Virus record (IMG/VR): IMGVR_UViG_3300031143_000003
Location: 19,287-83,286 of that record
Source of the DNA: a virus
Length of the DNA: 64,000 nt
Strand: one strand, 5' to 3'
Shown: positions 1-64,000 of the stretch, in pieces
How positions within the stretch are numbered: position 1 is the first letter of the stretch
Layout of the letters: every line of letters begins with the position of its first letter
Program-made: the position numbers and the translations under genes
The notes under the pieces: model-generated
Database searches by the model: none
What the model saw: the letters and a program-made list of their open reading frames with translations, nothing else
Told to the model about the DNA's origin: nothing

Positions 1-1488
1 TGGTATACCAATGTACTTGTCCCATAATGGTGCCTGAAATGATTGGAGTGCGCCTAGGCCATTGTTTGCAAACGGATTAGTACCTCCACTTATCAACGTG
101 CCATCATCACTAAATATGGTAAATGAATTATGCATCGTTTGGAATTCAACTTCAGCAATAGGTTGTTGTTCGCCTTTTACTTCAAAGTAATAGACATATA
201 TTGGTTTTCCAGCGTCTAGCTCGAGTTGATATGATTGAGTTGATATGCCTGGACCCAATGTATATATTTCAGATAGGTTGCCTTGTGATATGGCTAGATA
301 TGATTCACCCCAACCATCTGATGCATCATCTTCTATCGTAAGAGTATACTCACATATAGAAACGATTTCGTTTGTATTAGCTGTTTCATCATAATTGAAC
401 GCAGATATATCAGTACAGCCATATTGTTTTAACGTTTGACATGAGCCATACAACATAATATCTACAAGTGGATCATACTCAACATATTCAGAATCAGTGC
501 AACCTTCTAGCAACGGAATTGCACATGATGGTAGATATATGATACCGGTTTGTGCATCAAGGCCAAAATTAGCTGAGTCCAGTGTCCATATTAGATCCAT
601 TCCACCACCACATGGGTCTGTGTCTCCCAATATTTCAAAATTACCATCTGCTCCATTATTATATAATGATCCAGCTAATCCATCGCCGTATGAGTCACTA
701 AGAACAAGCTCAACGCCTGTAACTGGGACACATATATCATATGATATTGTTGTATTGGATTGATTGAATGTATACGACTGGGCTGATACTGCGTAGATTA
801 CTTCGCTATTTGAAATGTCTGTTAAGATCCAGCTAGTTTCACTAGGATATTGGTCTAGTGTAACTAACAATATCATTTTTGATGTACCATCTGTGCAACC
901 TATGCCGACACATGAATTGTCTTCTAATGTAGCCCAAGGATTGAAGTTTGGTGCATCTGGATTGGTACATCCAAGTATGATCAAGTTACCACATAACGTA
1001 TCGTCATTTATTGTTGCATCTGGATTGAAGTTGTCATAATTATTATCCATGCAACCTATGATAATGACATTTTCAATTGGTGGAGCACAAGGTGCTATAT
1101 CAAGAGTGTCGATTAATGAGAATCCGAAATCTGCAGATACATACATAATAGTGTCTTGGCAATCATTTTGTATCAATAGCCATCCGTCTGTTCCACCCCA
1201 TTGTGAAGCACCTAATCCATCGCCATATGAATCAAATATTGATAAAACACTATTACCGTGTAATAACAATGTGTCACTGTACAATGTGTTTGGTTGCAGG
1301 TTGGGATCATTTTGGAATATGACCGACGAGTCACTTTGTTGCACAATTTGCAATGATGTTTCTACTGGATAGTCGTCTGTTAATAGTTGAATATTGATCC
1401 AACTATCTTGTGCATTAGATGCCGTTGCAAACAGAAATAGTATTCCAATTAGGAATACTCTTCTGAACTGTTTTATTTTTTGAACCAT
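1..1488 (-). CDS. Secreted GCTD-repeat protein, 3' end missing
   Basis: The reading frame is open from the ATG at 1488 to the window edge (496 codons, no stop), so the C-terminus lies outside. Residues 1-27 look like a signal peptide: a basic start, a hydrophobic run (VFLIGILFLFATA) and an SNAQ cleavage-like site. The mature part has repeats starting GC[TM][DN] at about residues 145, 173, 197, 329 and 357, for example GCTDISAFNYDE, each with an N-F/Y-N-P-like middle and often a closing cysteine. Between them lie aspartate-rich DSYGDGL motifs at about 88 and 267 and a related SDGWGESY near 391. Such cysteine repeats and YGDGL segments are common in secreted proteins of marine Flavobacteriia. 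AGGAAA precedes the start. Function unknown; an exported or surface-binding protein is inferred. Confidence 0.8.
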   Translation of the reverse strand, partial: MVQKIKQFRRVFLIGILFLFATASNAQDSWINIQLLTDDYPVETSLQIVQQSDSSVIFQNDPNLQPNTLYSDTLLLHGNSVLSIFDSYGDGLGASQWGGTDGWLLIQNDCQDTIMYVSADFGFSLIDTLDIAPCAPPIENVIIIGCMDNNYDNFNPDATINDDTLCGNLIILGCTNPDAPNFNPWATLEDNSCVGIGCTDGTSKMILLVTLDQYPSETSWILTDISNSEVIYAVSAQSYTFNQSNTTISYDICVPVTGVELVLSDSYGDGLAGSLYNNGADGNFEILGDTDPCGGGMDLIWTLDSANFGLDAQTGIIYLPSCAIPLLEGCTDSEYVEYDPLVDIMLYGSCQTLKQYGCTDISAFNYDETANTNEIVSICEYTLTIEDDASDGWGESYLAISQGNLSEIYTLGPGISTQSYQLELDAGKPIYVYYFEVKGEQQPIAEVEFQTMHNSFTIFSDDGTLISGGTNPFANNGLGALQSFQAPLWDKYIGIP

Positions 1489-1497
1489 AATAGTTTC

Positions 1498-1806
1498 CTA
1501 TTTTATATTTTTCTTAATCCAACCATTAACATATTTCACTAATTCAGATTGAGCTGGTGAGATGTCTTCTTTCTCGGTCATAGGACCAGTCTTCCATGCT
1601 AACCATGCTTTCTTTATTAACGCTAGACCATCGTCTATGTCGTGCATACCTTCAACATACTCTTCAGTTATTGGAGCTGATTCTTCTTGTACTGATTGTT
1701 TAGCTTTGAATGCTTTTTGTACACTGTCTAGTGTAGGTAGAGGTGATCCAAATTGTCTGTTTGCATATCCTGGTGCATGTTCTGATAGTATTTTCTTTAA
1801 TTTCAT
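1498..1806 (-). CDS. Small hypothetical protein (102 aa)
   Basis: A 102-residue charged protein without membrane segments or a recognised domain. The N-terminus (MKLKKILSEHAPGY) resembles the short basic starts of other small proteins in this genome. The C-terminal half is predicted helical and ends in lysines. The start at 1806 has AGGAAAA about 6 bases upstream. It lies between a large unknown protein and the secreted repeat protein with short spacers, so co-transcription is likely. I do not recognise the family. Confidence 0.7.
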   Translation of the reverse strand: MKLKKILSEHAPGYANRQFGSPLPTLDSVQKAFKAKQSVQEESAPITEEYVEGMHDIDDGLALIKKAWLAWKTGPMTEKEDISPAQSELVKYVNGWIKKNIK

Positions 1807-1826
1807 CTTGTTTTTCCTATATTCTG

Positions 1827-3440
1827 TTAGTTTGTCTGCTTAGCAGCTAAAGTGTGAAGTTTTCTGATTGCTTTAACATTGTCTCTATAATCATAATGAT
1901 CACCATTTGTGCCCATTGAAGTAAGGGTATGTGTTAAGAAAGATCTAAAGTTCTTTTTACCTAACTTCTTCTCCAATTTTACCATGTGTTTAGCAAATCC
2001 AGCTAAATCACCATTTGCATCATTATGCATTTGAATTATGACGTCTGAGCGTTTTGCTTCTTGTATAGATTCCGCTTTAATACTATATTTTTTTAATAGT
2101 TTCTGATAAACCTTTTGTGTCGAATGAGATAGTTTATATATACTTTTTGCGTTTTTTATCTGCGTCAAAGCTTGGGCTGGAAAGTCTTTAGCTAATAGCT
2201 CTTTTTCTATGGCTGAGTCTAAATCAAATGATTCGATCACTGTTTCGATTAGAGTAACATCGCTTTCGTGATGTGAACTACCATTAACAATGACAAATGA
2301 ACCAACTTTGTCTGTTACTTCACCTTTACCACCACCATACGCTTTGTCAATCTTAACCATGTCACCAACGTTTATTTCTGAAATCTGCATCTCATCAACT
2401 GATTCTGTCTTACTAATTATATATAGGTCTTGTTCATTATCCCATGTATAATTGGTAGAATCGAATCCCTTTAGCTTCTTAGCTTTTTGGTATTCGCCTG
2501 GAGATAATGCGTTTTGTTTAAGTAGATTGCCTGCTTCATTGACTGATTCATACACTGTACCTTTTACATCATCTGGCCCATTGAATGCTTTGGCTGATTT
2601 CTTTATTTTTTTAATGAATTCCTCAATTGTTTTCATTTCAGCTGGGTCATAGTCATCACCATTATCATGCTTATCAACCATATGGTTAATTGAGTTTTTT
2701 AAGTCCCACATTACATTTAACTTACTTGGTAATCTATGGAATTTAGCTTCGTCAAGTGAATTAGTTTTATCAACAGTCTCATTTAATGATACCAATTCCA
2801 TCAATGTATATACGTCCCTTGCAATCTTTTTTGCCAATGGTTTGTATTTTCCATCATTCTGCATATATCCCATATATAGTATGATCTCTTTTAGTTTTTT
2901 TATGGCCTCTTTATCAACTGAACCTTCACTGATGGTTGATTCTTTCAATTTATTTGGAAATTGCTTCTTAAATCCATCATAATCTGCTTTATCAATATTT
3001 CCAAATTTGCCATCTTTCTGTAATTTTGATACCATTGCATCTGCCTCAGATTTACTATCAACAACTGCATGTACTGTTGGATTAGTTTTTGTGCCAACAT
3101 ATACTACAAACTTACTTGATGCCACTCTTTCGGTAACGGGTACTGTATTGGTCAGACTAATTTCCTTAAATAGAATCTTACCAGTTCGGTCTTCAACGTT
3201 AACCTGTGCATTTGGAAATTCCCTTTGCATATCGTTGAATGCAGCTGGTACTATTGCTGGAGTTCCTACTAATTTTTGATCTACAACTTTGCCGTCTTCA
3301 ATTGCAACTAATGTTATAGGATAACTTCCCTTTTTAGCTGCATTGTGTACCTTTGATAACGATGCTTCACTTATCGATTCATTTGCCTGAACCTTCTTTA
3401 GTGCTGCTAGAATTGCATTTTTTGATTGTTTGATGTCCAT
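1827..3440 (-). CDS. Large hypothetical, possible virion protein (537 aa)
   Basis: I do not recognise this 537-residue protein. It looks modular: a helical N-terminus (residues 1-40), a beta-rich stretch, a segment near residues 110-165 with YVGTKTNP, a central helical part, a small KOW/SH3-like patch near 360-395 (VGDMVKIDKAYGGGKGEVTD), and a lysine-rich helical end. Several I/L-x-E tripeptides (ISE, LKE, LNE, LDE) resemble sites cut by T4-type prohead protease gp21, so packaging inside the capsid is conceivable; this is inference. The start at 3440 has AAAGGAT upstream. Two late-type promoter-like motifs lie in the 142-base leader. Confidence 0.75.
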   Translation of the reverse strand: MDIKQSKNAILAALKKVQANESISEASLSKVHNAAKKGSYPITLVAIEDGKVVDQKLVGTPAIVPAAFNDMQREFPNAQVNVEDRTGKILFKEISLTNTVPVTERVASSKFVVYVGTKTNPTVHAVVDSKSEADAMVSKLQKDGKFGNIDKADYDGFKKQFPNKLKESTISEGSVDKEAIKKLKEIILYMGYMQNDGKYKPLAKKIARDVYTLMELVSLNETVDKTNSLDEAKFHRLPSKLNVMWDLKNSINHMVDKHDNGDDYDPAEMKTIEEFIKKIKKSAKAFNGPDDVKGTVYESVNEAGNLLKQNALSPGEYQKAKKLKGFDSTNYTWDNEQDLYIISKTESVDEMQISEINVGDMVKIDKAYGGGKGEVTDKVGSFVIVNGSSHHESDVTLIETVIESFDLDSAIEKELLAKDFPAQALTQIKNAKSIYKLSHSTQKVYQKLLKKYSIKAESIQEAKRSDVIIQMHNDANGDLAGFAKHMVKLEKKLGKKNFRSFLTHTLTSMGTNGDHYDYRDNVKAIRKLHTLAAKQTN

Positions 3441-3516
3441 AATATCCTTTAATTTTGTTGCGATTTTATAACGCGGTCTAATTATGTTATATGTATTGTT
3501 AGCTTACCTGTATGAT

Positions 3517-3528
3517 TATAAATATCAA
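3517..3528 (-). promoter_or_regulatory. Late-type promoter-like motif
   Basis: The sense (minus) strand reads TTGATATTTATA, the consensus of a motif found about 15 times upstream of genes in this window. It lies 77 bases before the start of the 537-aa gene. Confidence 0.5.
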
Positions 3529-3562
3529 TCCAGATTGCGAGTATACACTATTTGCAATTATC

Positions 3563-3578
3563 TATAAATATACATCAA
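3563..3578 (-). promoter_or_regulatory. Degenerate late-type motif
   Basis: The sense strand reads TTGATGTATATTTATA, sharing the TATTTATA core of the late-type family with a 4-base insertion after TTGA. It is 46 bases upstream of the better copy at 3517. Confidence 0.3.
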
Positions 3579-3582
3579 TATA

Positions 3583-3828
3583 TTAATTTATCCTAACCTT
3601 CAACTTATCTATTGCCATAAGGAATTCAGACACGTTCATTGTCTTACCGGATGCTGATTTTATTGTGATTGTTGGTAGTAATTCAGGTTGCTTTTCAACG
3701 ATACCCATCAGCACCTTTAAGCCATATGCGCCCCAAAAGACACCAAACCCATTGTCTTCTCCTAATTCATTTGACTCAAAATATGTGTCTTTCTCACTAT
3801 CACTTGGCAATAATATGTAATATTTCAT
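3583..3828 (-). CDS. Small hypothetical protein (81 aa)
   Basis: An 81-residue soluble protein beginning MKYYILLPSDSEKD, rich in acidic residues, with no motif I recognise. It follows the family 2 glycosyltransferase after 3 bases, so it is probably the last gene of the sugar operon. The next gene downstream is preceded by its own promoter-like motifs, which suggests this operon ends here. Confidence 0.65.
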   Translation of the reverse strand: MKYYILLPSDSEKDTYFESNELGEDNGFGVFWGAYGLKVLMGIVEKQPELLPTITIKSASGKTMNVSEFLMAIDKLKVRIN

Positions 3829-3831
3829 AAT

Positions 3832-4464
3832 TTAGTCGAATTTATCTACACATATTGGAGGAGTATGTCTAACAATATATGTTGGCTCATTTTCAGTATA
3901 CAGCCTAATGTTTTTAGTTGTATGCAATACGTTGTTAATAAATCGCCAATCATGTGAGTATTCTGGGGTTGTTGTTATTGTTTTGGCTATGGATGATTTT
4001 ACAATTATTTCCTGATGGCCTACCTTGTCTTTTGCCCAGATGGGAGTTCTATAGCAATTATGTGGAGATACCCATGTCCTATATGCTGCCATGTCTAGAT
4101 CTGAATCCTCTACGCCACCTAGATATGTTTCAACATGATTGGGTAGCACAATATCGTCATTACCAATAAAGATTAGGTATTTACCAGTAGATTTAGCAAT
4201 ATACTCATTATAAATCGCATAACCATATCCACCAGTGTTTGTTGGTTTATTGTGTATTGTTAGATTCATGCCAAATGATTTCGCTACCCTTTCGTACAGT
4301 TTGGTTTCGCCAGTATCTACCATATGCTGGAATTCCGGACATCCATCGCCGATAACAAATACTTCAATATTGTTGGTTACGTTTTGATTTAGTATGCAAT
4401 TTATGGCTCGTCGGGTTCTACCTGGACGACCAAAACATGGCATTATGATAGTTAATCTATTCAT
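3832..4464 (-). CDS. Family 2 glycosyltransferase
   Basis: A 210-residue GT-A fold enzyme expected to move a sugar from a nucleotide donor to an unknown acceptor. The N-terminus TIIMPCFGRPGRTRRAI is the usual start of family 2 enzymes. GDGCPE near residue 40 fits the first nucleotide-binding acidic region, and GNDDIVLPNH near residue 100 is the DXD-like metal site. It is short for the family, with little after the catalytic domain. Its ATG overlaps the TGA of the preceding gene (ATGA), which indicates translational coupling with the second GT2 gene. It belongs to the sugar cassette ending here. Confidence 0.85.
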   Translation of the reverse strand: MNRLTIIMPCFGRPGRTRRAINCILNQNVTNNIEVFVIGDGCPEFQHMVDTGETKLYERVAKSFGMNLTIHNKPTNTGGYGYAIYNEYIAKSTGKYLIFIGNDDIVLPNHVETYLGGVEDSDLDMAAYRTWVSPHNCYRTPIWAKDKVGHQEIIVKSSIAKTITTTPEYSHDWRFINNVLHTTKNIRLYTENEPTYIVRHTPPICVDKFD

Positions 4465-5489
4465 TGTGATTCCTTATTATGTAGCAGTCCATATAGCATA
4501 TGATCAGAAAGTATCTGTTGACCAGACTTATTGTTATGTTTACTGAATGATGGTGATTCATCATGGTAGAATGCAATGTCCTTACCAAAATAATGCACGT
4601 TACCCAATATTAGACATAAATCAACGTCTTGGAAATTCTTTTCCAGTGATGGATTATATCCACCAATTGATACAAATTGTTCCAGTTGTATCATGTGCAT
4701 AGCTCCAGTTACAAATGCTGCGGTTGAATCAACTGATGCTGCTGGATCATTCGTGAACCGATACATGTGTATTGGCGAATATTGTAATGGACTCTCCGGT
4801 GTTTTAACAAACCCACCGCCACCGAATTGTATTGTGCCTCTCCACTTCCCCACCATACTTGGAAAGTTGTCTAGTATGTTCTGTGTATCACCATGTCCCA
4901 TTGAGTATTCATCTGGTGGATATAGCAACTTAGCACCTGATATTGTTGATCCAAGCTTATTGTGTTTTTCAATGAACCTATGTAGATTTGATATGTCTGA
5001 TATGAATAGGTCAGCATTCCACATTATTACCTGTGTATTTCCTAGATCATGGCATACCTTTGCAGCAAGATTACATAGCATCGAAAAATTGAATGTTGAG
5101 TCATAGTCGACTCTCAGGTACGATACGCAATATTTCGATGCAATACTACCAATATCTTCAGTTGACCTGTCGTCGACAATAATAACATTCATTAGATCAA
5201 ATGCACCCGTTTCCTTCATGCAATCCATACACATTGTAACTATGTCACTGCAATCACGAATTGGTATTATCGCAGTCGGCTTTGATGCATCATAATTCAA
5301 TTGTTTAGTAAATGAGCATTTGTAATCTACAAACCTATTTGCCAAAACAGCATTGTTAAAATTATTTACTGATATTGACGTCTGATTTTGTTTGTGTTCA
5401 AATGTGTTTCCAATATTACCTTTACCGAATATTGTGCATGTCATTGAATCTGACATGTCTTGTCTGAGATAGTTGGATATATTTTTCAT
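4461..5489 (-). CDS. Family 2 glycosyltransferase
   Basis: I chose the ATG at 5489 (MKNISNYLRQD), which overlaps the stop of the aminotransferase gene as TAATG with a GGAAAT ribosome site, over an in-frame TTG three codons earlier. The GT-A domain begins near residue 50 (TAIIPIRDCSD), carries VIIVDDRSTED as the nucleotide-binding acidic site and MWNADLF as the DXD-like motif. The second half, with GGGGF and FQDVDLCLIL, resembles the C-terminal part of polymerising GT2 enzymes. Acceptor unknown. It is translationally coupled to both neighbours. Confidence 0.85.
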   Translation of the reverse strand: MKNISNYLRQDMSDSMTCTIFGKGNIGNTFEHKQNQTSISVNNFNNAVLANRFVDYKCSFTKQLNYDASKPTAIIPIRDCSDIVTMCMDCMKETGAFDLMNVIIVDDRSTEDIGSIASKYCVSYLRVDYDSTFNFSMLCNLAAKVCHDLGNTQVIMWNADLFISDISNLHRFIEKHNKLGSTISGAKLLYPPDEYSMGHGDTQNILDNFPSMVGKWRGTIQFGGGGFVKTPESPLQYSPIHMYRFTNDPAASVDSTAAFVTGAMHMIQLEQFVSIGGYNPSLEKNFQDVDLCLILGNVHYFGKDIAFYHDESPSFSKHNNKSGQQILSDHMLYGLLHNKESQ

Positions 5490-6622
5490 TATTTCCAATT
5501 GTTTATTAATGATACAATGGTTTCACAATCGTCGGCTGTCATAAATGGATGTATTGGTAGACTAACCAGTCGCTTTGCATTATCCCTAGTACGGACATTT
5601 ACATTCTCAGAATACAATTGATCGGCATATGCAACTGTTTCTTCTATGCAAATTGGATAATGTATTCCAACTTGAACACCATTTGATTCCATATACTCCA
5701 TAAATTCAGATCGCCTATTTTGATTAATCAATATTGGGTACACATGGTAAACTTGACTATTGCACCAGTCTGCTGATGTTGCCAACGGGTTTTCAACGTT
5801 GATATTATCTATCTTAGAATAATACTTAGCCCATTTGCGTCTTGCCGAATTCCAGTCTGATAGGTGAACTAGTTTTTCGTCCAATATTGCAGCCTGTATG
5901 GTATCTAATCTATAATTTGCACCCTTTACAATGTGCTCATATTTTACAATCGATCCCATGTTCCGTATCAACCGGCACTGGCTGTCTAAATGTGTGTTAT
6001 TTGTTGTAATCAAACCAGCATCTCCAGCAGCTCCCAGATTCTTTCCTGGATAACATGAGAATGCTGATATATCTCCAAATGTTCCAACGTTCTGTCCATC
6101 ACAAACAGCGCCATGTGCTTGAGAGCAATCTTCCAATACTCGTGCATTTGTTGACTTAGCTATTTTCATTATGCTGGTCATATCACATGGATGGCCATAC
6201 AGGTGGACTGGAATTATCAGGTGTTCTGATTTGGAGTCGACACTTATTGTTTTAAGTAGTTCATCTTCCAATAATCCTACGTCCATTTGAAAATGATCAT
6301 CATGGTCAATTAGATGAATCGTACAATCGCCGTTTAATGCTTGTTCTGGGCCAAATACAGTTGCAATGAATGTATTTGCTTGAGTATATATGTGAACATG
6401 CCTATCAAATCCCAATGCTAGAGTTGCGACACGTAATGCATCTGTTCCGTTTGATACCCCAATACAATGTGTATTATTATTCCATTTTGCAAAATTGCGT
6501 TCGAATGTTGCAACATCGGGTCCAAGTATAAACGGACAGTTTTCCAATATTGATGTTATTCTTGGGTAGGCTGAATCCTTGATGATTTCCCACTGTTTTC
6601 CTAAATCGTTGAATTTGATCAT
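5489..6622 (-). CDS. DegT/DnrJ/EryC1 sugar aminotransferase
   Basis: A 377-residue PLP-dependent aminotransferase that adds an amino group to a keto-sugar nucleotide. Full length for the family. Visible landmarks are the PLP phosphate loop GVSNGTDALR (55-64), Asp165 in LEDCSQAHG, which contacts the pyridine nitrogen, and the PLP lysine Lys194 in FSCYPGKNLGA. With the neighbouring oxidoreductase, N-acetyltransferase and nucleotide-sugar dehydrogenase it matches the enzyme set of the WbpA-B-E-D pathway to 2,3-diacetamido uronic acids; WbpE would be its counterpart. The exact substrate is inferred. It starts one base after the stop of the dehydrogenase gene. Confidence 0.93.
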   Translation of the reverse strand: MIKFNDLGKQWEIIKDSAYPRITSILENCPFILGPDVATFERNFAKWNNNTHCIGVSNGTDALRVATLALGFDRHVHIYTQANTFIATVFGPEQALNGDCTIHLIDHDDHFQMDVGLLEDELLKTISVDSKSEHLIIPVHLYGHPCDMTSIMKIAKSTNARVLEDCSQAHGAVCDGQNVGTFGDISAFSCYPGKNLGAAGDAGLITTNNTHLDSQCRLIRNMGSIVKYEHIVKGANYRLDTIQAAILDEKLVHLSDWNSARRKWAKYYSKIDNINVENPLATSADWCNSQVYHVYPILINQNRRSEFMEYMESNGVQVGIHYPICIEETVAYADQLYSENVNVRTRDNAKRLVSLPIHPFMTADDCETIVSLINNWK

Positions 6623-6623
6623 A

Positions 6624-7511
6624 TTATTTCTCTATATTTTTATTTGAAATTACTGCTCGTCCTTCTTGTCCTTCCCAATCACGATTAACTCTAACGTCGT
6701 TGTTTTTGTCTGCAACGGCCTGTAGTAATATTGGGTTGATTCCAAGCTCAGTTGCTTGATGTATTAACGATGATAGATCTTTTGGAAAACAATGTCCACC
6801 GTAACCAAAATCTCCGTCTGGACCTGGTACATTCCAGTGCGAGTAACCTAACCTATCGTCATTGGTTGCATACTCTATTAATTTGTCGTAATCTAAGTCG
6901 AGTTTTTCACATATCTGATACATTTCATTTGCAAACGATACCTTTGTTGCCAAGAAACAGTTTGTTGTATACTTAACCATTTCAGCCATAGATGAACTTG
7001 TCTTTATAACTGGTACATTTGGAAATGCACGTTTAAATACCTGTTTAACAATGGTCGTTGCATCGCGAGGACCGCCAATAACGATTCTATTTTGATTTTT
7101 ATAATCATCAACTGCGTTAGCCTCTGTTAGGAATTCTGGATTGAATACAATGTCGATATGTGAAAGGGTATTGTTCCAATTTTGAGTTGTTCCTGGTGGG
7201 ATAGTTGATTTCACGACAAACGTTGAGCAGTATTGTACGTGCTTATCTGATAATGATGCGATATCATTAAGTTCAATCAATACGTCGTTTAGTATTCCCA
7301 AATGGCATGACCCATCCTCGCACATTGGTGTTGGTAAACAAACAAATATTACATCAGATACCTGAGATAAATGTTCGAATCCGCTCACACTCGAGCACTC
7401 ATCCTTGTATTTGTCATATGTTTCAACGTTAAAGTATTTTGACATACCTGCATTTACGGCTGATCCAACGAATCCTTGACCGACTATTCCTATTGTTCTA
7501 TTTCTTTCCAT
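6624..7511 (-). CDS. UDP-sugar 6-dehydrogenase, short form
   Basis: A 295-residue nucleotide-sugar dehydrogenase that oxidises C6 of a UDP-hexose to the uronic acid using NAD. The N-terminal Rossmann motif is IVGQGFVGSA (9-18). NPEFLTEANA near 125 and GGHCFPKDL with catalytic Cys241 are the family signatures. It is clearly shorter than the usual 390-450 residues: the C-terminal UDP-binding domain is missing, as in some other phage-encoded versions. Whether it uses UDP-glucose or UDP-GlcNAc cannot be told from sequence; the neighbours favour UDP-GlcNAc. TAATG overlap with the epimerase gene shows coupling. Confidence 0.88.
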   Translation of the reverse strand: MERNRTIGIVGQGFVGSAVNAGMSKYFNVETYDKYKDECSSVSGFEHLSQVSDVIFVCLPTPMCEDGSCHLGILNDVLIELNDIASLSDKHVQYCSTFVVKSTIPPGTTQNWNNTLSHIDIVFNPEFLTEANAVDDYKNQNRIVIGGPRDATTIVKQVFKRAFPNVPVIKTSSSMAEMVKYTTNCFLATKVSFANEMYQICEKLDLDYDKLIEYATNDDRLGYSHWNVPGPDGDFGYGGHCFPKDLSSLIHQATELGINPILLQAVADKNNDVRVNRDWEGQEGRAVISNKNIEK

Positions 7512-8365
7512 TACAGTTCCTTTATATAATCCATTAACCTGTCAACAGGCTTCCAATTCAAATTGTCTAGTGCGAAGTCATTCTCGCGTTTGGTTGCTCT
7601 GTAGTTACCAGGCTGATCACTTATGTATATACATTTAGTATTAAACCGACGGTTGAAGGCTCGGTAAACGTCATTCAGTGCATGGTTTGATCCAGTTCCA
7701 AGTTCCCAAGCATCATCTGGCGATACATCCGATTCGCTTATTTTTACTAGTCCATCAACAATATCGTCAATATGCGTAAAATCACGTTTCTGTTCACCAT
7801 CTCCAACAATTGTTATATCCTCTCCGTCTCTAGCTAAACGTCTCCATTTGCCAATTACCGCAGCCCAGTCGCCGTCTACAATTTCACCAGGTCCATATAC
7901 GTTATAGAACCTAACAATTTCTACGTCTAAGCCATACACTGACTTATACATTTTGCATAATTCTTCGCCTAAATGCTTCGCACTGGCATATGGCGATATA
8001 TGTGGATTATGCCATTTCGAAGATGATCCAGCATAAATAACCGATGCATTAATTTTTCTTGCATATCGCAATACTGCTTCTGTTCCGATTGTATTTACGC
8101 GGAATGTTTCAGATGGATTTTCAAATGATGGCTGTATTCTAGATAATGCGGCTAGATGGTATATTACATCAAAGTCGCTATCCATAAATGAAACGTTTTC
8201 AATGTCTCCAATGTGGTAGTTGCACCCATCCAATTCATTTGATACTAATCCACTATCATAATTGTCGATTGAATGTACATCATGGCCATTCAATATCAAC
8301 TGAGCTATCAGATTTGATCCAACAAACCCAGCTCCACCGGTAACCAATATTTTCTGTTTAGTCAT
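7511..8365 (-). CDS. NAD-dependent sugar epimerase/dehydratase
   Basis: An extended short-chain dehydrogenase/reductase of 284 residues acting on a nucleotide sugar, most likely a 4-epimerase of the GalE/WbpP type. TGGAGFVGSN (9-18) is the NAD-binding loop. Catalytic Ser115/116 (AGSSSKW), Tyr126 and Lys130 (SPYASAKHL) form the SDR triad, and RFYNVYGPG is the substrate-binding signature. UDP-glucuronate decarboxylase is an alternative but the active-site context fits an epimerase better. The gene overlaps the stop of the oxidoreductase gene by 8 bases. Confidence 0.87.
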   Translation of the reverse strand: MTKQKILVTGGAGFVGSNLIAQLILNGHDVHSIDNYDSGLVSNELDGCNYHIGDIENVSFMDSDFDVIYHLAALSRIQPSFENPSETFRVNTIGTEAVLRYARKINASVIYAGSSSKWHNPHISPYASAKHLGEELCKMYKSVYGLDVEIVRFYNVYGPGEIVDGDWAAVIGKWRRLARDGEDITIVGDGEQKRDFTHIDDIVDGLVKISESDVSPDDAWELGTGSNHALNDVYRAFNRRFNTKCIYISDQPGNYRATKRENDFALDNLNWKPVDRLMDYIKEL

Positions 8366-9236
8366 TTTCTAATATCTTCGTTATACTACGCGTTAATTGT
8401 TCTTGTTCAATATAAGAAAAATCCCTTACACCTAAAAATGATTCTATAGATATTTTCAGTGGGGATTCAGCATCAATTTCGATGTCAGCTGTCGAAGTGT
8501 TATTTGTATATGTTATTTTGCCAGTCATATCATCCCAATTCAAGTATGAATCATCTGCAAACGTTACAATTACTTCTCTATTCTTTTTAGCGTGTTCCCA
8601 ACTTGCATTGATAAATACACTAACCTTGCCGTATGTTAAACTACCAACACATGAATCGTCTTGTTCTGCCTGAACTGTGTCTCGACGATAATTAATCCAT
8701 GTTGACGATGATGGATCTACTCCAAACATTTTCTGGACAATTGATACATAGTGAGAGGCTAGATCATATTTTGCATTGCAGTCATATCGTACCGGTCCCT
8801 TATTTAGGAAATTCATAGATATCGATTTAACCTGTCCATATTTTTCTGAATTTACCATATCAATTATTGCATTTGCATGCATATTGAATGTAAATAGCCA
8901 ATCGACAAATAAGCCACAATTATTGTTTTTTGCTATAGTATACATTTCATCGACTTCAGCTGTTGTCATACCTAATGGTTTCTCACAAAATACGTCTACA
9001 CCATTCGATAAAAAATGCTTAACTACTTCATGATGGAATGTTGCAGGTACTGCGACGAATACCTTGTCTACATTTAGGGTAGTGTAATCTGACTCTAATT
9101 TGGTATAGTCACGTAATACGCCAGTATCTACATAGTTTGGTTCACATACAGTGACGTCCACTCCCAATCCAATTAGATTTTTGTATAGTATTTTACCCCA
9201 ATATCCAAATCCAACTAATCCTATTTTATTTTCCAT
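8358..9236 (-). CDS. Gfo/Idh/MocA-family oxidoreductase
   Basis: A 292-residue NAD(P)-dependent oxidoreductase, expected to oxidise C3 of a nucleotide uronic acid (WbpB/WlbA type) given its neighbours. The Rossmann loop is GLVGFGYWGK (6-15) and the family signature EKP is at 85-87 (FCEKPLGM). The C-terminal half has the alternating beta/alpha substrate domain typical of the family. Substrate is inferred from context only: an aminotransferase and an acetyltransferase are in the same operon. It overlaps the acetyltransferase gene by 11 bases. Confidence 0.88.
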   Translation of the reverse strand: MENKIGLVGFGYWGKILYKNLIGLGVDVTVCEPNYVDTGVLRDYTKLESDYTTLNVDKVFVAVPATFHHEVVKHFLSNGVDVFCEKPLGMTTAEVDEMYTIAKNNNCGLFVDWLFTFNMHANAIIDMVNSEKYGQVKSISMNFLNKGPVRYDCNAKYDLASHYVSIVQKMFGVDPSSSTWINYRRDTVQAEQDDSCVGSLTYGKVSVFINASWEHAKKNREVIVTFADDSYLNWDDMTGKITYTNNTSTADIEIDAESPLKISIESFLGVRDFSYIEQEQLTRSITKILEND

Positions 9237-9684
9237 TATTCATTCCCTTTATTTCGGCTGCTTTGCCATATACTATTGAGTGTGCTGGAACGTCTTTTGT
9301 TACGACAGCGCCTGCTCCAATAATTGCTCCGTATCCAATTGATACTGGCAAAATTGTTGCATTTGATCCAATCCTAACATTGTTACCAATGATTGTCCTA
9401 CGCTGGATCCAGTTTTCAAGTGGAGCATCGAATTTATCATTAATAAACATTACGCCATGTGCAATAAAACAATCGTCTCCGATTATCGTATCTGAACATA
9501 CAAATGTATGGCTGCTTATCCTGGTTCGTTTTCCAATTGATGCGCCTGATTGTATTTCTACAAATGGTCCAACAAATGATCCCTCTCCAATATTGCAGCC
9601 ATATATGTTAACTGGTTCAATTATTTCAACATCATCATGTATGTTGGAAGTACTATCGTTAATGTTCGCTTGTTTTGTTTTCAT
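9226..9684 (-). CDS. Left-handed beta-helix sugar N-acetyltransferase
   Basis: A 152-residue hexapeptide-repeat acyltransferase. Repeats of the type [IV]GxGxx run from about residue 28 (GCNIGEGSFVGPF) to 145, forming the trimeric left-handed beta-helix, and IGAGAVVTKDVPAHSIVYG near the end is the classic closing segment. It is probably the WbpD/WlbB counterpart that acetylates the 3-amino group made by the aminotransferase; substrate is inferred. The first ATG lies only 5 bases after a degenerate replication-type promoter motif, so the transcript may be nearly leaderless. Confidence 0.9.
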   Translation of the reverse strand: MKTKQANINDSTSNIHDDVEIIEPVNIYGCNIGEGSFVGPFVEIQSGASIGKRTRISSHTFVCSDTIIGDDCFIAHGVMFINDKFDAPLENWIQRRTIIGNNVRIGSNATILPVSIGYGAIIGAGAVVTKDVPAHSIVYGKAAEIKGMNNGK

Positions 9685-9688
9685 ACTG

Positions 9689-9711
9689 TAAATATAAGCA
9701 AAATAGCTTAC
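9689..9711 (-). promoter_or_regulatory. Degenerate bipartite promoter-like motif
   Basis: Sense strand has TATATTTA as in the bipartite family, but GTAA replaces GTCA at the 11-base upstream position. It ends 5 bases before the acetyltransferase start and overlaps the end of the 49-aa gene. Confidence 0.4.
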
Positions 9712-9857
9712 ACCGGAAAGTTTTTAACTAGTTTTTTTAGTTTAATTTCCAATCTAGCTAATTCTTTTGTCATTCCTTGCATTACCCATCCATCGTAATG
9801 TCCTCTTGCCGCTAGTTCCCCACGCAAGTAGTTTATTCTTTCTTGTAGTTTTTCCAT
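9708..9857 (-). CDS. Small hypothetical protein (49 aa)
   Basis: A 49-residue ORF starting MEKLQERINYLRGELAAR and ending VKNFPV. It is almost entirely charged amphipathic helix, with a DGWVMQGMTKEL middle. It has a well-placed AGGAAAA site 2-8 bases before the ATG and fills the space between two genes. It may form a coiled coil. Family not recognised; I count it as real because of the ribosome site and the codon pattern like its neighbours. Confidence 0.65.
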   Translation of the reverse strand: MEKLQERINYLRGELAARGHYDGWVMQGMTKELARLEIKLKKLVKNFPV

Positions 9858-9864
9858 TGTTTTC

Positions 9865-10302
9865 CTATTGTATTGTTCTGATGTCTAGATCAAATCTGTA
9901 GTCTATTAGTTGGACTAGTCCCATTTTATTTGGGAAGATTGTCCTATAACTATTTGAATACATTGAATCCATGTTACTAGACAATTTACTGTGATAGAAC
10001 CGCTGTGATGATTCATTCATGATCAATTTTGGTATTTCTAGTGCACGTTTTCTGTATTTCGGTATTATCCTAACACCAGTTCTCCTAGCCATTGCATTGA
10101 ACTGAATACTTGACATTAAATTTAAGTTTAGCACATGTACCTTGTTTTCCCAAATTGGATTTAGTACCAGCCACATGTAATTATCAGATTTATTGTCTAG
10201 GTTAGTATACCTATTTTGTATTACCATACCCTTCTGCAAAGCAGACTTTGGTATAATAACCGAAGATTGCTTTGCAGTTAAGTGTTGGTTATGATAATTC
10301 AT
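9865..10302 (-). CDS. Hypothetical protein (145 aa)
   Basis: A 145-residue soluble protein. Residues 20-60 (LQKGMVIQNRYTNLD, YMWLVLNPIW) look like a small beta-barrel with aromatic positions, followed by a basic stretch (RRTGVRIIPKYRKR). The C-terminal part, YRTIFPNKMGLVQLIDY, is again beta-rich. It begins directly after the stop of the preceding gene. I do not recognise the family, and placement among glycosyltransferases does not define its role. Confidence 0.7.
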   Translation of the reverse strand: MNYHNQHLTAKQSSVIIPKSALQKGMVIQNRYTNLDNKSDNYMWLVLNPIWENKVHVLNLNLMSSIQFNAMARRTGVRIIPKYRKRALEIPKLIMNESSQRFYHSKLSSNMDSMYSNSYRTIFPNKMGLVQLIDYRFDLDIRTIQ

Positions 10303-10779
10303 TTAGATGTCGCCTAAACTGTACCCATTAACGTTTTTTGCAGCTTCTATGAATGTAGCATAGTATTCTGCACCATCCATATCTATTTTCTGCGTATAAT
10401 CAACGTCCTTTGAATACTGTGCTTTTTCTGATATAGTCAGTGTTTTTATTTTGGCATAACACCACCTAATACTTTCAATTTGTTCTCCAACTGGAAATAT
10501 CATTGCCTCACCAGTATTCATTGTCGTTGGATACCAGTATTTTTCACCATCATCAAATCGAAGGGCCTTTATTGCTGCCGGCATCTTCTGCTCATATGTT
10601 GATATGTCAAAATCTGGGTTATCCTTGTGGTTTAATGGATAGTTTTGAGTATAATATCCAGAACTAAGGTCCATCTCAGATTGACCGTTTTTATCGTCGT
10701 ATTCAAGTAACACTTGTTGTTTTCCGGTTATTGGTGATTTTGCCCAATATTCTTCACCGATTTTTTCAATATCATTCAT
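10303..10779 (-). CDS. Hypothetical protein (158 aa)
   Basis: A 158-residue acidic, aromatic-rich soluble protein. Notable stretches are YWAKSPITGKQQVLLEYDD, SGYYTQNYPLN and EKYWYPTTM; the C-terminal third is helical. Its start overlaps the stop of the glycosyltransferase gene (TAATG), so translation is coupled to it. No family recognised; a partner or regulator of the sugar cassette would be guesswork. Confidence 0.7.
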   Translation of the reverse strand: MNDIEKIGEEYWAKSPITGKQQVLLEYDDKNGQSEMDLSSGYYTQNYPLNHKDNPDFDISTYEQKMPAAIKALRFDDGEKYWYPTTMNTGEAMIFPVGEQIESIRWCYAKIKTLTISEKAQYSKDVDYTQKIDMDGAEYYATFIEAAKNVNGYSLGDI

Positions 10780-12020
10780 TAGTTGCTCCCTATTTGTGGT
10801 ACATATTGTCCAATTATCTTATTAAAATCAGAATTCATTTTTTTGATTGAAAAATTATCCTTAATATACTGTGTCTGTTTTCTAGATCGTTGCATATGTT
10901 TCTTGTATTGCTTATGTACATCTCTGATTATTCCAGATGCATGATTATAGTCAACATAAAACCATTTTGATTCTGGCAATATTACATCCTTCCATACAGC
11001 TGACTTGTGCACGTTTCGTAATGTGCCTGTTAACGGTATACAGTGTTCAGATAAAAAGTCAACGTGTCCAGACCAGTTAGGGTACATTATTGGTTTACCG
11101 GTTATTCCGAATTCCAATAGTGGACGTCCAAATCCTTCGCCGTGCGTGAAGCTGATCATTGCCTTAACTTTATTGTGATTATATAAGCCATTTAATTCCT
11201 GTTGTGTCATGTCGCCATGTATCAGGTATATCTTTGGCAATATTGCACCATCTACCGATTTGTAAATTTTAGATATCTTTTCAAGTATAGATTCCCTATC
11301 GGTTAATGAGAATGTTGCAGATGACGTCTTAAGTATTAGCGCTGGCTGATTTCGCTGTGCAATGCCCTTAAATGTTTCTAAGAATGTACGAATCATGCCT
11401 CCAACATCTTTCCTATCATGTGAGAAATCACCAGCTAGCCAATGTCCAACAAATAGATAGCAGAATTCTTCTGGTATAGTTGATATGTCGGTTGATACTA
11501 TTTCAGGAATATCATCAGTCTTTATGAACGTAGACAAGTCAAGTCCCTCAAACAATACAACAATTTCGGGGTTAACTGATAACGATCTAACTGTCTCATT
11601 TGTCTTTGAATCTCGTATGTCAAACGTACTATTTTTCAAGGATGTTTTTGCATGCTCAGATGGCACAATTATTAAATCCATGTTATTGCATCCTTCAACC
11701 CATTGACTAGATGCAGAAGTTGTTTCAATACCCGCTGTTATTCCAATGTTATATTTTCCAACCTTTTGAAATTCATTTGGTACAGTTATTTGTACCCAAA
11801 TATCTGGTTGTTCATCAAAGTTTTTGCGCATGATACGACTAGTTATTTCAATATCGTCATCCGTTAGTGCGTTTCTACTACATGATCCCCAACGCTGATC
11901 CATTATTTTTACGTCGAATCTGTTCATTGCAATTAGACTTCTAATTATGTCTCGACTGTGATCACCATACCCGCTTCTACTCGATGCTGGGCAACTTATA
12001 ATTAATGTCTGTTTATTCAT
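10779..12020 (-). CDS. Family 1-type glycosyltransferase
   Basis: A 413-residue GT-B fold glycosyltransferase. The N-terminal domain opens LIISCPASSRSGYGDHSR, where SGYG fits the glycine-rich acceptor loop. The C-terminal nucleotide-sugar domain carries GEGFGRPLLEFG (294-305), the E-x7-E-like motif that grips the donor, followed by GKPIMYPNWSGH. Acceptor unknown: host surface glycan, virion protein or DNA sugar chain are all possible. It is coupled to the next glycosyltransferase by TAATG. Confidence 0.87.
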   Translation of the reverse strand: MNKQTLIISCPASSRSGYGDHSRDIIRSLIAMNRFDVKIMDQRWGSCSRNALTDDDIEITSRIMRKNFDEQPDIWVQITVPNEFQKVGKYNIGITAGIETTSASSQWVEGCNNMDLIIVPSEHAKTSLKNSTFDIRDSKTNETVRSLSVNPEIVVLFEGLDLSTFIKTDDIPEIVSTDISTIPEEFCYLFVGHWLAGDFSHDRKDVGGMIRTFLETFKGIAQRNQPALILKTSSATFSLTDRESILEKISKIYKSVDGAILPKIYLIHGDMTQQELNGLYNHNKVKAMISFTHGEGFGRPLLEFGITGKPIMYPNWSGHVDFLSEHCIPLTGTLRNVHKSAVWKDVILPESKWFYVDYNHASGIIRDVHKQYKKHMQRSRKQTQYIKDNFSIKKMNSDFNKIIGQYVPQIGSN

Positions 12021-13423
12021 TATACTAGGGCTCCTGATGGGTATTGTTGTTTTTTGATTGATGCATCTATTAACGTGTATCGTTGTCTAGGCTTAAACGT
12101 TGATATGCATGTGTCAATTGACTTCGACATTGTATCTGTCATACCTTTGGCATTAAATCCATTTTCAATTGCCCAATCTCTTCCAATTGCGCCATGATCT
12201 GATCTATTTGATTTTGGCATATTGTGCCAATACATTAACCCAGATGTTATCTGGTCAATACTAACCCTAGAATCATATATGTATGGTGTTGGTGGAGAGC
12301 CTTGTAAATTTATTTGGGGCCATAATGGATACGTCCATGATCCGTGATCCTCACTTATTTTTCCAGTGCTATTGCTTGGTGTATCTACAGTAAAATCATC
12401 TATTGTAATATACTCTCCTCGATTGTTTCTGAATCCCATTTGATCTTGTAGTCCACCTAGTACTGATGCTATTGTTGGTGTTCCTGACATAATTGCCTCC
12501 ATGTGGGATAATCCAAATCCTTCAGCTGAGCTTGGATTACATACGACATCTGCCATATTGTACAAATAGTTCATGGCTATATTTGGTAGCTTTTCTGCAC
12601 TGAATATAACGTCATATTCCGGACATAGTGCTGCGACTACTGCTGGTAAGTCGGTACCATTCTCATCAACTGGATCAGTATGCAATAACAATGCGCATTT
12701 TGACGATTCTTCAGGCGTCAATTTGTCACACATAGCTTTAAATCCAACTATTAAATCGGATATTGATTTTCGTCTAATGTTTCTGCTGTTTAGTAATGCA
12801 ATGAAGTCGTAATCTTTTCCAGATGTAGCAGTTTTTTTGAATGCTTCATATTTTGCATCATTTACTATTGGAAAAAATACATTTTCATCTATACCATGTG
12901 GAACGTATGTTAGGTCTACACCATCTAGTCTTGGTTTACGTTGACATACATGTTTGTTTATATTGTATGTCTGTTTTGATATTGCCATAAGCAAATCGCA
13001 TGATTCATATGCATTTTCATTCCAATGTGGGTATGGTAAATCGTCCCAAATATTGTAATACATAATTGGAATGTGCTGGCGGATCTCATGCTCCATCTGA
13101 TATAGCCAACCCCAAAATCTAGGATCAGTAAAATGCAATATAGCATCAATTTCTTCAGTTGCCAATATATGTCGTATTAAATCGGGAGTACCATATCCAG
13201 AAACGGGATATATCTTAACACTTGCATCCAATACACCGGTATCATCTGCTACAGCTTGTGATAAATCCAATTGCTTTCCAGCCTCAGGATGATTCATAGC
13301 TCCACCGATCTGTACCCAGTCGTACCTATCTACTGTTCCAGTGATTATTGATTTTGACATTGTACCAATGCCAGAATTCAATCTAAAGTCATCACCAAGG
13401 AATAGTATTTTCTTCTTCTTCAT
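12020..13423 (-). CDS. Family 1-type glycosyltransferase
   Basis: A 467-residue GT-B enzyme. The N-terminus ILFLGDDFRLNSGIGTMS has the SGIGT acceptor-side loop. VPHGIDENVF near 175 and the donor motif EGFGLSHMEA (301-310) followed by GTPTIASVLGG are typical of GT4-type enzymes. It is the first gene of the left-hand glycosyltransferase run; a late-type motif lies 45 bases upstream. The substrate is not deducible. Confidence 0.88.
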   Translation of the reverse strand: MKKKKILFLGDDFRLNSGIGTMSKSIITGTVDRYDWVQIGGAMNHPEAGKQLDLSQAVADDTGVLDASVKIYPVSGYGTPDLIRHILATEEIDAILHFTDPRFWGWLYQMEHEIRQHIPIMYYNIWDDLPYPHWNENAYESCDLLMAISKQTYNINKHVCQRKPRLDGVDLTYVPHGIDENVFFPIVNDAKYEAFKKTATSGKDYDFIALLNSRNIRRKSISDLIVGFKAMCDKLTPEESSKCALLLHTDPVDENGTDLPAVVAALCPEYDVIFSAEKLPNIAMNYLYNMADVVCNPSSAEGFGLSHMEAIMSGTPTIASVLGGLQDQMGFRNNRGEYITIDDFTVDTPSNSTGKISEDHGSWTYPLWPQINLQGSPPTPYIYDSRVSIDQITSGLMYWHNMPKSNRSDHGAIGRDWAIENGFNAKGMTDTMSKSIDTCISTFKPRQRYTLIDASIKKQQYPSGALV

Positions 13424-13467
13424 AATATAACCTACTTTTTTGTTGTGTTCATATAACGTTTATTTAG

Positions 13468-13478
13468 TATAAGTATCA
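13468..13478 (-). promoter_or_regulatory. Late-type promoter-like motif
   Basis: Sense strand TGATACTTATA, the C variant of the late-type motif, 45 bases upstream of the 467-aa glycosyltransferase in the only clear gap between it and the SLOG gene. Confidence 0.45.
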
Positions 13479-13480
13479 TT

Positions 13481-13909
13481 TTAATTTATGATAACGACCG
13501 ATTTTCCCAACTTTTTTGTATGTTTTATCGTGTCCATTGGACCATTTGCTTTCACGTTTGATGGTATAAACGCAATTAGACAATTAATATCCTTTGCTAA
13601 CATTTTATTTCGATGAAAAAAGTTTTTTGGCGCGTAATCTTTGTTGTAAAAATGCTCATTCATGGCTGAATAAAGGTTCTTTTGTGTATGTGATGGATTA
13701 TGTTCTATATATTTGCAGCCTAACACTAGTGCATATTTTCTAATGAATTTGTCTGCTCCAGCTCCACTTCCACTCGATATTATTACCAATTCTTCACCAA
13801 ATCGCTGTTTTAGCTGATATATTACATCTTTTATTTTGCGGCCATTGTTGTAATAATTACTACCTATTAATCCTATCCGCATCGTAGTTGTCTTTGTTTT
13901 GGTGGACAT
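13481..13909 (-). CDS. SLOG-family (DUF2493/YspA-like) protein
   Basis: A 142-residue Rossmann-like protein. MRIGLIGSNYYNNG followed by VIISSGSGAGADKFIRKYA is the glycine-rich nucleotide-binding pattern of the SLOG/DUF2493 group, and CLIAFIPSN with KKLGKSVVIIN closes the fold. Members bind or process nucleotide-derived ligands, mostly of unknown identity. The start may be the ATG at 13882 (MRIGLIG) rather than 13909, which would cut the overlap with the nuclease gene from 37 to 10 bases; neither start has a strong ribosome site. Confidence 0.78.
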   Translation of the reverse strand: MSTKTKTTTMRIGLIGSNYYNNGRKIKDVIYQLKQRFGEELVIISSGSGAGADKFIRKYALVLGCKYIEHNPSHTQKNLYSAMNEHFYNKDYAPKNFFHRNKMLAKDINCLIAFIPSNVKANGPMDTIKHTKKLGKSVVIIN

Positions 13910-14799
13910 AGGTCGTGCTCTTTCTTAAACGGACAGTATGTACAATCAGTTTTATATGCAGGATATTCTGAATCTTTGTTGTATGATCCATCTGCGTTAA
14001 ATGCAGTTTCAACAAACTCCTTCATAATATCATCAGTCTTTTTTATGGATGGTTTACCAGATGCCGGCTTATAAACTTGTACTCTAGGTATCTCAAAATC
14101 TGCGCCTTCCCATATCTTACGTTTTACAATAAAATATTCTATTTCAATATTTTTTATATCAACGTCATATTGTCTAGCAAAAAAGTGCTTGTATAGCCTA
14201 AGTTGGTTTCCCTCTTTCTTGCGCTTCTTATCTTTCCATCCCATATATGAAGTTTTAATGTCGATGATTTTAATTGTATCACCATCTTTAATAACCAAAT
14301 CCATGAATCCCATGAACATTATATTTGAGTTGTATTCTACTTCATGAAATATTGGCATTTCAATACCAACTAATTCCATTTTTGTTTTTGAAAAATATCT
14401 ACTTCTAGTTTTTTTGAAATATTCAATAATAGCGACACCGTCTAAATAAAAATCTCCCATTTCAGTTGGATTACTGAAGTGGTCACCACCTTGCTCCTCT
14501 ACTCGAGTTGCATAGTCAGTGGACATTTTTGTCTTTAACATTTCTATCAGGTCAAGTTGTTCAGCCGCTACGATAGATGTATTGTACATTATATCTAAAT
14601 ATTCCTGTAGAACCTCATGCATCGCTGTTCCAAACACTAAGAACATATTTGGTTCAAAGCGTTTGTGTCCATCAATTCTCTGTAGTTTCCAAGATAGTGG
14701 GCAATTTGCATATGTTCCGAGTTGAGAATACGATATCGTTTTCTTTCCCATCTTTTTTGCAGCTATTGCGTAATCCAGTGGTGTCTTAAGTTGTGCCAT
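13873..14799 (-). CDS. PD-(D/E)XK nuclease, Cas4/RecB type with Fe-S cysteines
   Basis: A 308-residue nuclease of the RecB/Cas4 group. SYSQLGTYANCPLSW opens the fold with Cys33. HEVLQEYL supplies the early His/Glu, GFMDLVIKDG and IIDIKTSYMGW hold the catalytic Asp and the D-x-K core, and NQLRLYKHFF gives the Q-x-x-x-Y motif. The C-terminal TDCTYCPFKKEHDLC (Cys286, 289, 298) with Cys33 makes a complete four-cysteine set for a 4Fe-4S cluster. Likely role is DNA end processing in replication or recombination. No cas1, cas2 or CRISPR repeats are present. Its start overlaps the DUF3310 stop (TAATG). Confidence 0.88.
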   Translation of the reverse strand: MAQLKTPLDYAIAAKKMGKKTISYSQLGTYANCPLSWKLQRIDGHKRFEPNMFLVFGTAMHEVLQEYLDIMYNTSIVAAEQLDLIEMLKTKMSTDYATRVEEQGGDHFSNPTEMGDFYLDGVAIIEYFKKTRSRYFSKTKMELVGIEMPIFHEVEYNSNIMFMGFMDLVIKDGDTIKIIDIKTSYMGWKDKKRKKEGNQLRLYKHFFARQYDVDIKNIEIEYFIVKRKIWEGADFEIPRVQVYKPASGKPSIKKTDDIMKEFVETAFNADGSYNKDSEYPAYKTDCTYCPFKKEHDLCPPKQRQLRCG

Positions 14800-15008
14800 T
14801 ATTGTCTTTTTTGTATTTCTCTATTAATATACCATGCAGCTTTTTGTAAATCTTCAATTGTATTTGCTTTTTTACCAGCTCTCAATGTGTATTTTATAAC
14901 ATTACCCAAACAAAAGTTCAAGTCATATTCTTCAATTATCTTTATAACCTCAAACGGGTTGGACTCACCCCCATAATGTTGGGGATGGTCTACCTGTTCT
15001 CTAATCAT
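14799..15008 (-). CDS. DUF3310-family protein
   Basis: About 69 residues starting MIREQVDHPQHYGG. The pattern V-x-H-P-x-H-Y, then NPFEVIKIIEEY, GNVIKYTLRAGKK and DLQKAAWYINREI is the DUF3310 signature, a family that includes T7 gp1.7, reported as a nucleotide kinase. I chose the ATG at 15008, which overlaps the stop of the zinc-ribbon gene (GATGATTAG), over an upstream ATG at 15050. Role in nucleotide metabolism is plausible given the neighbours but not shown. Confidence 0.82.
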   Translation of the reverse strand: MIREQVDHPQHYGGESNPFEVIKIIEEYDLNFCLGNVIKYTLRAGKKANTIEDLQKAAWYINREIQKRQ

Positions 15009-15249
15009 CGTTATTTGGCTTTGGTAAAAAACCATCGTTGATATTTCCACATGACGTACATGTGTATACCTGTAACGGTATCAATGAATCCTTTCCGTTT
15101 GGAGATAGGATCGCTGATAATTTCTTGAACATAAACGCCATACTAAATGTTTGACATTCACACGATTCGCATGTAACATCTGTTAAATCGCTTGGATTAA
15201 CACTGATTTGCTGTTCTTGGTCTTGGTTCATATTGATCTCTTTTCCCAT
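15001..15249 (-). CDS. Zinc-ribbon small protein
   Basis: About 82 residues with two CxxC knuckles, CESCEC and CTSCGN, spaced about 40 residues apart, consistent with a zinc ribbon. The start at 15249 (MGKEINMNQ) has AGGA 8 bases upstream inside the end of groEL; the ATG at 15231 is the alternative. It is coupled at both ends: it starts two bases after the groEL stop and its own stop overlaps the DUF3310 start. Function unknown. Confidence 0.7.
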   Translation of the reverse strand: MGKEINMNQDQEQQISVNPSDLTDVTCESCECQTFSMAFMFKKLSAILSPNGKDSLIPLQVYTCTSCGNINDGFLPKPNNDD

Positions 15250-15251
15250 TA

Positions 15252-16880
<1,629 letters not shown>

Positions 16881-17168
16881 TTATGCCTCTAATATGGTTA
16901 GTACATCTACTTCACGGAGAATCAAAAAATCCTCTCCATTTAATTCCAATTCTTTTGCGCCATACTTTGGATATACAACCGTATCTCCGACTTTACATTG
17001 CATTTTACTTCTATTTCCATTCTCAAGAACTCGTCCTGGACCAACTGATACGATTTCACCAATTAGTGTTCCTTCTTGGGTTGTATCTGGTATAATAACT
17101 CCACCTGACGTTTGTCCGGTTTGTGTTGATTGCTTCAATATGACTTTATCGCCTACTGGTATAAACAT
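16881..17168 (-). CDS. groES: Co-chaperonin GroES
   Basis: About 95 residues, the normal GroES length. FIPVGDKVILKQ opens the beta-barrel, the mobile loop reads TGQTSGGVIIPDT (GGVIIP is the GroEL-binding tripeptide region), and GDTVVYPKYGAKEL with EDFLILREVDVL closes it. It caps GroEL and probably helps fold the large capsid protein, the job of T4 gp31; that role is inferred. The ATG at 17168 is 8 bases after AGGAGA, better spaced than the ATG at 17174. A bipartite promoter-like motif ends 32 bases upstream. Confidence 0.95.
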   Translation of the reverse strand: MFIPVGDKVILKQSTQTGQTSGGVIIPDTTQEGTLIGEIVSVGPGRVLENGNRSKMQCKVGDTVVYPKYGAKELELNGEDFLILREVDVLTILEA

Positions 17169-17199
17169 GCTCATTCTCCTGTTGTTTAGATTTATACTG

Positions 17200-17222
17200 T
17201 AAATATAAGAAAAAAATATGAC
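17200..17222 (-). promoter_or_regulatory. Bipartite promoter-like motif before groES
   Basis: Sense strand GTCA, exactly 11 bases, then TATATTTA. The same arrangement with the same spacer occurs at 7 sites. It lies about 30 bases before groES and just after the polymerase stop; the T-rich spacer also pairs with the end of the polymerase gene, so it may double as a terminator. Confidence 0.6.
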
Positions 17223-19661
17223 TTACGACACTTTTTCTTTATATTTTTTTAATATTTCTGATACTTGTGGTATTATGCTGAATTCATCGAGTTGATCTAA
17301 TACTTGCTTCTTAAAAAATGTGTCATAATCTATGTCAAATTTATCAGTTGCGTCTATTAGGTGCAAATCATCTTCATTTAGGCATATTGCTCTGTGTCTT
17401 TCACGAGGCTTAAGCTCTTCTTCGCATTTAGATATAACATAATACAATAGCGGATTGTCAACGTTGGTTATATTTGTACCAAGTATATCATTCGTCCATT
17501 TTGCTGCCTTTACGTGCTGTGGCATTGTTTTCTTATATTCATCAAATCTTCTCGAGAATGATTTTGCCAATCCTAAATCAGCATAATCAACTGATTCAAC
17601 CTCTTCACGTAATCGGACTAGATGGCCAAGTGTTAATTGTTTTTTAACAGATAATTCGGCCAATTCATCTAACTTCACCTTCATGAATTTAGGTGCATCC
17701 TTTCTAATAATGTTTAGACCCCTAATGTATCGTTTATTTGACCCCTTCTGTATTGAGTAATATCGTTTCTTAGATGTACCAAAGTAGATGTGATCTAGAT
17801 CCTTTTCAAACTTTAAGTTCATAAAGAAATAGTCTTCATCAATTGCAGTTGCAAACTCTGGCGCAAACTCTGTTTTGAGCTGTTCATCAAATACCAATAG
17901 ATTCTTCTTCAGTTCAGGTATAGGTTTTCCGTTTAATTCAATGAAGATTGAATCGGTATCTCCATATAAAATATGATGTCCCAAATCTCGTTGCATTTTT
18001 ACTGATGCGAATTTCAATGCATTTCTAGCAAAGTAGGTGGTTGCATCTGCGCATTCTGGTTTATATAGTCTAAAGAAATTGAATCCCATTGCACCATACG
18101 TTGAGTTTAGAATAAGCTTAATCGCACCCTGTTTCTTTTCTGCTGAATACGCTTCATCTTCTGTCTCATATTCATTTGCGTCTAGTTTGCGGTTTATTTC
18201 AACACGCATTAGGAATAGATCCTTTAATAGATACGGTATAATTCCCAGTTTGTGTTTATGTCCATAGAATATGTACCTTCCACCATATATACTTTCATCT
18301 ACGCCAGTATCTATATAATCGATTTTCTGCGATTTGAGTTGGTCAACTATTTCGTCAATATCCATTCCAGCAATTTCACATTGTTGCTTCGACGCTATGA
18401 ATGTTTCAGGACTAATATTGAACGCCATAATTGTTGTTGGATATAACGAAGTATAATCCAATACTGCGACATCCCTATGTGCACCAGGCTTAGTTGGATC
18501 CAATACCATTGCACCAGCAAATGGTTGCCGTGGACTGGTTACCCTAGTTGGGAACACCATTTTTCCGTGGAATTCCTTTAGAATATAATTATCGACAATC
18601 ATTGATTTGAATAATACCAATCCAACGGATGGTAAGTTTGCAATCTGCTGCAGTGTATAATACAGTTCAAATATATCTAGCTTTTCGGCTATTTCAACTA
18701 ATATTTCAACATCCCTTATTCCATATTTTAGGAATCCAGAATAGTCGTCCATCCAATTTTTCCAAGTTGATTGTGTCAATTTTTCTATACTTGGATCATT
18801 TAGTATTTCTTTTGCAGCCGTTGCAAGTTTCCAGTTTGGTAAATTATAACCAAGATCCTGTAATGCATCCATCATATCGATGTGATCACGCCCAGTCATA
18901 AATATTTTCCAATATTCCCTACTCTTATATATTTTAATATAGTTTGTTGGGGATAGTTTCTTGTAGTCTATACCAATGTTCTTTGACCTGTTTATGATGT
19001 ATGGTAAATCATACTGACTAGAATACCATCCTGTCAATATGTCTACGTTGTACATATCTATCATATTATAGAATGTTAGTAGCATTTCATGTTCAGTCTT
19101 CGTGAAAATGAATACTTTGTTACCTTCAACAACTGATTTTGGCTCATCGTATGTTTTTGTGTGTTCAGGATGCCAAGACAATACATAGTATTTCTTATGC
19201 ATATTTGAGTACATCTGAATCGATGTAATTGGCATTCGAGCTACTTCCGGACTGTTTGCTGAATTGTCATTTGGATCATACCATGTTTCAATATCAAAGT
19301 ACATTAGGTGACGTTTGTCTGACCACTCTAATTTCTTATCTAATACATACTTGAATTCAGGTTGAACATCAGCCTCAAACGTTCGAGTTGGATGCAACTT
19401 AGATATTGCACGTACATTCTTTACGGATGTATAGAATATCTTTCTAGCTGGTTCATCGTATATACTTTTTACATGTTCATCGCTAATCTCGAATCCAGTA
19501 TAATCAATCAAGTCATCCAAATGTTCTTCCGCGTAGTAAAAATAATCCTTAAAGTTATTCACCTTAGTTACATTTTTACCTTCAGCATCGTAGCCAAATT
19601 GATGTATTTTCCAGAGTCCCCTATTGAACTCTGAACATACTCTTGCTAATTTAAAACTCAT
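17223..19661 (-). CDS. 43: Replicative DNA polymerase, family B (T4 gp43 type)
   Basis: An 812-residue family B polymerase with proofreading exonuclease, the phage replicase. Exonuclease motif I is YFDIETW (Asp123, Glu125), and YGIRDVEI with Asp317 is motif III. Polymerase motif A is DYTSLYPT (Asp402), motif B is KLILNSTYGAMG (515-526), and motif C is YGDTDS (Asp568, Asp570), followed by KKRYY. It is shorter than T4 gp43 (898). No clear ribosome site precedes the ATG. Clamp and clamp-loader genes are not in this window. Confidence 0.97.
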   Translation of the reverse strand: MSFKLARVCSEFNRGLWKIHQFGYDAEGKNVTKVNNFKDYFYYAEEHLDDLIDYTGFEISDEHVKSIYDEPARKIFYTSVKNVRAISKLHPTRTFEADVQPEFKYVLDKKLEWSDKRHLMYFDIETWYDPNDNSANSPEVARMPITSIQMYSNMHKKYYVLSWHPEHTKTYDEPKSVVEGNKVFIFTKTEHEMLLTFYNMIDMYNVDILTGWYSSQYDLPYIINRSKNIGIDYKKLSPTNYIKIYKSREYWKIFMTGRDHIDMMDALQDLGYNLPNWKLATAAKEILNDPSIEKLTQSTWKNWMDDYSGFLKYGIRDVEILVEIAEKLDIFELYYTLQQIANLPSVGLVLFKSMIVDNYILKEFHGKMVFPTRVTSPRQPFAGAMVLDPTKPGAHRDVAVLDYTSLYPTTIMAFNISPETFIASKQQCEIAGMDIDEIVDQLKSQKIDYIDTGVDESIYGGRYIFYGHKHKLGIIPYLLKDLFLMRVEINRKLDANEYETEDEAYSAEKKQGAIKLILNSTYGAMGFNFFRLYKPECADATTYFARNALKFASVKMQRDLGHHILYGDTDSIFIELNGKPIPELKKNLLVFDEQLKTEFAPEFATAIDEDYFFMNLKFEKDLDHIYFGTSKKRYYSIQKGSNKRYIRGLNIIRKDAPKFMKVKLDELAELSVKKQLTLGHLVRLREEVESVDYADLGLAKSFSRRFDEYKKTMPQHVKAAKWTNDILGTNITNVDNPLLYYVISKCEEELKPRERHRAICLNEDDLHLIDATDKFDIDYDTFFKKQVLDQLDEFSIIPQVSEILKKYKEKVS

Positions 19662-19668
19662 ATTTTTA

Positions 19669-20106
19669 TTATTTTACACCAGTTGATCCAAACCCACCAG
19701 TACCACGTGTAGATGACTCGGAATATAATATATTTTCTTTGACTATTTCAACAGTTGGATCACCTAATGGCAATAAAACAAATTGTACTATCTTATCACC
19801 TGCCTCAATATGTTGAACTTGTTGACCAACATTGGTTAAGTGAATATGTATTTCACCTTGATAACCACTATCTACAACACATGCACCAACTTGTAAGTTT
19901 TTTCTAGTTGCTACTCCAGATTTATTGAATGCTATTAGTGCGAATCCAGCCGGCACATTAACCATTATTCCTGATGGTATCATTACTGCATCACCAGCGA
20001 GTAATGTTGCAGTATGGAAATCCGTTGGGACGAAGAAATCAATTCCAGCGTCTGTTGAGTTTGCCCTAGTTGGGGATTTAACGTCTCTAACTTTTGATAT
20101 TTTCAT
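19669..20106 (-). CDS. dut: dUTPase
   Basis: A 145-residue trimeric dUTPase that hydrolyses dUTP to dUMP, keeping uracil out of DNA and feeding dUMP metabolism. The five conserved motifs are visible: TDAGIDFF, FNKSGVATR (a variant of the usual RSG loop), VVDSGYQGEIHI, and the C-terminal GTGGFGSTG that closes over the substrate. It overlaps the stop of the glucosyltransferase gene (TAATG). Confidence 0.95.
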   Translation of the reverse strand: MKISKVRDVKSPTRANSTDAGIDFFVPTDFHTATLLAGDAVMIPSGIMVNVPAGFALIAFNKSGVATRKNLQVGACVVDSGYQGEIHIHLTNVGQQVQHIEAGDKIVQFVLLPLGDPTVEIVKENILYSESSTRGTGGFGSTGVK

Positions 20107-21236
20107 TATAACCTTTCCTTTATTATTGCTGCAAATGTCTCTGCAAATTCAGTTTTATCTAATCCGCGTTTTACGTCTGCATATTGTTCGCGAATTAATT
20201 TGTCAAATGCAGACGGATTATTTTTTAAGAATACTAATCTTGATTCAACGTCTTCTCTACTGTCAACGTAGCAAAAGTTGCGAGTCAATTCATTCCTAAA
20301 TATTTTCATTTGGGGATCATATTCCCTATCAATAAAGCATACAACGTTTCCTAATATCGCCTCATTTGTCCGATTCGATATTGCAGCGTTCTCATATTTT
20401 TTGTCACTAATTGTTACCGTAGCTATAGACTTCTGATATGCACTAAAGAAATCTCTATGTGCAACCTTCTTTCCAAATGATGGATAACGCATGTCACCTA
20501 CTCGTTTTGGATTAAAATGTTTATGTTTAATATTACCAAACATAAGTACAGCCGATGTTTCAGCATATCCGAAATAGTATTTTAGCATTTTATCCTGTCT
20601 ATGTCCACCTCTAAATGTTCCACCATATACTAAATCAAGCATTCTATCCTCAATTGGTATAATCGGTATTGGCTCATATTCGTGAACAAGATATTCATGG
20701 AATGGGAAATACACAATATCTGCGTATTCTATTTCACGTTTTTCAAGTATAACCTTTAATCCATCGATGTCGTATATCTGCGATATCATGACAATGTCGG
20801 TTCTAGTTATCTCGATTTGATCTTGAGTATATTTGTTTTTCCATTCGTATTTGACTTGCTTGTCTTCTACACCTTTCCACATTTGAGCTAGAGGCAGTAA
20901 CCAGTCAGTCAACACGTAGTATACGGGACAACTTGATTTGTTTATAAATGAATATGTCATTAGGTCGCCACGGGTTTCACAACCTCCGTAGAAATTAACG
21001 TTACCATTTAATACAACCAATGCGTCATATTCATTGTATGCTGATTCATCAAAATCGTTTATATCGTGAAACGTAGCTTCAGGCAATTCAACCCAATTCC
21101 TAGTTTTGATTGTATAGTAATGTACATCATGACCACATCTATGTAGCATCTTTATAACTGCATGTACTTCGTCTGTCAATAGACTACCATTCGCAGCAGT
21201 TATGTTTGCTCCAATCTTTAATACATTTATTTTCAT
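20106..21236 (-). CDS. bgt: DNA beta-glucosyltransferase (T4 BGT homologue)
   Basis: A 376-residue GT-B enzyme that by homology moves glucose, or another sugar, from UDP-sugar to 5-hydroxymethylcytosine in DNA. It aligns from end to end with T4 BGT (351 aa): MKINVLKIGANI, NVNFYGG, YYVLTDWLLPLAQ with Asp111 at the place of T4 catalytic Asp100, LDLVYGGTFRGGHRQ with Arg209/Arg213 at the UDP-binding arginines, ISDKKY (Asp278) and Glu292. The dCMP hydroxymethylase gene lies just upstream in the same operon, which supports the call. The sugar donor could differ from T4. It overlaps its neighbour by ATGA. Confidence 0.85.
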   Translation of the reverse strand: MKINVLKIGANITAANGSLLTDEVHAVIKMLHRCGHDVHYYTIKTRNWVELPEATFHDINDFDESAYNEYDALVVLNGNVNFYGGCETRGDLMTYSFINKSSCPVYYVLTDWLLPLAQMWKGVEDKQVKYEWKNKYTQDQIEITRTDIVMISQIYDIDGLKVILEKREIEYADIVYFPFHEYLVHEYEPIPIIPIEDRMLDLVYGGTFRGGHRQDKMLKYYFGYAETSAVLMFGNIKHKHFNPKRVGDMRYPSFGKKVAHRDFFSAYQKSIATVTISDKKYENAAISNRTNEAILGNVVCFIDREYDPQMKIFRNELTRNFCYVDSREDVESRLVFLKNNPSAFDKLIREQYADVKRGLDKTEFAETFAAIIKERL

Positions 21237-21508
21237 TGTTGTTCCTTTATATAGTTATCTAATCCACCGATATATGCTACAGCGTCGAGTAGATTATCTT
21301 CCCTGTAATTATATGAGTGTCTTGACATTTTCAATGCAACAAGTACAATAAACATATCCTCTCCAGAAAATGATTTACCAGACATTCCGCTTGCAATCAT
21401 TGCTGCTCTGTCCATACCTTCACTAAATGGTCCATATTGGCGCTCTTTTTCGTCTGATCGATTATTCACGATCGCATCAGCTTGTGCTAAGATTGATTTT
21501 GTTTTCAT
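21233..21508 (-). CDS. DUF6378-like protein
   Basis: A 91-residue protein with ILAQADAIVNNRSDEKERQYG, an all-helical middle (DMFIVLVALKMSRHSYN) and DNLLDAVAYIGGLDNYIKE. This order of a Y-G-P segment, LxxxKMSR and DxxAYIGG matches DUF6378-type phage proteins, which resemble MazG/HisE-like all-alpha folds; a pyrophosphatase function is not demonstrated. It sits between the hydroxymethylase and the glucosyltransferase and overlaps both by ATGA-type junctions, so it probably belongs to the same DNA-modification or nucleotide pathway. Confidence 0.75.
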   Translation of the reverse strand: MKTKSILAQADAIVNNRSDEKERQYGPFSEGMDRAAMIASGMSGKSFSGEDMFIVLVALKMSRHSYNYREDNLLDAVAYIGGLDNYIKEQQ

Positions 21509-22332
21509 ATAAATAGTTTTTTTGCTGTTTCTTTGGTGAATGTTAAGATCTCATCCTTTGTCATATCATCTACTGGCATATACAATTTATTATCAATAAT
21601 ATAATCAGTTGTAATATGTCTATGCAATATACTTGATTTGGTTGATGCGTCTACATTGTCATGGTAGATCTTGTCTCGCATGTCGTAGTGCGCTTCATAC
21701 AAATGTAGACTTCCTGCATAATGGTAATATGACCCAAGCTCTAAATCAGGATATATTTCACGAAGATCATTTAACATCAGTTGTTGAAACAGCGCAAATG
21801 TGTATACATCATTGCATAATCCAAATATAACATCGTTTGATCGCATATTTACACCCAAATGCAATTCATTATTTCGAATAAAGAATTGCAAATATTGTGT
21901 GCATGGAAGATCCTGTTTGTTTTTTGTCTTATGATGCGGCTGATGTATTACAATAGTGCATCGTCTGGAATCAATGTCTCGATTGAATTCTGATTTTATC
22001 CAGTCCCATTGTTCGCCCAATATATACGTGCCATAGTTTGATTCAACTTCATCTTGATTATCCTTGATCTTCAGCCAAATTCCAGCATGCTTACCAATAT
22101 TATTAGTACGCTTATTCTGCGACAAATACCACAAGAACTCCATAACTGAATAGTTTTCGTTGAATTTTCTAGATGGAAAATCAATTGATAATCGAGTTGG
22201 ATCATTTAACACAAAAGACTGAAACAAAAGTTCAGTCTGTGTGCTACCATTACTATGTATCTCTGATCCGTATTCAGAGATTTCGTACAATTTGTCAAAA
22301 AACAAATCATGTAGACTATTGAATCTATTCAT
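21505..22332 (-). CDS. 42: dCMP hydroxymethylase-like (thymidylate synthase fold)
   Basis: A 275-residue member of the thymidylate synthase superfamily. The catalytic cysteine is Cys144 (DLPCTQYLQFF), the phosphate site is RSND (164-167), and HLYEAH near 210 matches the H-x-Y motif. In thymidylate synthase the segment after GLP is FN, whose Asn selects dUMP; here GLCND places Asp175 there, the change known from T4 gp42 dCMP hydroxymethylase (Asp179). I therefore call it hydroxymethylase, making 5-hydroxymethyl-dCMP with methylene-tetrahydrofolate. A DNA glucosyltransferase downstream agrees. Deoxyuridylate hydroxymethylase is a less likely alternative. Confidence 0.83.
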   Translation of the reverse strand: MNRFNSLHDLFFDKLYEISEYGSEIHSNGSTQTELLFQSFVLNDPTRLSIDFPSRKFNENYSVMEFLWYLSQNKRTNNIGKHAGIWLKIKDNQDEVESNYGTYILGEQWDWIKSEFNRDIDSRRCTIVIHQPHHKTKNKQDLPCTQYLQFFIRNNELHLGVNMRSNDVIFGLCNDVYTFALFQQLMLNDLREIYPDLELGSYYHYAGSLHLYEAHYDMRDKIYHDNVDASTKSSILHRHITTDYIIDNKLYMPVDDMTKDEILTFTKETAKKLFI

Positions 22333-22356
22333 ATGTGTATAACCTTTTATTTAAAG

Positions 22357-22379
22357 TAAATATAATAAAAAAAATTGAC
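22357..22379 (-). promoter_or_regulatory. Bipartite promoter-like motif before dCMP hydroxymethylase
   Basis: Sense strand GTCA, 11-base T-rich spacer, TATATTTA, ending 25 bases before the hydroxymethylase ATG. No hairpin is visible here, so the box is not merely a terminator arm. It would drive the hydroxymethylase, DUF6378-like, glucosyltransferase and dUTPase genes. Confidence 0.65.
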
Positions 22380-22388
22380 ATGGGAAAA

Positions 22389-22778
22389 TTATTCTTTACT
22401 AAATTTCTGTCGTACCCTATCTGATATTGGTACCGCATTTCCTTGATCGTCTATTCTTACAAATTTTATATTTGTTGCCAATATTGTATGCTGCTGACCA
22501 GTATATACATTGTGTGCTCTTGCTTCCAATGTTAGTGTTACTGATGAATTGCCTATTTTGTTTACACAAGCATATATTTTCAGTAACTGTCCCTGTCTAG
22601 CAGGCCGTACAAATTCACATTTGTCTATTAACACTGTTACAACTCGAGGAGTGTCGCAAACTTGCGCTGCGAACCCTGCTCCTGCTGCATCGATCCATGC
22701 TAATAGTTTTCCTCCGAAGAGGTTACCGTGAAAACCTAAATCAGATGTTTTTACAATGTGTGTTGATATTAAATCCAT
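22389..22778 (-). CDS. Acyl-CoA thioesterase, hotdog fold (YciA type)
   Basis: A 129-residue single hotdog-domain thioesterase that would hydrolyse acyl-CoA. HGNLFGGKLLAWIDAAG (17-33) holds the loop and catalytic Asp30 of the YciA/BACH group; FVRPARQGQLLKIYACV and SVTLTLEARA are the beta strands of the hotdog sheet. Length is normal for YciA. This is an unusual gene for a phage replication region and may act on host lipid metabolism. It lies between the RNR-linked small ORF and the hydroxymethylase operon. Confidence 0.87.
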   Translation of the reverse strand: MDLISTHIVKTSDLGFHGNLFGGKLLAWIDAAGAGFAAQVCDTPRVVTVLIDKCEFVRPARQGQLLKIYACVNKIGNSSVTLTLEARAHNVYTGQQHTILATNIKFVRIDDQGNAVPISDRVRQKFSKE

Positions 22779-22811
22779 AATATAGTCTCGTTATCCAGTC
22801 GTCTAGTCTCA

Positions 22812-22934
22812 TTAACTTCCACATGCTTCACAATCATCATTGTCAATTGAACATGCCTCAGGTTGTTTTTTATCTGATAAATCGGTTAACCATGAATCAA
22901 AATTGTCTTGTTCTTCCGTCTCATTTGGTCCCAT
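22812..22934 (-). CDS. 40-aa RNR-linked peptide with C-terminal CxxC
   Basis: A 40-residue ORF whose ATG overlaps the stop of the ribonucleotide reductase (TAATG). It is acidic, with a NFDSWLTDLSDKK helix and the end ACSIDNDDCEACGS, giving three cysteines including a CxxC two residues before the stop. Such cysteine tails terminate many class II reductases, where they shuttle electrons. Here the reductase already ends with its own CAGGAC pair, so this may be a separate redox or regulatory peptide. No homologue known to me. Confidence 0.6.
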   Translation of the reverse strand: MGPNETEEQDNFDSWLTDLSDKKQPEACSIDNDDCEACGS

Positions 22935-24802
22935 TATAATGCTCCTATTTCACATGCACCACCGGCACAAGCTAATTCTCCACCTAAGTCAGTTTCATCA
23001 GATAATTCAACAACCTTTGTTAGGTCAATTGTATGCAATGATGCAACTAGTTCATGATATTTTTCTTTTGTTATGTCTTCAAACGGAGCCTGTACGTACG
23101 TTCCTCCATTATATGGTAAAACAGATAGTCCATTGTATGAATGTCTATTTTTCCACATCCATTTTCCTGCTTCATCCCATTCGTCATCTTTCAATGATAT
23201 TGTTGCTGAAACATTGTGCGAATTGGATCCGTTTCTATGTCCAGGTGCAACCCATTCTGATGCGACCTTTTTTACACGTTCAAGTAAATCGAATGCAGAT
23301 TCTGTTCTAAGTATCGATCCGTCTGGTGCTTTTTGTGGAATAGATATAACAGCTGTATCATGTGGTCTAAAGAAATCATCTTCAATTAGTTCAGGATGAT
23401 ATATTTGTAAGTATGAATATATTGATTCGTTTTTTCCAACTCTTAATCTTCTAACATAATAATCATTATGCCATGCATGTATACCTGAACTTGTTCCCAG
23501 TACTAGACTGGTTGTTCCAGCTGGTTTCACTGTTGTTGTTCTGGCTGCTGGATTGATTCCAATTACCTTAGCTATTCGACTGTTTTCAGACTTAACCAAT
23601 TTTGCAGCTGATGTCATGTCATAATTTAATACTTTTCCAGAACCTATTCCAGTCATAGAAATTCCAACTAGTGCGTCACGTTCAGTTGTTTCCTTCCAAA
23701 TTTCACGAAGATAATGGAAGTCAGTATATCCAGCTTGCAATGTTCCAATGAATGTTGCAGCCTTTACCCTAGCATCGAAATCATCCTGGGATTCAATGTT
23801 ACTAACGTTAACTTCACATAAATTGCAGAATTGATATGGACGTAATGCTATTTCACAGCATGGGTTGGTACCCCAATCTTTGTCATTATTTAGATATATT
23901 CCAGGTTCACCAGCACCAGATAATTCAACACGTTTCCATATGTCCATGAAAAACTTTTCTGTTATCTTATGTCGCATTAGTACAGCTGAGTTATTTGCTC
24001 TACCACGTTGTGGATTCATTTCCCACCAATCACCAGCTTTACACGAAATCATATCTTCATCATGTGCACTAAATAGACTGATTAGTGCTGCTCTTCTAAT
24101 TCCACCAGCCAATACTGCATCTGCAATGTGACATACAATGTCATGTACTTCAATTGGAGATAATCCGTCGCCATCGGCTTTTGTGTCCAATATTCCAGTT
24201 ATCTTTAATACACATTCCTTTAATGGTTGTGGGCCTGGGGCTTTACCACCAGATGTAACCAACATTGCACCCTTTGGACGAATATCAGAGAAATCGAAGT
24301 CTATTCTAGAACTTCGTCTATTTCCCATGTAAGATTTCATTAACAATTTGATTGCATCAGACCAACCTTCGATTGAATCACCAATTAGGAATCGTCTAAC
24401 ACGTTTGTTATATGGTTTGTTTATTTTTGGTAAGTTTGATACGTGGTGATTTTGTACACTATATCCTACACCACATCCAGATAACAATAAAAACATTGTC
24501 TCACTGAATGAATCAATATGATCAATTGGTAAATACGAGCAATTGTATAATCTATTTGGTGAGATTTCAATTGGTTTACCACCAAACTGTAGACTTCTCA
24601 TTGAAGGCAACACTTTTTTATCAAATACGAATTTATAATTCTCATCGATTTGATCAGTTAGTTTTGGGTAACGTTTCTTGTGCATATTCATATTTCGCGT
24701 AACCAGTTCACTCCAGGTTTCTCTACGACTTAATTCCGGCAAGTACTTTGCATATTTCATGTGTACTGTTAGATCTGACAGAATTTTATTGGAAATTTCC
24801 AT
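22934..24802 (-). CDS. nrdJ: Class II ribonucleoside-triphosphate reductase
   Basis: About 622 residues, an adenosylcobalamin-dependent, monomeric reductase of the Lactobacillus leichmannii RTPR type that makes dNTPs. PELSRRETWSELVTR opens the catalytic barrel, NCSYLPIDH and SGCGVGYSVQ carry active-site cysteines, and NPCCEIALRPYQFCNL is the radical-site loop. The C-terminus ELACAGGACEIGAL holds the reducing cysteine pair. It is shorter than the 739 residues of L. leichmannii. The ATG at 24802 (MEISNK) is 9 bases after AAGGA; that at 24811 is too close. B12 must come from the host or environment. Confidence 0.92.
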   Translation of the reverse strand: MEISNKILSDLTVHMKYAKYLPELSRRETWSELVTRNMNMHKKRYPKLTDQIDENYKFVFDKKVLPSMRSLQFGGKPIEISPNRLYNCSYLPIDHIDSFSETMFLLLSGCGVGYSVQNHHVSNLPKINKPYNKRVRRFLIGDSIEGWSDAIKLLMKSYMGNRRSSRIDFDFSDIRPKGAMLVTSGGKAPGPQPLKECVLKITGILDTKADGDGLSPIEVHDIVCHIADAVLAGGIRRAALISLFSAHDEDMISCKAGDWWEMNPQRGRANNSAVLMRHKITEKFFMDIWKRVELSGAGEPGIYLNNDKDWGTNPCCEIALRPYQFCNLCEVNVSNIESQDDFDARVKAATFIGTLQAGYTDFHYLREIWKETTERDALVGISMTGIGSGKVLNYDMTSAAKLVKSENSRIAKVIGINPAARTTTVKPAGTTSLVLGTSSGIHAWHNDYYVRRLRVGKNESIYSYLQIYHPELIEDDFFRPHDTAVISIPQKAPDGSILRTESAFDLLERVKKVASEWVAPGHRNGSNSHNVSATISLKDDEWDEAGKWMWKNRHSYNGLSVLPYNGGTYVQAPFEDITKEKYHELVASLHTIDLTKVVELSDETDLGGELACAGGACEIGAL

Positions 24803-24846
24803 AAACTTCATTCCTTATATATTATTAACATTTTGTTTTTGGTAAC

Positions 24847-24856
24847 TATAAATATC
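24847..24856 (-). promoter_or_regulatory. Late-type-like motif before nrdJ
   Basis: Sense strand GATATTTATA, matching the core of the late-type family but without the leading TT. It overlaps the first base of the helicase stop codon and lies 45 bases upstream of nrdJ. Confidence 0.4.
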
Positions 24857-26220
24857 TAGCTAGGTGGATTGGCATTCAACTCGGTCATCTTTTGTTTCAA
24901 CATTTTTCGAATTGTATTCTCACTGTCATCCATACCCTGCTGCAATCCCTTACCCTGAATGGAATGCTGATCATATATGTCAAAATTACCATTGTTTGTA
25001 TTGATTTTTGCTGGGAAAGTTATACCATCTGGTCCAAATCTGTTCTTTATGATATGTATACGACCAGTTCCATTTGACTTGTCTTCAATTTTTCGACTTA
25101 ATGACATAACAAAGTCAGATGTCATTATCTTAGAGTACGATTCTGCAATCTTATCTGCCTGAATAACATCTTCATTTAAGGCGGATCTATTTGCCTGTGA
25201 CGCTGTCCATACTGGTAGCTCTAATTCTCCAGCCATACCGCGCATTTCTTCATATATGTTACCTAGTTCATGGCGCAATTCCTTGCCTTTTCCACCAGTT
25301 CCACGCAATAAATCAGCGTAATCAATTATAACTAAATCAGGTTTTTTACCTAACATTTTATATTTTTCTATGTGTGATGCTATAGTATTTATAGTCGCAC
25401 CCTTTGTCGGATAGTACTTTATTACAAGATTACCAGGTATCTTCTCAACGGTTTCCTTTACTTCAGCTATATTATACTTTAGCTCTTGATTCGCTATGCC
25501 GGTTAATACTGAATCATATCGTAGTCCAACGTACGCTTCGTTTAATTCTAGTGTGTAATGCAATACGTTGTAACCCGCCTTTATGGCTGCTGCGCCAATG
25601 TTAACGAGTAGGAATGATTTACCAATACCAGCTGGTGCAACAACTACGCCTAATTCGCCATGGCCTAAACCACCATCCATTAGATTATCAATCTCGTCCC
25701 AGCCTGTTTTGAATACATGCCTTACTGCCATATTATATCTATTGTCAACCTCTTCAACGTATTCATGTCCAAGGTTCCTATCACCACCGGCAGTCATTGC
25801 TTGATCTATTCTAACCTTTATTGCATCAAATTGTCCCAGTTTCAATAATTCAACTGAATTTAGGATGGCCTTCTTTAGCTCTTGATTCTTACAAAAGTCA
25901 ATTGTTTTTTCCTTTATGAATGTCAAATCCTGTGAATCAGTGTATTTGAACGACTCCTTCAGATTCGATATCACGTTTGTGCGTAATAAATCATCTGTTA
26001 TAGTAGATAACTCAACCTTCATGACTTCCGCCGTAGGTTGAGTTTTATATTTCATAAAGTATTTTCTAACTGTATCGACTATGAATTGATTTGCGTCATT
26101 TTCAAAGTAGTCATCTTCAAGAATATCGATGATTTGACGCAAAAAATTCTTGTCCGTAAACAAGCATGTGATGATCTTTATTTGGAACATATATCCAAAG
26201 TCACTTAGTTTATCGCTCAT
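24856..26220 (-). CDS. 41: Replicative DNA helicase (T4 gp41/DnaB type)
   Basis: About 454 residues, a hexameric RecA-fold helicase that unwinds the fork ahead of the polymerase. The N-terminal helical domain runs to about 150. Walker A is APAGIGKS (195-202), Walker B is LVIIDYADLL near 290, and WTASQANRSA near 325 is the motif 3 glutamine region. I chose the ATG at 26220 (MSDKLSDFGY) because AAGGAAG stands 6 bases upstream; the longer frame adds 27 residues of hydrophobic shadow sequence. It overlaps the nuclease gene by 11 bases. Confidence 0.92.
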   Translation of the reverse strand: MSDKLSDFGYMFQIKIITCLFTDKNFLRQIIDILEDDYFENDANQFIVDTVRKYFMKYKTQPTAEVMKVELSTITDDLLRTNVISNLKESFKYTDSQDLTFIKEKTIDFCKNQELKKAILNSVELLKLGQFDAIKVRIDQAMTAGGDRNLGHEYVEEVDNRYNMAVRHVFKTGWDEIDNLMDGGLGHGELGVVVAPAGIGKSFLLVNIGAAAIKAGYNVLHYTLELNEAYVGLRYDSVLTGIANQELKYNIAEVKETVEKIPGNLVIKYYPTKGATINTIASHIEKYKMLGKKPDLVIIDYADLLRGTGGKGKELRHELGNIYEEMRGMAGELELPVWTASQANRSALNEDVIQADKIAESYSKIMTSDFVMSLSRKIEDKSNGTGRIHIIKNRFGPDGITFPAKINTNNGNFDIYDQHSIQGKGLQQGMDDSENTIRKMLKQKMTELNANPPS

Positions 26221-27265
26221 CTTCGCTTCCTTTTTCTGCCATATTATCCAAATATCCAAATACCGTTTTAATCCATAAATCAGGATTGCGAATAGACACA
26301 TTCAATTTATCACTCATCATCATAGACAAAAACGTTGGTTTATCTAATCTGCTGATTTGATCCTTTACAGTGTTTATTATTATTGACTTTGATTGTCCGT
26401 CAATATCAACGTCAGCTAGTTGCATGAGCTTAAAGTTCATTTCCAATAATTCTCTACTTTCAGCCAAAGCCTGTGATAGTTTAGTATTGTCATTTGAATT
26501 TTCAGCATAATCAACTATTGCATCAACATCAACAACCTTGTCACTAAACAATATTGGTAATCGTTTCTGTAAGGTCTTTACGCCAGTACCCCGAACTCCT
26601 GGGATATTGTCTGAACTATCACCTTTCATAACCCTAAACATTAGGAAGTTGTGGAAGGGTACAGAATATTCTTCAGTTACGGTTTCCTTGAAATAGAATT
26701 TCTTTTTTGTTGGAGACCAAACTTGTACCCTATCATCTACCAATTGAAGGAAATCCTTGTCCGTAGACATTATGACACATTGGCTTTTTGGATAAACCTG
26801 TTGCGATATATATGCCATTGCATCATCTGCTTCAATGTTTTCAGGTGACATTACCGTTACAGGTAACATATCTAAGTATTCAACCAATCTATGTAATTGC
26901 TGTGTCATTGCTACACGTTCGTCGTCTACAGTTAATAATGATGTAGAACGGGTTAACTTCTGTCTGACTCGTCTGTTAGCCTTGTAATCTGGGTAGAGCT
27001 TACGCCTTCTAACTGATCCGCCTTTTCCGTCGAAACAGATTATAACCCTTGTTGGTTTGATGTTTTTAATTGCAAACCCAATTGACAGTAGAAAACCCGT
27101 TATTCCACCAATATGCACTCCATCCTCATTTTGCGAGGGATTAACTGCAAATGCTCGTATAAATGTATTCAGACCATCTATCAATAATATCCTATCATTT
27201 TGATGGCTATTATCGCGATTGTCTGCACTTAGATTGTCAAATATTTTTAAATAGTCTTTATTCAT
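26210..27265 (-). CDS. rnh: 5'-3' exonuclease/RNase H (FEN family, T4 rnh type)
   Basis: A 351-residue FEN-family nuclease that removes RNA primers and 5' flaps. ILLIDGLNTF (Asp30), VIICFDGKGGSVRRR, ENIEADDAMAYI, and STDKDFLQL supply the metal-binding acidic residues, and KGDSSDNIPGVRGTGVKTL near 213 is the DNA-binding helix-turn motif. It is somewhat longer than T4 RNase H (305). The role in lagging-strand maturation follows from its position next to the helicase. Confidence 0.92.
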   Translation of the reverse strand: MNKDYLKIFDNLSADNRDNSHQNDRILLIDGLNTFIRAFAVNPSQNEDGVHIGGITGFLLSIGFAIKNIKPTRVIICFDGKGGSVRRRKLYPDYKANRRVRQKLTRSTSLLTVDDERVAMTQQLHRLVEYLDMLPVTVMSPENIEADDAMAYISQQVYPKSQCVIMSTDKDFLQLVDDRVQVWSPTKKKFYFKETVTEEYSVPFHNFLMFRVMKGDSSDNIPGVRGTGVKTLQKRLPILFSDKVVDVDAIVDYAENSNDNTKLSQALAESRELLEMNFKLMQLADVDIDGQSKSIIINTVKDQISRLDKPTFLSMMMSDKLNVSIRNPDLWIKTVFGYLDNMAEKGSEDER

Positions 27266-27284
27266 ATGATTGATAATCTATACG

Positions 27285-27557
27285 TTAGTTTATATTCGAT
27301 ATATAATACATTTCCTCACCAATTCTCCAATTCGATCTTGAATCGTCCTTGGCTACAGCGATCTTATATGTTTTTCTAATCTCAGATAATGCAGCGTTTA
27401 CTTCAACTGTTGTGCGTAATCCATTTACTGATATAGTATTGAATAGCTTTCGCTTAGTCACATTAGACCATTTTTTCGTTTGGTCGTCCTGTACCTTTTT
27501 TCCAGTGTCAATATCTGTTTTTTTGACTTCTGCCAAATGTACTGTTAATCGTTTCAT
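27285..27557 (-). CDS. Hypothetical protein (90 aa)
   Basis: A 90-residue basic, beta-rich protein (KRLTVHLAEVKKTD, WRIGEEMYYISNIN) with no recognised motif. It has a strong ribosome site (GGAGATAC before ATG) and an unusually long 136-base leader that contains a 14-bp inverted repeat downstream of a bipartite promoter-like motif. The structured leader suggests this gene, or the replication genes after it, is regulated at RNA level; that is inference. Confidence 0.7.
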   Translation of the reverse strand: MKRLTVHLAEVKKTDIDTGKKVQDDQTKKWSNVTKRKLFNTISVNGLRTTVEVNAALSEIRKTYKIAVAKDDSRSNWRIGEEMYYISNIN

Positions 27558-27585
27558 ATGTATCTCCTATTTATTTGTTTATATA

Positions 27586-27658
27586 ACATGGAACAATTGC
27601 TTGAAATTGTAATTCCAACGTATTAATTCGTCGGTAGCACAGTTCAATTGTTCCATGT
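27586..27658 (-). ncRNA. Structured leader RNA with 14-bp inverted repeat
   Basis: Positions 27586-27599 (ACATGGAACAATTG) pair perfectly with 27645-27658. Inside, 27615-27620 and 27629-27634 form a 6-bp stem (one G-U pair in the minus-strand RNA) with an 8-base loop. It lies in the leader between a bipartite promoter-like motif (27693-27715) and the 90-aa gene. A tRNA was considered and does not fit. It may be a regulatory leader or attenuator. Confidence 0.45.
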
Positions 27659-27692
27659 GTATATTTGCTATTGCTTAATTGTTTTATGTATG

Positions 27693-27715
27693 TAAATATA
27701 AGAAATATATTTGAC
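27693..27715 (-). promoter_or_regulatory. Bipartite promoter-like motif upstream of structured leader
   Basis: Sense strand TATGTCA, 11-base spacer, TATATTTACA: a full match to the bipartite family. The next start codon is 136 bases downstream, the longest leader in this class. Confidence 0.6.
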
Positions 27716-27730
27716 ATAAAAAAATAAATG

Positions 27731-27922
27731 TTACAATACTTTCACAACTGGCGATTTGACAATTGCTTCAACTTCGAATTCAATACCTGAGTCGGCAAAG
27801 TCTTCATGTGTTTTTACTTCTGCATCTGTTACAGATACTGCTTCGATTAAATATGTTTCACGCTTATATCGTACACCCTTACCTGTGTCGATTGCGAATT
27901 TTACTTTTGAAAAATAATACAT
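27731..27922 (-). CDS. DUF4494-like small protein
   Basis: A 63-residue protein: MYYFSKVKFAID, then RETYLIEAVSVTDAEVK and FEVEAIVKSPVVKVL. The layout of a YLV-x-A strand followed by S-x-T-[ED]-A-E and a late beta strand resembles DUF4494, a family known mainly from Bacteroidota and their phages. This is one of the hints about the host. GGAAAAGC precedes the ATG. It follows uvsX after 10 bases. Confidence 0.7.
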   Translation of the reverse strand: MYYFSKVKFAIDTGKGVRYKRETYLIEAVSVTDAEVKTHEDFADSGIEFEVEAIVKSPVVKVL

Positions 27923-27932
27923 ATGCTTTTCC

Positions 27933-29063
27933 TTATCCTATTGGTACGTCATCGTTTCCAATTGTAATATCATCTATTCCGATATCGTCAATCTTGTATG
28001 ACATGATTAATGTTTCACAAATTTTATCGTATATTCTAGCTTTTCTAGCCGGGTCACCAAGTATCTTTGTTTCAAAATCCTTTGATAGGAATTTAATTGT
28101 CTCATCAGTGTGTGTGTCGATATATGTATACCAAGCTCCACCAATTGAAACTAACTCGTAGTCCTTCATGACCTGTAGCCAACTGCCTGTATCATCGATG
28201 CCTGATTCAAAGTATATATTGAATTCAGCTTCTCGTAATGGTGGTCCCATTCTATTCTTAACCACTTTACATTTGGTCTTTATTCCAATAACCTGTTCTT
28301 TGCCCATTATCTTAGCCTTAATTTGGCCTGCAGCCTTAAGACGTAATCTACATGATGCATGGAACTGTATTGCTTTACCACCTGAGGTTGTATATTTGTC
28401 ACCAAACATTACCCCTAGTTTTTCACGTAATTGATTCGTGAATATCAAACAAACTCGTTCTCTACCAATCATCTGTGTGATTTTCCGCATTGCCTTTGAC
28501 AGTACAATAGCTTTACTGGTAGCCCATCCGTCTTTGCTATAATCTGCAGCTTGTTCAACCTTAGTTGTTGCTGCAGCAATAGAGTCGACTACTATGGTAA
28601 CTAGTTTATTGTTACTAGATTCCTTTACCTTTGTTATAATACTCTCAATTACGTCAAATATATCCTCAACCGCTTCCAACTGTACATATAGCATCTTGGC
28701 TACATCTATACCGATGGCACGTAGAAATACCTCATCCATAGCATTTTCAGTATCAATGTATACTGCTAATCCGTCTTTTTTCTGAGTATTTGCTAAAGCA
28801 TGGGCGGCCAATAGTGATTTACCACTGGCCTCCATACCTGTAATTTCGGTTATCCTTCCAACTGGCAATCCACCATTTGGACGATTTGCGATAGTTAAGT
28901 CTAACAAAGATGAGCCAGTCGATATCCATTCAGTCAAATCAGTTGGAGTATCTTCAGATCCATCTAAAAAATAGGCAACCTTCATTCCCTTGAATTTTTT
29001 GTTTAGTGAGTCTGCCAATACATCAGCTAATTCATCGTGATTTGCGTTAATATCCTTTGCCAT
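27933..29063 (-). CDS. uvsX: UvsX/RecA-like recombinase
   Basis: A 376-residue RecA-family strand-exchange protein for recombination-dependent replication and repair. Walker A is GMEASGKS (76-83), VYIDTENAMDE is the conserved Glu strand, VTIVVDSIAAA is Walker B, and CLIFTNQLREKLG with GGKAIQFHAS correspond to the L1/L2 DNA-binding region. It follows the gp32 gene after 11 bases, the natural pairing of recombinase and ssDNA-binding protein. Confidence 0.95.
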   Translation of the reverse strand: MAKDINANHDELADVLADSLNKKFKGMKVAYFLDGSEDTPTDLTEWISTGSSLLDLTIANRPNGGLPVGRITEITGMEASGKSLLAAHALANTQKKDGLAVYIDTENAMDEVFLRAIGIDVAKMLYVQLEAVEDIFDVIESIITKVKESSNNKLVTIVVDSIAAATTKVEQAADYSKDGWATSKAIVLSKAMRKITQMIGRERVCLIFTNQLREKLGVMFGDKYTTSGGKAIQFHASCRLRLKAAGQIKAKIMGKEQVIGIKTKCKVVKNRMGPPLREAEFNIYFESGIDDTGSWLQVMKDYELVSIGGAWYTYIDTHTDETIKFLSKDFETKILGDPARKARIYDKICETLIMSYKIDDIGIDDITIGNDDVPIG

Positions 29064-29074
29064 AGTCTATTGTC

Positions 29075-29836
29075 CTACTTAGATGCAAATAAGTCATCAA
29101 ATGCTGCGCCAATATTATCGGTTTGCGTTGTGTCTGTTACTGCTGCCACAGTCTTTGATTCAGTTACTGTCTCAGGTGAACCTTCTTCACCGCCATTTAA
29201 CCAAGTAGCTAATGCTGCTTTTAGGTCATCATATGATTGCTTCTTAAAGATATCATATACGTCTTTTTGACCAGTGATGATCTTGTCTGCGATGTTTTTG
29301 TCAGACGTTGCAGGCGTTTGATTAGGCTTAACTCTAATTCCTGTTTTTGGGAAATTCCCATTTTCAGCTGGAGTATAATCAACAGAAATATCTCTACCAC
29401 CGGAAAGGTCAGTAATATCTCCGTAATCTGGATCAGCAATGAATCCTAGTAATTCGGTGTAAACTTGTTTTCCGAATCCCCAGAATTTAACACCTTCCGA
29501 TTCTTGGCCGCGTACAATAACTGGAACATATACTCTCATTTTTGGAGTTAGTTTCTTTGATAATTTCCAATCGTCTGATTTTCCTGTTGATCTTAGCTGT
29601 TGTGCAAATTCATCAACTGGATCAGCCTCTCCATATGTTACTGGCGATAGGAAGTTTTTCTTACCTAAATCATAATGGAAGTACATTTCCAAAAATGGAT
29701 TTTCTTTATTGAATTGATATGGGACGATACGTACCACGTTGTTACCTGGTTCCGGCTTCCATAAGTTGTTTTGTTTTCCTGTTTGTGATTGTAAGTTATT
29801 TAGCTTACGTCTTATTGCATCTAGATCTAGTGCCAT
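29075..29836 (-). CDS. 32: Single-stranded DNA-binding protein (T4 gp32 type)
   Basis: About 253 residues. The N-terminal basic segment (LDAIRRKLNNLQSQTGKQ) is the cooperativity region of gp32; NVVRIVPYQFNKENPF and FLSPVTYGEADPVDEFA begin the OB fold. The C-terminus is acidic and ends FDDLFASK, the tail that recruits replication proteins. I prefer the ATG at 29836, 8 bases from AAGGAG, over 29842, only 2 bases away. The zinc-ligand cysteines of T4 gp32 are not present. Confidence 0.9.
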   Translation of the reverse strand: MALDLDAIRRKLNNLQSQTGKQNNLWKPEPGNNVVRIVPYQFNKENPFLEMYFHYDLGKKNFLSPVTYGEADPVDEFAQQLRSTGKSDDWKLSKKLTPKMRVYVPVIVRGQESEGVKFWGFGKQVYTELLGFIADPDYGDITDLSGGRDISVDYTPAENGNFPKTGIRVKPNQTPATSDKNIADKIITGQKDVYDIFKKQSYDDLKAALATWLNGGEEGSPETVTESKTVAAVTDTTQTDNIGAAFDDLFASK

Positions 29837-29871
29837 AGTCATTTCTCCTTTAGTAATTATTAATTGATATG

Positions 29872-29894
29872 TAAATATAAGAATTTTTTTTGAT
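29872..29894 (-). promoter_or_regulatory. Bipartite promoter-like motif before gp32
   Basis: Sense strand ATCA (one change from GTCA), 11-base spacer, TATATTTACA, ending about 35 bases before gp32. It would serve gp32, uvsX and the genes after them. Confidence 0.55.
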
Positions 29895-29914
29895 ATAAAA
29901 AAATCCGTATGCGT

Positions 29915-30256
29915 TTATTTCCAAAATAGTTGTATTGAAATTATTGATAATGATAATAATAGTGAGGTAGCGGTCTTAATGTTAATAGACTCTCCCATAA
30001 ACACGCTTGTTAAAACTGCATATGCTGCTATGCCTATTGCAAAGCATATGAATCTGCCTGGCCAAACTTCGCCAAAATGTTCATATGCAAATTTAGTACC
30101 TAAAATTATGGTGTAGGATATTGTTGTTCCGCCGACGGCAGATAGGATGAGTGGGTTCGAGTCGAACCATTTCCATATGAACTGTCCATTTGTCTGGAAC
30201 CAGATCATTGTTTGTCCAAGCAAAAACAGGCTTGAAGCGATAAGTAAGTTATTCAT
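29915..30256 (-). CDS. Four-helix membrane protein, SMR/DMT-like
   Basis: A 113-residue integral membrane protein with four hydrophobic segments, near residues 3-20, 35-58, 68-87 and 92-112. Size, topology and the loop VFMGESINIKTATSLLLSL, which parallels the 'GE-x-N/L' start of helix four in small multidrug resistance proteins, point to the drug/metabolite transporter group. The membrane-embedded glutamate of EmrE is not evident, so transport is unproven. It has its own bipartite promoter-like motif and a terminator separates it from the gene before it. Confidence 0.7.
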   Translation of the reverse strand: MNNLLIASSLFLLGQTMIWFQTNGQFIWKWFDSNPLILSAVGGTTISYTIILGTKFAYEHFGEVWPGRFICFAIGIAAYAVLTSVFMGESINIKTATSLLLSLSIISIQLFWK

Positions 30257-30290
30257 GTAGCAATGTTTATTTGTTATTTGTTATTTGATA

Positions 30291-30313
30291 TAAATATAAG
30301 AAAAAAATATGAC
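30291..30313 (-). promoter_or_regulatory. Bipartite promoter-like motif fused to a terminator
   Basis: Sense strand TATGTCA, 11 bases, TATATTTA. Its GTCA box lies inside the 3' arm of the terminator hairpin at 30305-30349, so termination of one unit and initiation of the next share the same bases. Confidence 0.6.
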
Positions 30314-30349
30314 ATAAAAAAATATTTTACTATCTTTTATGTCATATTT
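30301..30349 (-). terminator. Rho-independent terminator with 15-bp stem
   Basis: 30305-30319 (AAATATGACATAAAA) is perfectly complementary to 30335-30349, with a 15-base loop. In the minus-strand RNA the stem is followed by a run of U. It follows the stop of the 134-aa gene after 4 bases. Confidence 0.75.
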
Positions 30350-30353
30350 AATA

Positions 30354-30758
30354 TTATTTTAGTTTTGTTCGAATGTATATAATCTCTTTTACACCAGTGT
30401 TTACTTGTCGATATCCACCATCGGACGTTAACAATATACTATCAGCATAATTTTGCCAATCCAATATAAATGTCTTATCCAATACTCCATTATTTGCTAA
30501 CATTATTACTGCATTTAATGCGTTTATTGTATACAATGTATTTGTATGCTTCTTTCTATGTAATGATATAGTATTGGGTATAATTGTTATATCAACGTTT
30601 GGTTCAATGTTATATGTACACATCAACTCACGACGATCTTGTGTGTCATGTAACACAAAAATCTTATTATATAATACATCATACGTATTTATTATATTAT
30701 CGACTGTCTTTGTCAGTGTATTTGTCGTTGCAAATGTGCATAATAACTGTGTTCTCAA
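30354..30758 (-). CDS. Conserved-looking hypothetical protein (134 aa), TTG start
   Basis: A 134-residue soluble alpha/beta protein (RTQLLCTFATTNTLTKTV, YDVLYNKIFVLHD, TNTLYTINALNAVIM). The start is TTG at 30758, 7 bases after GGAG; no ATG lies near it. It has the look of small conserved proteins found in other marine T4-like phages but I cannot name a family. It is followed immediately by a strong terminator. Confidence 0.7.
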   Translation of the reverse strand: MRTQLLCTFATTNTLTKTVDNIINTYDVLYNKIFVLHDTQDRRELMCTYNIEPNVDITIIPNTISLHRKKHTNTLYTINALNAVIMLANNGVLDKTFILDWQNYADSILLTSDGGYRQVNTGVKEIIYIRTKLK

Positions 30759-30800
30759 TTTATTTCTCCAAGTTATACAATTTATTTCGGTATACTTGTT

Positions 30801-32504
30801 TTATTTTGTTGCGTTTGCAAATACTTTACCTAATTTTGGATCATCTAACACCGATTGGACTATTAATTTTTTGTCTAGTAAATATTGTAGCATACTTGAT
30901 TGACTATTTCCAGCTAATCTATTTTCATCTGAATTACCAACTTTCCTTGCGTTTTCCCATTCGGTTCGATATTCTTCGCGTCTTTCTGGATTTGTTGACA
31001 TAGATATTAGGAATCCACGATAGATATTGTCAGATGATAACTTGTTACTACCTCTTCCACTGCGCTTAAGTAATCCTCGTCCTAATCCTAGACCAATCAA
31101 TATTGTTTTTCCTAGGCCAGACTTAAGTGATGCTATTTTCTTTATGTCAACCTTACTATCGACAGATTGCTTAAACGTGTCTCTAGCGTTTGTGTGGGCT
31201 TTATCATCTAAATCAAACATTTCCGATAATATGTCTGGAGTGGTTCCAGCTGCTAAGCTTTCTCCATCTATTAGTATGGATGCACGTTGTTGTGTATGTG
31301 TTGCTACAACGTTAACGCCTTCATATGCCTTATCACTAGTTTTGTATGTGTCTTCACTATCACCAGATCTAGGTTCAACATGTTGCTTTATGAAGTCAAC
31401 GATATTGCTATTACTTTTCTTCTGATTGATATTGGTTGCACAAATTATAATATTGTCGCCATGTTCCCTATCCATATAATCTGATTTGGATGGGGTGCCA
31501 TTGTCAGTGTTATCAAATGCAACAACGTGTTCTAGGTCAATGTTGTTTAGGTCAAGTGGTAGTCCAGTGTATGGGTCCTTTCCGCCTTGTTCAAGTATCG
31601 ACCGCCAAACAAATCTACCCCTATCACTAGATGGTGGATTACCACGTTTTACAGATAATTTACCATTTTCATCCTTGGCTATGGATTTGTCGTTTTTGTT
31701 GGATGTTATACTACCATCTTCTCTAATGTATCCTAGGAAGTGTAGTCCTCTACCCTTATCGCCTGTTCCACCCTTACCAACCAATGAATTTCTGAATTCT
31801 TCTGGTAACAGTTTGTATGAATCGTTCACGAACTTGTCTGAAACTGTTATTGGCTTTGATGCGTCTACAAATTTCTTAATGTGTTTTGGTGATCCATCGC
31901 CATATGCTTTTATGAGGTAATCGGCATTATCAGTCATTGATTTGACGTCCAAATATCCTAATCTATTCTTTCCAATACCTGCATTTGGACGACCCTCATA
32001 TAACAATCCCTTTGTAAATATACCGTTTGCTGAATTCCTAGTTTCAATTGGTACATTTGACATAAGCGTGTCTATTTCACGTAATCTAGATTGTGTCTCG
32101 TCGCTATCAGCTGTGATTGCAGCTTTTTGCTTATCGGTCAAATTGGCATTGTTGTCGCCAATTAGCTTAGTTTGTATTTTTTTCGTGGTCTTGCTCTTTG
32201 TTGGCTTATCCGGCTTAGCATCATTCGACTTTTCTACTTCTCCAGCTGTTGTGTCTTTGCCGGATATAGTTACCTTTGTACTATCTCGCATTTTACCTTT
32301 CAGTTTCGATTTATATTTTGCAAAATCCGCAGAATTATTGAATCGTAGTTCGAATATGAATATATCGACTATTTCCTTTGGTATGCCCTCGGCCAATAAC
32401 ACTTGCTCGAGCATTAATACGTGTTGTGGATCATTGAAGTTTGGTGTTCCATCAGATAGTTGATGGCTCAGCTCGTTCAGTATTTTGTCTATGTCTAGTT
32501 TCAT
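30801..32504 (-). CDS. Large protein with HNH nuclease-like domain
   Basis: A 567-residue protein. Residues 1-75 are helical; 75-135 are lysine/threonine-rich and probably disordered. Near residues 308-365 it has an HNH-like motif: DPYTGLPLDL, NIDLEHVVAFDN with His326, and GDNIIICATNINQKKSN with the conserved Asn and Lys. No CxxC zinc knuckles are seen. It could cut host or competitor DNA, or be a homing-type or virion nuclease. A late-type motif lies 25 bases upstream of its start and AGGAAAA is the ribosome site, so late expression is likely. Confidence 0.75.
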   Translation of the reverse strand: MKLDIDKILNELSHQLSDGTPNFNDPQHVLMLEQVLLAEGIPKEIVDIFIFELRFNNSADFAKYKSKLKGKMRDSTKVTISGKDTTAGEVEKSNDAKPDKPTKSKTTKKIQTKLIGDNNANLTDKQKAAITADSDETQSRLREIDTLMSNVPIETRNSANGIFTKGLLYEGRPNAGIGKNRLGYLDVKSMTDNADYLIKAYGDGSPKHIKKFVDASKPITVSDKFVNDSYKLLPEEFRNSLVGKGGTGDKGRGLHFLGYIREDGSITSNKNDKSIAKDENGKLSVKRGNPPSSDRGRFVWRSILEQGGKDPYTGLPLDLNNIDLEHVVAFDNTDNGTPSKSDYMDREHGDNIIICATNINQKKSNSNIVDFIKQHVEPRSGDSEDTYKTSDKAYEGVNVVATHTQQRASILIDGESLAAGTTPDILSEMFDLDDKAHTNARDTFKQSVDSKVDIKKIASLKSGLGKTILIGLGLGRGLLKRSGRGSNKLSSDNIYRGFLISMSTNPERREEYRTEWENARKVGNSDENRLAGNSQSSMLQYLLDKKLIVQSVLDDPKLGKVFANATK

Positions 32505-32528
32505 GTGTGATTTTCCTATAACTTATAT

Positions 32529-32540
32529 TATAAATATCAA
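32529..32540 (-). promoter_or_regulatory. Late-type promoter-like motif before HNH gene
   Basis: Sense strand TTGATATTTATA, a full match to the late-type consensus, 25 bases before the HNH-domain gene and just after the polymerase-like gene's stop. Confidence 0.55.
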
Positions 32541-32544
32541 AAAT

Positions 32545-33555
32545 TTACAATTCCATTTTTTTCATAGTATGATAATTTCTGCCGACCTTTAATGAAGTTG
32601 GATATTGCATAACCTTTTGAAGATCATATAATAATTGTTTTCCGTCATCCGGACTAACATCGAATACAAACGCATCGTATACATACAGAATCATTTTACT
32701 AGATTTGCCATCTAATACTGCAAATAAGTCTTTCATTACTATGCAGTTTGATTCAGTTTCATATGCTTGGATTAAATAATTGAATAATTTTTGGGGAGTC
32801 ATCCCTTCAAAATTTGTTTTATAAAACCTACGCTTAAGAATTGGTGTCTCAATATAACCGGTACTATTATAAATATCCCATAGTTTGGAAATGTATTTAT
32901 CAATTTTGCCAAAATACGTAACACTCTTCAATTCATTTGGTACTCCACCGTACAGTATTCTAAATGTAATACGCTTGGCCTCATTATACTCATCCTTTGA
33001 TAATTCGTCCTTATCAAAGTACAATTTACCCAAATATCTGTGGAAGCCACTTGATGGCTGTTCATAATCTATTAAGTTTGCGATCAGTCTGAGATGGTAT
33101 GCGTCGTAATCGAATTCTGCTATAATGCCACAATCAAATCTACTTATGTATTTTTCCCGTGTTCCATCTTCTTTGTTTAGTGCTGCATAATTTATGCCAT
33201 TGATCGCATTAGATGGTCGACCAGTCTTAGTATACACATTGTATTTAGTATACTCCTGACCATTAGCTGTTGTTAATCCGGATGCTTCGAGTTGATTGAA
33301 TGTGTCGACTACTAGATCTTTATATTTAGCCACGCTACCAATATCTACTTTTTCGTATGATATGTTGCCCAATATGTCATTGAATTCCCGATGCTTGGAT
33401 TGAGGTATAATATCATCTAAGTCATCCCTATCCCAATACTTGCGATTAAAAAAAGAATGTGCAGGAGTATATAGTTTCTCAATATCGAGTATCACATTTT
33501 TGTCTAAGTAATGTGATATGGACAATTGTTCAAGTGTGTGGCGTATTTCTGTCAT
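32545..33555 (-). CDS. Family A DNA polymerase-like palm/fingers protein
   Basis: A 336-residue protein with the DNA polymerase I motifs in order: TGRPSN (111-116), motif A DYDAYHLR with Asp149, motif B KRITFRILYGG (194-204), NYLIQAYETE (259-268) matching the N-x-x-x-Q region, and motif C YVYDAFVF with Asp294. In motif C the usual H-D-E reads Y-D-A, so one acidic residue is lost. There is no exonuclease domain and little room for a thumb. Both catalytic aspartates remain, so activity is possible. It stands beside a family B replicase, so its job must differ: repair, priming or a non-catalytic role. Confidence 0.85.
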   Translation of the reverse strand: MTEIRHTLEQLSISHYLDKNVILDIEKLYTPAHSFFNRKYWDRDDLDDIIPQSKHREFNDILGNISYEKVDIGSVAKYKDLVVDTFNQLEASGLTTANGQEYTKYNVYTKTGRPSNAINGINYAALNKEDGTREKYISRFDCGIIAEFDYDAYHLRLIANLIDYEQPSSGFHRYLGKLYFDKDELSKDEYNEAKRITFRILYGGVPNELKSVTYFGKIDKYISKLWDIYNSTGYIETPILKRRFYKTNFEGMTPQKLFNYLIQAYETESNCIVMKDLFAVLDGKSSKMILYVYDAFVFDVSPDDGKQLLYDLQKVMQYPTSLKVGRNYHTMKKMEL

Positions 33556-33558
33556 AGT

Positions 33559-33581
33559 TAAATATAATAAAAATATTTGAC
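33559..33581 (-). promoter_or_regulatory. Bipartite promoter-like motif abutting a start codon
   Basis: Sense strand TATGTCA, 11 bases, TATATTTA, ending only 4 bases before the ATG of the polymerase A-like gene. If it is a promoter the mRNA would be leaderless. Confidence 0.6.
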
Positions 33582-33590
33582 ATATAAAAA

Positions 33591-33989
33591 CTAGGCCTTG
33601 AATTGTTCCAAATCTAGTAAATATAAATTAAGGTATCTGTTGTTTGCAGCCTTAATATAGTGTTCATTTCTATGTTTTGCATCTGTTGATTTCATTCCAC
33701 GTTCTATTGGTAGAATCGATGCGTCTACGACAAACCATTTTAGTGTTTTTGCTTCGAATATTGCAGGCAAACTGTCATTATCGGATAGCCATTTCTGAGA
33801 TACTTCAGTAACAAGTCCATCGTACCGTATAACAAATGATCTACGTATGAATCCACGTTTGTAGTCTGTCAATGTCAATTTTGGGAAATATGTTACTGGC
33901 ACCGGAGTTTCATCTGTGTCATCACGTCCAACTAATGAACTGTATCGCTGTACCATGTCTGATATCATATTGTATTTTGATTGCTTCAT
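33591..33989 (-). CDS. Hypothetical protein next to baseplate hub (132 aa)
   Basis: A 132-residue basic alpha/beta protein (VTYFPKLTLTDYKRGFIRRSF, AKTLKWFVVDAS, NRYLNLYLLDLEQF). It overlaps the hub gene stop by TAATG and ends the virion gene run, so a structural or assembly role in the baseplate is likely. Family not recognised. Confidence 0.7.
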   Translation of the reverse strand: MKQSKYNMISDMVQRYSSLVGRDDTDETPVPVTYFPKLTLTDYKRGFIRRSFVIRYDGLVTEVSQKWLSDNDSLPAIFEAKTLKWFVVDASILPIERGMKSTDAKHRNEHYIKAANNRYLNLYLLDLEQFKA

Positions 33990-36900
33990 TATATCACATT
34001 GTTCCCATTACGCGTTATGCCTCTACCATAGAAATCTGCGGCTATTTTCATATTCTTTGACATAGATGGTAATTCTCCACCAAACATTTCAATATGTGCA
34101 TGATCCCATCCAATGCCATCTGAGCTACCACGCTCTAGTTTAGTTGGCACTCCAGCTTTATTGTATTGATGCTGTTTATGTGACCAATCTCCACCCCAAT
34201 CGAATCCATGACTTTTAGCAATTCGTCCAAAGTCTCCCCAAAATGCGAATGCTTTGTCTCGAGTTTTTGCTTCGCCAATCTGTGCTATTGATGCTGGACT
34301 ATTACCATATGAGTATCGTAAGTCGACAACGTCTAATGCCTGTGATGCACGTTTACCAGATGCGTCTATAGCACAATGGTTACCAAATGTTATTGTTGAT
34401 GTATTATTTACAAATTTAGAGTATTGATCTTCTAATGATCTAAATGCTGTTATTATTCTAGGTTGCCATCCGGCTGCTTGTAATTCCGACACAACGTTAT
34501 TCCATGCAGCTTGGACTGTTGGATGCAATGCTGTTGGCGATTTAGAGGATGCTGGTCCATTTGCACCCGGGGTAGCATTTGGTGAATTTTGCCTTGTGTT
34601 TGTCGGAGGTGTTGTATATGTTACCTTCGACATTTCAGTTGATCGCATCATACCTGCTATACTAGTTGTCCAGCCACTATTGTTTATATTGTGTGAAACT
34701 GTTGTTACCTGAAATACAACCTTTCCTTTGTATCGATTTGGTAGCATTCCGCCTTCATCAATCGTATCCAGCATTATTGCATTTCCCATGTATATACCAG
34801 CAAGACCTTCTAATTCAAAGTCGCATTGTATTGGTATAGGTGGCATGAAGCCAGGATTATCAACATTATTTTGAAAGATTATTTTGTCAACATATTCAGC
34901 AGCCTTATTTTGTGCAGACTGTTGATCTATTCCATATACTAGACTCTTCCAAGCTGATAGTATTAGATCATTTTTGGGGTTTGCTGCCTCAATTGGTTCA
35001 TCCGTATTCTTTGGCTTAGGAGGCGAGGTCATATTCAATGAATCATAAATCGGTGTTGCTGGGTCATTATATAAACTAAATGCAGACGTACCAACATATT
35101 CTCCGGCATTAGCGGATGATGCGGCTATATATGCTGCAGTTTGAACGCCTTTTGGTAGTTTCGACGATAAGTTGACATTTTTAATTATACCTAGATTGGT
35201 CCTAAATGTGTATACAGATAGTCGCGAATTATCTCTAATTTCAGCTGCATTTGGTGTCATATTTAAGTCAATAACTGATATTTTCCTTGGGTCATTCGCA
35301 TTGTTTTGAATATGAAAATCCCATGGATTACCACAGGCCTTGTTAACATCGTCTAATATACTATGTATATATTTGTTTAGTTCAGACTTGTTTGCATGGT
35401 ATTTCTGCAATAGCATGTCAATATTTAGCCATACACCAGACAATTGACCTCTTCCATTCTCTTTCAAGTATGGTGCAGATTTGGTCGCAACGACATTATA
35501 TCCGTTTAGGAAATTTATATTCTCTATTTTATCAAAGTTTTCTTTATTTGTCCATTCAGGTAAATTGTCACTAAACATTCCTGCTTGAGTTGGGTGGGGC
35601 ATAGCCTTATCTGATACGAGCATGCATACGTCTCTATTTACTGAGAATATATCTGGGTGTCCAAATATCTCATTTGAACTAAATAATCCATCGGCATTCA
35701 TTGTTGTACTCTTTAGCTCAGCTATTTTTGATCCAGATGTTCCCCTTGGGAATGTCATTGATAGCATTGATTCGAAGAATTCCCATGATATGAATGTCTT
35801 TTCATCAACGTCTGTCCAAGCTTTGTCTGGATTAAAGTCTTGATCCTTTGGTACAAATACTCGCGCTCCAACAACTTGACCATTGACATCGGCTATACAT
35901 ATGTTTCTACCTGACGTTGATCTGATGAAACTATATGGTTGAACGTATGATCCACCAAATATCAATTCTGATTTTCTATTTGTTGATGATACTGCGTCTA
36001 CTCCGCTGTCCGATTGTTCACCAGTCTTGTCTGCCTCGTCAATTTCACTTGGTGACATTTGCTCGAGTTTACCACCCTCGTTGAATTTGAACTTTTCATT
36101 GACGGTTTGGTCAGATATATCGGTTGACATTAATGATAGATGCGTTAACATTGCCTCAAAATCGGCAAGAGGTGTCGAAGTTGAAGTTGTTACAGGTTTA
36201 CTAACTTCACTTTTACCAAATACATAGTCTGTGTCTGTTTTTATCGATGTTGTTACGATTTTAGCTGACATTTCATTGCTTGATATATTATGCGAATTCA
36301 TAACTGAGTTTGGACTGATTATATTTAGTGTGAATGTATATCCATTGTCACTATTTGACCAGTTGAATTTTGTTATAACGCCGACCATTGCATCATATTC
36401 ACCAACAGATGATACTGATCCACCATCAATCCCTTCAGATCCATATAGATTATCAAAACCGGTTGATTGCAACGTCTTTTTTAATATGTCTTGTTGCAGC
36501 GATTCCATTGTTGAGTCTGAATTGATTATTATCGTGGATTCATCAACATCGCTCCACCCCCATTCCAATACCAATGTTATTCCTGGCATCATATATAGTT
36601 TTTCAAACCATTCTAAATCCGATTCTGCGTATATTGTGCCCTTTATTTGCGCCGATCTGATTGATCCAAGTGTACCCTTATTTGATATTGTTATTGACTC
36701 TATTGCTGGACGTGGCTTGTTTAATCTTCCGCCGCCATATAATTTTCCGTATCCTGCGCCTTCTCCCCAACTTTCCAATTTTCCGTGTTCTGGTGGATCA
36801 GTTGTATCGATTACAGATGACTGCAATATATATGCACCTGCATTTGGAAAACCTCGTTCTTCACTGGCTGCATTTGACGTCAATTTTATCCATGGCGTAC

Positions 36901-37015
36901 GTTGCATATTTGTTCTATCATACCTATTAACTGACGCTTCGGCCATTTGTAGGTTGTCTAGTTTCTGTCTGACATTTGGGTGAACCTTATCTAGAAATAC
37001 TCCTCTATAACTCAT
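33989..37015 (-). CDS. Baseplate hub protein with C-terminal M15-like peptidase domain
   Basis: A 1008-residue protein. Most of it looks like a tail hub/spike protein: mixed beta domains with TLVLEWGWSD, FTLNIISPNS and a central 'LNGYNVVATKSAPYLKENG' region. After a proline/asparagine linker near 845, residues about 860-985 resemble peptidoglycan-cutting M15 peptidases: GWQPRIITAFRSLEDQ, SQALDVVDLRY and the closing DHAHIEMFGG with its H-x-H. The usual zinc His seven residues before the Asp is replaced by Lys, so activity is uncertain. By position it would be the analogue of the T4 gp27/gp5 hub that digests the cell wall on entry. Confidence 0.8.
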   Translation of the reverse strand: MSYRGVFLDKVHPNVRQKLDNLQMAEASVNRYDRTNMQRTPWIKLTSNAASEERGFPNAGAYILQSSVIDTTDPPEHGKLESWGEGAGYGKLYGGGRLNKPRPAIESITISNKGTLGSIRSAQIKGTIYAESDLEWFEKLYMMPGITLVLEWGWSDVDESTIIINSDSTMESLQQDILKKTLQSTGFDNLYGSEGIDGGSVSSVGEYDAMVGVITKFNWSNSDNGYTFTLNIISPNSVMNSHNISSNEMSAKIVTTSIKTDTDYVFGKSEVSKPVTTSTSTPLADFEAMLTHLSLMSTDISDQTVNEKFKFNEGGKLEQMSPSEIDEADKTGEQSDSGVDAVSSTNRKSELIFGGSYVQPYSFIRSTSGRNICIADVNGQVVGARVFVPKDQDFNPDKAWTDVDEKTFISWEFFESMLSMTFPRGTSGSKIAELKSTTMNADGLFSSNEIFGHPDIFSVNRDVCMLVSDKAMPHPTQAGMFSDNLPEWTNKENFDKIENINFLNGYNVVATKSAPYLKENGRGQLSGVWLNIDMLLQKYHANKSELNKYIHSILDDVNKACGNPWDFHIQNNANDPRKISVIDLNMTPNAAEIRDNSRLSVYTFRTNLGIIKNVNLSSKLPKGVQTAAYIAASSANAGEYVGTSAFSLYNDPATPIYDSLNMTSPPKPKNTDEPIEAANPKNDLILSAWKSLVYGIDQQSAQNKAAEYVDKIIFQNNVDNPGFMPPIPIQCDFELEGLAGIYMGNAIMLDTIDEGGMLPNRYKGKVVFQVTTVSHNINNSGWTTSIAGMMRSTEMSKVTYTTPPTNTRQNSPNATPGANGPASSKSPTALHPTVQAAWNNVVSELQAAGWQPRIITAFRSLEDQYSKFVNNTSTITFGNHCAIDASGKRASQALDVVDLRYSYGNSPASIAQIGEAKTRDKAFAFWGDFGRIAKSHGFDWGGDWSHKQHQYNKAGVPTKLERGSSDGIGWDHAHIEMFGGELPSMSKNMKIAADFYGRGITRNGNNVI

Positions 37016-37018
37016 ATA

Positions 37019-37318
37019 CTATCCTTTTTGATTGGCTTCCAATTTTGCAATAAATGCAGATGTGTCCATTGGTATACGTAATCTTATTCCTGATTCGATT
37101 TGCATCGATCCCTTACCAAGGTTATTTGATACGGCTATTATCCACCACTTAGATATATCGTTATAGAATCGATTGGCTAATATATCTAATCTATCGCCTG
37201 CCTTTGAAATGACATATAAATCGTTTGATGATGGAGGGATGACTGGATAAATGGTTGATTTGACAAACTTATTGCCGTCATCATCATTGTTTATGCCACT
37301 ATGCTTATATCTGCTCAT
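37019..37318 (-). CDS. LysM-type baseplate/tail protein
   Basis: A 99-residue protein dominated by one LysM-like fold: DLYVISKAGDRLDILANRFYND, then WWIIAVSNNLGKG and IESGIRLRIPMD. Small LysM proteins at this position (T4 gp53, P2 gpX) join the tail tube, hub and baseplate. It lies between the 476-aa tail protein and the hub with spacers of 3-6 bases. Confidence 0.82.
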   Translation of the reverse strand: MSRYKHSGINNDDDGNKFVKSTIYPVIPPSSNDLYVISKAGDRLDILANRFYNDISKWWIIAVSNNLGKGSMQIESGIRLRIPMDTSAFIAKLEANQKG

Positions 37319-37324
37319 ATCAAG

Positions 37325-38755
37325 TTATTCCTTTGGTATATCTGCTAACCATTCATTTGGTCCAAAATATGTTCTTGTTCTATCGTTTAGTCGTTTAGTA
37401 CCAAGTTGTGTCGGTAATTCATTTTCAATGGTTTGATATGATACTTCAACCTTAAATGCGCGGGGCAATGTTACACCGTCCAATATTGGTTCTTCAGCTG
37501 TAGCACCTTTCATCTTCTTGTCCTTTGATTTGAACTTATCTTTGATTTTAGCTATGGCACCGGCTAAACCAGCTTTTTCACGAAGTGTTAGTGATTTACC
37601 ATTTTTATCAGATAATCCCAATTCCCATGGTAGATCTAGATATGGAGTAATTGATACAGACACAATATATCCTTCTTCATCCTGTATATAGTTTCCAACT
37701 GACAATCTTGCCAATGGGGAAATCATTCTATAGTTATTATTGAATATTGGTGCAGTCATTCCTGACAATACATTTAATTTTTGATACATTCCCTTTAGTC
37801 CAAGATAACTGATCGCAAACACATCAAACCCAATTGTTATTGGTGCTCTACTGAACGATTTGTATGTGTGGAATGGATCTGGTCGACCAATATATGTCTT
37901 TGAATCCCATCCAGCATTGAAGCTGTTTGTTAATCCAGATAGGTTTATACCTCTAAATTCTAGTCTATCTGATCCATCTATATTTTCAAATGATATTGGG
38001 ATCATTGCGCGTTTAGCTTGTGGCGTGAATAGTTTATCGTCTGCTGAATTGTATTTGTCATAGTTTCCAGCTGAATATGTTCCTAATCCAAACGTATTTA
38101 CCAAGTCAAGTTTGCCTGCATAGTTACCATCCTCTCTAGTTTTGGATAGTATCGCAGCGATATTTTTGACGTTTGGCTTACCACTAAATGCCTTAATTAG
38201 ACGTGCCATTACAGGTATTTTTGTCGATATGAACGAGTATTCAGAGCTAGTATATAGTTTAAATAACAGTTGAGCTCCAACGAATGCTATTCCACGTGGA
38301 GACACAATTGACTTTGCTAACCTTGCAATATCAAATATTGTTCTATCAACTCGTTCAGCTAATCCACCTAATATTGGATTATCGCCTAATTCTTCAGTAC
38401 CCCATTTTTGAACCTTTGTCTTATGTTTCTTAGCTGGTCGTTGTATACCTCTAAGTATATACGGCTCACGAACGGTATATAACATACTGGTTTGCGATGA
38501 GTCCGTTTGCAAATTAAACTTTGAATATATGCCAGTAAGTCGAGATGATTGTAGATCATATATGAAGCTGTTTGGCTTTTCACTTAGCATATTTACGGTA
38601 TCACCATATCTATTTGCAGTGTTCCATTCACTTGTGTAGTTTCGTATATGTGATCCATCTTCAGCGTAGTGGACTTCATTTGCAATTATCTTAGTTATAC
38701 TACCCTTGTTTGCATTGTAGTATGATAATAAATCTGATTGTATATTTATTGGCAT
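37325..38755 (-). CDS. Tail/baseplate structural protein (476 aa)
   Basis: A 476-residue protein between the tape measure and the LysM gene. By synteny with myophages such as Mu and T4 this is where tail tube-baseplate junction proteins lie (T4 gp48/gp54; Mu gp43). Sequence shows a helical middle (NPILGGLAERVDRTIFDIARL) and beta-rich ends (GYIVSVSITPYLDL, FKVEVSYQTIEN). Exact counterpart not established. It is coupled to the tape measure gene by TAATG. Confidence 0.75.
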   Translation of the reverse strand: MPINIQSDLLSYYNANKGSITKIIANEVHYAEDGSHIRNYTSEWNTANRYGDTVNMLSEKPNSFIYDLQSSRLTGIYSKFNLQTDSSQTSMLYTVREPYILRGIQRPAKKHKTKVQKWGTEELGDNPILGGLAERVDRTIFDIARLAKSIVSPRGIAFVGAQLLFKLYTSSEYSFISTKIPVMARLIKAFSGKPNVKNIAAILSKTREDGNYAGKLDLVNTFGLGTYSAGNYDKYNSADDKLFTPQAKRAMIPISFENIDGSDRLEFRGINLSGLTNSFNAGWDSKTYIGRPDPFHTYKSFSRAPITIGFDVFAISYLGLKGMYQKLNVLSGMTAPIFNNNYRMISPLARLSVGNYIQDEEGYIVSVSITPYLDLPWELGLSDKNGKSLTLREKAGLAGAIAKIKDKFKSKDKKMKGATAEEPILDGVTLPRAFKVEVSYQTIENELPTQLGTKRLNDRTRTYFGPNEWLADIPKE

Positions 38756-40617
38756 TATCCTACCCCAATGTCTAACTTATTTAACGCCAATGTTTCAGCT
38801 ATTTTTGTTCCATCTAATTCGATTGTTTTTCCTTCCATTACCAATCCAATTAATCTGTCCAATCTTGCAACAATTGCCGATGATGCATCTCCACCAGATC
38901 CAGATGGGCCATCAAATAGTTTTGTTCCACCAAGTAGAATATCATCCTTTCTGAATTTTATTGGCTGTTTGCCAGGACGCATTATAAAGTCATCAACCAT
39001 TCCTGCCTCAGATCTAGCTTGTTTTTCTGACGCGTTATCGGAAATGTCCATTCCTGCTAATGCAATTTGCGCTGACATGGCCATTCCACCTGGCGCTGTG
39101 TATTTCATAATGGTTGCAAGTGTTCGTTGCACAAATCCTGTCTTATCGTATTCTGCAGTAACATTTTCGCCGGCTTCATTTTTGCCAGTTGTTGACCCAA
39201 GACCAGTCCAGCTAGTAAACGTCCGTGCTAATGCCTCAACTCCTGGTGCAACTCGCTGCGATATTGCCTGCCCTATTCCTGCCAATTGTGAGGCTATAGC
39301 TTCTTTTGCGTTATCCATGCCTGTTGCAACTGATTCTAGTCCTGCTGCAACTGCTGCTTGTCCACTAGCTTCACTTTTCAATTGTGATCCAGCTAATTCA
39401 GCTATACTCATGCCAGTTGCTGCAGCTATTGCGTCCTGCTGTATTAGATCCATCTTCGATATGTCACCAACTTGGTTCCGAATCAATTCGGCTGCATCTC
39501 CAAATTTACCAGCGAGTTGTAATCTTCTAGCTTCGTCGAAGTTTAACTGTTTACCAGTTAATACTTGTGCTTCAAATTGTGCCTCTATCGATGATTCAAT
39601 ATCCAGCATTCCTTTTGCAATATCTCTGGCCTTTGACATAGATATACCTAGTCTAGTTGTAGCAGCAACTTGTTTAACTAGTTCATCCGTCTGACCCTTA
39701 TACATTATTCTAATATCTGTACCAATATTAGCAATTTTTGATGTTATTTCGCGACCAGATACTTGTAATTTATTGTGCTTGTTTTGATCTGATATAACGT
39801 CTTCTAATGTTGATCTGTATTTTGATAGGGACATGCCATTTTGTGTAGTGAACGCTAGTAATTTACCAGCAGCTTCAGTTGACAGTCCCAATAGTTTTAC
39901 AGATGTTTTTATTTGTTTTTGGAAGTCTAGCGTGATATTTGGTAAATATCCTAGTTCAGATCGTAATGTAGATACCGACTCCTTGATTTTCTCATATAGG
40001 CCATCGCTTACACCCTTATGCAATACCTTATTCATCTCAGCTGCATTGTCTGCAGATAGTCCGAATTCCTTACGCAATCCCTTGACTTCTTGATTGAACT
40101 TCTCACCCATAGCAATGAGTTTAACAAGTAGTACAATTATACCAATGATAATTGCTGCAATTGCAAAAATTGGATTAGCCATCATTGTTGCAGTAAGTGC
40201 TCTGAATCCAGACATACCCGATTTGGTGAATGATGCGAATGATTTCTTTGCCGCCTTAGCCCCTTCAGTAACATACTTTGACATAGACTTTCCGACCAAT
40301 GGAATTCTATCCGTGAAGCCAGTCATGCTCGCCGCCATGTCATCAATGTTTTCATTGAATTTTTCTTGTGTCTTTTGTAGTTTCTTAAGTAGATCTGCGT
40401 TTGATTTGGTGAGCTTGTTTACAGCTTCGCCCAACTCAACTTCTCGCATAGATAGATCGACCATTTCCTGCTTAAGATCTCTAGCCTTAAGTGTTCGCTT
40501 ATCCATGTCAGCATATGCAATTCGCTGCTTTTCAAGATTTGCTGAAATATCGGTCTGGAGGCTTGCAAGTTCGCGTGCAATTTCAACGGACGAGTTATAT
40601 GAACTTTCTTTGCCCAT
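38755..40617 (-). CDS. Tail tape measure protein
   Basis: A 620-residue protein that would set tail length, close to T4 gp29 (590). Residues 1-95 are a charged coiled coil with many heptads; 149-169 (PIFAIAAIIIGIIVLLVKLIA) is a membrane-type segment expected in tape measures; the rest is helical with alanine-rich stretches (GQAAVAAGLESVATG). Its position just after the frameshifted tail-assembly region and before baseplate genes agrees. Confidence 0.87.
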   Translation of the reverse strand: MGKESSYNSSVEIARELASLQTDISANLEKQRIAYADMDKRTLKARDLKQEMVDLSMREVELGEAVNKLTKSNADLLKKLQKTQEKFNENIDDMAASMTGFTDRIPLVGKSMSKYVTEGAKAAKKSFASFTKSGMSGFRALTATMMANPIFAIAAIIIGIIVLLVKLIAMGEKFNQEVKGLRKEFGLSADNAAEMNKVLHKGVSDGLYEKIKESVSTLRSELGYLPNITLDFQKQIKTSVKLLGLSTEAAGKLLAFTTQNGMSLSKYRSTLEDVISDQNKHNKLQVSGREITSKIANIGTDIRIMYKGQTDELVKQVAATTRLGISMSKARDIAKGMLDIESSIEAQFEAQVLTGKQLNFDEARRLQLAGKFGDAAELIRNQVGDISKMDLIQQDAIAAATGMSIAELAGSQLKSEASGQAAVAAGLESVATGMDNAKEAIASQLAGIGQAISQRVAPGVEALARTFTSWTGLGSTTGKNEAGENVTAEYDKTGFVQRTLATIMKYTAPGGMAMSAQIALAGMDISDNASEKQARSEAGMVDDFIMRPGKQPIKFRKDDILLGGTKLFDGPSGSGGDASSAIVARLDRLIGLVMEGKTIELDGTKIAETLALNKLDIGVG

Positions 40618-40618
40618 G

Positions 40619-40798
40619 CTAATTTATCCCGTATTTTTTATTGACCTTCTCGATGTTTGATTGCAATGCCTTGGCATCTTTTACGAGCTTATTGTACTCA
40701 ATAAAAAATGCAGGATTTTCTTTTCGTAGACGCGCAACCTCTTTATATTGTCCGTGTCCAGCAAAAAAGCCAATTATTAGTGATATTATCTTTACCAT
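40619..40798 (-). CDS. Small protein with hydrophobic N-terminus (59 aa)
   Basis: A 59-residue ORF starting MVKIISLIIGFFAGHGQ, hydrophobic for the first 14 residues, then charged helix (KEVARLRKENPAFF, KNLVKDAKAL-like). AGGGGAA precedes the ATG, and a late-type motif lies 30 bases upstream. It sits one base before the tape measure start. It could be a membrane-anchored or tail-tip peptide; family unknown. Confidence 0.68.
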   Translation of the reverse strand: MVKIISLIIGFFAGHGQYKEVARLRKENPAFFIEYNKLVKDAKALQSNIEKVNKKYGIN

Positions 40799-40827
40799 TG
40801 TATTCCCCTATTGTGATCATAGTTTAA

Positions 40828-40837
40828 TATAAATATA
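40828..40837 (-). promoter_or_regulatory. Late-type-like motif before tape measure region
   Basis: Sense strand ATATATTTATA, sharing the TATTTATA core, 30 bases before the 59-aa gene that precedes the tape measure. Confidence 0.4.
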
Positions 40838-40847
40838 TGGTTATACA

Positions 40848-41051
40848 CTAATGGCTTGCGCTTTCAGCACTTTTGATTGCATTTTCCTGTTCTGTATTCC
40901 AAGATTGTATTTCTAGTATGTAAAAGCGTCTCATCCAAATTGGCATGTTGTAGACGTCATTCCAAGAAAATCCACCTTGACCATGGAAAGCCAATGTGAA
41001 AATTTCCTTGTGTATTTTGGGCCTTTGGTTAAGACCCTGGCCAAAAAAAGT
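40848..41051 (-). CDS. Frameshift extension of the gp26-like gene (gp51-like)
   Basis: This frame is open for 67 codons but has no usable start until a late ATG. It opens one codon before a T7 run (41043-41049 on the opposite strand) near the end of the gp26-like gene, and its own upstream TAG and the zero-frame TAA bracket a window of about 20 bases. It encodes EIFTLAFHGQGGFSW, VYNMPIWMRRFYI. A +1 (or -2) shift at the T run would fuse it to the gp26-like protein, as in gpG-gpGT tail assembly chaperones located before tape measure genes. A TTG start after AAGGAA is the alternative. Confidence 0.65.
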   Translation of the reverse strand, partial: TFFGQGLNQRPKIHKEIFTLAFHGQGGFSWNDVYNMPIWMRRFYILEIQSWNTEQENAIKSAESASH

Positions 41052-41877
41052 CTAGACCGATTGGCAACGGTATTTCACTGTAATAGTCAAACTCTGGTAG
41101 GTCTATTGCAATGGTTAGATCTACATCTGGCTGAACCTTTGCCATATATTTCCTAAGGGCAAGTGAGTCTTGGGAAAGCATAGTTGTATCAACAAAGTCT
41201 CGTATTGCCTTATTTGAATCATCACCATCTATTGATGTTATTATATATTTTAATCTAGTTGATAGTTCACGACTGACCAATAGTCCACCCTTTGTGTTTT
41301 TCTTTTGTCGTAATACTTCAGCTTGTATTGATCGTTCATCGCGACTTGTCATAATCTTAAATGTTATATCTAATCCAGACGTTGGTAGCTTAAAATCTAT
41401 ACAATTGCCATTAGCAAACACTGTTTCGTCAAACTCTACGTCCTTTAGTTGAGTTAAGTCAACTACCATACTATGTGGTTCGTCTAAATCTAAATCAGGT
41501 ATTTCAACAGATATTGGATAATCTTTACCATAACCAAGAACTCTTGCTGCAACCATTACTGCGTTTTTATCGCCGACAATTAGATCATCATATTCAAATG
41601 GTTCACCTTCTCCACTTCCAACGATCAATGCCTTGAATAGTTTGTCTAATGCTAATCCACGCTTAACCAATGATTGCGACGCTAAAATGTCTTCCTCTTT
41701 GGCTGTCATGTATTTCATTTCGATTGTACCACATCTGAGTGGGTGTCCTTCGACATATAATAATCCCTTCGATGGTAGATCTATGATTTCAGTTGGGAAT
41801 CCTGCAGCTTTTGTTGCTTTTGCAGATGATTGACTAATAAGTCTATCTTTTAGTTGGCTGTCTGTTAAATTTGACAT
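41029..41877 (-). CDS. 26: T4 gp26-like baseplate/tail assembly protein
   Basis: About 282 residues matching the 'T4 bacteriophage base plate protein' family (gp26): FPTEIIDLPSKGLLY, IEMKYMTAKEEDILAS, KLFKALIVGSG, DDLIVGDKNAVMVAARVLGYG. T4 has gene 26 followed by 51; here the next frame continues in place of 51. I prefer the ATG at 41877 (MSNLTD), which has GGAGAG upstream, to 41892. Its 3' end contains the proposed frameshift site. A late-type motif lies 46 bases upstream. Confidence 0.85.
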   Translation of the reverse strand: MSNLTDSQLKDRLISQSSAKATKAAGFPTEIIDLPSKGLLYVEGHPLRCGTIEMKYMTAKEEDILASQSLVKRGLALDKLFKALIVGSGEGEPFEYDDLIVGDKNAVMVAARVLGYGKDYPISVEIPDLDLDEPHSMVVDLTQLKDVEFDETVFANGNCIDFKLPTSGLDITFKIMTSRDERSIQAEVLRQKKNTKGGLLVSRELSTRLKYIITSIDGDDSNKAIRDFVDTTMLSQDSLALRKYMAKVQPDVDLTIAIDLPEFDYYSEIPLPIGLDFFWPGS

Positions 41878-41922
41878 GTTGTAACTCTCCATTAATGTGT
41901 AACTAATTATTTTGTTTCTTTA

Positions 41923-41933
41923 TATAAATATCA
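41923..41933 (-). promoter_or_regulatory. Late-type promoter-like motif before gp26-like gene
   Basis: Sense strand TGATATTTATA immediately after a terminator and a TATGTCA box, 46 bases before the gp26-like start. Confidence 0.55.
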
Positions 41934-41938
41934 TGACA

Positions 41939-41973
41939 TAAAAAAATCTCCCCAACATAAATGTCAGAGAGAT
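41939..41973 (-). terminator. Terminator after tail tube gene
   Basis: In the minus-strand RNA, 41973-41967 (AUCUCUC) pairs with 41952-41946 (GGGAGAU) with one wobble, followed by seven U. It lies 26 bases after the gp19 stop and would limit read-through into the gp26-like gene. Confidence 0.7.
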
Positions 41974-41998
41974 CCTTTGCCCTACTAAGTAGCGATTA

Positions 41999-42490
41999 TT
42001 AGTAGTGTAATATAGCGAAATCATAGGCTAAACTAATGGATAATTCCATTACGCTGTCACCATTTGCCCAGTCTAGATCTCCGCCAGTAACTGCGGTTAT
42101 CATTGCGCCTTTGATTTCCCATTCTTCAACTTTATCACCAATTGGTCCAAGTATCTGAATTGTTAAATCCTTCTTATATAGATCTGCATATCCAGCTCTA
42201 CCGGTTACAGATTCATATCCTAGTCTAACCCATTCCATTGCAGCTTGAGCTGCTGATGGTACAATTGGGTCATATAGAACTATGTCCATATCTTCCCAAG
42301 TTGCAGCGCCTTGAATCTTACGCTTTGTGTTAATGTGATCAAGTGTAATTGTTCCAAATTTTACACTTGGACGAGCCGCCTTCTTAATCATAAAAGAAGG
42401 AATACCGTCAACCAATAGAATAAATCTATTTTGTGTTTTAGGTTGAAACTTCTTAAACATTAATTCATTTGGGTCTATTAAATTAGCCAT
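41999..42490 (-). CDS. 19: Tail tube protein gp19
   Basis: A 163-residue tube protein, identical in length to T4 gp19. The family features are MANLIDPNEL, QNRFILLVDGIPSF, WEDMDIVLYDPIVPSAAQA and the C-terminal GDLDWANGDSVMELSISLAYD. It polymerises inside the sheath to form the DNA channel. GAGGAGAT precedes the start, with a late-type motif 20 bases upstream. It is followed by a terminator. Confidence 0.95.
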   Translation of the reverse strand: MANLIDPNELMFKKFQPKTQNRFILLVDGIPSFMIKKAARPSVKFGTITLDHINTKRKIQGAATWEDMDIVLYDPIVPSAAQAAMEWVRLGYESVTGRAGYADLYKKDLTIQILGPIGDKVEEWEIKGAMITAVTGGDLDWANGDSVMELSISLAYDFAILHY

Positions 42491-42509
42491 TTGCTTATCT
42501 CCTCTTTAT

Positions 42510-42520
42510 TATAAATATCT
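42510..42520 (-). promoter_or_regulatory. Late-type promoter-like motif before gp19
   Basis: Sense strand AGATATTTATA, 20 bases before the gp19 start, overlapping the end of the sheath gene's stop codon. This would give extra transcription of the abundant tube protein. Confidence 0.5.
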
Positions 42521-44226
42521 TATTCGCCAAAAGTAGCACCAGTTGGCATAATATTAAAGTCAACTACTATAAATTCTGCAGCTTTAGCTGGTTGAATGTA
42601 TATGTCTCCTTTCATGATATTTCTATCTATTACATCTGCTGTATTATTAGTACTATCCATTATTACCTTAAATGCGTATAGTCCATTGTTCTGTTGAACT
42701 GATTCCATGTACGGATTAACCGCCGATAAGAATCTTTGACGTGTTGCATCGGTATTATTTTCAAATACTAAATATTTAGATGTACTAGCTATGAACTTCT
42801 TGAGGTTTATTAATAATCTACGTACGTTAACTCTGTCTAATGCAGTAGAGCGTTTTTGTAATGTCTTTTGTCCCCATACAACTACACCTTCACCAGGGAA
42901 AGTAGCTAATGGATTGACTCTAGATTCATACAATGTGTCTCTATTTGCATGTGATAATTTTCGTTCTGCTCTAATTGCTGAAGCTATACCACCTCTGTTT
43001 AATCCAGCTGGTGCATACCATTCTGCAGCTACTGCATCATTGAACGATAATACGCCTGGCATAACAACTGATGCTGGTACCCATACATTCTTACCGACTC
43101 TACTTGCAGGTATTTGAACCCATGGCCAATACATTGCTGCATAAGAATTATTTTCTGCTTCTGCCTCTGCTGTTACGTCTGTTATAGCTGCTCCAAATGG
43201 TGCTGGATCTACTATTGCAAAACAATCTCCACGTTCTTCACATACTTGCATTAATTTTGTTACCGATGTGCCGTGATCCTTTGCATTTATACCTGGACAA
43301 GCTATCATATTGATATCGTATTCATCTGCATTTGATAGTAACTCTATTCCAGTTACATATGCAGCCGGCGCTATACCCTGTATGTTTGTCGATGTTATGT
43401 CACCATACATTTTCTTTTTTCCAGTAGCTTCAGTACCATTTGTACCACCACTAAATGAACCACTACTTGGTTTTGGCAAACTTCCAGTTGCAGTTGATAC
43501 TCTAACTCCACCATCTGCGTCATACCAGTCTATTGTATCAGCAATCGTTGATTCTTCTACATATACAAATTTTGATTTATTTGGATAAGATCCTAGATAT
43601 TTTACATATTTCTCTGTAGAATCATATGTAGCATATTGTGTACCGATTGTTTTACCGATGTAATTTTGGGAATTTGGATCCAATGATATATTGTTCCATG
43701 TTTCCAAAACATTTCGTTTTGCAGCACTATCATCACCACGTCTAATTAGTAATGTAAATGTTCCTTTTGCCTCGTTCACAGTAGTTACTTGGAATCTAAC
43801 GTCGTTAGCCGATCCGCTAACCAATATTCCATCGGTTTCTGAACCACTGTTATTCATTACTGTTCCATCGCCGATCGTTTTCAAAACAAACGATTTTAAA
43901 GTTGTTGACCCAGATTTGAATGCATCTGCTGAAGCTCCAGTAAATGATCCTGCCATGGCTCTAACAACTGTTAATGTTCCAGAATGCTTCAAATACTGTT
44001 CAGCTGCCAGTGATGTTAAGTACTCATATGATTGGCTACCACTTGCAAATGATGTACCAAATAATAATTCATATTCTGAAAATGAATTTACTTCAATTGG
44101 CACATTACCTGGTCCCTTCACTGTCGGTCCAACTATAGCTGCTCCGATATCTGCAATGCCTTGTGGTACAAAAGAGAAGTCTTGTTCTCTAGTGAATACA
44201 CCTGGACTTACTATTTTTTCAGCCAT
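42520..44226 (-). CDS. 18: Contractile tail sheath protein gp18
   Basis: A 568-residue sheath protein (T4 gp18 has 659). The N-terminus EKIVSPGVFTREQDFS is the family signature. The variable middle domain is smaller than in T4. The conserved C-terminal core has DAVAAEWYAPAGLNRGG, GVVVWGQKTL and RVNVRRLLINLKKFI. It contracts to drive the tube through the envelope. AGGAGATAA precedes the ATG, with a late-type-like motif 42 bases upstream. Confidence 0.96.
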   Translation of the reverse strand: MAEKIVSPGVFTREQDFSFVPQGIADIGAAIVGPTVKGPGNVPIEVNSFSEYELLFGTSFASGSQSYEYLTSLAAEQYLKHSGTLTVVRAMAGSFTGASADAFKSGSTTLKSFVLKTIGDGTVMNNSGSETDGILVSGSANDVRFQVTTVNEAKGTFTLLIRRGDDSAAKRNVLETWNNISLDPNSQNYIGKTIGTQYATYDSTEKYVKYLGSYPNKSKFVYVEESTIADTIDWYDADGGVRVSTATGSLPKPSSGSFSGGTNGTEATGKKKMYGDITSTNIQGIAPAAYVTGIELLSNADEYDINMIACPGINAKDHGTSVTKLMQVCEERGDCFAIVDPAPFGAAITDVTAEAEAENNSYAAMYWPWVQIPASRVGKNVWVPASVVMPGVLSFNDAVAAEWYAPAGLNRGGIASAIRAERKLSHANRDTLYESRVNPLATFPGEGVVVWGQKTLQKRSTALDRVNVRRLLINLKKFIASTSKYLVFENNTDATRQRFLSAVNPYMESVQQNNGLYAFKVIMDSTNNTADVIDRNIMKGDIYIQPAKAAEFIVVDFNIMPTGATFGE

Positions 44227-44267
44227 TTATTTATCTCCTAATTCGTTGATTTATTCGTTTAATCTTA

Positions 44268-44276
44268 TATAAATAT
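44268..44276 (-). promoter_or_regulatory. Late-type-like motif before sheath gene
   Basis: Sense strand TGTATATTTATA region: the TATTTATA core is kept, the TTGA part is not. It lies 42 bases before gp18. Confidence 0.4.
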
Positions 44277-44300
44277 ACAATCTGTTTTTCAAAATACAGA

Positions 44301-44552
44301 CTAATTTGACGGTAAGAATTCACCTGTATCTATGTCTATACTACCCTGTCCATACTTATTTTTCAATAGTTCTGCCAATTTACGTTCTTTCGATTGTATA
44401 TCGTCTACTGATACAAATAGTGATGCTTCGGTTTTGTCTAGTGAATGCCTGTTCAATTGAACTTGTCCTAGTTCATGTGATATTTCTGAATATTTTGTGC
44501 GTAGATCTTTTAGTTGTGTTAATTCTTCTGGTGTAAACTTGATTTTTTCCAA
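44301..44552 (-). CDS. Small coiled-coil protein (83 aa), TTG start
   Basis: An 83-residue highly charged helical protein (FTPEELTQLKDLRTKYSEI, QSKERKLAELLKNKYG) ending GEFLPSN. The start is TTG at 44552 with AAGGG about 10 bases upstream; there is no ATG. It lies between the gp15-like gene and the sheath gene, so a tail assembly role is possible. Family not recognised. Confidence 0.7.
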   Translation of the reverse strand: MEKIKFTPEELTQLKDLRTKYSEISHELGQVQLNRHSLDKTEASLFVSVDDIQSKERKLAELLKNKYGQGSIDIDTGEFLPSN

Positions 44553-44565
44553 ATTTTGGTTTCCC

Positions 44566-45336
44566 TTATAACTTTGATTTTAATTGATTAATATCGACCA
44601 CTGTTTCGTGACCAATGCTTATTTTGGCAGGTCCATATGCTATGTCGCCTCCGGTTGCCATACGTTTTTGTACGTTATCTGATATTATGAATCCATCTAA
44701 CTCTATTGTGAAACTAGATCTAATCAATCTATCGTTTCCAATTTCTACGTCGGTGGTTTGTGCGAATGAATCTATACGTGACATGAAGCTAAACTTGTCT
44801 GGATCTCCCCAGTACGTTCCTTCTGCATAGCTTATCGCTTCTATTATATTGTTCATTTCTTTAAGGTAGTCAGTCCATATAATACATTCATAAGTTAATT
44901 TGACGTAATCCGGGATGACGACCTTATGATACTGTTTAACTGGCTTAAGACCTACCTGCTTTGAAAATAAATCATATTTATTTGTTTGAGAATATTTACT
45001 CTCAGCATATGCTACTTGTGGATAATTTGAATCGATCTTCGAACTCATATCATTCCGCTTAGTTATACCAGTTCGCTTATACATTATTAATGGTACTTGT
45101 ATCTTACCATTTGCATCTCGATAGAAGCTAGATTTCTGCATAGATTTCCATTTCTCAGGAGATCCATATACAACTGGTACCTGCATTTGTGCGCCATTCT
45201 TATCTAGTATCGTTGGAATTATTGTGTTGTCGAAATAATACTTTATAGACGAATCAATGTCATATAGTCCAACGTCTAAGCTGGATGGTTTATTATCTAC
45301 TTGTACCTGCTTCGCACGATTAGTCTTTTTTGCCAT
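44566..45336 (-). CDS. 15: Tail terminator/sheath stabiliser, gp15-like
   Basis: A 256-residue protein (T4 gp15 has 272). The pattern VPVVYGSPEKWKSMQ near residue 50, then YECIIWTDYLKEMNNIIEAI near 145 and SSFTIELDGFI near 210, parallels gp15, which caps the sheath and joins tail to neck. The neighbours gp14-like and gp13-like upstream and gp18/gp19 downstream reproduce the T4 gene order, which supports the call. It overlaps the gp14-like stop by TAATG. Confidence 0.8.
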   Translation of the reverse strand: MAKKTNRAKQVQVDNKPSSLDVGLYDIDSSIKYYFDNTIIPTILDKNGAQMQVPVVYGSPEKWKSMQKSSFYRDANGKIQVPLIMYKRTGITKRNDMSSKIDSNYPQVAYAESKYSQTNKYDLFSKQVGLKPVKQYHKVVIPDYVKLTYECIIWTDYLKEMNNIIEAISYAEGTYWGDPDKFSFMSRIDSFAQTTDVEIGNDRLIRSSFTIELDGFIISDNVQKRMATGGDIAYGPAKISIGHETVVDINQLKSKL

Positions 45337-45845
45337 TAGTATATGTCCTTATTATATCCAAAATCAGATTTATTTGATTCTATTTTTCTACGTCTTGTCA
45401 TATGTGTTTCACATATTATACCAATATTCCAACCAAACTTGTCTCCAGCGTTTGATGTTTCTGGGTTTTGGCCAGCAAAATAATCATCGTCGTTTACTGT
45501 ATCAATTTCCCAATACACATCGTTCCAATGTATTATATCGCCAGATTCAACTACTAAATTTGGTATATCAACTAGATCATCTCGTAATAATGAGAATGTA
45601 GCTTTTGCTGTAACATCTAGTCCAAATTCTGTACTTTCGAATTCTTTCTTGTCAAATGATATTAGTGCACCAACTCGAACAGCTTGAAAATATGATTTAC
45701 CCGATGATTCCCCATACAGATTTTCATCGATGTCTAATACTGATGATTTCATTATGTCGACCGTTGTGTCTATAATGTCATGTATCAATTCTCTATTTAG
45801 ATGCCTAAACAATGCTATGTCGCTATTTTTTCCGAATAATGGCAT
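45336..45845 (-). CDS. 14: Neck protein, gp14-like
   Basis: A 169-residue protein, shorter than T4 gp14 (256). The beta-rich core VESGDIIHWNDVYWEIDTV followed by FAGQNPETS is the segment I associate with gp14 head-completion proteins of marine T4-like phages. Order between gp13 and gp15 agrees. Identification rests partly on synteny. Confidence 0.75.
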   Translation of the reverse strand: MPLFGKNSDIALFRHLNRELIHDIIDTTVDIMKSSVLDIDENLYGESSGKSYFQAVRVGALISFDKKEFESTEFGLDVTAKATFSLLRDDLVDIPNLVVESGDIIHWNDVYWEIDTVNDDDYFAGQNPETSNAGDKFGWNIGIICETHMTRRRKIESNKSDFGYNKDIY

Positions 45846-45849
45846 ATTG

Positions 45850-46983
45850 TTATCCTATGTATATATTCAATGGATTCTTATTTAGCATATTCTGCTGAAA
45901 GTCTGTTACTTCATTCTCACGTTCCATCATGTTTCGTCTTGAAACAGCGTCTAGATCTTCTCGCAATTGTGAAATTAATATTTCCTGTTCAGCTGCTCCT
46001 TCGTTTCGTAATGCATCTCCATCAACTGATACGTCTCCTCCTGGAATAGGAATTGATGTAAATTTACCACGTATTTGACCTAATAATGTCTTAGACAGTG
46101 CTAGTGCATATTTGCGTATCCATTGTTTTCCTGGATCGTTGATGTGACCGTACGTCATGTTGTCATATTTCATGTTTGAAAAATCTGATACGCCGTTATC
46201 GGTTATTAATGTACTTCTGTCGGAAGTTACAATATATTGGAAATGGTACTTGAATGATGTTCTTGGAACTGGATGTATTTTTAGCTTATTGTTTATTAGC
46301 TCAAACGAATACATTGATCGACGAACAGTGTCTGAGAATTCAACCTGCTGTATTCTTAACATATCATCGTATATAGGCATGGATAGGAAAGATACGCCAG
46401 CCATTGTTCCACCCCATCCAAACGAATTCAATGATCGATGTGATCCGAATTGTGGTGATGAAGATCTTTTGCTTGCTGGAGTTGATTGATGGAATACACG
46501 CTTTATTTCAATGTCTTTTCCACTTTCAGAAACTTCTGCCCATAATGCAGATAGATCGTATTCTTGTTGATTTGCTGTGGTTTCTATGAATCCAGATTTC
46601 CATTCAACATTTCCACCTGATCCAGCTTCTGCGCCATATTGTTTTGATAATGCTATTAATCTGCCTTGATTTGGTAGAATATTCTTATGTGTAAAATTAG
46701 ATGCAGTTGAATTACCCTTTGCAGCTAATAGATTCTCTCGCATATTAAATCGATTAACTTGTGCACCATACTCAGTCACAGCTTCTTCATAGCATGTGAA
46801 AAGTGAATTGTTAGATAACTCAACTTCAACAGTTGGGTAACCTAATCGTCTTGCGCACCATATTGCAGTTGATTCAATATCTCTATTATATGTGCCTTGG
46901 TTATCATATGTACCAAATGGTGTTTGTCCAAAACCTGGACTAAATACCGATGTTCCATTAAATAAATCTGGTTTAATTGCCAT
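45850..46983 (-). CDS. 13: Neck protein, gp13-like
   Basis: A 377-residue protein (T4 gp13 has 309). The N-terminal part includes WCARRLGYPTVEVELSNN and LFTCYEEAVTEYGAQVN, and the C-terminal half KYALALSKTLLGQIRGKF and DALRNEGAAEQEILISQL, typical of the gp13 neck family that closes the filled head. A late-type motif and AGGAGATTAG precede the ATG. Confidence 0.82.
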   Translation of the reverse strand: MAIKPDLFNGTSVFSPGFGQTPFGTYDNQGTYNRDIESTAIWCARRLGYPTVEVELSNNSLFTCYEEAVTEYGAQVNRFNMRENLLAAKGNSTASNFTHKNILPNQGRLIALSKQYGAEAGSGGNVEWKSGFIETTANQQEYDLSALWAEVSESGKDIEIKRVFHQSTPASKRSSSPQFGSHRSLNSFGWGGTMAGVSFLSMPIYDDMLRIQQVEFSDTVRRSMYSFELINNKLKIHPVPRTSFKYHFQYIVTSDRSTLITDNGVSDFSNMKYDNMTYGHINDPGKQWIRKYALALSKTLLGQIRGKFTSIPIPGGDVSVDGDALRNEGAAEQEILISQLREDLDAVSRRNMMERENEVTDFQQNMLNKNPLNIYIG

Positions 46984-47008
46984 TCTAATCTCCTATTATC
47001 ATTACAAT

Positions 47009-47020
47009 TATAAATATCAA
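47009..47020 (-). promoter_or_regulatory. Late-type promoter-like motif before gp13
   Basis: Sense strand TTGATATTTATA, full consensus, 26 bases before the gp13-like start; it would launch transcription of the neck-tail genes. Confidence 0.6.
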
Positions 47021-47063
47021 ATACTTGACTGAATAGTTGGTTATTTCTAGCTGTGGATTGAAA

Positions 47064-49022
47064 CTATCCGCAGTGATATGTGCAGCCTACGAATGCCTTT
47101 CTATACGTTGAACCAGATAGTTCGAATTCTACACAATCATATTTAGTTGAATTGATTCTGAAGCTGCAGTCTTGTGTTATCTTAGCTACAGTATAATTGT
47201 GCAGTAGATCATCGGATTGCCTCATTCCTAGTCCAGTTAATGGAGATGACGTTATGTAATCGCCGTTTTCTAAGCTACCTGAGTAGTTTGATACCCAGAT
47301 AGCACCTTCACCTAGTGAGTTTATTATTAATCGAGTATCTGATTCGTGCTTTTCAATTGATGTGACGAATGCGCCTTGTCCATATGTTCGAGTGTTACCA
47401 TGATCCTCAAAATTAGATATGACTCCAAATACGCGCTTATCATTTTGTGCAGTAGATAGAGATACATTTGGCAAAGATTCGTTTATGTTTGGTTTAAGTG
47501 TATTGCTGCCACTAAAATTTGTGTACGTGCCATCCGATATGACAATATATCCAACCGATGATGTATAATCATTGATTGTCCCAGATGATGGTATGCTCCT
47601 ATGTTGACCGGTAAAATCTATGGCCGCTACGTCCGCTGCCCAGGATATATATCCGCCAAGGGAAGTTGATCCTCCAAATGTAAATCGCAAGTTCAAGTCT
47701 GGATCAGCATACATTCGCCAGCTAAGGGTATTGTTTAGACCAGTGATCTGTAGTCCACCACCAGAACCAGAATTAGATGACTGATATATATGCAGGTCAG
47801 AATCAGGAGTAGTCGTTCCGATACCAACGTTTCCCTGGTAATCTATACGCATTCTTTCGCTTAGCGCTTGGCTAGCCCACTGATTTGCGGTGTAGAATGC
47901 CAAAAATCCTCTGGCATCATTCTCAGTTGTAAACTTACCACCCTTTATTCCTGCACTTAGAGCCTTGTTTGTGCTTCCACCATTGAAATTATTGGAGAAT
48001 GTGAGTATTGCTCCCTGATCAATTATGTCAGTTGTAGCTGAATTATATAGATCTAGTGATGAATTTCCAGTGATTATCTTACCTGTTGTGTGTCTAGTAT
48101 TCTTTGTTATTTGTGCGAAGCCATCAATATTAATATTGTTTGGCAACAAATTGATAGTGACACTGTTACTGGTGTCTGGGTCAGCTGACACTATGATGAG
48201 GTTATCTATTGCAAAATCTCCCCTATGTGAGTTGGATGAAACAACGGCCGGTATATATTCAAAATATAAATATTTACTGGATGATTTGATTGATTCCAAA
48301 TCAACAGATACCCTGTACCATGCCATATTGCTAGCTGATTGCAGTTGTCCAGTTATTGGTCCGGACACGGTTGATGTGCCATTATAGTATACATAATCTA
48401 ATTCAATGGCAGAGGCAATATCGGTATGATCATCACTAGAGTATATGCGGAATGTCCCGGTTGCAGATCCGTATGCATACACATAGAATATTAGCGTTTC
48501 AGACTCAAAATCATCAATTGTCAACAATTTGGTTCTAAATGTACTATGCGTAGACGAGCCAATATTTGCACTTGTTGTATCTGATGTTTCTGCATAAATA
48601 TATCCAGCTGTAGAACTCTGATTGGCCGTGTCTAATGTGCCATTGTTTGACGCTATGCCATAGTTTGGACCAGTCCATGATGATGGCGAAGCTCCGGATG
48701 ACATCCAGTTCCAATTTCGATGTAGTACATCGGGTGATGCTGAAGTCGATATTAGTCCGTTTATGTATGATACACTATTATTGGCTGATGGTTTTGTTAC
48801 TATGCCCCGATATCCCGATGGCACATTATCTAGGGTCGTAAGCGTTTTTGTTGAGTCATATAGGCCGATCGGTCCAATTGAGTCTACTTCTATGTCTGTA
48901 CCAATTGATGCGTTACCATTCGGATTAGTAAATGATCCACCATCTTCTATTATTAGACTATTTACAGTTAGGCTGTTTAGCTCTGCATCACTTCCGCTTG
49001 TAACTAGTTGTTGCCACGCCAT
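47064..49022 (-). CDS. Tail fibre/adhesin protein (652 aa)
   Basis: A 652-residue beta-rich, Ser/Thr/Gly-rich protein. Its first residues, MAWQQLVTSGSDAELNSLTV, match the starts of the next two fibre genes and probably anchor all three to the same baseplate part. Residues about 135-280 look like a carbohydrate-binding jelly roll. GNVGIGTTTPDSDLHI near 400 is a motif frequent in phage and bacterial fibre proteins. The C-terminus has cysteines (VGCTYHCG). Receptor unknown. Confidence 0.8.
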   Translation of the reverse strand: MAWQQLVTSGSDAELNSLTVNSLIIEDGGSFTNPNGNASIGTDIEVDSIGPIGLYDSTKTLTTLDNVPSGYRGIVTKPSANNSVSYINGLISTSASPDVLHRNWNWMSSGASPSSWTGPNYGIASNNGTLDTANQSSTAGYIYAETSDTTSANIGSSTHSTFRTKLLTIDDFESETLIFYVYAYGSATGTFRIYSSDDHTDIASAIELDYVYYNGTSTVSGPITGQLQSASNMAWYRVSVDLESIKSSSKYLYFEYIPAVVSSNSHRGDFAIDNLIIVSADPDTSNSVTINLLPNNINIDGFAQITKNTRHTTGKIITGNSSLDLYNSATTDIIDQGAILTFSNNFNGGSTNKALSAGIKGGKFTTENDARGFLAFYTANQWASQALSERMRIDYQGNVGIGTTTPDSDLHIYQSSNSGSGGGLQITGLNNTLSWRMYADPDLNLRFTFGGSTSLGGYISWAADVAAIDFTGQHRSIPSSGTINDYTSSVGYIVISDGTYTNFSGSNTLKPNINESLPNVSLSTAQNDKRVFGVISNFEDHGNTRTYGQGAFVTSIEKHESDTRLIINSLGEGAIWVSNYSGSLENGDYITSSPLTGLGMRQSDDLLHNYTVAKITQDCSFRINSTKYDCVEFELSGSTYRKAFVGCTYHCG

Positions 49023-49025
49023 GTT

Positions 49026-49187
49026 TTACTTTTTATCCATCTTAACTGGTTTAGCTGGAGCAGGTTGTGCATTGTATTGGTCTGCTACCTTGTTTAATAG
49101 TAATGATATTTGGGCTGATTCCGAACCCTTGATATTTAGTTCAGCGATTGCTTTATGTATAAGCACTAATTCTTCTTTTGTAAACAT
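49026..49187 (-). CDS. Small protein between fibre genes (53 aa)
   Basis: A 53-residue ORF: MFTKEELVLIHKAIAELN then a second helix (AQISLLLNKVADQYN) and a basic tail rich in Ala/Pro/Lys. AAGGAAC precedes the ATG. It resembles the 54-aa ORF just upstream (F-x-K-[ED]-E-L, I-A, G, S, K), so the two are probably paralogues. A role as fibre assembly factor is conceivable. It ends 3 bases before the next fibre gene starts. Confidence 0.65.
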   Translation of the reverse strand: MFTKEELVLIHKAIAELNIKGSESAQISLLLNKVADQYNAQPAPAKPVKMDKK

Positions 49188-49214
49188 AACCGTTCCTTGT
49201 TTTATTATTTATTG

Positions 49215-49239
49215 TACTAATATAATAAAAACATGTCAC
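49215..49239 (-). promoter_or_regulatory. Degenerate bipartite motif
   Basis: Sense strand GTGA, 11 bases, TATATTAG: two changes from the bipartite consensus. As at 30291, the upstream box lies in the 3' arm of a terminator hairpin. Confidence 0.35.
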
Positions 49240-49265
49240 ATAAAAAAATTATATGACATGTTTTT
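49227..49265 (-). terminator. Rho-independent terminator with 12-bp stem
   Basis: 49227-49238 and 49254-49265 are perfect inverted repeats (AAAAACATGTCA and its complement) with a 15-base loop, followed by U-rich RNA. It lies 14 bases after the stop of the 54-aa gene. Confidence 0.75.
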
Positions 49266-49279
49266 TCAATATATTATCA

Positions 49280-49444
49280 TTATTCAGATAGTTCAGTTTG
49301 TAATTTTACTGCTGTAGAATATACTACTTGAACGTCTTTGCCTTCGAACGTTGAATCAGCTATCAATTTCAATAGAAATTCTAATTCATCTTTATTAAAT
49401 TTCGTATTCTGTTTGGCCGATTTGACCTTTTCTAGTATTCCCAT
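49280..49444 (-). CDS. Small protein between fibre genes (54 aa)
   Basis: A 54-residue helical ORF, MGILEKVKSAKQNTKFNKDEL...LQTELSE. GGAG lies 6 bases before the ATG, inside the end of the previous fibre gene. Its middle (FNKDELEFLLKLIADSTFEG) matches the 53-aa ORF downstream. Probably an assembly or attachment factor; no family recognised. Followed by a strong terminator. Confidence 0.65.
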   Translation of the reverse strand: MGILEKVKSAKQNTKFNKDELEFLLKLIADSTFEGKDVQVVYSTAVKLQTELSE

Positions 49445-49454
49445 TATTGCTCCA

Positions 49455-51167
49455 TTATGCCCACATGAATATTTTACTTGTGCTTGTATCTATGTATGTT
49501 CGACCCGGTTGGTTAAACGTAGTTGGTTTTGTTCCAGTTGCATTGTTTGATGTTCGAGCAAATAGCTTGTTTCCAGCAGGCGATTGCATTGATATACCAG
49601 ATGATTGATTTGTATTGTACAGCTGTACTTGTGTAGGACCTTGGACTATTCCAGACGCTATATCGGAGCCGTTTCCTTGACCAATACTTATGAATCTATC
49701 GGTTGTATGCAATGATCCTAGATCTGTTGTAGTTGTTCCTCCATTTGTCTGCAATGTAGTAACGTTCATTGATATTAATTCTATGTCGTCGACTATGCCA
49801 ATTGTTGCATCGACTAGCGTTAGACCAAATCCGGCGCTAACCTGCACTGTATCTACATCGAAAGTTGTAAGCTCTTGTGCGCCTATTGACAATATGTTTA
49901 GTGCGGTACTTTGGTAAAAATTGTATGTCGTATTAGTTGTGTTAACAGGTGGAATGGTCAATAATGTTGCACCAACGTTTGCTGGATCATACATAGTTAA
50001 CGCTAAGTCAGACATTTTGATTTTTGCATTACGAGAGCCTACTGCTGCGGAAACGTCCTCTACCCATATTACGTCCGTTGCGCCTATATTTGCTTGGTTT
50101 TGTCGTAACGATATTAATTGTGGATTAACCTTTGCTGCATTGACACTGCCATCGAGTAGTTCGGATGTATCTACTGCATTGTCCGATAATCTATCTTCCG
50201 TTATTGCAAGTGGACTCATAGCTAGTCCATTGCCATTGGAGTATAATCCACCTGATGATGAAAGATTCACTTCGATATTTACTATAGCTGATCCGTCGTA
50301 TGAAAAATCAACTATACTGTTGTCAGATGGAGTTGGAGTTAATGTATTTAATGTTACGTCTATATTTGATAAATTAGTTCCATCACCGTTAATTGTTGCA
50401 GCTGTTATTGTGCCTGGCGATTCAACTGATATTGATCCAGTAAATTCATGTAAATTAGCTGTTGCTGTTCCCCATTGATGGCTACCAAGATGTGTAGTTA
50501 TATTTCCATCAGTTAACGATGTGCCGTTTATCGAAAACGATCCAGTAAAACTAACTGGATTGGCTAACGTGTTGTTTACACTCATACTATCAAACGTTGC
50601 AGATGTAGCAGCTATATTAACAGATGTTGATATATCATCTAGTGTTGATATTGTGCCAAATGTGCTACCAGTTATTGTACCACCGGATAGTGCACCAAGT
50701 TGGTTTATATCAAGTTGTGAATTTGACATTGACATAACTGGTATTGTTGCAGATGACATGCCTAATCCAGTATCTGCAGCGTATGTTTGGTTGCTATTTC
50801 CAAACGAAGAAGATATTACTATGTTATTTGATGCGTCTGATACTATTGATATGTCGCTTTCGCCAGACGTGTTTGTACCCTCTACAAACAGTGTATCTGG
50901 ATTGAAGCTGATTTTTGCACCTACGTGGCTTGAGTCAACATCATGGTTAGATGCAGTGAACGTATATAGCGTGTCATTTGATATTATAGATGATTGTAAT
51001 TTGTGCTGTATGTCACCTGCGTCAGTAACATATAGTACATTGCTACCTGTTGCAGATCCTGTCGCAACAGGAGCCGTTAGCTGTATACCGTTATAAACGG
51101 TTAGTGTTTTTAGATCCGCGTTTGAGTCTTCGACGATTATTTCGCGCCATTCTGGAGTTTGTGCCAT
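49455..51167 (-). CDS. Tail fibre/adhesin protein (570 aa)
   Basis: A 570-residue Ser/Thr/Asn-rich beta protein. The N-terminus MAQTPEWREIIVEDSNADLKTLTV parallels the attachment sequence of the two neighbouring fibres. The middle repeats motifs of the type 'FTGSISVESPGTITA' and 'LNTLTPTPSDNSI', as in trimeric beta-structured fibres. HQWGTATANLHEFTGS is nearly shared with the 562-aa fibre, so the two are paralogues. The C-terminal part (about 480-570) would carry receptor contacts. Confidence 0.8.
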   Translation of the reverse strand: MAQTPEWREIIVEDSNADLKTLTVYNGIQLTAPVATGSATGSNVLYVTDAGDIQHKLQSSIISNDTLYTFTASNHDVDSSHVGAKISFNPDTLFVEGTNTSGESDISIVSDASNNIVISSSFGNSNQTYAADTGLGMSSATIPVMSMSNSQLDINQLGALSGGTITGSTFGTISTLDDISTSVNIAATSATFDSMSVNNTLANPVSFTGSFSINGTSLTDGNITTHLGSHQWGTATANLHEFTGSISVESPGTITAATINGDGTNLSNIDVTLNTLTPTPSDNSIVDFSYDGSAIVNIEVNLSSSGGLYSNGNGLAMSPLAITEDRLSDNAVDTSELLDGSVNAAKVNPQLISLRQNQANIGATDVIWVEDVSAAVGSRNAKIKMSDLALTMYDPANVGATLLTIPPVNTTNTTYNFYQSTALNILSIGAQELTTFDVDTVQVSAGFGLTLVDATIGIVDDIELISMNVTTLQTNGGTTTTDLGSLHTTDRFISIGQGNGSDIASGIVQGPTQVQLYNTNQSSGISMQSPAGNKLFARTSNNATGTKPTTFNQPGRTYIDTSTSKIFMWA

Positions 51168-51195
51168 ATGTTTCCTAGTCTACTATTATATATTA

Positions 51196-52884
51196 TTATA
51201 CAAATATGAAAATATCGTTCGATGCATCTATTCGAATATTGCCAACGTGATTTCCTTTTGCTATACCAGCTGCAGTAGACGTTCCTTCTAATATTGATAC
51301 TAACGCATAATCAATAGCTGCTGGCTGCGATGTTCCAGACATATTATGCGCTACACCAAACCTTCCATCGTCTTGTCCATCTGTGTTCCAAACTAACGCA
51401 ACACCATCGGTTCCGGAACCATTTGCATTTGCTCCAAATATTATTCCGGTATTTTCTCCATCAGCAGCGTTTTCACCAATATTGATGAATTGGTCGTCAA
51501 CAGTTAATTCAGTTGAATTGATTGTAACAATTGTGTCAGCTGTTAGTGTGCCGGTTACAGTTAAATCTTGCAATGTAACTGCAGTTGGCATACTTACTGT
51601 TATTAAATTTGAGTTAGCAACCGATGCTACGTTAATTTGATTGGATGCACCCTGCAGTGTTACAATTGTTTCTACTGCTGTTCCGTTTTCTGATAAAACT
51701 ATTCCACCACCATTATTCACGTCCAAGGTGTATGTTGTATCTGTTCCAGTGTCTAATGTTATTGCTGTGTCCAAATATGTTGCCATAGATTGCATTGATA
51801 CACGGTTAAGCGCGTCACCAGCTGCATTTGAGATTAACATAACGTCAGAATTGTCTGCCGTCGATAGCAATACACCTGAATCAGATATTAATTGATCATC
51901 TAGCTTAGCATGTGTTACTGCGTCGGTAGCAATCTTTGCTGTTGTAACAGCGCCTGGAGAAATGTGCGATGCATATATACCATCAGTTGGAATTGCTAAA
52001 CCAGCAGATGTTTTTGATAATGAACCACCATTTAGCTTAACAGAAATTGTTCTTGCTGCGGATCCATCATATGTTCCACCGTCCGAGATAAGTATTCCAT
52101 CTCCATCCGTTAGATCTGATAAGTTTATATTGCTAGGATTTAGGTTTGTTATTCCTGCACCGTTACCATATAAATATGATGCAGATATGTCGTTAGTAAC
52201 AGATATACTTCCAGTAAATCCATGTATGTCTCCAGCATCTGTACCCCAATCTTGTGAGCCTGCTGATGTCATAACTGAGTTTTCAGTGAATGTTAGTGCA
52301 TTGAAGTTGAAATTACCAGATAGTATTGTGTCCGATGTTACGGTTAAGTTAGAAAACGTTGCGTCAGATGCGGAAACGGTTCCAGCTGTTGTTATGTTAC
52401 TATCAATATCTATTATACCGAATCCAGGTACAAGCGATCCAACTTCAAGATCACCAACTGCGTTTATGCCAGTCTGAGATGTGTCAACACTGAATGTCGC
52501 ATTTGAAAGTGTTAGTCCAGTACCAGCATCGTATGTTGTATCTACGTTATTCTCATCCGATGTTATTGTTATTGTATTTCCAGCACCATTAACGGTTATA
52601 CCAGTTCCACCTTCAAACGTAACGGTCTCTGTTCCTCCACTACCATCGTTTGTTAATACCATAGACGGATCAGGACCAGTGGCTATTGACATTGTATACG
52701 TTGTATCGGTTCCACCTAGCGTTGACTGGTCAATTGCTTGGATATTACCATCCATGTCAATAACCAATACACTAGCTTCACTGTCAACTGCTTGTGACGT
52801 TTGTCCTATATTTATTCCTGCGGAGGCTGTTACAGTATTTAATACTGCATCACTGCCACTGACTATTACTTTTTTCCACGCCAT
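51196..52884 (-). CDS. Tail fibre/adhesin protein (562 aa)
   Basis: A 562-residue paralogue of the 570-aa fibre: MAWKKVIVSGSDAVLNTVTA at the start, QDWGTDAGDIHGFTGSISV in the middle and a similar Gly/Asn/Thr-rich pattern throughout. Near 475-500 'ELTVDDQFINIGENA' and 'GVALVWNTDGQDDGRFG' form a domain often seen in marine phage fibres. Likely a receptor-binding or whisker-type protein. Confidence 0.8.
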   Translation of the reverse strand: MAWKKVIVSGSDAVLNTVTASAGINIGQTSQAVDSEASVLVIDMDGNIQAIDQSTLGGTDTTYTMSIATGPDPSMVLTNDGSGGTETVTFEGGTGITVNGAGNTITITSDENNVDTTYDAGTGLTLSNATFSVDTSQTGINAVGDLEVGSLVPGFGIIDIDSNITTAGTVSASDATFSNLTVTSDTILSGNFNFNALTFTENSVMTSAGSQDWGTDAGDIHGFTGSISVTNDISASYLYGNGAGITNLNPSNINLSDLTDGDGILISDGGTYDGSAARTISVKLNGGSLSKTSAGLAIPTDGIYASHISPGAVTTAKIATDAVTHAKLDDQLISDSGVLLSTADNSDVMLISNAAGDALNRVSMQSMATYLDTAITLDTGTDTTYTLDVNNGGGIVLSENGTAVETIVTLQGASNQINVASVANSNLITVSMPTAVTLQDLTVTGTLTADTIVTINSTELTVDDQFINIGENAADGENTGIIFGANANGSGTDGVALVWNTDGQDDGRFGVAHNMSGTSQPAAIDYALVSILEGTSTAAGIAKGNHVGNIRIDASNDIFIFV

Positions 52885-52911
52885 TTTGTTGTTTCCTTTA
52901 TATTATGTTAT

Positions 52912-54063
52912 TTAATATGTTTTTCCATTGAATTGACTTACCTGTTCTGGTAATATCGGTGTTGGCAAATAATATCCGGCTGTTCCAGATACTGGTTGAT
53001 ATATGCCGGGTGGTGCTGGATATATTAATCCAGCGTCAGTGAATACATGTGATCCAGATGATACTGTGTGTGTTCCATATTGTGGCGCAGCGTTTGTGCC
53101 ACTTGGCATATATATTGTAACAGCGTCGGTTGGGCCAGTTAGTAATATGTCACCACTAGCATATCTATTACAGCTTACCGATAAACTGGTCATTGATGAG
53201 CTAAATTGCATAATTCTGTGTGTTGGGAAAAAGTCATATATTGCATCCGGACCATCTCCAAATGCCTTCATCTTAATATGATGTGCAACGTAGCTATAAT
53301 CTACGCCAGTTAGTAATGATCCAGATCCAATAGGCACATTTAATAGTGATGCGGACGTTGGTGATCCACCGGATACAGTGTATATTTGATTAGCATCATA
53401 TTGTGCTGGTGAATATTCTGATCCAGTATAATAGTTCAAGTGAATTGATTTGCTTTCATAGTTAGCTGTGAATGCGATGGTTTCCATTGGCAATGTATGC
53501 TCAACTAATCCAGCGTATCCAGTTCGTGGACTACCATCAACTGAATATACCATGCTTGTGCAATTTGTGGAAGAGTTGACAACAAATATAGATTGTAAAT
53601 CCCCTATTATAGATGGGGATATTGTAAAGCTTGCTGTTGCAGCCACGGTTTCATCTTCATCTATTTGCATAATGACATCAGGCCAAGTAGTATTATCAAA
53701 GAATGATGTACTTATTTGCAAATATCCTGCTGCTGATATTGATGATGATCCAGTTGCCAACGATGCAGATACTAGATATTCATCCATACTGGATAAGAAG
53801 TCTGCATTTGGTATACCAGTATATGACAGACCACTGCCAGAATCATATATATAGAATCCTGCATCAAATGTGCCGTCTGTTGTCTTGGTTATAGTATCGC
53901 GATTGAACCACCCATTTGCATTTTTAGATGCTTTTGCACCATGTTGCAGTTTGCGTGGGAGTCTATGCTTAGGTCTAAACATTAGGTCATTGGATGAATC
54001 GGCAACAGAAGCTACCAACTCAGTCCATGATTTTATTTCCCATTTGTTTTTGTATTTTGCCAT
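52912..54063 (-). CDS. Virion-associated protein in fibre cluster (383 aa)
   Basis: A 383-residue protein. The first 60 residues are basic with KNKWEIKSWTELVASV and FRPKHRLPRKLQHGAKA; the rest is Ser/Thr/Tyr-rich beta structure. It ends with Pro/Gly/Tyr-rich sequence (PPGIYQPVSGTAGYYLPTP). No family recognised. Placed among fibres with a late-type motif 19 bases upstream and AAGGAAAAC before the ATG; probably a fibre or fibre connector. Confidence 0.72.
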   Translation of the reverse strand: MAKYKNKWEIKSWTELVASVADSSNDLMFRPKHRLPRKLQHGAKASKNANGWFNRDTITKTTDGTFDAGFYIYDSGSGLSYTGIPNADFLSSMDEYLVSASLATGSSSISAAGYLQISTSFFDNTTWPDVIMQIDEDETVAATASFTISPSIIGDLQSIFVVNSSTNCTSMVYSVDGSPRTGYAGLVEHTLPMETIAFTANYESKSIHLNYYTGSEYSPAQYDANQIYTVSGGSPTSASLLNVPIGSGSLLTGVDYSYVAHHIKMKAFGDGPDAIYDFFPTHRIMQFSSSMTSLSVSCNRYASGDILLTGPTDAVTIYMPSGTNAAPQYGTHTVSSGSHVFTDAGLIYPAPPGIYQPVSGTAGYYLPTPILPEQVSQFNGKTY

Positions 54064-54081
54064 TTGTTTTCCTTATTTGAT

Positions 54082-54093
54082 TATAAATATCAA
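54082..54093 (-). promoter_or_regulatory. Late-type promoter-like motif
   Basis: Sense strand TTGATATTTATA, 19 bases before the 383-aa fibre-cluster gene, overlapping the 3' end of the gene before it. Confidence 0.55.
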
Positions 54094-54707
54094 TATCCTA
54101 GGTAAAAATCACCAGATGCACTATAGAACATTCCACCTGCAACTACATCTGGTGTTTCAAAGAATTGCCCTAACATTGTTACACCTTGTAGATTTATCAC
54201 AAATCGTGCTTCTTCGTCGTCATTTAGTTTTACGGCGAATAGTGGAGATGTTCCGTCTCCGTTTATTTGCATTGTTGATGTTGACATTATTGGGGCGAAT
54301 AATGAACCTGATATTTGTAAATTAAATTGTGGGTCAACTATGTTGAGTCCAACATTTCCATTTTCAGCTGTGCCAAAGGGTGAGGATATTATTGTTCTTG
54401 GCGCTGATGATCCAATTGGAAATGAAATATTGTCAGTTATATCAACTACATTTGAATTGATAATATCTATGTTGACAGTGTTTACCTTCTCCGGCGATAT
54501 ATCAACGGACACATTAACATCAGTTGGCGCCAATATATTGTCAAACACCTGATCGACTACGATAGTTGATCCGTCTAGCACATTGCTATCCGATACGACT
54601 ATTACATTAGTTCCAAGCGTAATATCACTTATATCGAGGCTGTTTGCCGCAACATCTGATACTTCGATTGAATCATTGTTTTTCAGTATGTCTATAGAGT
54701 GCGCCAA
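54090..54707 (-). CDS. Fibre-cluster structural protein (205 aa), TTG start
   Basis: A 205-residue beta-rich protein. Residues 1-110 repeat short Asp/Ser/Val strands (SLDISDITLGTNVIVVSD), and 'ENGNVGLNIVDPQFNLQISG' near 115-135 resembles the GNVGIGTxxP motif of fibres. The start is TTG at 54707, 6 bases after GAGG and within one base of the previous stop, so it is translationally coupled. Probably a short fibre or connector. Confidence 0.72.
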   Translation of the reverse strand: MAHSIDILKNNDSIEVSDVAANSLDISDITLGTNVIVVSDSNVLDGSTIVVDQVFDNILAPTDVNVSVDISPEKVNTVNIDIINSNVVDITDNISFPIGSSAPRTIISSPFGTAENGNVGLNIVDPQFNLQISGSLFAPIMSTSTMQINGDGTSPLFAVKLNDDEEARFVINLQGVTMLGQFFETPDVVAGGMFYSASGDFYLGY

Positions 54708-54710
54708 GAG

Positions 54711-55079
54711 CTACCTCGTTACCTGCTTTGAAAGTCTAATAGATCCTTGTAGCAACCGCGTTACCGTTCCTTCATCATCTTCTAATTCGATGTCATATAC
54801 CGCAGTATCGAATATATAGTTTGTTGTTGCTGCAGCCTCAATTCGGAGTCCTATTGTTCCGCTTGCTGTAGTCTCTGGTGTTGCTAATATTGTTAGTCCA
54901 CCATCCGATGCTGTTGAAAATGTATCAATGGTTGATCCATCAGATATAGATTCACGTATATGCATTCGCACGTCGTATCCAGTTAGAGGAATAACGGTGT
55001 TCAGCTTATCCTTATATGTGAATTGCTTAACAACGGTTGTTCCCTGTTCTATTGTAAAATTATATATTCCAGCTGACAT
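54711..55079 (-). CDS. Small beta-rich virion protein (122 aa), BppU-like
   Basis: A 122-residue protein with an Ig/jelly-roll look: FTIEQGTTVVKQFTYKD, IPLTGYDVRMHIRESI, YDIELEDDEGTVTRLLQGSI. The order of strands with 'LTGYDVRMHIR' resembles the N-terminal domain of baseplate upper proteins and similar phage fibre adaptors; that is a weak structural guess. Start at 55079 has AGGAGAAC. A late-type motif lies 23 bases upstream. Confidence 0.68.
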   Translation of the reverse strand: MSAGIYNFTIEQGTTVVKQFTYKDKLNTVIPLTGYDVRMHIRESISDGSTIDTFSTASDGGLTILATPETTASGTIGLRIEAAATTNYIFDTAVYDIELEDDEGTVTRLLQGSIRLSKQVTR

Positions 55080-55101
55080 TAGTTCTCCTGATGTTGTTTA
55101 T

Positions 55102-55113
55102 TATAAGTATCAA
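55102..55113 (-). promoter_or_regulatory. Late-type promoter-like motif
   Basis: Sense strand TTGATACTTATA (C variant), 23 bases before the 122-aa virion gene; it would start the fibre operon. Confidence 0.55.
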
Positions 55114-55128
55114 CAGCCACGACCATAT

Positions 55129-55803
55129 TTATTTTTTATGGTTCTTGTCATAGTGTGGCAAGATTTCGTCTAATATTGGGTGACGGTGGTTTTCTAATAA
55201 CTGAATTAGATTTAGACGTTCAATTGTTGAAATTGATGATAGGAAATTTAAGCCGGTATCACTACGATGCTTCAAGTCAGTTTGATCTGTATCTCCACAG
55301 AATAGCATCTTTGATCCTATACCTATTCTTTGTAATATCATCAATGTTTGATCATGTTCCAAATTCTGACATTCATCAATTATTACAACTGAATTTGTGA
55401 ATGTTCTACCACGCATATATGATACTGGAACTATCTCAATTTGATCATTACTTATCAATTGGTCAATTCGTTCTCTACGTAGTAATTGATACATGTTACT
55501 ATATATAGGCGCAACCCAAGGACCCATTTTTTCTTCTAATTTTCCAGGTAGATAACCTAGATCCTCTTTTGAAATTGTTGGTCGAGTAATAACGATCCTA
55601 TTGACCTGTCGGTCTAATACCATTTGCAGTGCTATTTGGCATGCTAATAATGTTTTACCACTACCTGCTTTTCCCAATATTACGGCTATGTCCGATTCAA
55701 GAATCGTCGCCTTAGCTTTTTTCTGCTCTTCATTTAACGATAATAAAAATCTATAACCTTTTTTGTTATTCTTTTTACCAGTCTTTGTAAAATCACATGT
55801 CAT
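55129..55803 (-). CDS. phoH: PhoH-like P-loop ATPase
   Basis: A 224-residue PhoH-family ATPase. Walker A is GKAGSGKT (44-51), NRIVITRPT is the following strand, SVVIIDECQNLEHDQ is Walker B with the Gln-rich sensor, and FCGDTDQTDL is motif III. PhoH proteins resemble the ATPase part of superfamily 1 helicases and are frequent in marine phages; proposed roles include RNA metabolism and phosphate stress, neither proven. It sits between capsid and fibre genes and has a strong AAGGAG site. Confidence 0.93.
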   Translation of the reverse strand: MTCDFTKTGKKNNKKGYRFLLSLNEEQKKAKATILESDIAVILGKAGSGKTLLACQIALQMVLDRQVNRIVITRPTISKEDLGYLPGKLEEKMGPWVAPIYSNMYQLLRRERIDQLISNDQIEIVPVSYMRGRTFTNSVVIIDECQNLEHDQTLMILQRIGIGSKMLFCGDTDQTDLKHRSDTGLNFLSSISTIERLNLIQLLENHRHPILDEILPHYDKNHKK

Positions 55804-55823
55804 ATATTATCTCCTTTATTACC

Positions 55824-55833
55824 TATAAATATA
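55824..55833 (-). promoter_or_regulatory. Late-type-like motif before phoH
   Basis: Sense strand GTATATTTATA, core kept, 21 bases before phoH and directly after the capsid gene terminator. Confidence 0.45.
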
Positions 55834-55841
55834 CACTAGAC

Positions 55842-55869
55842 AAAAAAAGAGACCTATTCCTAGGTCTCT
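55842..55869 (-). terminator. Strong terminator after major capsid gene
   Basis: In the minus-strand RNA, AGAGACCTA pairs perfectly with TAGGTCTCT around a GGAA tetraloop, followed by seven U (55842-55848). It lies 32 bases after the gp23 stop. Confidence 0.92.
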
Positions 55870-55901
55870 CTTAATAAATATATAGTATTAGTATACTACA
55901 A

Positions 55902-57392
55902 TTACGCTGTTGTTACTGCGCCAATCGAACTTACGTTCGTAGCTGGAACAGTTACTACACCATAGTAATCCTTACGAACTACTTTCTTAGCGTAACGTGT
56001 CATTACACCTTTTCTTGGCGTAAAGTTGGTTGGATCATAAACCAGTGGAGTCATAATTAATGGAATATATGGCGCAAATACTGCTCCAGTTTCCAAGAAT
56101 TGATTACCTCTGAATCCAACTAAGATATCATCACCAGTCCAATACGGGTTTTTGTAAACCGTCCATCTGTTTCTAAGTGCACCAACTGCGGTTACACCCA
56201 TTGCAAATTTCTCTGATGTACCATCTGTATCAACTGAGTATCCTGGGATAGCTTCTAAATATGTTGCAACTTTCGGAGAACATACCATGAAGTTAGCACC
56301 ACCACGCATAGTTGATTGATGTATAACATTAGACATATTTTGTAGCGTTCCACCTAACGTAGCTAGTTGGTCAGATTGAACCATACCACCTGAGATAGTT
56401 GGGAATGTGTGTGTTGCCGAAAATGCAGCAGCACCTTTTAACATTGCTAATATTTCCATATCAATTTCCATTGAGATGTATTCAGAAAGCATTGATGTTA
56501 ATTCAGCTTCTGCATCAATTGAATGATACGCATTCAAATCTTGTGCAAATTCTGGAGACCATTTAACCTTTAGTTTACGTGTTTTCGCAACCAAAGCCTC
56601 TTGTTCTAGTTTAACTTCAATTTCTGGAATTTCAAGATCTACACCTTTACCATCCGCAGTTCCACCCATTTCAATTCCGACTTTGTCTTCAAAATCACCA
56701 CGTAAATGTGCTGTTGCAGTATTTGCGTAATAATGAATATTACCTATAGCTCCAGCTATCATACCATCAAACGTAGCAACGTTTCCTGTTGTAATTGATT
56801 TTACCGGATAATGTACAGAATTAGATACAAAATAGAATGATTTTGCTAAATCTAAATCTGCGTCAGCTAATGCGATAGTCGATGCAGATGATACTAATGT
56901 TACTTCAGCAGATACCTTTTTACCTAACGAGTAACCAGCAGATTCACCACGTACTTCACCATATAATGCAGAAGCAGTATTTGCAGCACCTTTTTTGTCA
57001 GAATTACCAAACAAAGAATCGTCTTTAGTATTCTTACCTTTAGTTGTTCCGTATTTGAAATCCATCCAGAAAACTAAACCAGAAGGCAAGTTCATTGGTT
57101 GTACAGATACAAATTCTTTTGCAGAAATTTCACCGAAAATTCTACGAACTAATGGTAATGCAACACCGTTCCAGTCTTCAGCTTGTCCACCAGCATTGAT
57201 ACTATTTGATTCTGAAATTAATTGTTTTGCTTGGTTTTCTAAAAGGATAGCAGTATTATGTTTGTTATAATCTGTATCGATTCCTTCTAGTAATCCAGTT
57301 GCTTCCCACTTTGTAACAAGACTCTTAGTCTCGTTTCTTTGTGCTCTAAATTGAGCTTGTGAGTCATTTAATAAGTCATTAATTTGTGACAT
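55902..57392 (-). CDS. 23: Major capsid protein gp23
   Basis: A 496-residue HK97-fold capsid protein (T4 gp23 has 521). Signatures are the N-terminal propeptide (about 1-61), DWNGVALPLVRRIFGEISAKEFVSVQPMN near 75 and RKLKVKWSPEFAQDLNAYH near 275. The sequence QLISE|S at 57-62 fits the I/L-x-E cleavage rule of the gp21 protease, close to the T4 cut after Glu65. AGGAGAAAAT precedes the ATG, and an efficient terminator follows, in line with very high late expression. Confidence 0.97.
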   Translation of the reverse strand: MSQINDLLNDSQAQFRAQRNETKSLVTKWEATGLLEGIDTDYNKHNTAILLENQAKQLISESNSINAGGQAEDWNGVALPLVRRIFGEISAKEFVSVQPMNLPSGLVFWMDFKYGTTKGKNTKDDSLFGNSDKKGAANTASALYGEVRGESAGYSLGKKVSAEVTLVSSASTIALADADLDLAKSFYFVSNSVHYPVKSITTGNVATFDGMIAGAIGNIHYYANTATAHLRGDFEDKVGIEMGGTADGKGVDLEIPEIEVKLEQEALVAKTRKLKVKWSPEFAQDLNAYHSIDAEAELTSMLSEYISMEIDMEILAMLKGAAAFSATHTFPTISGGMVQSDQLATLGGTLQNMSNVIHQSTMRGGANFMVCSPKVATYLEAIPGYSVDTDGTSEKFAMGVTAVGALRNRWTVYKNPYWTGDDILVGFRGNQFLETGAVFAPYIPLIMTPLVYDPTNFTPRKGVMTRYAKKVVRKDYYGVVTVPATNVSSIGAVTTA

Positions 57393-57419
57393 TATTTTCT
57401 CCTAATCTTCTAATTGTTT

Positions 57420-58235
57420 TTATTTTAAACCAGCCAGTCTTTGCATTCTAGATGAAAAGTGATTGGCTTCAACGATTACGTCCTTAGACGGTTTAGTTGA
57501 CTTTGTTGCTTTAGATGCGAATCCTTCAGCTACACGTTGTTTTTTTGGAGAATATCCAGTTAATGATTCAGCTAATGTTGAATACACTAATTTTACTTCG
57601 CGTACTGAGTTTGCTCTGTCGAACGTTTCAATTACATTCATCTTTTGAGATTCAGATAAATTGAACGATCTAAACAATTTGTTTGAGAACAACAGTTTTG
57701 AATTCAATAAATTAACTTCGTTGATTGTATCTTTCAAGGTTTGGATTGTCTTGTAAGCTTCCTCTAAGTCATTATTTTCTTCTACTGCTTCTTCTTCGTC
57801 TGCATCTTCTTGTAACGATTTGATGATTTCGTCTAAATCAATTTCTTCTTCTTCTTCAGCTTCAGGTTCTGCTGCTTCGTTTGTTTGACTTTCGTCTAAC
57901 TCTTCTTCAGCTTCTTCTTCGTCTTCCAATTCTTTGATGATTGATTCTAACTCTAATGCTTCTTCATCCTCATCTTCAACAGCCTCTACTACCTCATCTT
58001 CTGCAGATTCTTCGTCTTCATTATCTTCTTCAGCTTCTGCGTCTTCAACTATGTTGATTTCGTCAAGCTCTGAATCGTCTAAATCGTCTTCCATATCTTC
58101 AGCTATTTTTTGTGATAGCATAGATTGAAGTTTCGGTGTGAAAGCTTCCTCTAATGCAATTTTAGCGTTAGCTATCGCGGTTTCACGCACAGCTTTAGCG
58201 TCAGCAATTGCTTCTTTTAACAAGTCTTTTGACAT
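57420..58235 (-). CDS. 22: Prohead scaffold/core protein gp22
   Basis: About 271 residues. I chose the ATG at 58235 (MSKDLLKEAIADAK), which has AAGGAG 7 bases upstream, over a 17-codon extension. A helical N-terminus is followed by an extremely acidic stretch of Glu/Asp/Ala blocks (about 45-160), then a basic helical C-terminus. This composition and the position directly before gp23 identify the T4 gp22-type scaffold, which is digested by gp21 after prohead assembly. Confidence 0.9.
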   Translation of the reverse strand: MSKDLLKEAIADAKAVRETAIANAKIALEEAFTPKLQSMLSQKIAEDMEDDLDDSELDEINIVEDAEAEEDNEDEESAEDEVVEAVEDEDEEALELESIIKELEDEEEAEEELDESQTNEAAEPEAEEEEEIDLDEIIKSLQEDADEEEAVEENNDLEEAYKTIQTLKDTINEVNLLNSKLLFSNKLFRSFNLSESQKMNVIETFDRANSVREVKLVYSTLAESLTGYSPKKQRVAEGFASKATKSTKPSKDVIVEANHFSSRMQRLAGLK

Positions 58236-58348
58236 TGTTTTCTCCTTAAATATTTTGTTTGGAAATAGGGTTATTATGAACCCCAATAGAAATTATAATG
58301 TAGCAGGTGTATTATATATAAGATGATACATTTTTGTGCTATTCATTT

Positions 58349-58359
58349 TATAAGTATCA
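58349..58359 (-). promoter_or_regulatory. Late-type promoter-like motif upstream of gp22
   Basis: Sense strand TGATACTTATA (C variant), 114 bases before gp22, just after the bS21 terminator. A small hairpin (GGGTT/AACCC, 58268-58283) lies in the resulting leader. Confidence 0.5.
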
Positions 58360-58384
58360 TTGCCTTTCGCCAAAAACAACAATA

Positions 58385-58403
58385 GGGGGATGATTAGTCC
58401 CCC
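58385..58403 (-). terminator. Probable terminator after bS21 gene
   Basis: GGGGGA (58385-58390) and TCCCCC (58398-58403) are perfect complements with a 7-base loop. The following minus-strand RNA is U-rich (UAUUGUUGUUUUU) rather than a pure U run. Located 27 bases after the bS21 stop. Confidence 0.6.
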
Positions 58404-58429
58404 ATGTTAAATATAGTATGTATATATTA

Positions 58430-58765
58430 TTACATTGCCTGGCCGTCAACAATTGTTGTCCAGCATTCAGTGTCATTCTCAGTTTCTCTAAACTTTTTCA
58501 GCCTCATAAACTCAGCACGAACTGCGTCTTTTTTCTTTTTTCGTCTTGCAACAGCTGGTTTTGTATATTCCATTCTGTCCTTGAATTCAGTTAAGATTTC
58601 TGATTCTTTAACCTGTCTCTTGAATATTTTAAGAGCTTTTTCCAAATCTCCAGTAGTTGGTCCTGGTACATTTACTCCATTTGGAATTCCTGGAATAATG
58701 AAGTCAGTTTTTTTTCTACTTGTCTTGTTTGAATTTTCACGATAATTACTTTGGTACTTTGGCAT
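58430..58765 (-). CDS. rpsU: Ribosomal protein bS21 homologue
   Basis: A 111-residue protein whose residues 40-92 match small-subunit protein bS21: DLEKALKIFKRQVKESEIL, then FKDRMEYTKPAVARRKKKKDAVR. It has a 38-residue N-terminal extension (basic, then PGIPNGVNVPGP) and a C-terminal tail absent from bacterial bS21. bS21 sits near the anti-Shine-Dalgarno and helps mRNA binding; in Bacteroidota it takes part in hiding that sequence. The phage copy may exchange into host ribosomes and favour phage mRNAs; this is inference. AGGA precedes the ATG. Confidence 0.88.
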   Translation of the reverse strand: MPKYQSNYRENSNKTSRKKTDFIIPGIPNGVNVPGPTTGDLEKALKIFKRQVKESEILTEFKDRMEYTKPAVARRKKKKDAVRAEFMRLKKFRETENDTECWTTIVDGQAM

Positions 58766-58802
58766 GCTTGTCCTAGTTTAGGTGGTTATTATTTTATATT
58801 GT

Positions 58803-58825
58803 TAAATATAACAAAAAAAGATGAC
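58803..58825 (-). promoter_or_regulatory. Bipartite promoter-like motif before bS21
   Basis: Sense strand TATGTCA, 11 bases, TATATTTAACA, 38 bases before the bS21 start. The only full-match bipartite motif inside the virion gene region, suggesting bS21 is expressed with the replication genes. Confidence 0.6.
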
Positions 58826-58849
58826 ATAGAAAAATCTGTGCCATCTTTT
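58813..58849 (-). terminator. Terminator overlapping the bS21 promoter motif
   Basis: In minus-strand RNA, AAAAGAUGGCA (58849-58839) pairs with UGUCAUCUUUU (58826-58816) with one G-U pair and extra inner pairing, followed by U. Its 3' arm contains the GTCA box of the bipartite motif. Confidence 0.7.
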
Positions 58850-58886
58850 ATTATATAAATGTTGTTAATTATTTCAAGTAGACTGG

Positions 58887-59336
58887 TTAGTCTCCTATGT
58901 AGTTATCCAATACATCTTCAACAGCTTGCCAAGCTTTAGCAAATTTACGTGTTAATCCCTTGTCCTGCTTAGATATAATCTTATACATGTTACCCATTGC
59001 TGTGTGGTATTTGTTGTAGTTGGAATCAAATTCTGACGATTCATTTAACGTTGGTTCGGAGCTTTCCTTTAATTTTTTGCCCCAACCTTTGCCATATGTC
59101 TTAATCATTTCAGCATCGCTGTTCAGCTTAACCTTGCCATTCGATTCAACCTTATGCTTACCATTACCATCTAATCCTAAATGAACATCGCCATTTGGTA
59201 GTTTAGCCGGTCCCTTTTGTTTCCAATTGAACCCAGTTGATTTTATGGTGGATCCACTCTTTGGATCGCTTCCAGCAAAGTTGTCAGCTTCAGCTATTGT
59301 AGTCTTGATCAATTGTATTAATTCAGTTTTTTTCAT
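58887..59336 (-). CDS. Hypothetical protein (149 aa), possible capsid-internal
   Basis: A 149-residue soluble protein: MKKTELIQLIKTTIAEADN, a Gly/Lys/Asn-rich middle (GDVHLGLDGNGKHKV) and a helical C-terminus (KFAKAWQAVEDVLDNYIGD). LKESSE and LNESSE in the middle look like gp21 protease sites. It lies between gp21 and bS21 in the prohead region, so it may be packaged or cleaved in the head. Family unknown. Confidence 0.68.
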   Translation of the reverse strand: MKKTELIQLIKTTIAEADNFAGSDPKSGSTIKSTGFNWKQKGPAKLPNGDVHLGLDGNGKHKVESNGKVKLNSDAEMIKTYGKGWGKKLKESSEPTLNESSEFDSNYNKYHTAMGNMYKIISKQDKGLTRKFAKAWQAVEDVLDNYIGD

Positions 59337-59351
59337 AGCTAATTCCGTATA

Positions 59352-59993
59352 TTACTTTTTTCGATTTGGTAATGCGCATTTACATGTTAAATCGCATAGC
59401 ATATCGTTTATTATATTGTGAATGTTTACATATTTACTGGCTGGCATACTATTTGATACTGATTCATTTACACCAGCTGGATGCATAAATGCTCCATGTG
59501 TTGATGGATTGGATACGAAATCCCAACAAACTAATTCAAAATCGTCTTGTACTTCAACAGTTCCATTTTCTCTAATTTCTTTAACCGATCCTAACCCACG
59601 TGATGATATACCTAGCTTGATTCCAGCTTTAAGGAGTTCCTTCAATATGTTTCCAGATGGCGTTCCAAGTATTTCTACCTCTCCAACAACATCATCGCCT
59701 TTCCACCATACCTTTCTAATATTGTGCGATACATTAGATAGATTGACAACACTTGATTCTGGATGATCTAATTCACCTAATGCTCTATTTTCAGCGATAA
59801 ATGTATCTGAATACTTTGTCACCTCGCGCATTAATATTTCTCTAGGATAAACTCGACCGTTTTGGTTTTTTGCACCTGAACGTTGTAATACGCCAGTTAC
59901 TATTACTCTACCGTTATTATTTTTTTCTGATTCAGATATTAATTCTGGACTGATTTCGAATAGACTATAGTCTACTAAAAGCTGCTTTGACAT
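59352..59993 (-). CDS. 21: Prohead maturation protease gp21
   Basis: A 213-residue serine protease matching T4 gp21 (212). Opening GRVIVTGVLQRSGAKNQNGRVYPREIL is the family signature; the catalytic pair is His77 (GELDHPESS) and Ser130/131 (LGISSRGLG). It digests the scaffold and trims gp23 at I/L-x-E sites during head maturation. Its ATG overlaps the preceding stop, and the gene is followed by a 149-aa ORF after 15 bases. Confidence 0.95.
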   Translation of the reverse strand: MSKQLLVDYSLFEISPELISESEKNNNGRVIVTGVLQRSGAKNQNGRVYPREILMREVTKYSDTFIAENRALGELDHPESSVVNLSNVSHNIRKVWWKGDDVVGEVEILGTPSGNILKELLKAGIKLGISSRGLGSVKEIRENGTVEVQDDFELVCWDFVSNPSTHGAFMHPAGVNESVSNSMPASKYVNIHNIINDMLCDLTCKCALPNRKK

Positions 59994-60418
59994 TAAAATC
60001 TCCTAAGTTTTTCAGATATTCGTAACATTTTTTCTGATACTTTGCTAAGATTAGCTTTAGTGCTCTTCCAATATGTGTTTGAATCCACTCCAGCTTCTTG
60101 TTTTAGCTTTGAGTTTTGATTAACGATTTGTTCAATATAAAATAGTTTACTGTTGATCTCTTTAATTGATCTATTGACCTTTTGCTGTTGCGATGATGTA
60201 TCGTCACGCTTATAGTCTCTATATGTAGCTTCGCCTAAATGCATTTCCTTAGACAGTGCCATAAATGAAGATTCAGTTTTACGTTTTGTTTTTTTCTTAA
60301 ACGCCTTTGGAGTGTTGAATGCTTCTCCACCACCAGTTGCGTTTTCTTCGTCGATGTCCATGTCTTCGTTGCTCTGTGCATCTTCAAACATTTCGTCTAA
60401 ATCATCAGCTAATGACAT
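59993..60418 (-). CDS. Hypothetical prohead-region protein (141 aa)
   Basis: A 141-residue protein with an acidic N-terminus (DDLDEMFEDAQSNEDMDID), a basic patch (KKKTKRKTE) and a long C-terminal coiled coil (INSKLFYIEQIVNQNSKLK). It occupies the place of T4 genes 67/68 between portal and protease, and the composition fits a minor prohead core protein. It overlaps the 278-aa gene by 14 bases. Confidence 0.72.
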   Translation of the reverse strand: MSLADDLDEMFEDAQSNEDMDIDEENATGGGEAFNTPKAFKKKTKRKTESSFMALSKEMHLGEATYRDYKRDDTSSQQQKVNRSIKEINSKLFYIEQIVNQNSKLKQEAGVDSNTYWKSTKANLSKVSEKMLRISEKLRRF

Positions 60419-61241
60419 TGTTCAATTCTCCAATTAGATCGTAAGCGCGCATAACTGATATAATATACTTATCTTTTAGCGTCTTTACGTTTTTGATTTC
60501 AGTCAATTGAGCACATACTTCAGAAAGTTTAATCTGAACAATATCATCGTCTATCTTATTAGATAGTTTGCTTATTGTTCGGACTGTCTTATTTATTTCA
60601 ACATGTAAGTATTGCTTTAATGTGTCGGTATTCGATATATTGTTTATATATTCACGAAGTAATGACTTTTGATCGGTTGACAAATTACCGCCCCATTTCT
60701 CATTGAATTTCTCAATAAGTATTCTATATGAAAGCAGACGAATGTCTTTGTCTTGCTCCTGATATAGTGAGTGAGCTTCACTAATTTGTGTCTTGGATCT
60801 ATTTGTGATTGTTTCAACCAAGTTGTATCGATATCGTATCTTCTTAGATGGAGTCGTTCCCTCGAATAGACAGTATATTGATGCATTGTTTGCGTAATTT
60901 GTTATTTTTTGACTGAAGAATGCTTCGATTGAATAATGCTTTCGAATTTCCTTTATTAAATTATATTTCTGCCTGCGTATTGACGACATGTTTAGTCGAG
61001 ATTGTTCCAATATCACTGCGTCTATAAATTTATTTGCCTTTGTGTCGGTATTGAATTTTTCACGTAACAGCGTTTGATATAATCCCAACTCGCGTGTTAA
61101 CGATGTGTTTTTCTTGAAAAATTCCCTAATGACTCCGGTTGCAGGAGAATTATCAATTCCCTGTAAAGTGTCATTGGTCACTTGACGAACAAGCAATTCG
61201 AATATTATTCCGGTATTTTTGTATTTTGAATGTTTAGCCAT
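60405..61241 (-). CDS. Conserved hypothetical prohead-region protein (278 aa)
   Basis: A 278-residue, almost entirely helical basic protein beginning MAKHSKYKNTGIIFELLVRQVTND. A protein with this opening occurs at the same place, between portal and protease, in other marine T4-like phages as far as I recall. No catalytic motif seen. Probably head assembly. A late-type motif lies 26 bases upstream of the start. Confidence 0.75.
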   Translation of the reverse strand: MAKHSKYKNTGIIFELLVRQVTNDTLQGIDNSPATGVIREFFKKNTSLTRELGLYQTLLREKFNTDTKANKFIDAVILEQSRLNMSSIRRQKYNLIKEIRKHYSIEAFFSQKITNYANNASIYCLFEGTTPSKKIRYRYNLVETITNRSKTQISEAHSLYQEQDKDIRLLSYRILIEKFNEKWGGNLSTDQKSLLREYINNISNTDTLKQYLHVEINKTVRTISKLSNKIDDDIVQIKLSEVCAQLTEIKNVKTLKDKYIISVMRAYDLIGELNNVIS

Positions 61242-61266
61242 TTCTGTGTCCTAACACTTAGTTTAA

Positions 61267-61278
61267 TATAAATATCAA
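61267..61278 (-). promoter_or_regulatory. Late-type promoter-like motif
   Basis: Sense strand TTGATATTTATA, full consensus, 26 bases before the 278-aa head gene and after the portal stop. Confidence 0.55.
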
Positions 61279-61286
61279 TTTATAAA

Positions 61287-63179
61287 CTAAATTCCATCTT
61301 CAATTATGTTATTCTCATTCAATAATGATGATTTGTCAACTTTATGCATTGTTTTAAATAGGTTCTTAACCATTGCCTGCTTATCTTCACTGGTCATTCT
61401 TCTATTGTTTTTGTTATTTTTCAACTTACGGTTTCTACTTCTATCTTCCTTACCAATTGTGTCTCTACCTCTAGCTGCTTTTTGTGAACCATAGTGAACA
61501 GGTTCCTTTGGACGGCCTGCGCCTGGCTTATTTTCAGATACGTCATCTGCATCATCAGATTCTTTGTCATAGAAGTCAACTGGTTGGGCTGGTTCTTCTT
61601 CAGCATTCGAATCCTGATTATATGCCTGACCATCTTGATCAACTTGCTGAGACATTGCACCCTGTTGAAGTGCCCAGTCTGTTGCAACTGCTTCACCAGA
61701 TTCAGCTGGATCATTACCACTTTCCAATTCATTATGTCTAAACAATCGTTTTCTGTCTGATAATACTTTGGCTTGTTCTTTTGCAAGATCAGCGTCATTT
61801 AATCCAAATACATTTTCATATATCCAATCTTCAGATAGCATTTTTAGATCTTTAATGCTTGATGCCAAATTAACCTTGGAATCCCATAGTTCGAGTTTTT
61901 CTTGTTCGTGTATTGTTGATGCACTAGTCAATGATAAACTAAAGTCTACAAGTTCTTGTTCTGTGAATCCCTGTGAGTATAAATGAACCATTGCAATTTT
62001 AGTTAATTCTGATACAAATATGCGTTGTACACGTTCTATTGTTCTAGCAAATCTAACGTCTTGTGCAGCTAGTGTTGCCTTATCACCAACGCCTTCTTCG
62101 TATCCTAAAAATGCCTTAGGTATCTTTAATGCTGCGAACATTCTATGCTTAAGATATTCAATGTCATCTATACCAGTCCAATCCATTCCGCTCATTGTGT
62201 CTATTTCTGTTCCAGATTGACCACCTCTAACCGGTAAATAAACGTCCTCTAACATGTTTTGCATATTAAATTTCAAGTTGTATTGTCCAGTTTGTGGATC
62301 TAGATACGGAGTTTTCTTCATATTTTGCATAACTCTCTGCATATATGTGTCTACTTCAGCTGGTGGAATATTACCAATATCAATTTTATAAATACGTTTT
62401 TCTGGGGCTCTCATGATTCTGTGGATCATCATTGCATCTTCCATTAACGTTAATTGCTTAAATACTTTCCTAGCTGGTTCAACCATTGATTTACCGTATG
62501 GTAGGAAATTCATATCATTCAATAGTCTAAAGTGAGCTATTTCATAATTATTATATTCTTTCTTTGTTGCAGCAATACCACCAGCTAATTGTCCTGCCAT
62601 AGTTGGATCATGGGTGAATTTTACCTCTTCCTCATTATCTGGATTGGTACCTTCTTCTCTGAACATTTCATATGACGACAGTGGTGTAACATTGGTGACA
62701 CCTAATGTTTCAGTTATGTCCATCTTTAAATATAGATCACCATATTTGCACATGTTTCTTATCCATGGCCATATATTAAATTCAATGTTTAGTACATCAT
62801 AAAATAGATTGTTTAATACACGTTCAACCTTTTCATTACTAGATGTTATGGTAAGTACATCACCATATTCATTTTTCAATGTTGATTCGTCTGCGTATAC
62901 ATCCAATGCTGAAGATATAATTGAATCTTCATCCATTATTTCGTAGTCAGTATATAGGTTCAATCTTAGTGTGTGGAAATTGGCTTGTTGATTATATCCA
63001 ACTGCCTTTGATGACTGATATATTCTATTATATCTATCGATCATTCTATTTGTTGATAGCTTCGTGTTTGACTGTGCCTTGTGCACATCAGCAACTTTTA
63101 GTCCATTTTCGGTTTTCCGAATAATGGTACCAGTTGAAAATAATGTTGTTAGACGTCCAAAAAATGTCTTATCTGTCAT
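61287..63179 (-). CDS. 20: Portal protein gp20
   Basis: A 630-residue portal (T4 gp20 has 524), the dodecameric DNA gate at one capsid vertex. Family signatures are EIMDEDSIISSALDVYADESTLKN-type sequence near 80, IWPWIRNMCKYGDLYLKMDI near 145, RIMRAPEKRIYKIDIGN near 260 and GIDDIEYLKHRMFAALKIPKAFLGYEEG-type sequence near 345. The extra length is a charged, low-complexity C-terminal tail (about 490-630) ending in basic residues. It follows the terminase gene after 11 bases. Confidence 0.96.
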   Translation of the reverse strand: MTDKTFFGRLTTLFSTGTIIRKTENGLKVADVHKAQSNTKLSTNRMIDRYNRIYQSSKAVGYNQQANFHTLRLNLYTDYEIMDEDSIISSALDVYADESTLKNEYGDVLTITSSNEKVERVLNNLFYDVLNIEFNIWPWIRNMCKYGDLYLKMDITETLGVTNVTPLSSYEMFREEGTNPDNEEEVKFTHDPTMAGQLAGGIAATKKEYNNYEIAHFRLLNDMNFLPYGKSMVEPARKVFKQLTLMEDAMMIHRIMRAPEKRIYKIDIGNIPPAEVDTYMQRVMQNMKKTPYLDPQTGQYNLKFNMQNMLEDVYLPVRGGQSGTEIDTMSGMDWTGIDDIEYLKHRMFAALKIPKAFLGYEEGVGDKATLAAQDVRFARTIERVQRIFVSELTKIAMVHLYSQGFTEQELVDFSLSLTSASTIHEQEKLELWDSKVNLASSIKDLKMLSEDWIYENVFGLNDADLAKEQAKVLSDRKRLFRHNELESGNDPAESGEAVATDWALQQGAMSQQVDQDGQAYNQDSNAEEEPAQPVDFYDKESDDADDVSENKPGAGRPKEPVHYGSQKAARGRDTIGKEDRSRNRKLKNNKNNRRMTSEDKQAMVKNLFKTMHKVDKSSLLNENNIIEDGI

Positions 63180-63190
63180 TGTCTATTCCT

Positions 63191-64000
63191 TTATATTAAC
63201 CATGTTAAATCTTCTTCTGTATCGCCAGTCTGCATTTTCCATGGATTATTTGCTAAGGTGTTATTGCTATTATAAGCGCCTTGTGCCGTTCCCATGTTAT
63301 TCAATGCAAGTTTGTTCAATGCTAAACCTTCGCCGTATAACTTTAATGCGTGATCCCTAACATACATTCCAATTGAAAATGCCATTGTTAAATCGTCATT
63401 ATATCCACGTTGCGCTTCAGCTCTATGGCCTAACCATATGAATACAAACAGTTCCTCAATCAATCGCTTTGACCTTACAATACATGTTTTTTCTCTAAAA
63501 TAAATATCAAGTTTCGATATCAAAAGTGGTCGGGTCCTAGAAGATGTAGTAAATCCAGGTGTCATATTTTCCCTATTCTTGAGGTCATATCCTTTACTTA
63601 ACTGTGTTGCTGCATCGTGAACTCCTTCGTGCTTATACGTATAATATAAGTTACGATAATTTCTATCAACGGCTGGTTGAATGGCTGCCCATCCAATGTT
63701 TGCGTTCTCAATCACAAGTAGCGCTTCATTGTATTCAGTTGCAACATTTACAAGCATGTTACCAAACTCTTTTGTGTTGATCTGTCCTCGATATTCTGCA
63801 ACCTGAGTCATTGTAGATGTTTCCAATACATGGAACGTGGAGTAATCTGAGCTATCCCCTCGTGCAACATCGGCTACTACCATATATGTCTTATTGTAAT
63901 CCACATACTCCCAGATCCAATATTCTTGCTCCATCCCACGTTTTTCTATTGGTTCCTGCACCATGTTATCCATGTACCATTGTAATAGATCTCCTGGAAT
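63191..64000 (-). CDS. 17: Terminase large subunit gp17, C-terminal part
   Basis: The frame is open to the right edge (269 residues seen), so the N-terminal ATPase lies outside; the internal Met at 63973 is not the start. What is seen is the RNase H-like nuclease domain that cuts concatemers during packaging: MVVADVARGDSSDYSTFHV with the first catalytic Asp, ALLVIENANIGWAA with the Glu, and GYNDDLTMAFSIGMYV with the closing Asp. T4 order 17-20-21-22-23 is kept, although gp18/gp19 have moved. Confidence 0.95.
   Translation of the reverse strand: MPGDLLQWYMDNMVQEPIEKRGMEQEYWIWEYVDYNKTYMVVADVARGDSSDYSTFHVLETSTMTQVAEYRGQINTKEFGNMLVNVATEYNEALLVIENANIGWAAIQPAVDRNYRNLYYTYKHEGVHDAATQLSKGYDLKNRENMTPGFTTSSRTRPLLISKLDIYFREKTCIVRSKRLIEELFVFIWLGHRAEAQRGYNDDLTMAFSIGMYVRDHALKLYGEGLALNKLALNNMGTAQGAYNSNNTLANNPWKMQTGDTEEDLTWLI

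Follow-up and report, generated by a model that had tools for sequence, protein, structure and literature searches.

The T4 gene 42/b-gt pair (Straboviridae) is the reference system for glycosylated hydroxymethylcytosine (hmC) in phage DNA. A dCMP hydroxymethylase requires dCMP, and plain dCTP must stay out of the DNA; in T4, gp56 serves both needs. Studies of T4 gp42 found that Asp179 sets cytosine specificity and that the trio Ser94, Tyr96 and Asp145 orients and activates the water molecule so that a hydroxymethyl instead of a methyl group is made, and mutating these three residues lowers or removes product formation (PMC6400193). In environmental phages, thymidylate synthase (TS) positions 177 and 147 were the top two associated with modified cytosine, and the MazG-superfamily domain PF01503 co-occurred with TS in cytosine-modified contigs (PMC8670742).

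We compared the locus described here with five known systems. As in T4, homologous enzymes with the same catalytic residues are encoded by adjoining genes with replication genes nearby; in contrast to T4, the enzymes are only about 28% identical to their T4 counterparts, the cassette incorporates a DUF6378 protein and a trimeric dUTPase, and the phage uses ThyX and a class II ribonucleotide reductase (RNR) where T4 uses td and NrdAB. In Enterococcus phage VPE25 and Lactobacillus phage ATCCB, a hydroxymethylase with the gp42 residue set likewise adjoins a homologue of the T4 DNA beta-glucosyltransferase (BGT), with a dUTPase between the two in VPE25, but DUF6378 is absent and the BGT is 24-30% identical to ours. 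The Bacteroides fragilis phage BF503P2 and its relatives (OP172671), which are isolates with a Bacteroidota host, carry two Asp-type hydroxymethylases near a dut gene that is related to ours, but neither BGT nor DUF6378 was detected among the genes examined, and a P-loop kinase-like gene is present. The cytosine-modified phages of the MetaGPA study also combine an Asp177 TS-fold enzyme, a MazG-superfamily domain and an enzyme that decorates hmC, but that enzyme is a 5-hmC carbamoyltransferase, and the text names neither the DUF families nor a dUTPase (PMC8670742). The Z-cluster of S-2L (purZ-mazZ-datZ) similarly links a base-making enzyme to a MazG-type nucleotide pyrophosphatase that provides its substrate, although the base is another one and the base-making enzyme is unrelated (PMC8342488).

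Layout of the locus and likely host

The window, that is, the whole stretch of 64,000 nucleotides that was analysed, covers positions 19287-83286 of a linear virus record of 147,286 bases. The genes at 20106-22332 were where the original prediction had placed them, as three intact, overlapping ORFs on the minus strand. These genes and their surroundings are as follows, listed in the order of transcription except for ThyX, which lies elsewhere on the contig:

22934-24811, minus strand, class II-type (B12-dependent) RNR, 625 aa; upstream source of dNTPs, with synteny kept in relatives
22389-22778, minus strand, thioesterase, between the RNR and the TS-fold gene
21505-22332, minus strand, predicted TS-fold dCMP hydroxymethylase (T4 gp42-like), 275 aa
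21233-21508, minus strand, DUF6378 protein, 91 aa; five helices in its model
20106-21236, minus strand, homologue of T4 BGT, 376 aa
19669-20106, minus strand, trimeric dUTPase-fold nucleotide pyrophosphatase, 145 aa
17223-19661, minus strand, family B DNA polymerase (PolB), expected to incorporate modified dCTP; syntenic in relatives
6493-7146 of the contig, ThyX (PF02511, 1.8e-50)

Downstream of the polymerase gene follow GroES and then GroEL. Start and stop codons overlap, operon-like, from the TS-fold gene through to the dUTPase gene, which begins on the final base of the BGT gene.

The nearest relatives of the terminase and capsid were from Flavobacterium phage immuto and a Microcystis phage and, more distantly, Rhodothermus phage RM378, and those of the 145-aa dUTPase were from Croceibacter, Bacteroides and Prevotella phages. 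AG-rich motifs, a Shine-Dalgarno count made as a host test, preceded 45 of the 85 longer ORFs, which is not decisive for the host, and BGT relatives sought as a host clue in cellular genomes gave none in the scan. We consider a Bacteroidota host likely. The corresponding region of immuto encodes a queuosine-type guanine-modification pathway, so related phages seem to carry alternative DNA modifications.

The original prediction held that, with such a host, this chemistry would extend well beyond enterobacterial phages. The host part stands as likely, but the claim of extension must be softened, since public records already annotate TS/hydroxymethylase-BGT pairs in VPE25 and ATCCB and dCMP hydroxymethylase in B. 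fragilis phages. Diverse viral DNA glycosyltransferases are reportedly the subject of Pyle et al. 2024. What we describe is a pathway for hmC glycosylation of the T4 type, carried by a new phage lineage and with its genes arranged in a new way; the enzyme identities are strong and the chemistry is what we infer. It would bring cytosine hypermodification in the style of T4 to an uncultured group of phages that probably infect Bacteroidota, where a compact cassette combines a DUF6378 gene with a nucleotide pyrophosphatase slot of its own.

Predicted hydroxymethylase and glycosyltransferase

The 275-aa enzyme matched Pfam Thymidylat_synt (8e-17), and among solved structures the CMP/dCMP hydroxymethylases MilA (3.8e-20) and T4 gp42 (2.4e-19) ranked well above the thymidylate synthases, the top one of which scored 2.9e-8. 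The core of the TS fold is kept, with the nucleophile Cys144, the catalytic Glu65 and the phosphate-binding Arg123/Arg124, and 15 of 16 catalytic positions are identical to T4 gp42, the remaining one being conservative (Val85 to Ile). Asp175, which had been read as replacing the dUMP-selecting Asn, indeed aligned with T4 Asp179 and E. coli ThyA Asn177, and TS positions 177 and 147 are Asp and Thr, the cytosine state. The water-activating Ser94/Tyr96/Asp145 of T4 correspond to Ser98/Tyr100/Asp141; at the gp42 Ser94 and Asp145 positions, E. coli ThyA has neither the Ser nor the Asp, while SPO1 gp29, a dUMP hydroxymethylase, keeps Asp145 and has Asn at the cytosine position, matching expectation. 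All hydroxymethylase relatives with a readable motif had Asp at the cytosine position, and the relatives keep the catalytic set of the gp42 type as well. For the three ORFs alike, the E-values, together with a gene order kept in independent contigs, rule out chance. At the residue level, these comparisons suggest that the 275-aa enzyme is very likely a T4 gp42-type dCMP hydroxymethylase, hydroxymethylating rather than methylating.

The alignment of the 376-aa protein with T4 BGT along its full length was borne out by the structure 1bgt (1.8e-35) and by PHROG 7922 (6.7e-55, spanning residues 1-372), and PF09198 was matched at 1.2e-19 and 71.1 bits (family cut-off 27). Asp111 stands at the place of the catalytic T4 Asp100 in the alignment, as first read, and is invariant across the BGT alignment, including the T4, Enterococcus, Lactobacillus and jumbo-phage relatives. 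T4 Arg191, Arg195, Asp258, Arg269 and Glu272, which we take to be functional sites of the T4 structure, correspond to Arg209, Arg213, Asp278, Arg289 and Glu292, and T4 Tyr261 is also identical. The protein very likely adds a sugar to hydroxymethylcytosine in DNA, as in T4, with glucose as the simplest reading of the donor.

The residue-level and context comparisons agree in supporting the originally proposed pair of a dCMP hydroxymethylase and an hmC-DNA glucosyltransferase, and we hold it highly probable, for steps 1 and 3 jointly, that the locus is a cytosine-hypermodification cassette like T4 gp42/beta-GT. In step 1, as homology and the conserved catalytic residues suggest, the TS-fold enzyme would use methylene-tetrahydrofolate to convert dCMP to 5-hydroxymethyl-dCMP. 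In step 2, kinases, possibly the host's, would yield hm-dCTP, which the phage polymerase would incorporate. In step 3, on the same kinds of evidence, the BGT homologue would attach a hexose to the hydroxymethyl groups of the DNA, the simplest candidate being glucose taken from UDP-glucose of the host, and the sugar would shield the DNA from nucleases. In step 4, the dUTPase-fold enzyme may cleave dCTP besides dUTP, supplying dCMP to the hydroxymethylase and keeping unmodified C out of DNA, which is the role of T4 gp56. In step 5, DUF6378 may be a small protein dedicated to assisting the hydroxymethylation/pyrophosphatase step and not the sugar step.

Unlike T4, the 147-kb contig, which may be incomplete, gave no homologues of gp56, gp1, alpha-GT, Cd, DenA or Alc, and no MazG. 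The gp56 and alpha-GT genes are those that the original prediction had suggested seeking, and the alpha-GT search does detect T4 alpha-GT; the full T4-type set of gp56-type dCTPase, gp1-type kinase and alpha-GT was not found on this contig. A P-loop scan for an hmCMP kinase gave five motif matches, none of them in a nucleotide-kinase-like ORF.

The TS fold by itself does not determine the reaction outcome, and TS N177D mutants yield 5-methyl-dCMP (cited in PMC8670742). We regard it as very improbable, however, that the TS-fold enzyme makes 5-methyl-dCMP or dTMP while the glycosyltransferase homologue acts on another target: Asp141, Ser98 and Tyr100 are the gp42 hydroxylation residues, whose T4 mutants lose or drop activity (PMC6400193), and the adjoining BGT-family enzyme requires a hydroxymethyl acceptor. 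The TS-fold gene is the only one on the contig and ThyX is encoded separately and covers dTMP, so the TS-fold enzyme is not required for it. The dUMP methylation that had been named as the alternative is thus disfavoured, and methylation and dTMP synthesis were both rejected on the residues and the separate ThyX. Under the favoured hydroxymethylation, another nucleotide sugar could still replace glucose, perhaps one that the phage itself makes: its sugar genes at 3583-13423 encode a UDP-sugar dehydrogenase, an epimerase, a MocA-type oxidoreductase, a DegT aminotransferase, a hexapeptide acyltransferase and glycosyltransferases. Phages differ in the sugar that they put on hmC, RB69 DNA carrying arabinosyl-hmC (PMC6024577), and in ATCCB a UDP-galactopyranose mutase gene follows BGT. 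Yet immuto has a comparable sugar cluster with the same neighbours (DUF3310, PD-(D/E)XK), and BGT is not annotated in its corresponding region, which has the guanine-modification pathway, so the sugar cluster here probably belongs to surface or virion glycans, apart from the cassette, and is an unlikely donor source; a non-glucose donor as a whole appears unlikely to us.

dCMP supply, the dUTPase-fold enzyme and DUF6378

INTERPRETING

The 145-aa protein matched PF00692 (8.3e-20), and among solved structures it lies closest to dUTPases in the PDB (1.6e-16). It keeps the ordinary dUTPase motifs, but motif II reads NKSG rather than PRSG. We rejected NKSG as a mark of dCTP specificity and consider it not diagnostic, since Croceibacter phage P2559Y has an NKSG dUTPase and no hydroxymethylase in the 18-kb stretch examined.

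Scanning viral contigs with a BGT profile, we obtained 38 loci. The close BGT relatives, which are 57-77% identical, and the near-identical L008 all keep hydroxymethylase-DUF6378-BGT, and the order of helicase, RNR, dUTPase, PolB and GroES is the same wherever the contig reaches. T4-like, Enterococcus, Lactobacillus and jumbo phages pair hydroxymethylase with BGT too, and in phages of Enterococcus and of further distant lineages a dUTPase adjoins BGT without DUF6378. The DUF6378 scan matched 453 contigs, and the best 80 of the 453 were analysed: a hydroxymethylase lay within the 3-kb flanks in 75 of these 80, and the readable motif of the TS-fold genes near them was always Asp, never Asn. After deduplication, 86 distinct DUF6378 loci had a hydroxymethylase nearby in 82 cases, which is not an unbiased rate because some of the loci were drawn from the hydroxymethylase scan. 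A dUTPase was found at 56 of the 86 and MazG at 18, never both together (p ~6e-11 under independence, shared ancestry uncorrected). The hydroxymethylase/DUF6378/pyrophosphatase unit occurs in at least five gene orders:

Order 1, hydroxymethylase-DUF6378-(BGT)-dUTPase
Order 2, DUF6378-MazG/dUTPase-dCMP deaminase-hydroxymethylase
Order 3, dUTPase-DUF6378-hydroxymethylase
Order 4, DUF6378-hydroxymethylase-MazG
Order 5, DUF6378-methyltransferase-hydroxymethylase-MazG

At one locus (L120), DUF6378 is fused to MazG. Recurrent linkage in such varied orders points to function rather than one inherited block.

The gp56 role suits a slot that is occupied by a dUTPase-fold enzyme at some loci and by MazG at others, and a cyanophage MazG prefers dGTP and dCTP (PMC6850273). 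The ordinary motifs and the nearest solved relatives are those of dUTPases, so dCTP hydrolysis by the 145-aa enzyme is a conjecture, which we hold about as likely as not. The reading that rivals this step only, in which the adjoining dUTPase removes dUTP alone, its position is ordinary clustering of nucleotide-metabolism genes and dCMP comes from the host or another dCTPase, falls just short of an even chance in our estimate. It is favoured by the canonical motifs, by the relative in P2559Y near which no hydroxymethylase is annotated, and by the ordinary RSG motif of the VPE25 dUTPase that adjoins BGT; VPE25, however, has a second dUTPase elsewhere, and the direct linkage of dUTPase and hydroxymethylase recurs across lineages and gene orders, with MazG taking the place of dUTPase among loci. 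With this cassette, it becomes directly testable where phages other than the T4-like ones obtain their dCMP.

The 91-aa protein, originally called DUF6378-like, matched DUF6378 (PF19905) at 1e-8 and 35.7 bits, above the gathering cut-off of 27.1; as a family, DUF6378 is spread more broadly among phages. The model (pLDDT 92) had no match in the PDB with E <= 0.001, MazG included, and the candidate readings as a disguised MazG or gp56 dCTPase, for which this comparison gave no fold support, were set aside. Since DUF6378 accompanies the hydroxymethylase even at loci without BGT, a nucleotide step is likelier than a sugar step, and DUF6378 probably acts there; this linkage strengthens the earlier suggestion that it may assist the modification. 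To our knowledge, this is the first specific pathway context for DUF6378. We tentatively propose that hydroxymethylase, DUF6378 and a dNTP pyrophosphatase may form a widespread, previously undescribed cassette for hm-dCMP supply, with the dUTPase-fold enzyme or MazG as the dCTPase, DUF6378 as a partner and a plug-in decorator (BGT here; elsewhere an SGNH-fold protein, possibly an hmC O-acyltransferase).

A proposed exchangeable decoration slot

Among the DUF6378 loci that bear a hydroxymethylase, 16 have BGT and 29 have an SGNH-fold family of about 310-356 aa (phrog_13881, annotated as function unknown), and none has both; the decorating enzyme thus appears exchangeable between loci. Together with the linkage of DUF6378 to a pyrophosphatase, this slot is the most informative addition of the analysis, and it points to a candidate new family of DNA-modifying enzymes. 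GDSH and SVH motifs are invariant and GNID is conserved in the family, and its model (pLDDT 87) matched GDSL/SGNH esterases, sialate O-acetylesterases and the catalytic domain of the PatB O-acetyltransferase. A reasonable guess, by analogy with 5-carbamoyloxymethylcytosine (PMC8670742), is that the family acylates hmC; if true, an hmC O-acyltransferase would be an unreported DNA modification. On some contigs (L136, L163), an inositol-1-phosphate synthase gene follows, and L136 additionally encodes a protein with the helical domain of 5-hmdU kinase.

An SGNH-fold family in the decoration slot

Among the matches listed, 29 loci that carry the T4 gp42-like hydroxymethylase (HMase) and DUF6378, with no beta-glucosyltransferase (BGT), have the decoration slot, the gene position for the enzyme modifying hmC, filled by an SGNH-fold family. 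Its members, besides further relatives, and the stretches that follow two of them on these viral contigs are:

L136, 9727-10794: SGNH-fold family member
L163, 9527-10579: SGNH-fold family member
L104, 412-1344: SGNH-fold family member
L136, 10898-14041: stretch after the SGNH-fold gene
L163, 10585-11784: stretch after the SGNH-fold gene

Sequence comparison of this family with Pfam and PDB gave no match, and its predicted structure showed an SGNH/GDSL hydrolase fold. The family is a possible hmC O-acyltransferase. The SGNH-fold gene is followed by myo-inositol-1-phosphate synthase in both L136 and L163, and in L136 a 5-hmdU DNA kinase helical domain protein is also encoded downstream. Another viral locus, L120, carries an in-frame fusion of a MazG pyrophosphohydrolase domain and DUF6378 (2998-3567).

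Sugar genes and the donor sugar

A sugar-gene cluster lies in the window:

3583-13423: UDP-sugar dehydrogenase, epimerase, MocA oxidoreductase, DegT aminotransferase, hexapeptide acyltransferase and glycosyltransferases

The cluster resembles a UDP-diacetamido-uronic-acid pathway, and a comparable one is found in Flavobacterium phage immuto, which is related to the window phage by capsid and terminase. Immuto also encodes a guanine-modification pathway of QueC/D/E/F, FolE and DpdA (L055, 18607-37015). In Lactobacillus phage ATCCB, UDP-galactopyranose mutase immediately follows BGT (L016, 6649-8879); the sugar on its DNA may be other than glucose.

Hydroxymethylases of other phages and neighbours of the cassette

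Bacteroides phage BF503P2 (OP172671; locus L212, 6325-10523), a test system open to cultivation, has two diverged hydroxymethylases with Asp at the cytosine-selecting position, along with dut and a P-loop kinase-like gene. In Croceibacter phage P2559Y, the 174-aa gp36 (L211, 9441-9965) adjoins dUTPase and, judged by eye from its sequence, looks like a degenerate TS-fold protein lacking the catalytic Cys.

By eye, a phage-encoded GroEL and GroES pair was identified at window 15252-17174, with a counterpart in immuto. A 4HBT thioesterase gene (window 22389-22778) sits between RNR and HMase; the close relative L009 lacks it. At 134635-143985 of the whole contig, several small ORFs begin with a common leader-like peptide, MLIFNYNKLNKPTM, which is probably read-through of a repeated upstream regulatory DNA element.

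Follow-up and report, generated by a model that had tools for sequence, protein, structure and literature searches.

A T4-like phage genome was found to encode a ribosomal protein bS21 with a conserved N-terminal tail and a non-aromatic residue at the position of Tyr54 of Bacteroidia. Its gene is preceded by a promoter-like motif, the Shine-Dalgarno (SD) sites of the phage are real and conserved, the genome is divided into two zones of different SD usage, and tailed bS21 is associated with SD-rich surroundings among the relatives. These features suggest a genome that may be written for two kinds of ribosomes, namely the SD-blind ones of Bacteroidota and, subsequently, those in which the anti-SD has been released by the N-tailed bS21, a reading which we hold as tentative and at slightly less than even chances.

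The tailed bS21 gene and its surroundings

The window, i.e., the whole stretch of 64,000 nucleotides analysed, covers positions 19287-83286 of the 147,286-base linear virus record G000. The phage belongs to the T4-like myovirus type, with a gp20-type portal (PF07230), a gp21-type protease (PF03420) and a gp23-type capsid protein (PF07068) encoded in this order. The presence of a bS21 homologue with tails at both ends, originally proposed from the sequence alone, was confirmed: the Pfam profile Ribosomal_S21 (PF01165) matched residues 39-86 of the product with an E-value of 5.2e-13 (48.9 bits against a curated cut-off of 27, profile positions 7-55 of 55 covered), so that 38 residues at the N-terminus and 25 at the C-terminus lie beyond the domain. 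It was the single PF01165 match in the whole record. The features of the locus are as follows.

58430..58765, minus strand: phage bS21 gene, 111 aa, ATG start (ORF list and PF01165 match)
58508..58651, minus strand: bS21 core domain, residues 39-86 (Pfam match)
58655..58765, minus strand: N-tail, residues 1-37, with the motif FIIPGxPxGVxVPG common to the tailed family
58433..58495, minus strand: C-tail, residues 91-111, present only in the window phage's own subclade
58517..58519, minus strand: codon of Arg83, at the F. johnsoniae Tyr54 position (ungapped alignment)
58771..58774, minus strand: weak SD-like AGGA ahead of the bS21 start
58801..58834, minus strand: bipartite promoter-like motif of the bS21 gene, 34 nt, TTTTTTTATGTCA..TTATATTTA type (weight matrix)

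The AlphaFold2 model of the protein has a helical core (mean pLDDT 75.1, pTM 0.39) and gives no placement of the tails on the ribosome. On the same strand, its neighbor on one side is the gene located at 58887-59336, itself preceded by the prohead protease gene, and on the other side are the scaffold-position gene and gp23. Glycosyltransferase, DegT-type aminotransferase and nucleotide-sugar genes stand in a row elsewhere in the window (3835-13423, minus strand).

The bipartite motif that had been noticed ahead of bS21 was recovered at 36.2 bits with a weight matrix built from seven other sites, the bS21 site being outside the training set. Over the 147-kb record this matrix identified 20 sites, every one of them on the coding strand, compared with a mean of 0.33 in shuffled genomes. 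Since only 8 of the 20 (counted from the site positions) fall into the SD-poor zone described below, its function as a strictly early promoter was rejected. A TTATATT element 30-50 nt upstream of bS21 was present in the printed tailed relatives with Arg or Ala at position 54 and in L176 and L218-L220, and absent in L185, L222 and L224-L232. The Bacteroidota -7 motif TANNTTTG was rejected as a host marker because it occurred 64 times on the G000 coding strand against 56 in one shuffled copy.

The nearest isolates by capsid include Flavobacterium phage immuto (46% identity), which belongs to the same portal clade, Microcystis phage Mel-JY01 (45%) and Rhodothermus phage RM378 (40%), while a tblastn search of the phage collection found a similar bS21 only in Mel-JY01. 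The Bacteroidetes myophages of Chen 2022 (PMC9723584) resemble the window phage in having bS21 near the prohead protease and major capsid genes, but there the gene lies on the strand opposite to the structural genes and position 54 is aromatic in 61 of 61 phage bS21s, in contrast to the same strand and Arg here; the bS21 tails and the SD-rich neighbors of the window phage also set it apart. No SD analysis of phage genes was found in the consulted portions of that paper. The rpS21 of huge phages (Al-Shayeb 2020; PMC7162821) is likewise N-extended and was proposed as a ribosome-binding aid; the consulted portions of the paper make no link to SD zoning.

Shine-Dalgarno usage in the phage and its relatives

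A purpose-written caller, not Prodigal, set each gene start at the first ATG of a long ORF, and the records were handled in pieces of about 20 kb, by which ORFs spanning the piece borders were lost. An SD 4-mer at the right spacing preceded 60% of the 57 genes called in the window, compared with 14% of shuffled leaders and 12% of internal ATGs; for the whole record the values were 47% of 132 starts, 12% and 11%, respectively. The SD sites near the phage bS21 are thus genuine and well above the controls. In immuto, in contrast, the SD share (1% of 107 genes, 100 kb examined) was below that of its shuffled leaders (6%), and no bS21 was annotated or found in the same 100 kb. Strong sites were located ahead of gp23, the scaffold-position gene, phoH and the protease gene. 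The sequence-only reading, which had emphasized strong SD sites on many phage genes, therefore holds overall and for gp23 and phoH. The bS21 gene itself has only a weak AGGA, with a duplex of about -3.9 kcal/mol.

57399..57403, minus strand: AGGAG before gp23
58245..58250, minus strand: AAGGAG before the scaffold-position gene
55811..55816, minus strand: AAGGAG before phoH (PhoH by Pfam)
1..64000, no strand: the whole window, in the SD-rich part of the record
Record 131764 to end, and 1 to 13827 (outside the window): SD-poor zone of G000

Zoning was examined by scanning for a contiguous SD-poor block with 500 permutations of gene order, using genes of at least 60 aa on the majority strand for G000 and the other records, and both strands for T4, HTVC008M and Mel-JY01. 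Within the block of G000, SDs preceded 5 of 53 genes, compared with 63 of 104 in the rest of the record (permutation p ≤ 0.002). Similar blocks were present in G002 (5/34 vs 72/113, p ≤ 0.002), G004 (5/33 vs 72/115, p ≤ 0.002), G007 (6/33 vs 75/130, p = 0.014), G003 (0/13 vs 26/43, p = 0.010) and in G082 from the second tailed subclade, here called tailed-Y (0/21 vs 52/106, p ≤ 0.002). With genes of at least 100 aa only, the block persisted in five of the six records, G082 then being left with four block genes. The permutation values were relied on because Fisher tests on chosen blocks are biased by the choice; near-identical phages in the set are not independent. No significant block was found in the fragments G011 (p = 0.74) and G081 (p = 0.072), and none in T4, HTVC008M (140 of 147 kb) and Mel-JY01 (p = 0.71, 0.96 and 0.46, respectively). 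The latter two resemble the window phage in being T4-like and possessing both bS21 and SDs, but their bS21 is without the window-type N-tail.

Most phages with untailed, aromatic-54 bS21 were SD-poor throughout (G085, 6/87 genes on the majority strand and 4/131 on both strands; G086, 3/145; G013, 2/74), as was immuto (4/132), unlike the window phage. The untailed-L54 cousins, of which two come from a Flavobacteriales MAG bin, were SD-rich and had an SD ahead of bS21, and the portions of them that were examined contained no SD-poor zone; the records G088 and G089 of this group gave no significant block. Their bS21 genes (L021, L028, L031 and related loci, with bS21 near 10001) lack an ATG where the start would be expected.

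Four of the ten proteins scanned from the SD-poor zone of G000 scored above the cut-off, namely ThyX, an ATP-dependent DNA ligase, an AAA ATPase and an SPFH protein, and two tRNAs are located inside the zone. The DNA polymerase, the structural genes and GroEL, which was identified in the record, are encoded outside it. The SD-poor zone may be expressed early, before the rest. The leader ATTGTTCCGGTTAAA is common to three genes of the zone (record 134638, 135946 and 143668; loci L049 and L050).

SD conservation was followed in start-aligned reciprocal best hits outside the SD-poor blocks. Between G000 and G002, with 54% protein identity and leaders identical at 8.5 of 20 positions, SDs were present in both members of 27 out of 46 pairs; G000 and G082 had them in common in 12 of 21 pairs, and G000 and immuto in none of 16, with 11 in G000 alone. 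Since the sites were kept in orthologues with 44-55% protein identity whose leaders are only about 40% identical, they look selected; by this comparison, SDs persist in the tailed phages and were lost in immuto of the same clade. Both observations speak against the SDs of the late genes being relics of an SD-using ancestor in a phage of a Bacteroidota host, with an SD-less zone acquired recently and a bS21 that completes ribosomes or competes. We regard such a history as improbable, although the SD-richness of Mel-JY01 and the untailed-L54 cousins would fit it, as would the small number of SD-poor-block genes that have orthologues between tailed phages.

The N-tail, position 54 and the host

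The viral-contig scan returned 42 loci, including L004 and L005 with an identical protein and 13 (L006-L018) with the same N- and C-tails. A scan with Bacteroidota bS21 led to L176 and L185, which served as queries for further scans; these gave 15 loci, encoding 11 different proteins that carry the N-tail alone. Across 20 aligned tailed proteins, two N-tail residues, G26 and V33, did not vary. The window protein matched 186 of 296 genomes from the phylum of G016, the Flavobacteriales MAG NAT55; no full-length tailed bS21 was present among the matches listed, a few of which start near residues 5-15 of the window bS21 with 27-42% identity. The tail state needs two changes on the portal tree and four on the capsid tree, so the tail may or may not have arisen once; sequences no longer than 300 aa were dropped (2 of 38 portals, 4 of 41 capsids), and among 52 phages 14 were without a portal match, 9 without a protease match and 11 without a capsid match. 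A related capsid was also seen in LR756508, a 484-kb phage with an untailed Met-54 bS21 (L302:14977-15216).

In Bacteroidia, bS21 is known to hold the anti-SD, and the aromatic residue at position 54, called uniquely conserved in this class as Tyr54, helps to hide it by stacking on the 16S 3' tail; in F. johnsoniae, Y54A and a C-terminal deletion raise translation of strong-SD reporters 3- to 4-fold (McNutt et al.; PMC9976891). In a sample from the order of G016, PF01165 was matched in 58 of 60 genomes, and all 30 loci fetched had Y, H or F at this position. The window protein lacks such an aromatic residue, having Arg83; Arg or Ala occupies the position in its own subclade, Tyr or Phe in the second tailed one. 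As the tailed-Y phages keep the aromatic residue and are nevertheless SD-rich, the loss of Tyr54 cannot by itself serve as a general switch and was rejected in that role; the huge phage LR756508, with Met at position 54 (by eye) in an untailed bS21 and mostly SD-less neighbors, also opposes it. What unites every phage with an SD-poor zone in this analysis is the N-tail, not the loss of Tyr54.

The genes around bS21 followed the same division. SDs were present in 130 of 200 neighbors (summed) at ten loci with tailed Arg/Ala bS21, the window included, and in 96 of 155 at 15 loci with N-tail-only bS21, near-copies included, compared with 15 of 218 (summed) at 16 deduplicated loci with untailed aromatic-54 bS21. 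N-tailed bS21 is, hence, associated with SD-rich neighbors in two subclades. The leader of bS21 itself was without SD in 20 of 21 distinct tailed proteins (binomial test against 55%, 1.4e-6, ignoring relatedness), the exception being the window gene with its weak AGGA. The tailed bS21 might still be a passenger marker, with another phage factor altering the ribosome or with SD-dependent initiation proceeding without a change in bS21: the tailed groups are close kin, so that the tail and the use of SDs may be linked by common history alone, and the tailed-Y phages retain Tyr54 or Phe. Considering the established role of bS21 in holding the anti-SD in Bacteroidia (PMC9976891) and the tracking of SD use by the tail in two subclades, we find this very improbable.

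The host is probably a member of the Bacteroidota, as suggested by the kinship with immuto, by SD avoidance in the SD-poor zone similar to that in immuto and the aromatic-54 phages, by the Tyr54 core of the tailed-Y bS21, by Flavobacteriales-labelled capsid cousins (4 of 7 contigs, two of these from one MAG) and by tmRNA tags starting with G. The MAG bins contain only cousins of the window phage and are unreliable, G018 having three bS21s, none with Tyr54. The MAG NAT55 (G016; L087, L090, C59, C78) includes several such phage contigs and has its only PF01165 matches on two of them. Spacers were rejected as host evidence, as only 9 of 395 genomes gave any match, all partial (66-89% identity) and none spacer-like. 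Three sister phages carry a permuted tmRNA (RF04321; L058:12993-13287, L065:12474-12768, L083:11784-12078), a form described from Alphaproteobacteria, some Gammaproteobacteria and Cyanobacteria (PMC9004378), whereas 21 of 21 Flavobacteriales tmRNA loci were in one piece; this and the lack of a spacer match in the 395 genomes argue against a Bacteroidota host. The phage tags GKQVEYAMAA and GTQVEMAMAA, on the other hand, start with G and end with AMAA similarly to Flavobacteriales tags, 21 of 21 of which start with G. An Rfam DUF805b RNA match (40.5 bits, L058:12113-12148) lies close to the phage tmRNA.

The permuted tmRNAs would fit a host that uses SDs normally, e.g., a marine proteobacterium or cyanobacterium, in which case bS21 would supplement the ribosomes, Arg54 would be ordinary outside Bacteroidia and the SD-poor zone would have another cause. 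The richness of the late genes in SDs, which T4 and HTVC008M also show, and the close relative Mel-JY01, recorded from Microcystis and possessing bS21 and SDs, point in the same direction. Such a host is nevertheless unlikely in our judgment, given that T4, HTVC008M and Mel-JY01 have no SD-poor zone, that the tailed-Y core is of the Bacteroidia type with Tyr54, that the tmRNA tags resemble those of Flavobacteriales and that a Flavobacterium phage belongs to the same portal clade.

A putative switch of ribosomes toward Shine-Dalgarno sites

In the preferred model, a T4-like phage that most likely infects a member of the Bacteroidota would make a tailed bS21, which would replace the host bS21 on 30S subunits and let the hidden anti-SD pair with mRNA. 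One gene zone and, in nearly all relatives, bS21 itself would have A-rich, SD-less leaders readable by the SD-blind host ribosomes, probably being expressed first, while the structural and other remaining genes would have SD sites preferred by the altered ribosomes with the phage bS21. For this model as a whole, from the tail through the bS21 swap and anti-SD release to the SD-less zone followed by SD-led genes, we consider the chances to be even.

Several observations stand against it: the AGGA in the window bS21 leader and the absence of a significant block in G011 and G081; the untailed-L54 cousins, which are SD-rich with SD-led bS21; the aromatic residue kept by the second tailed subclade; and the permuted tmRNAs of the sister phages. 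A freed anti-SD would, moreover, favor the host's own strong-SD rpsU as well.

That the phage protein takes the place of host bS21 and turns ribosomes toward phage mRNAs, as put forward in the sequence-only reading, had already been hypothesized: the swap and redirection were proposed by Chen 2022 (PMC9723584), and replacement of the host protein is discussed by McNutt 2023 (PMC9976891). The freeing of the anti-SD, its remaining part, gains indirect support from the loss of Tyr54, the two zones, the conserved SDs and the SD-less bS21 leaders, although the Tyr54 loss is no general switch. The autoregulation described for F. johnsoniae (McNutt 2023; PMC9976891) is similar in that the state of bS21 sets SD reading, but there host bS21 is lost or mutated and rpsU is the one target, whereas here a viral bS21 may act on many targets. 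A title and abstract search, mostly outside subscription journals, found no literature linking tailed phage bS21 with SD usage or zoning. New in this work are Arg83 at the Tyr54 position, the contiguous SD-poor zone, the association of the N-tail with SD-rich neighbors and SD-less bS21 leaders, and the persistence of SDs in diverged orthologues. The interpretation is plausible and partly published, now with comparative support.

bS21 is by far the commonest phage-encoded ribosomal protein according to McNutt et al. (PMC9976891), and the contrast between zones without and with SDs, linked to a tailed bS21, makes its purpose in phages directly testable. If true, the model would describe natural, virus-made specialized ribosomes and a way to use SDs in hosts which ignore them, that is, a viral, protein-driven switch in how mRNAs are selected, with tailed bS21 as its marker in two or more subclades of T4-like phages.
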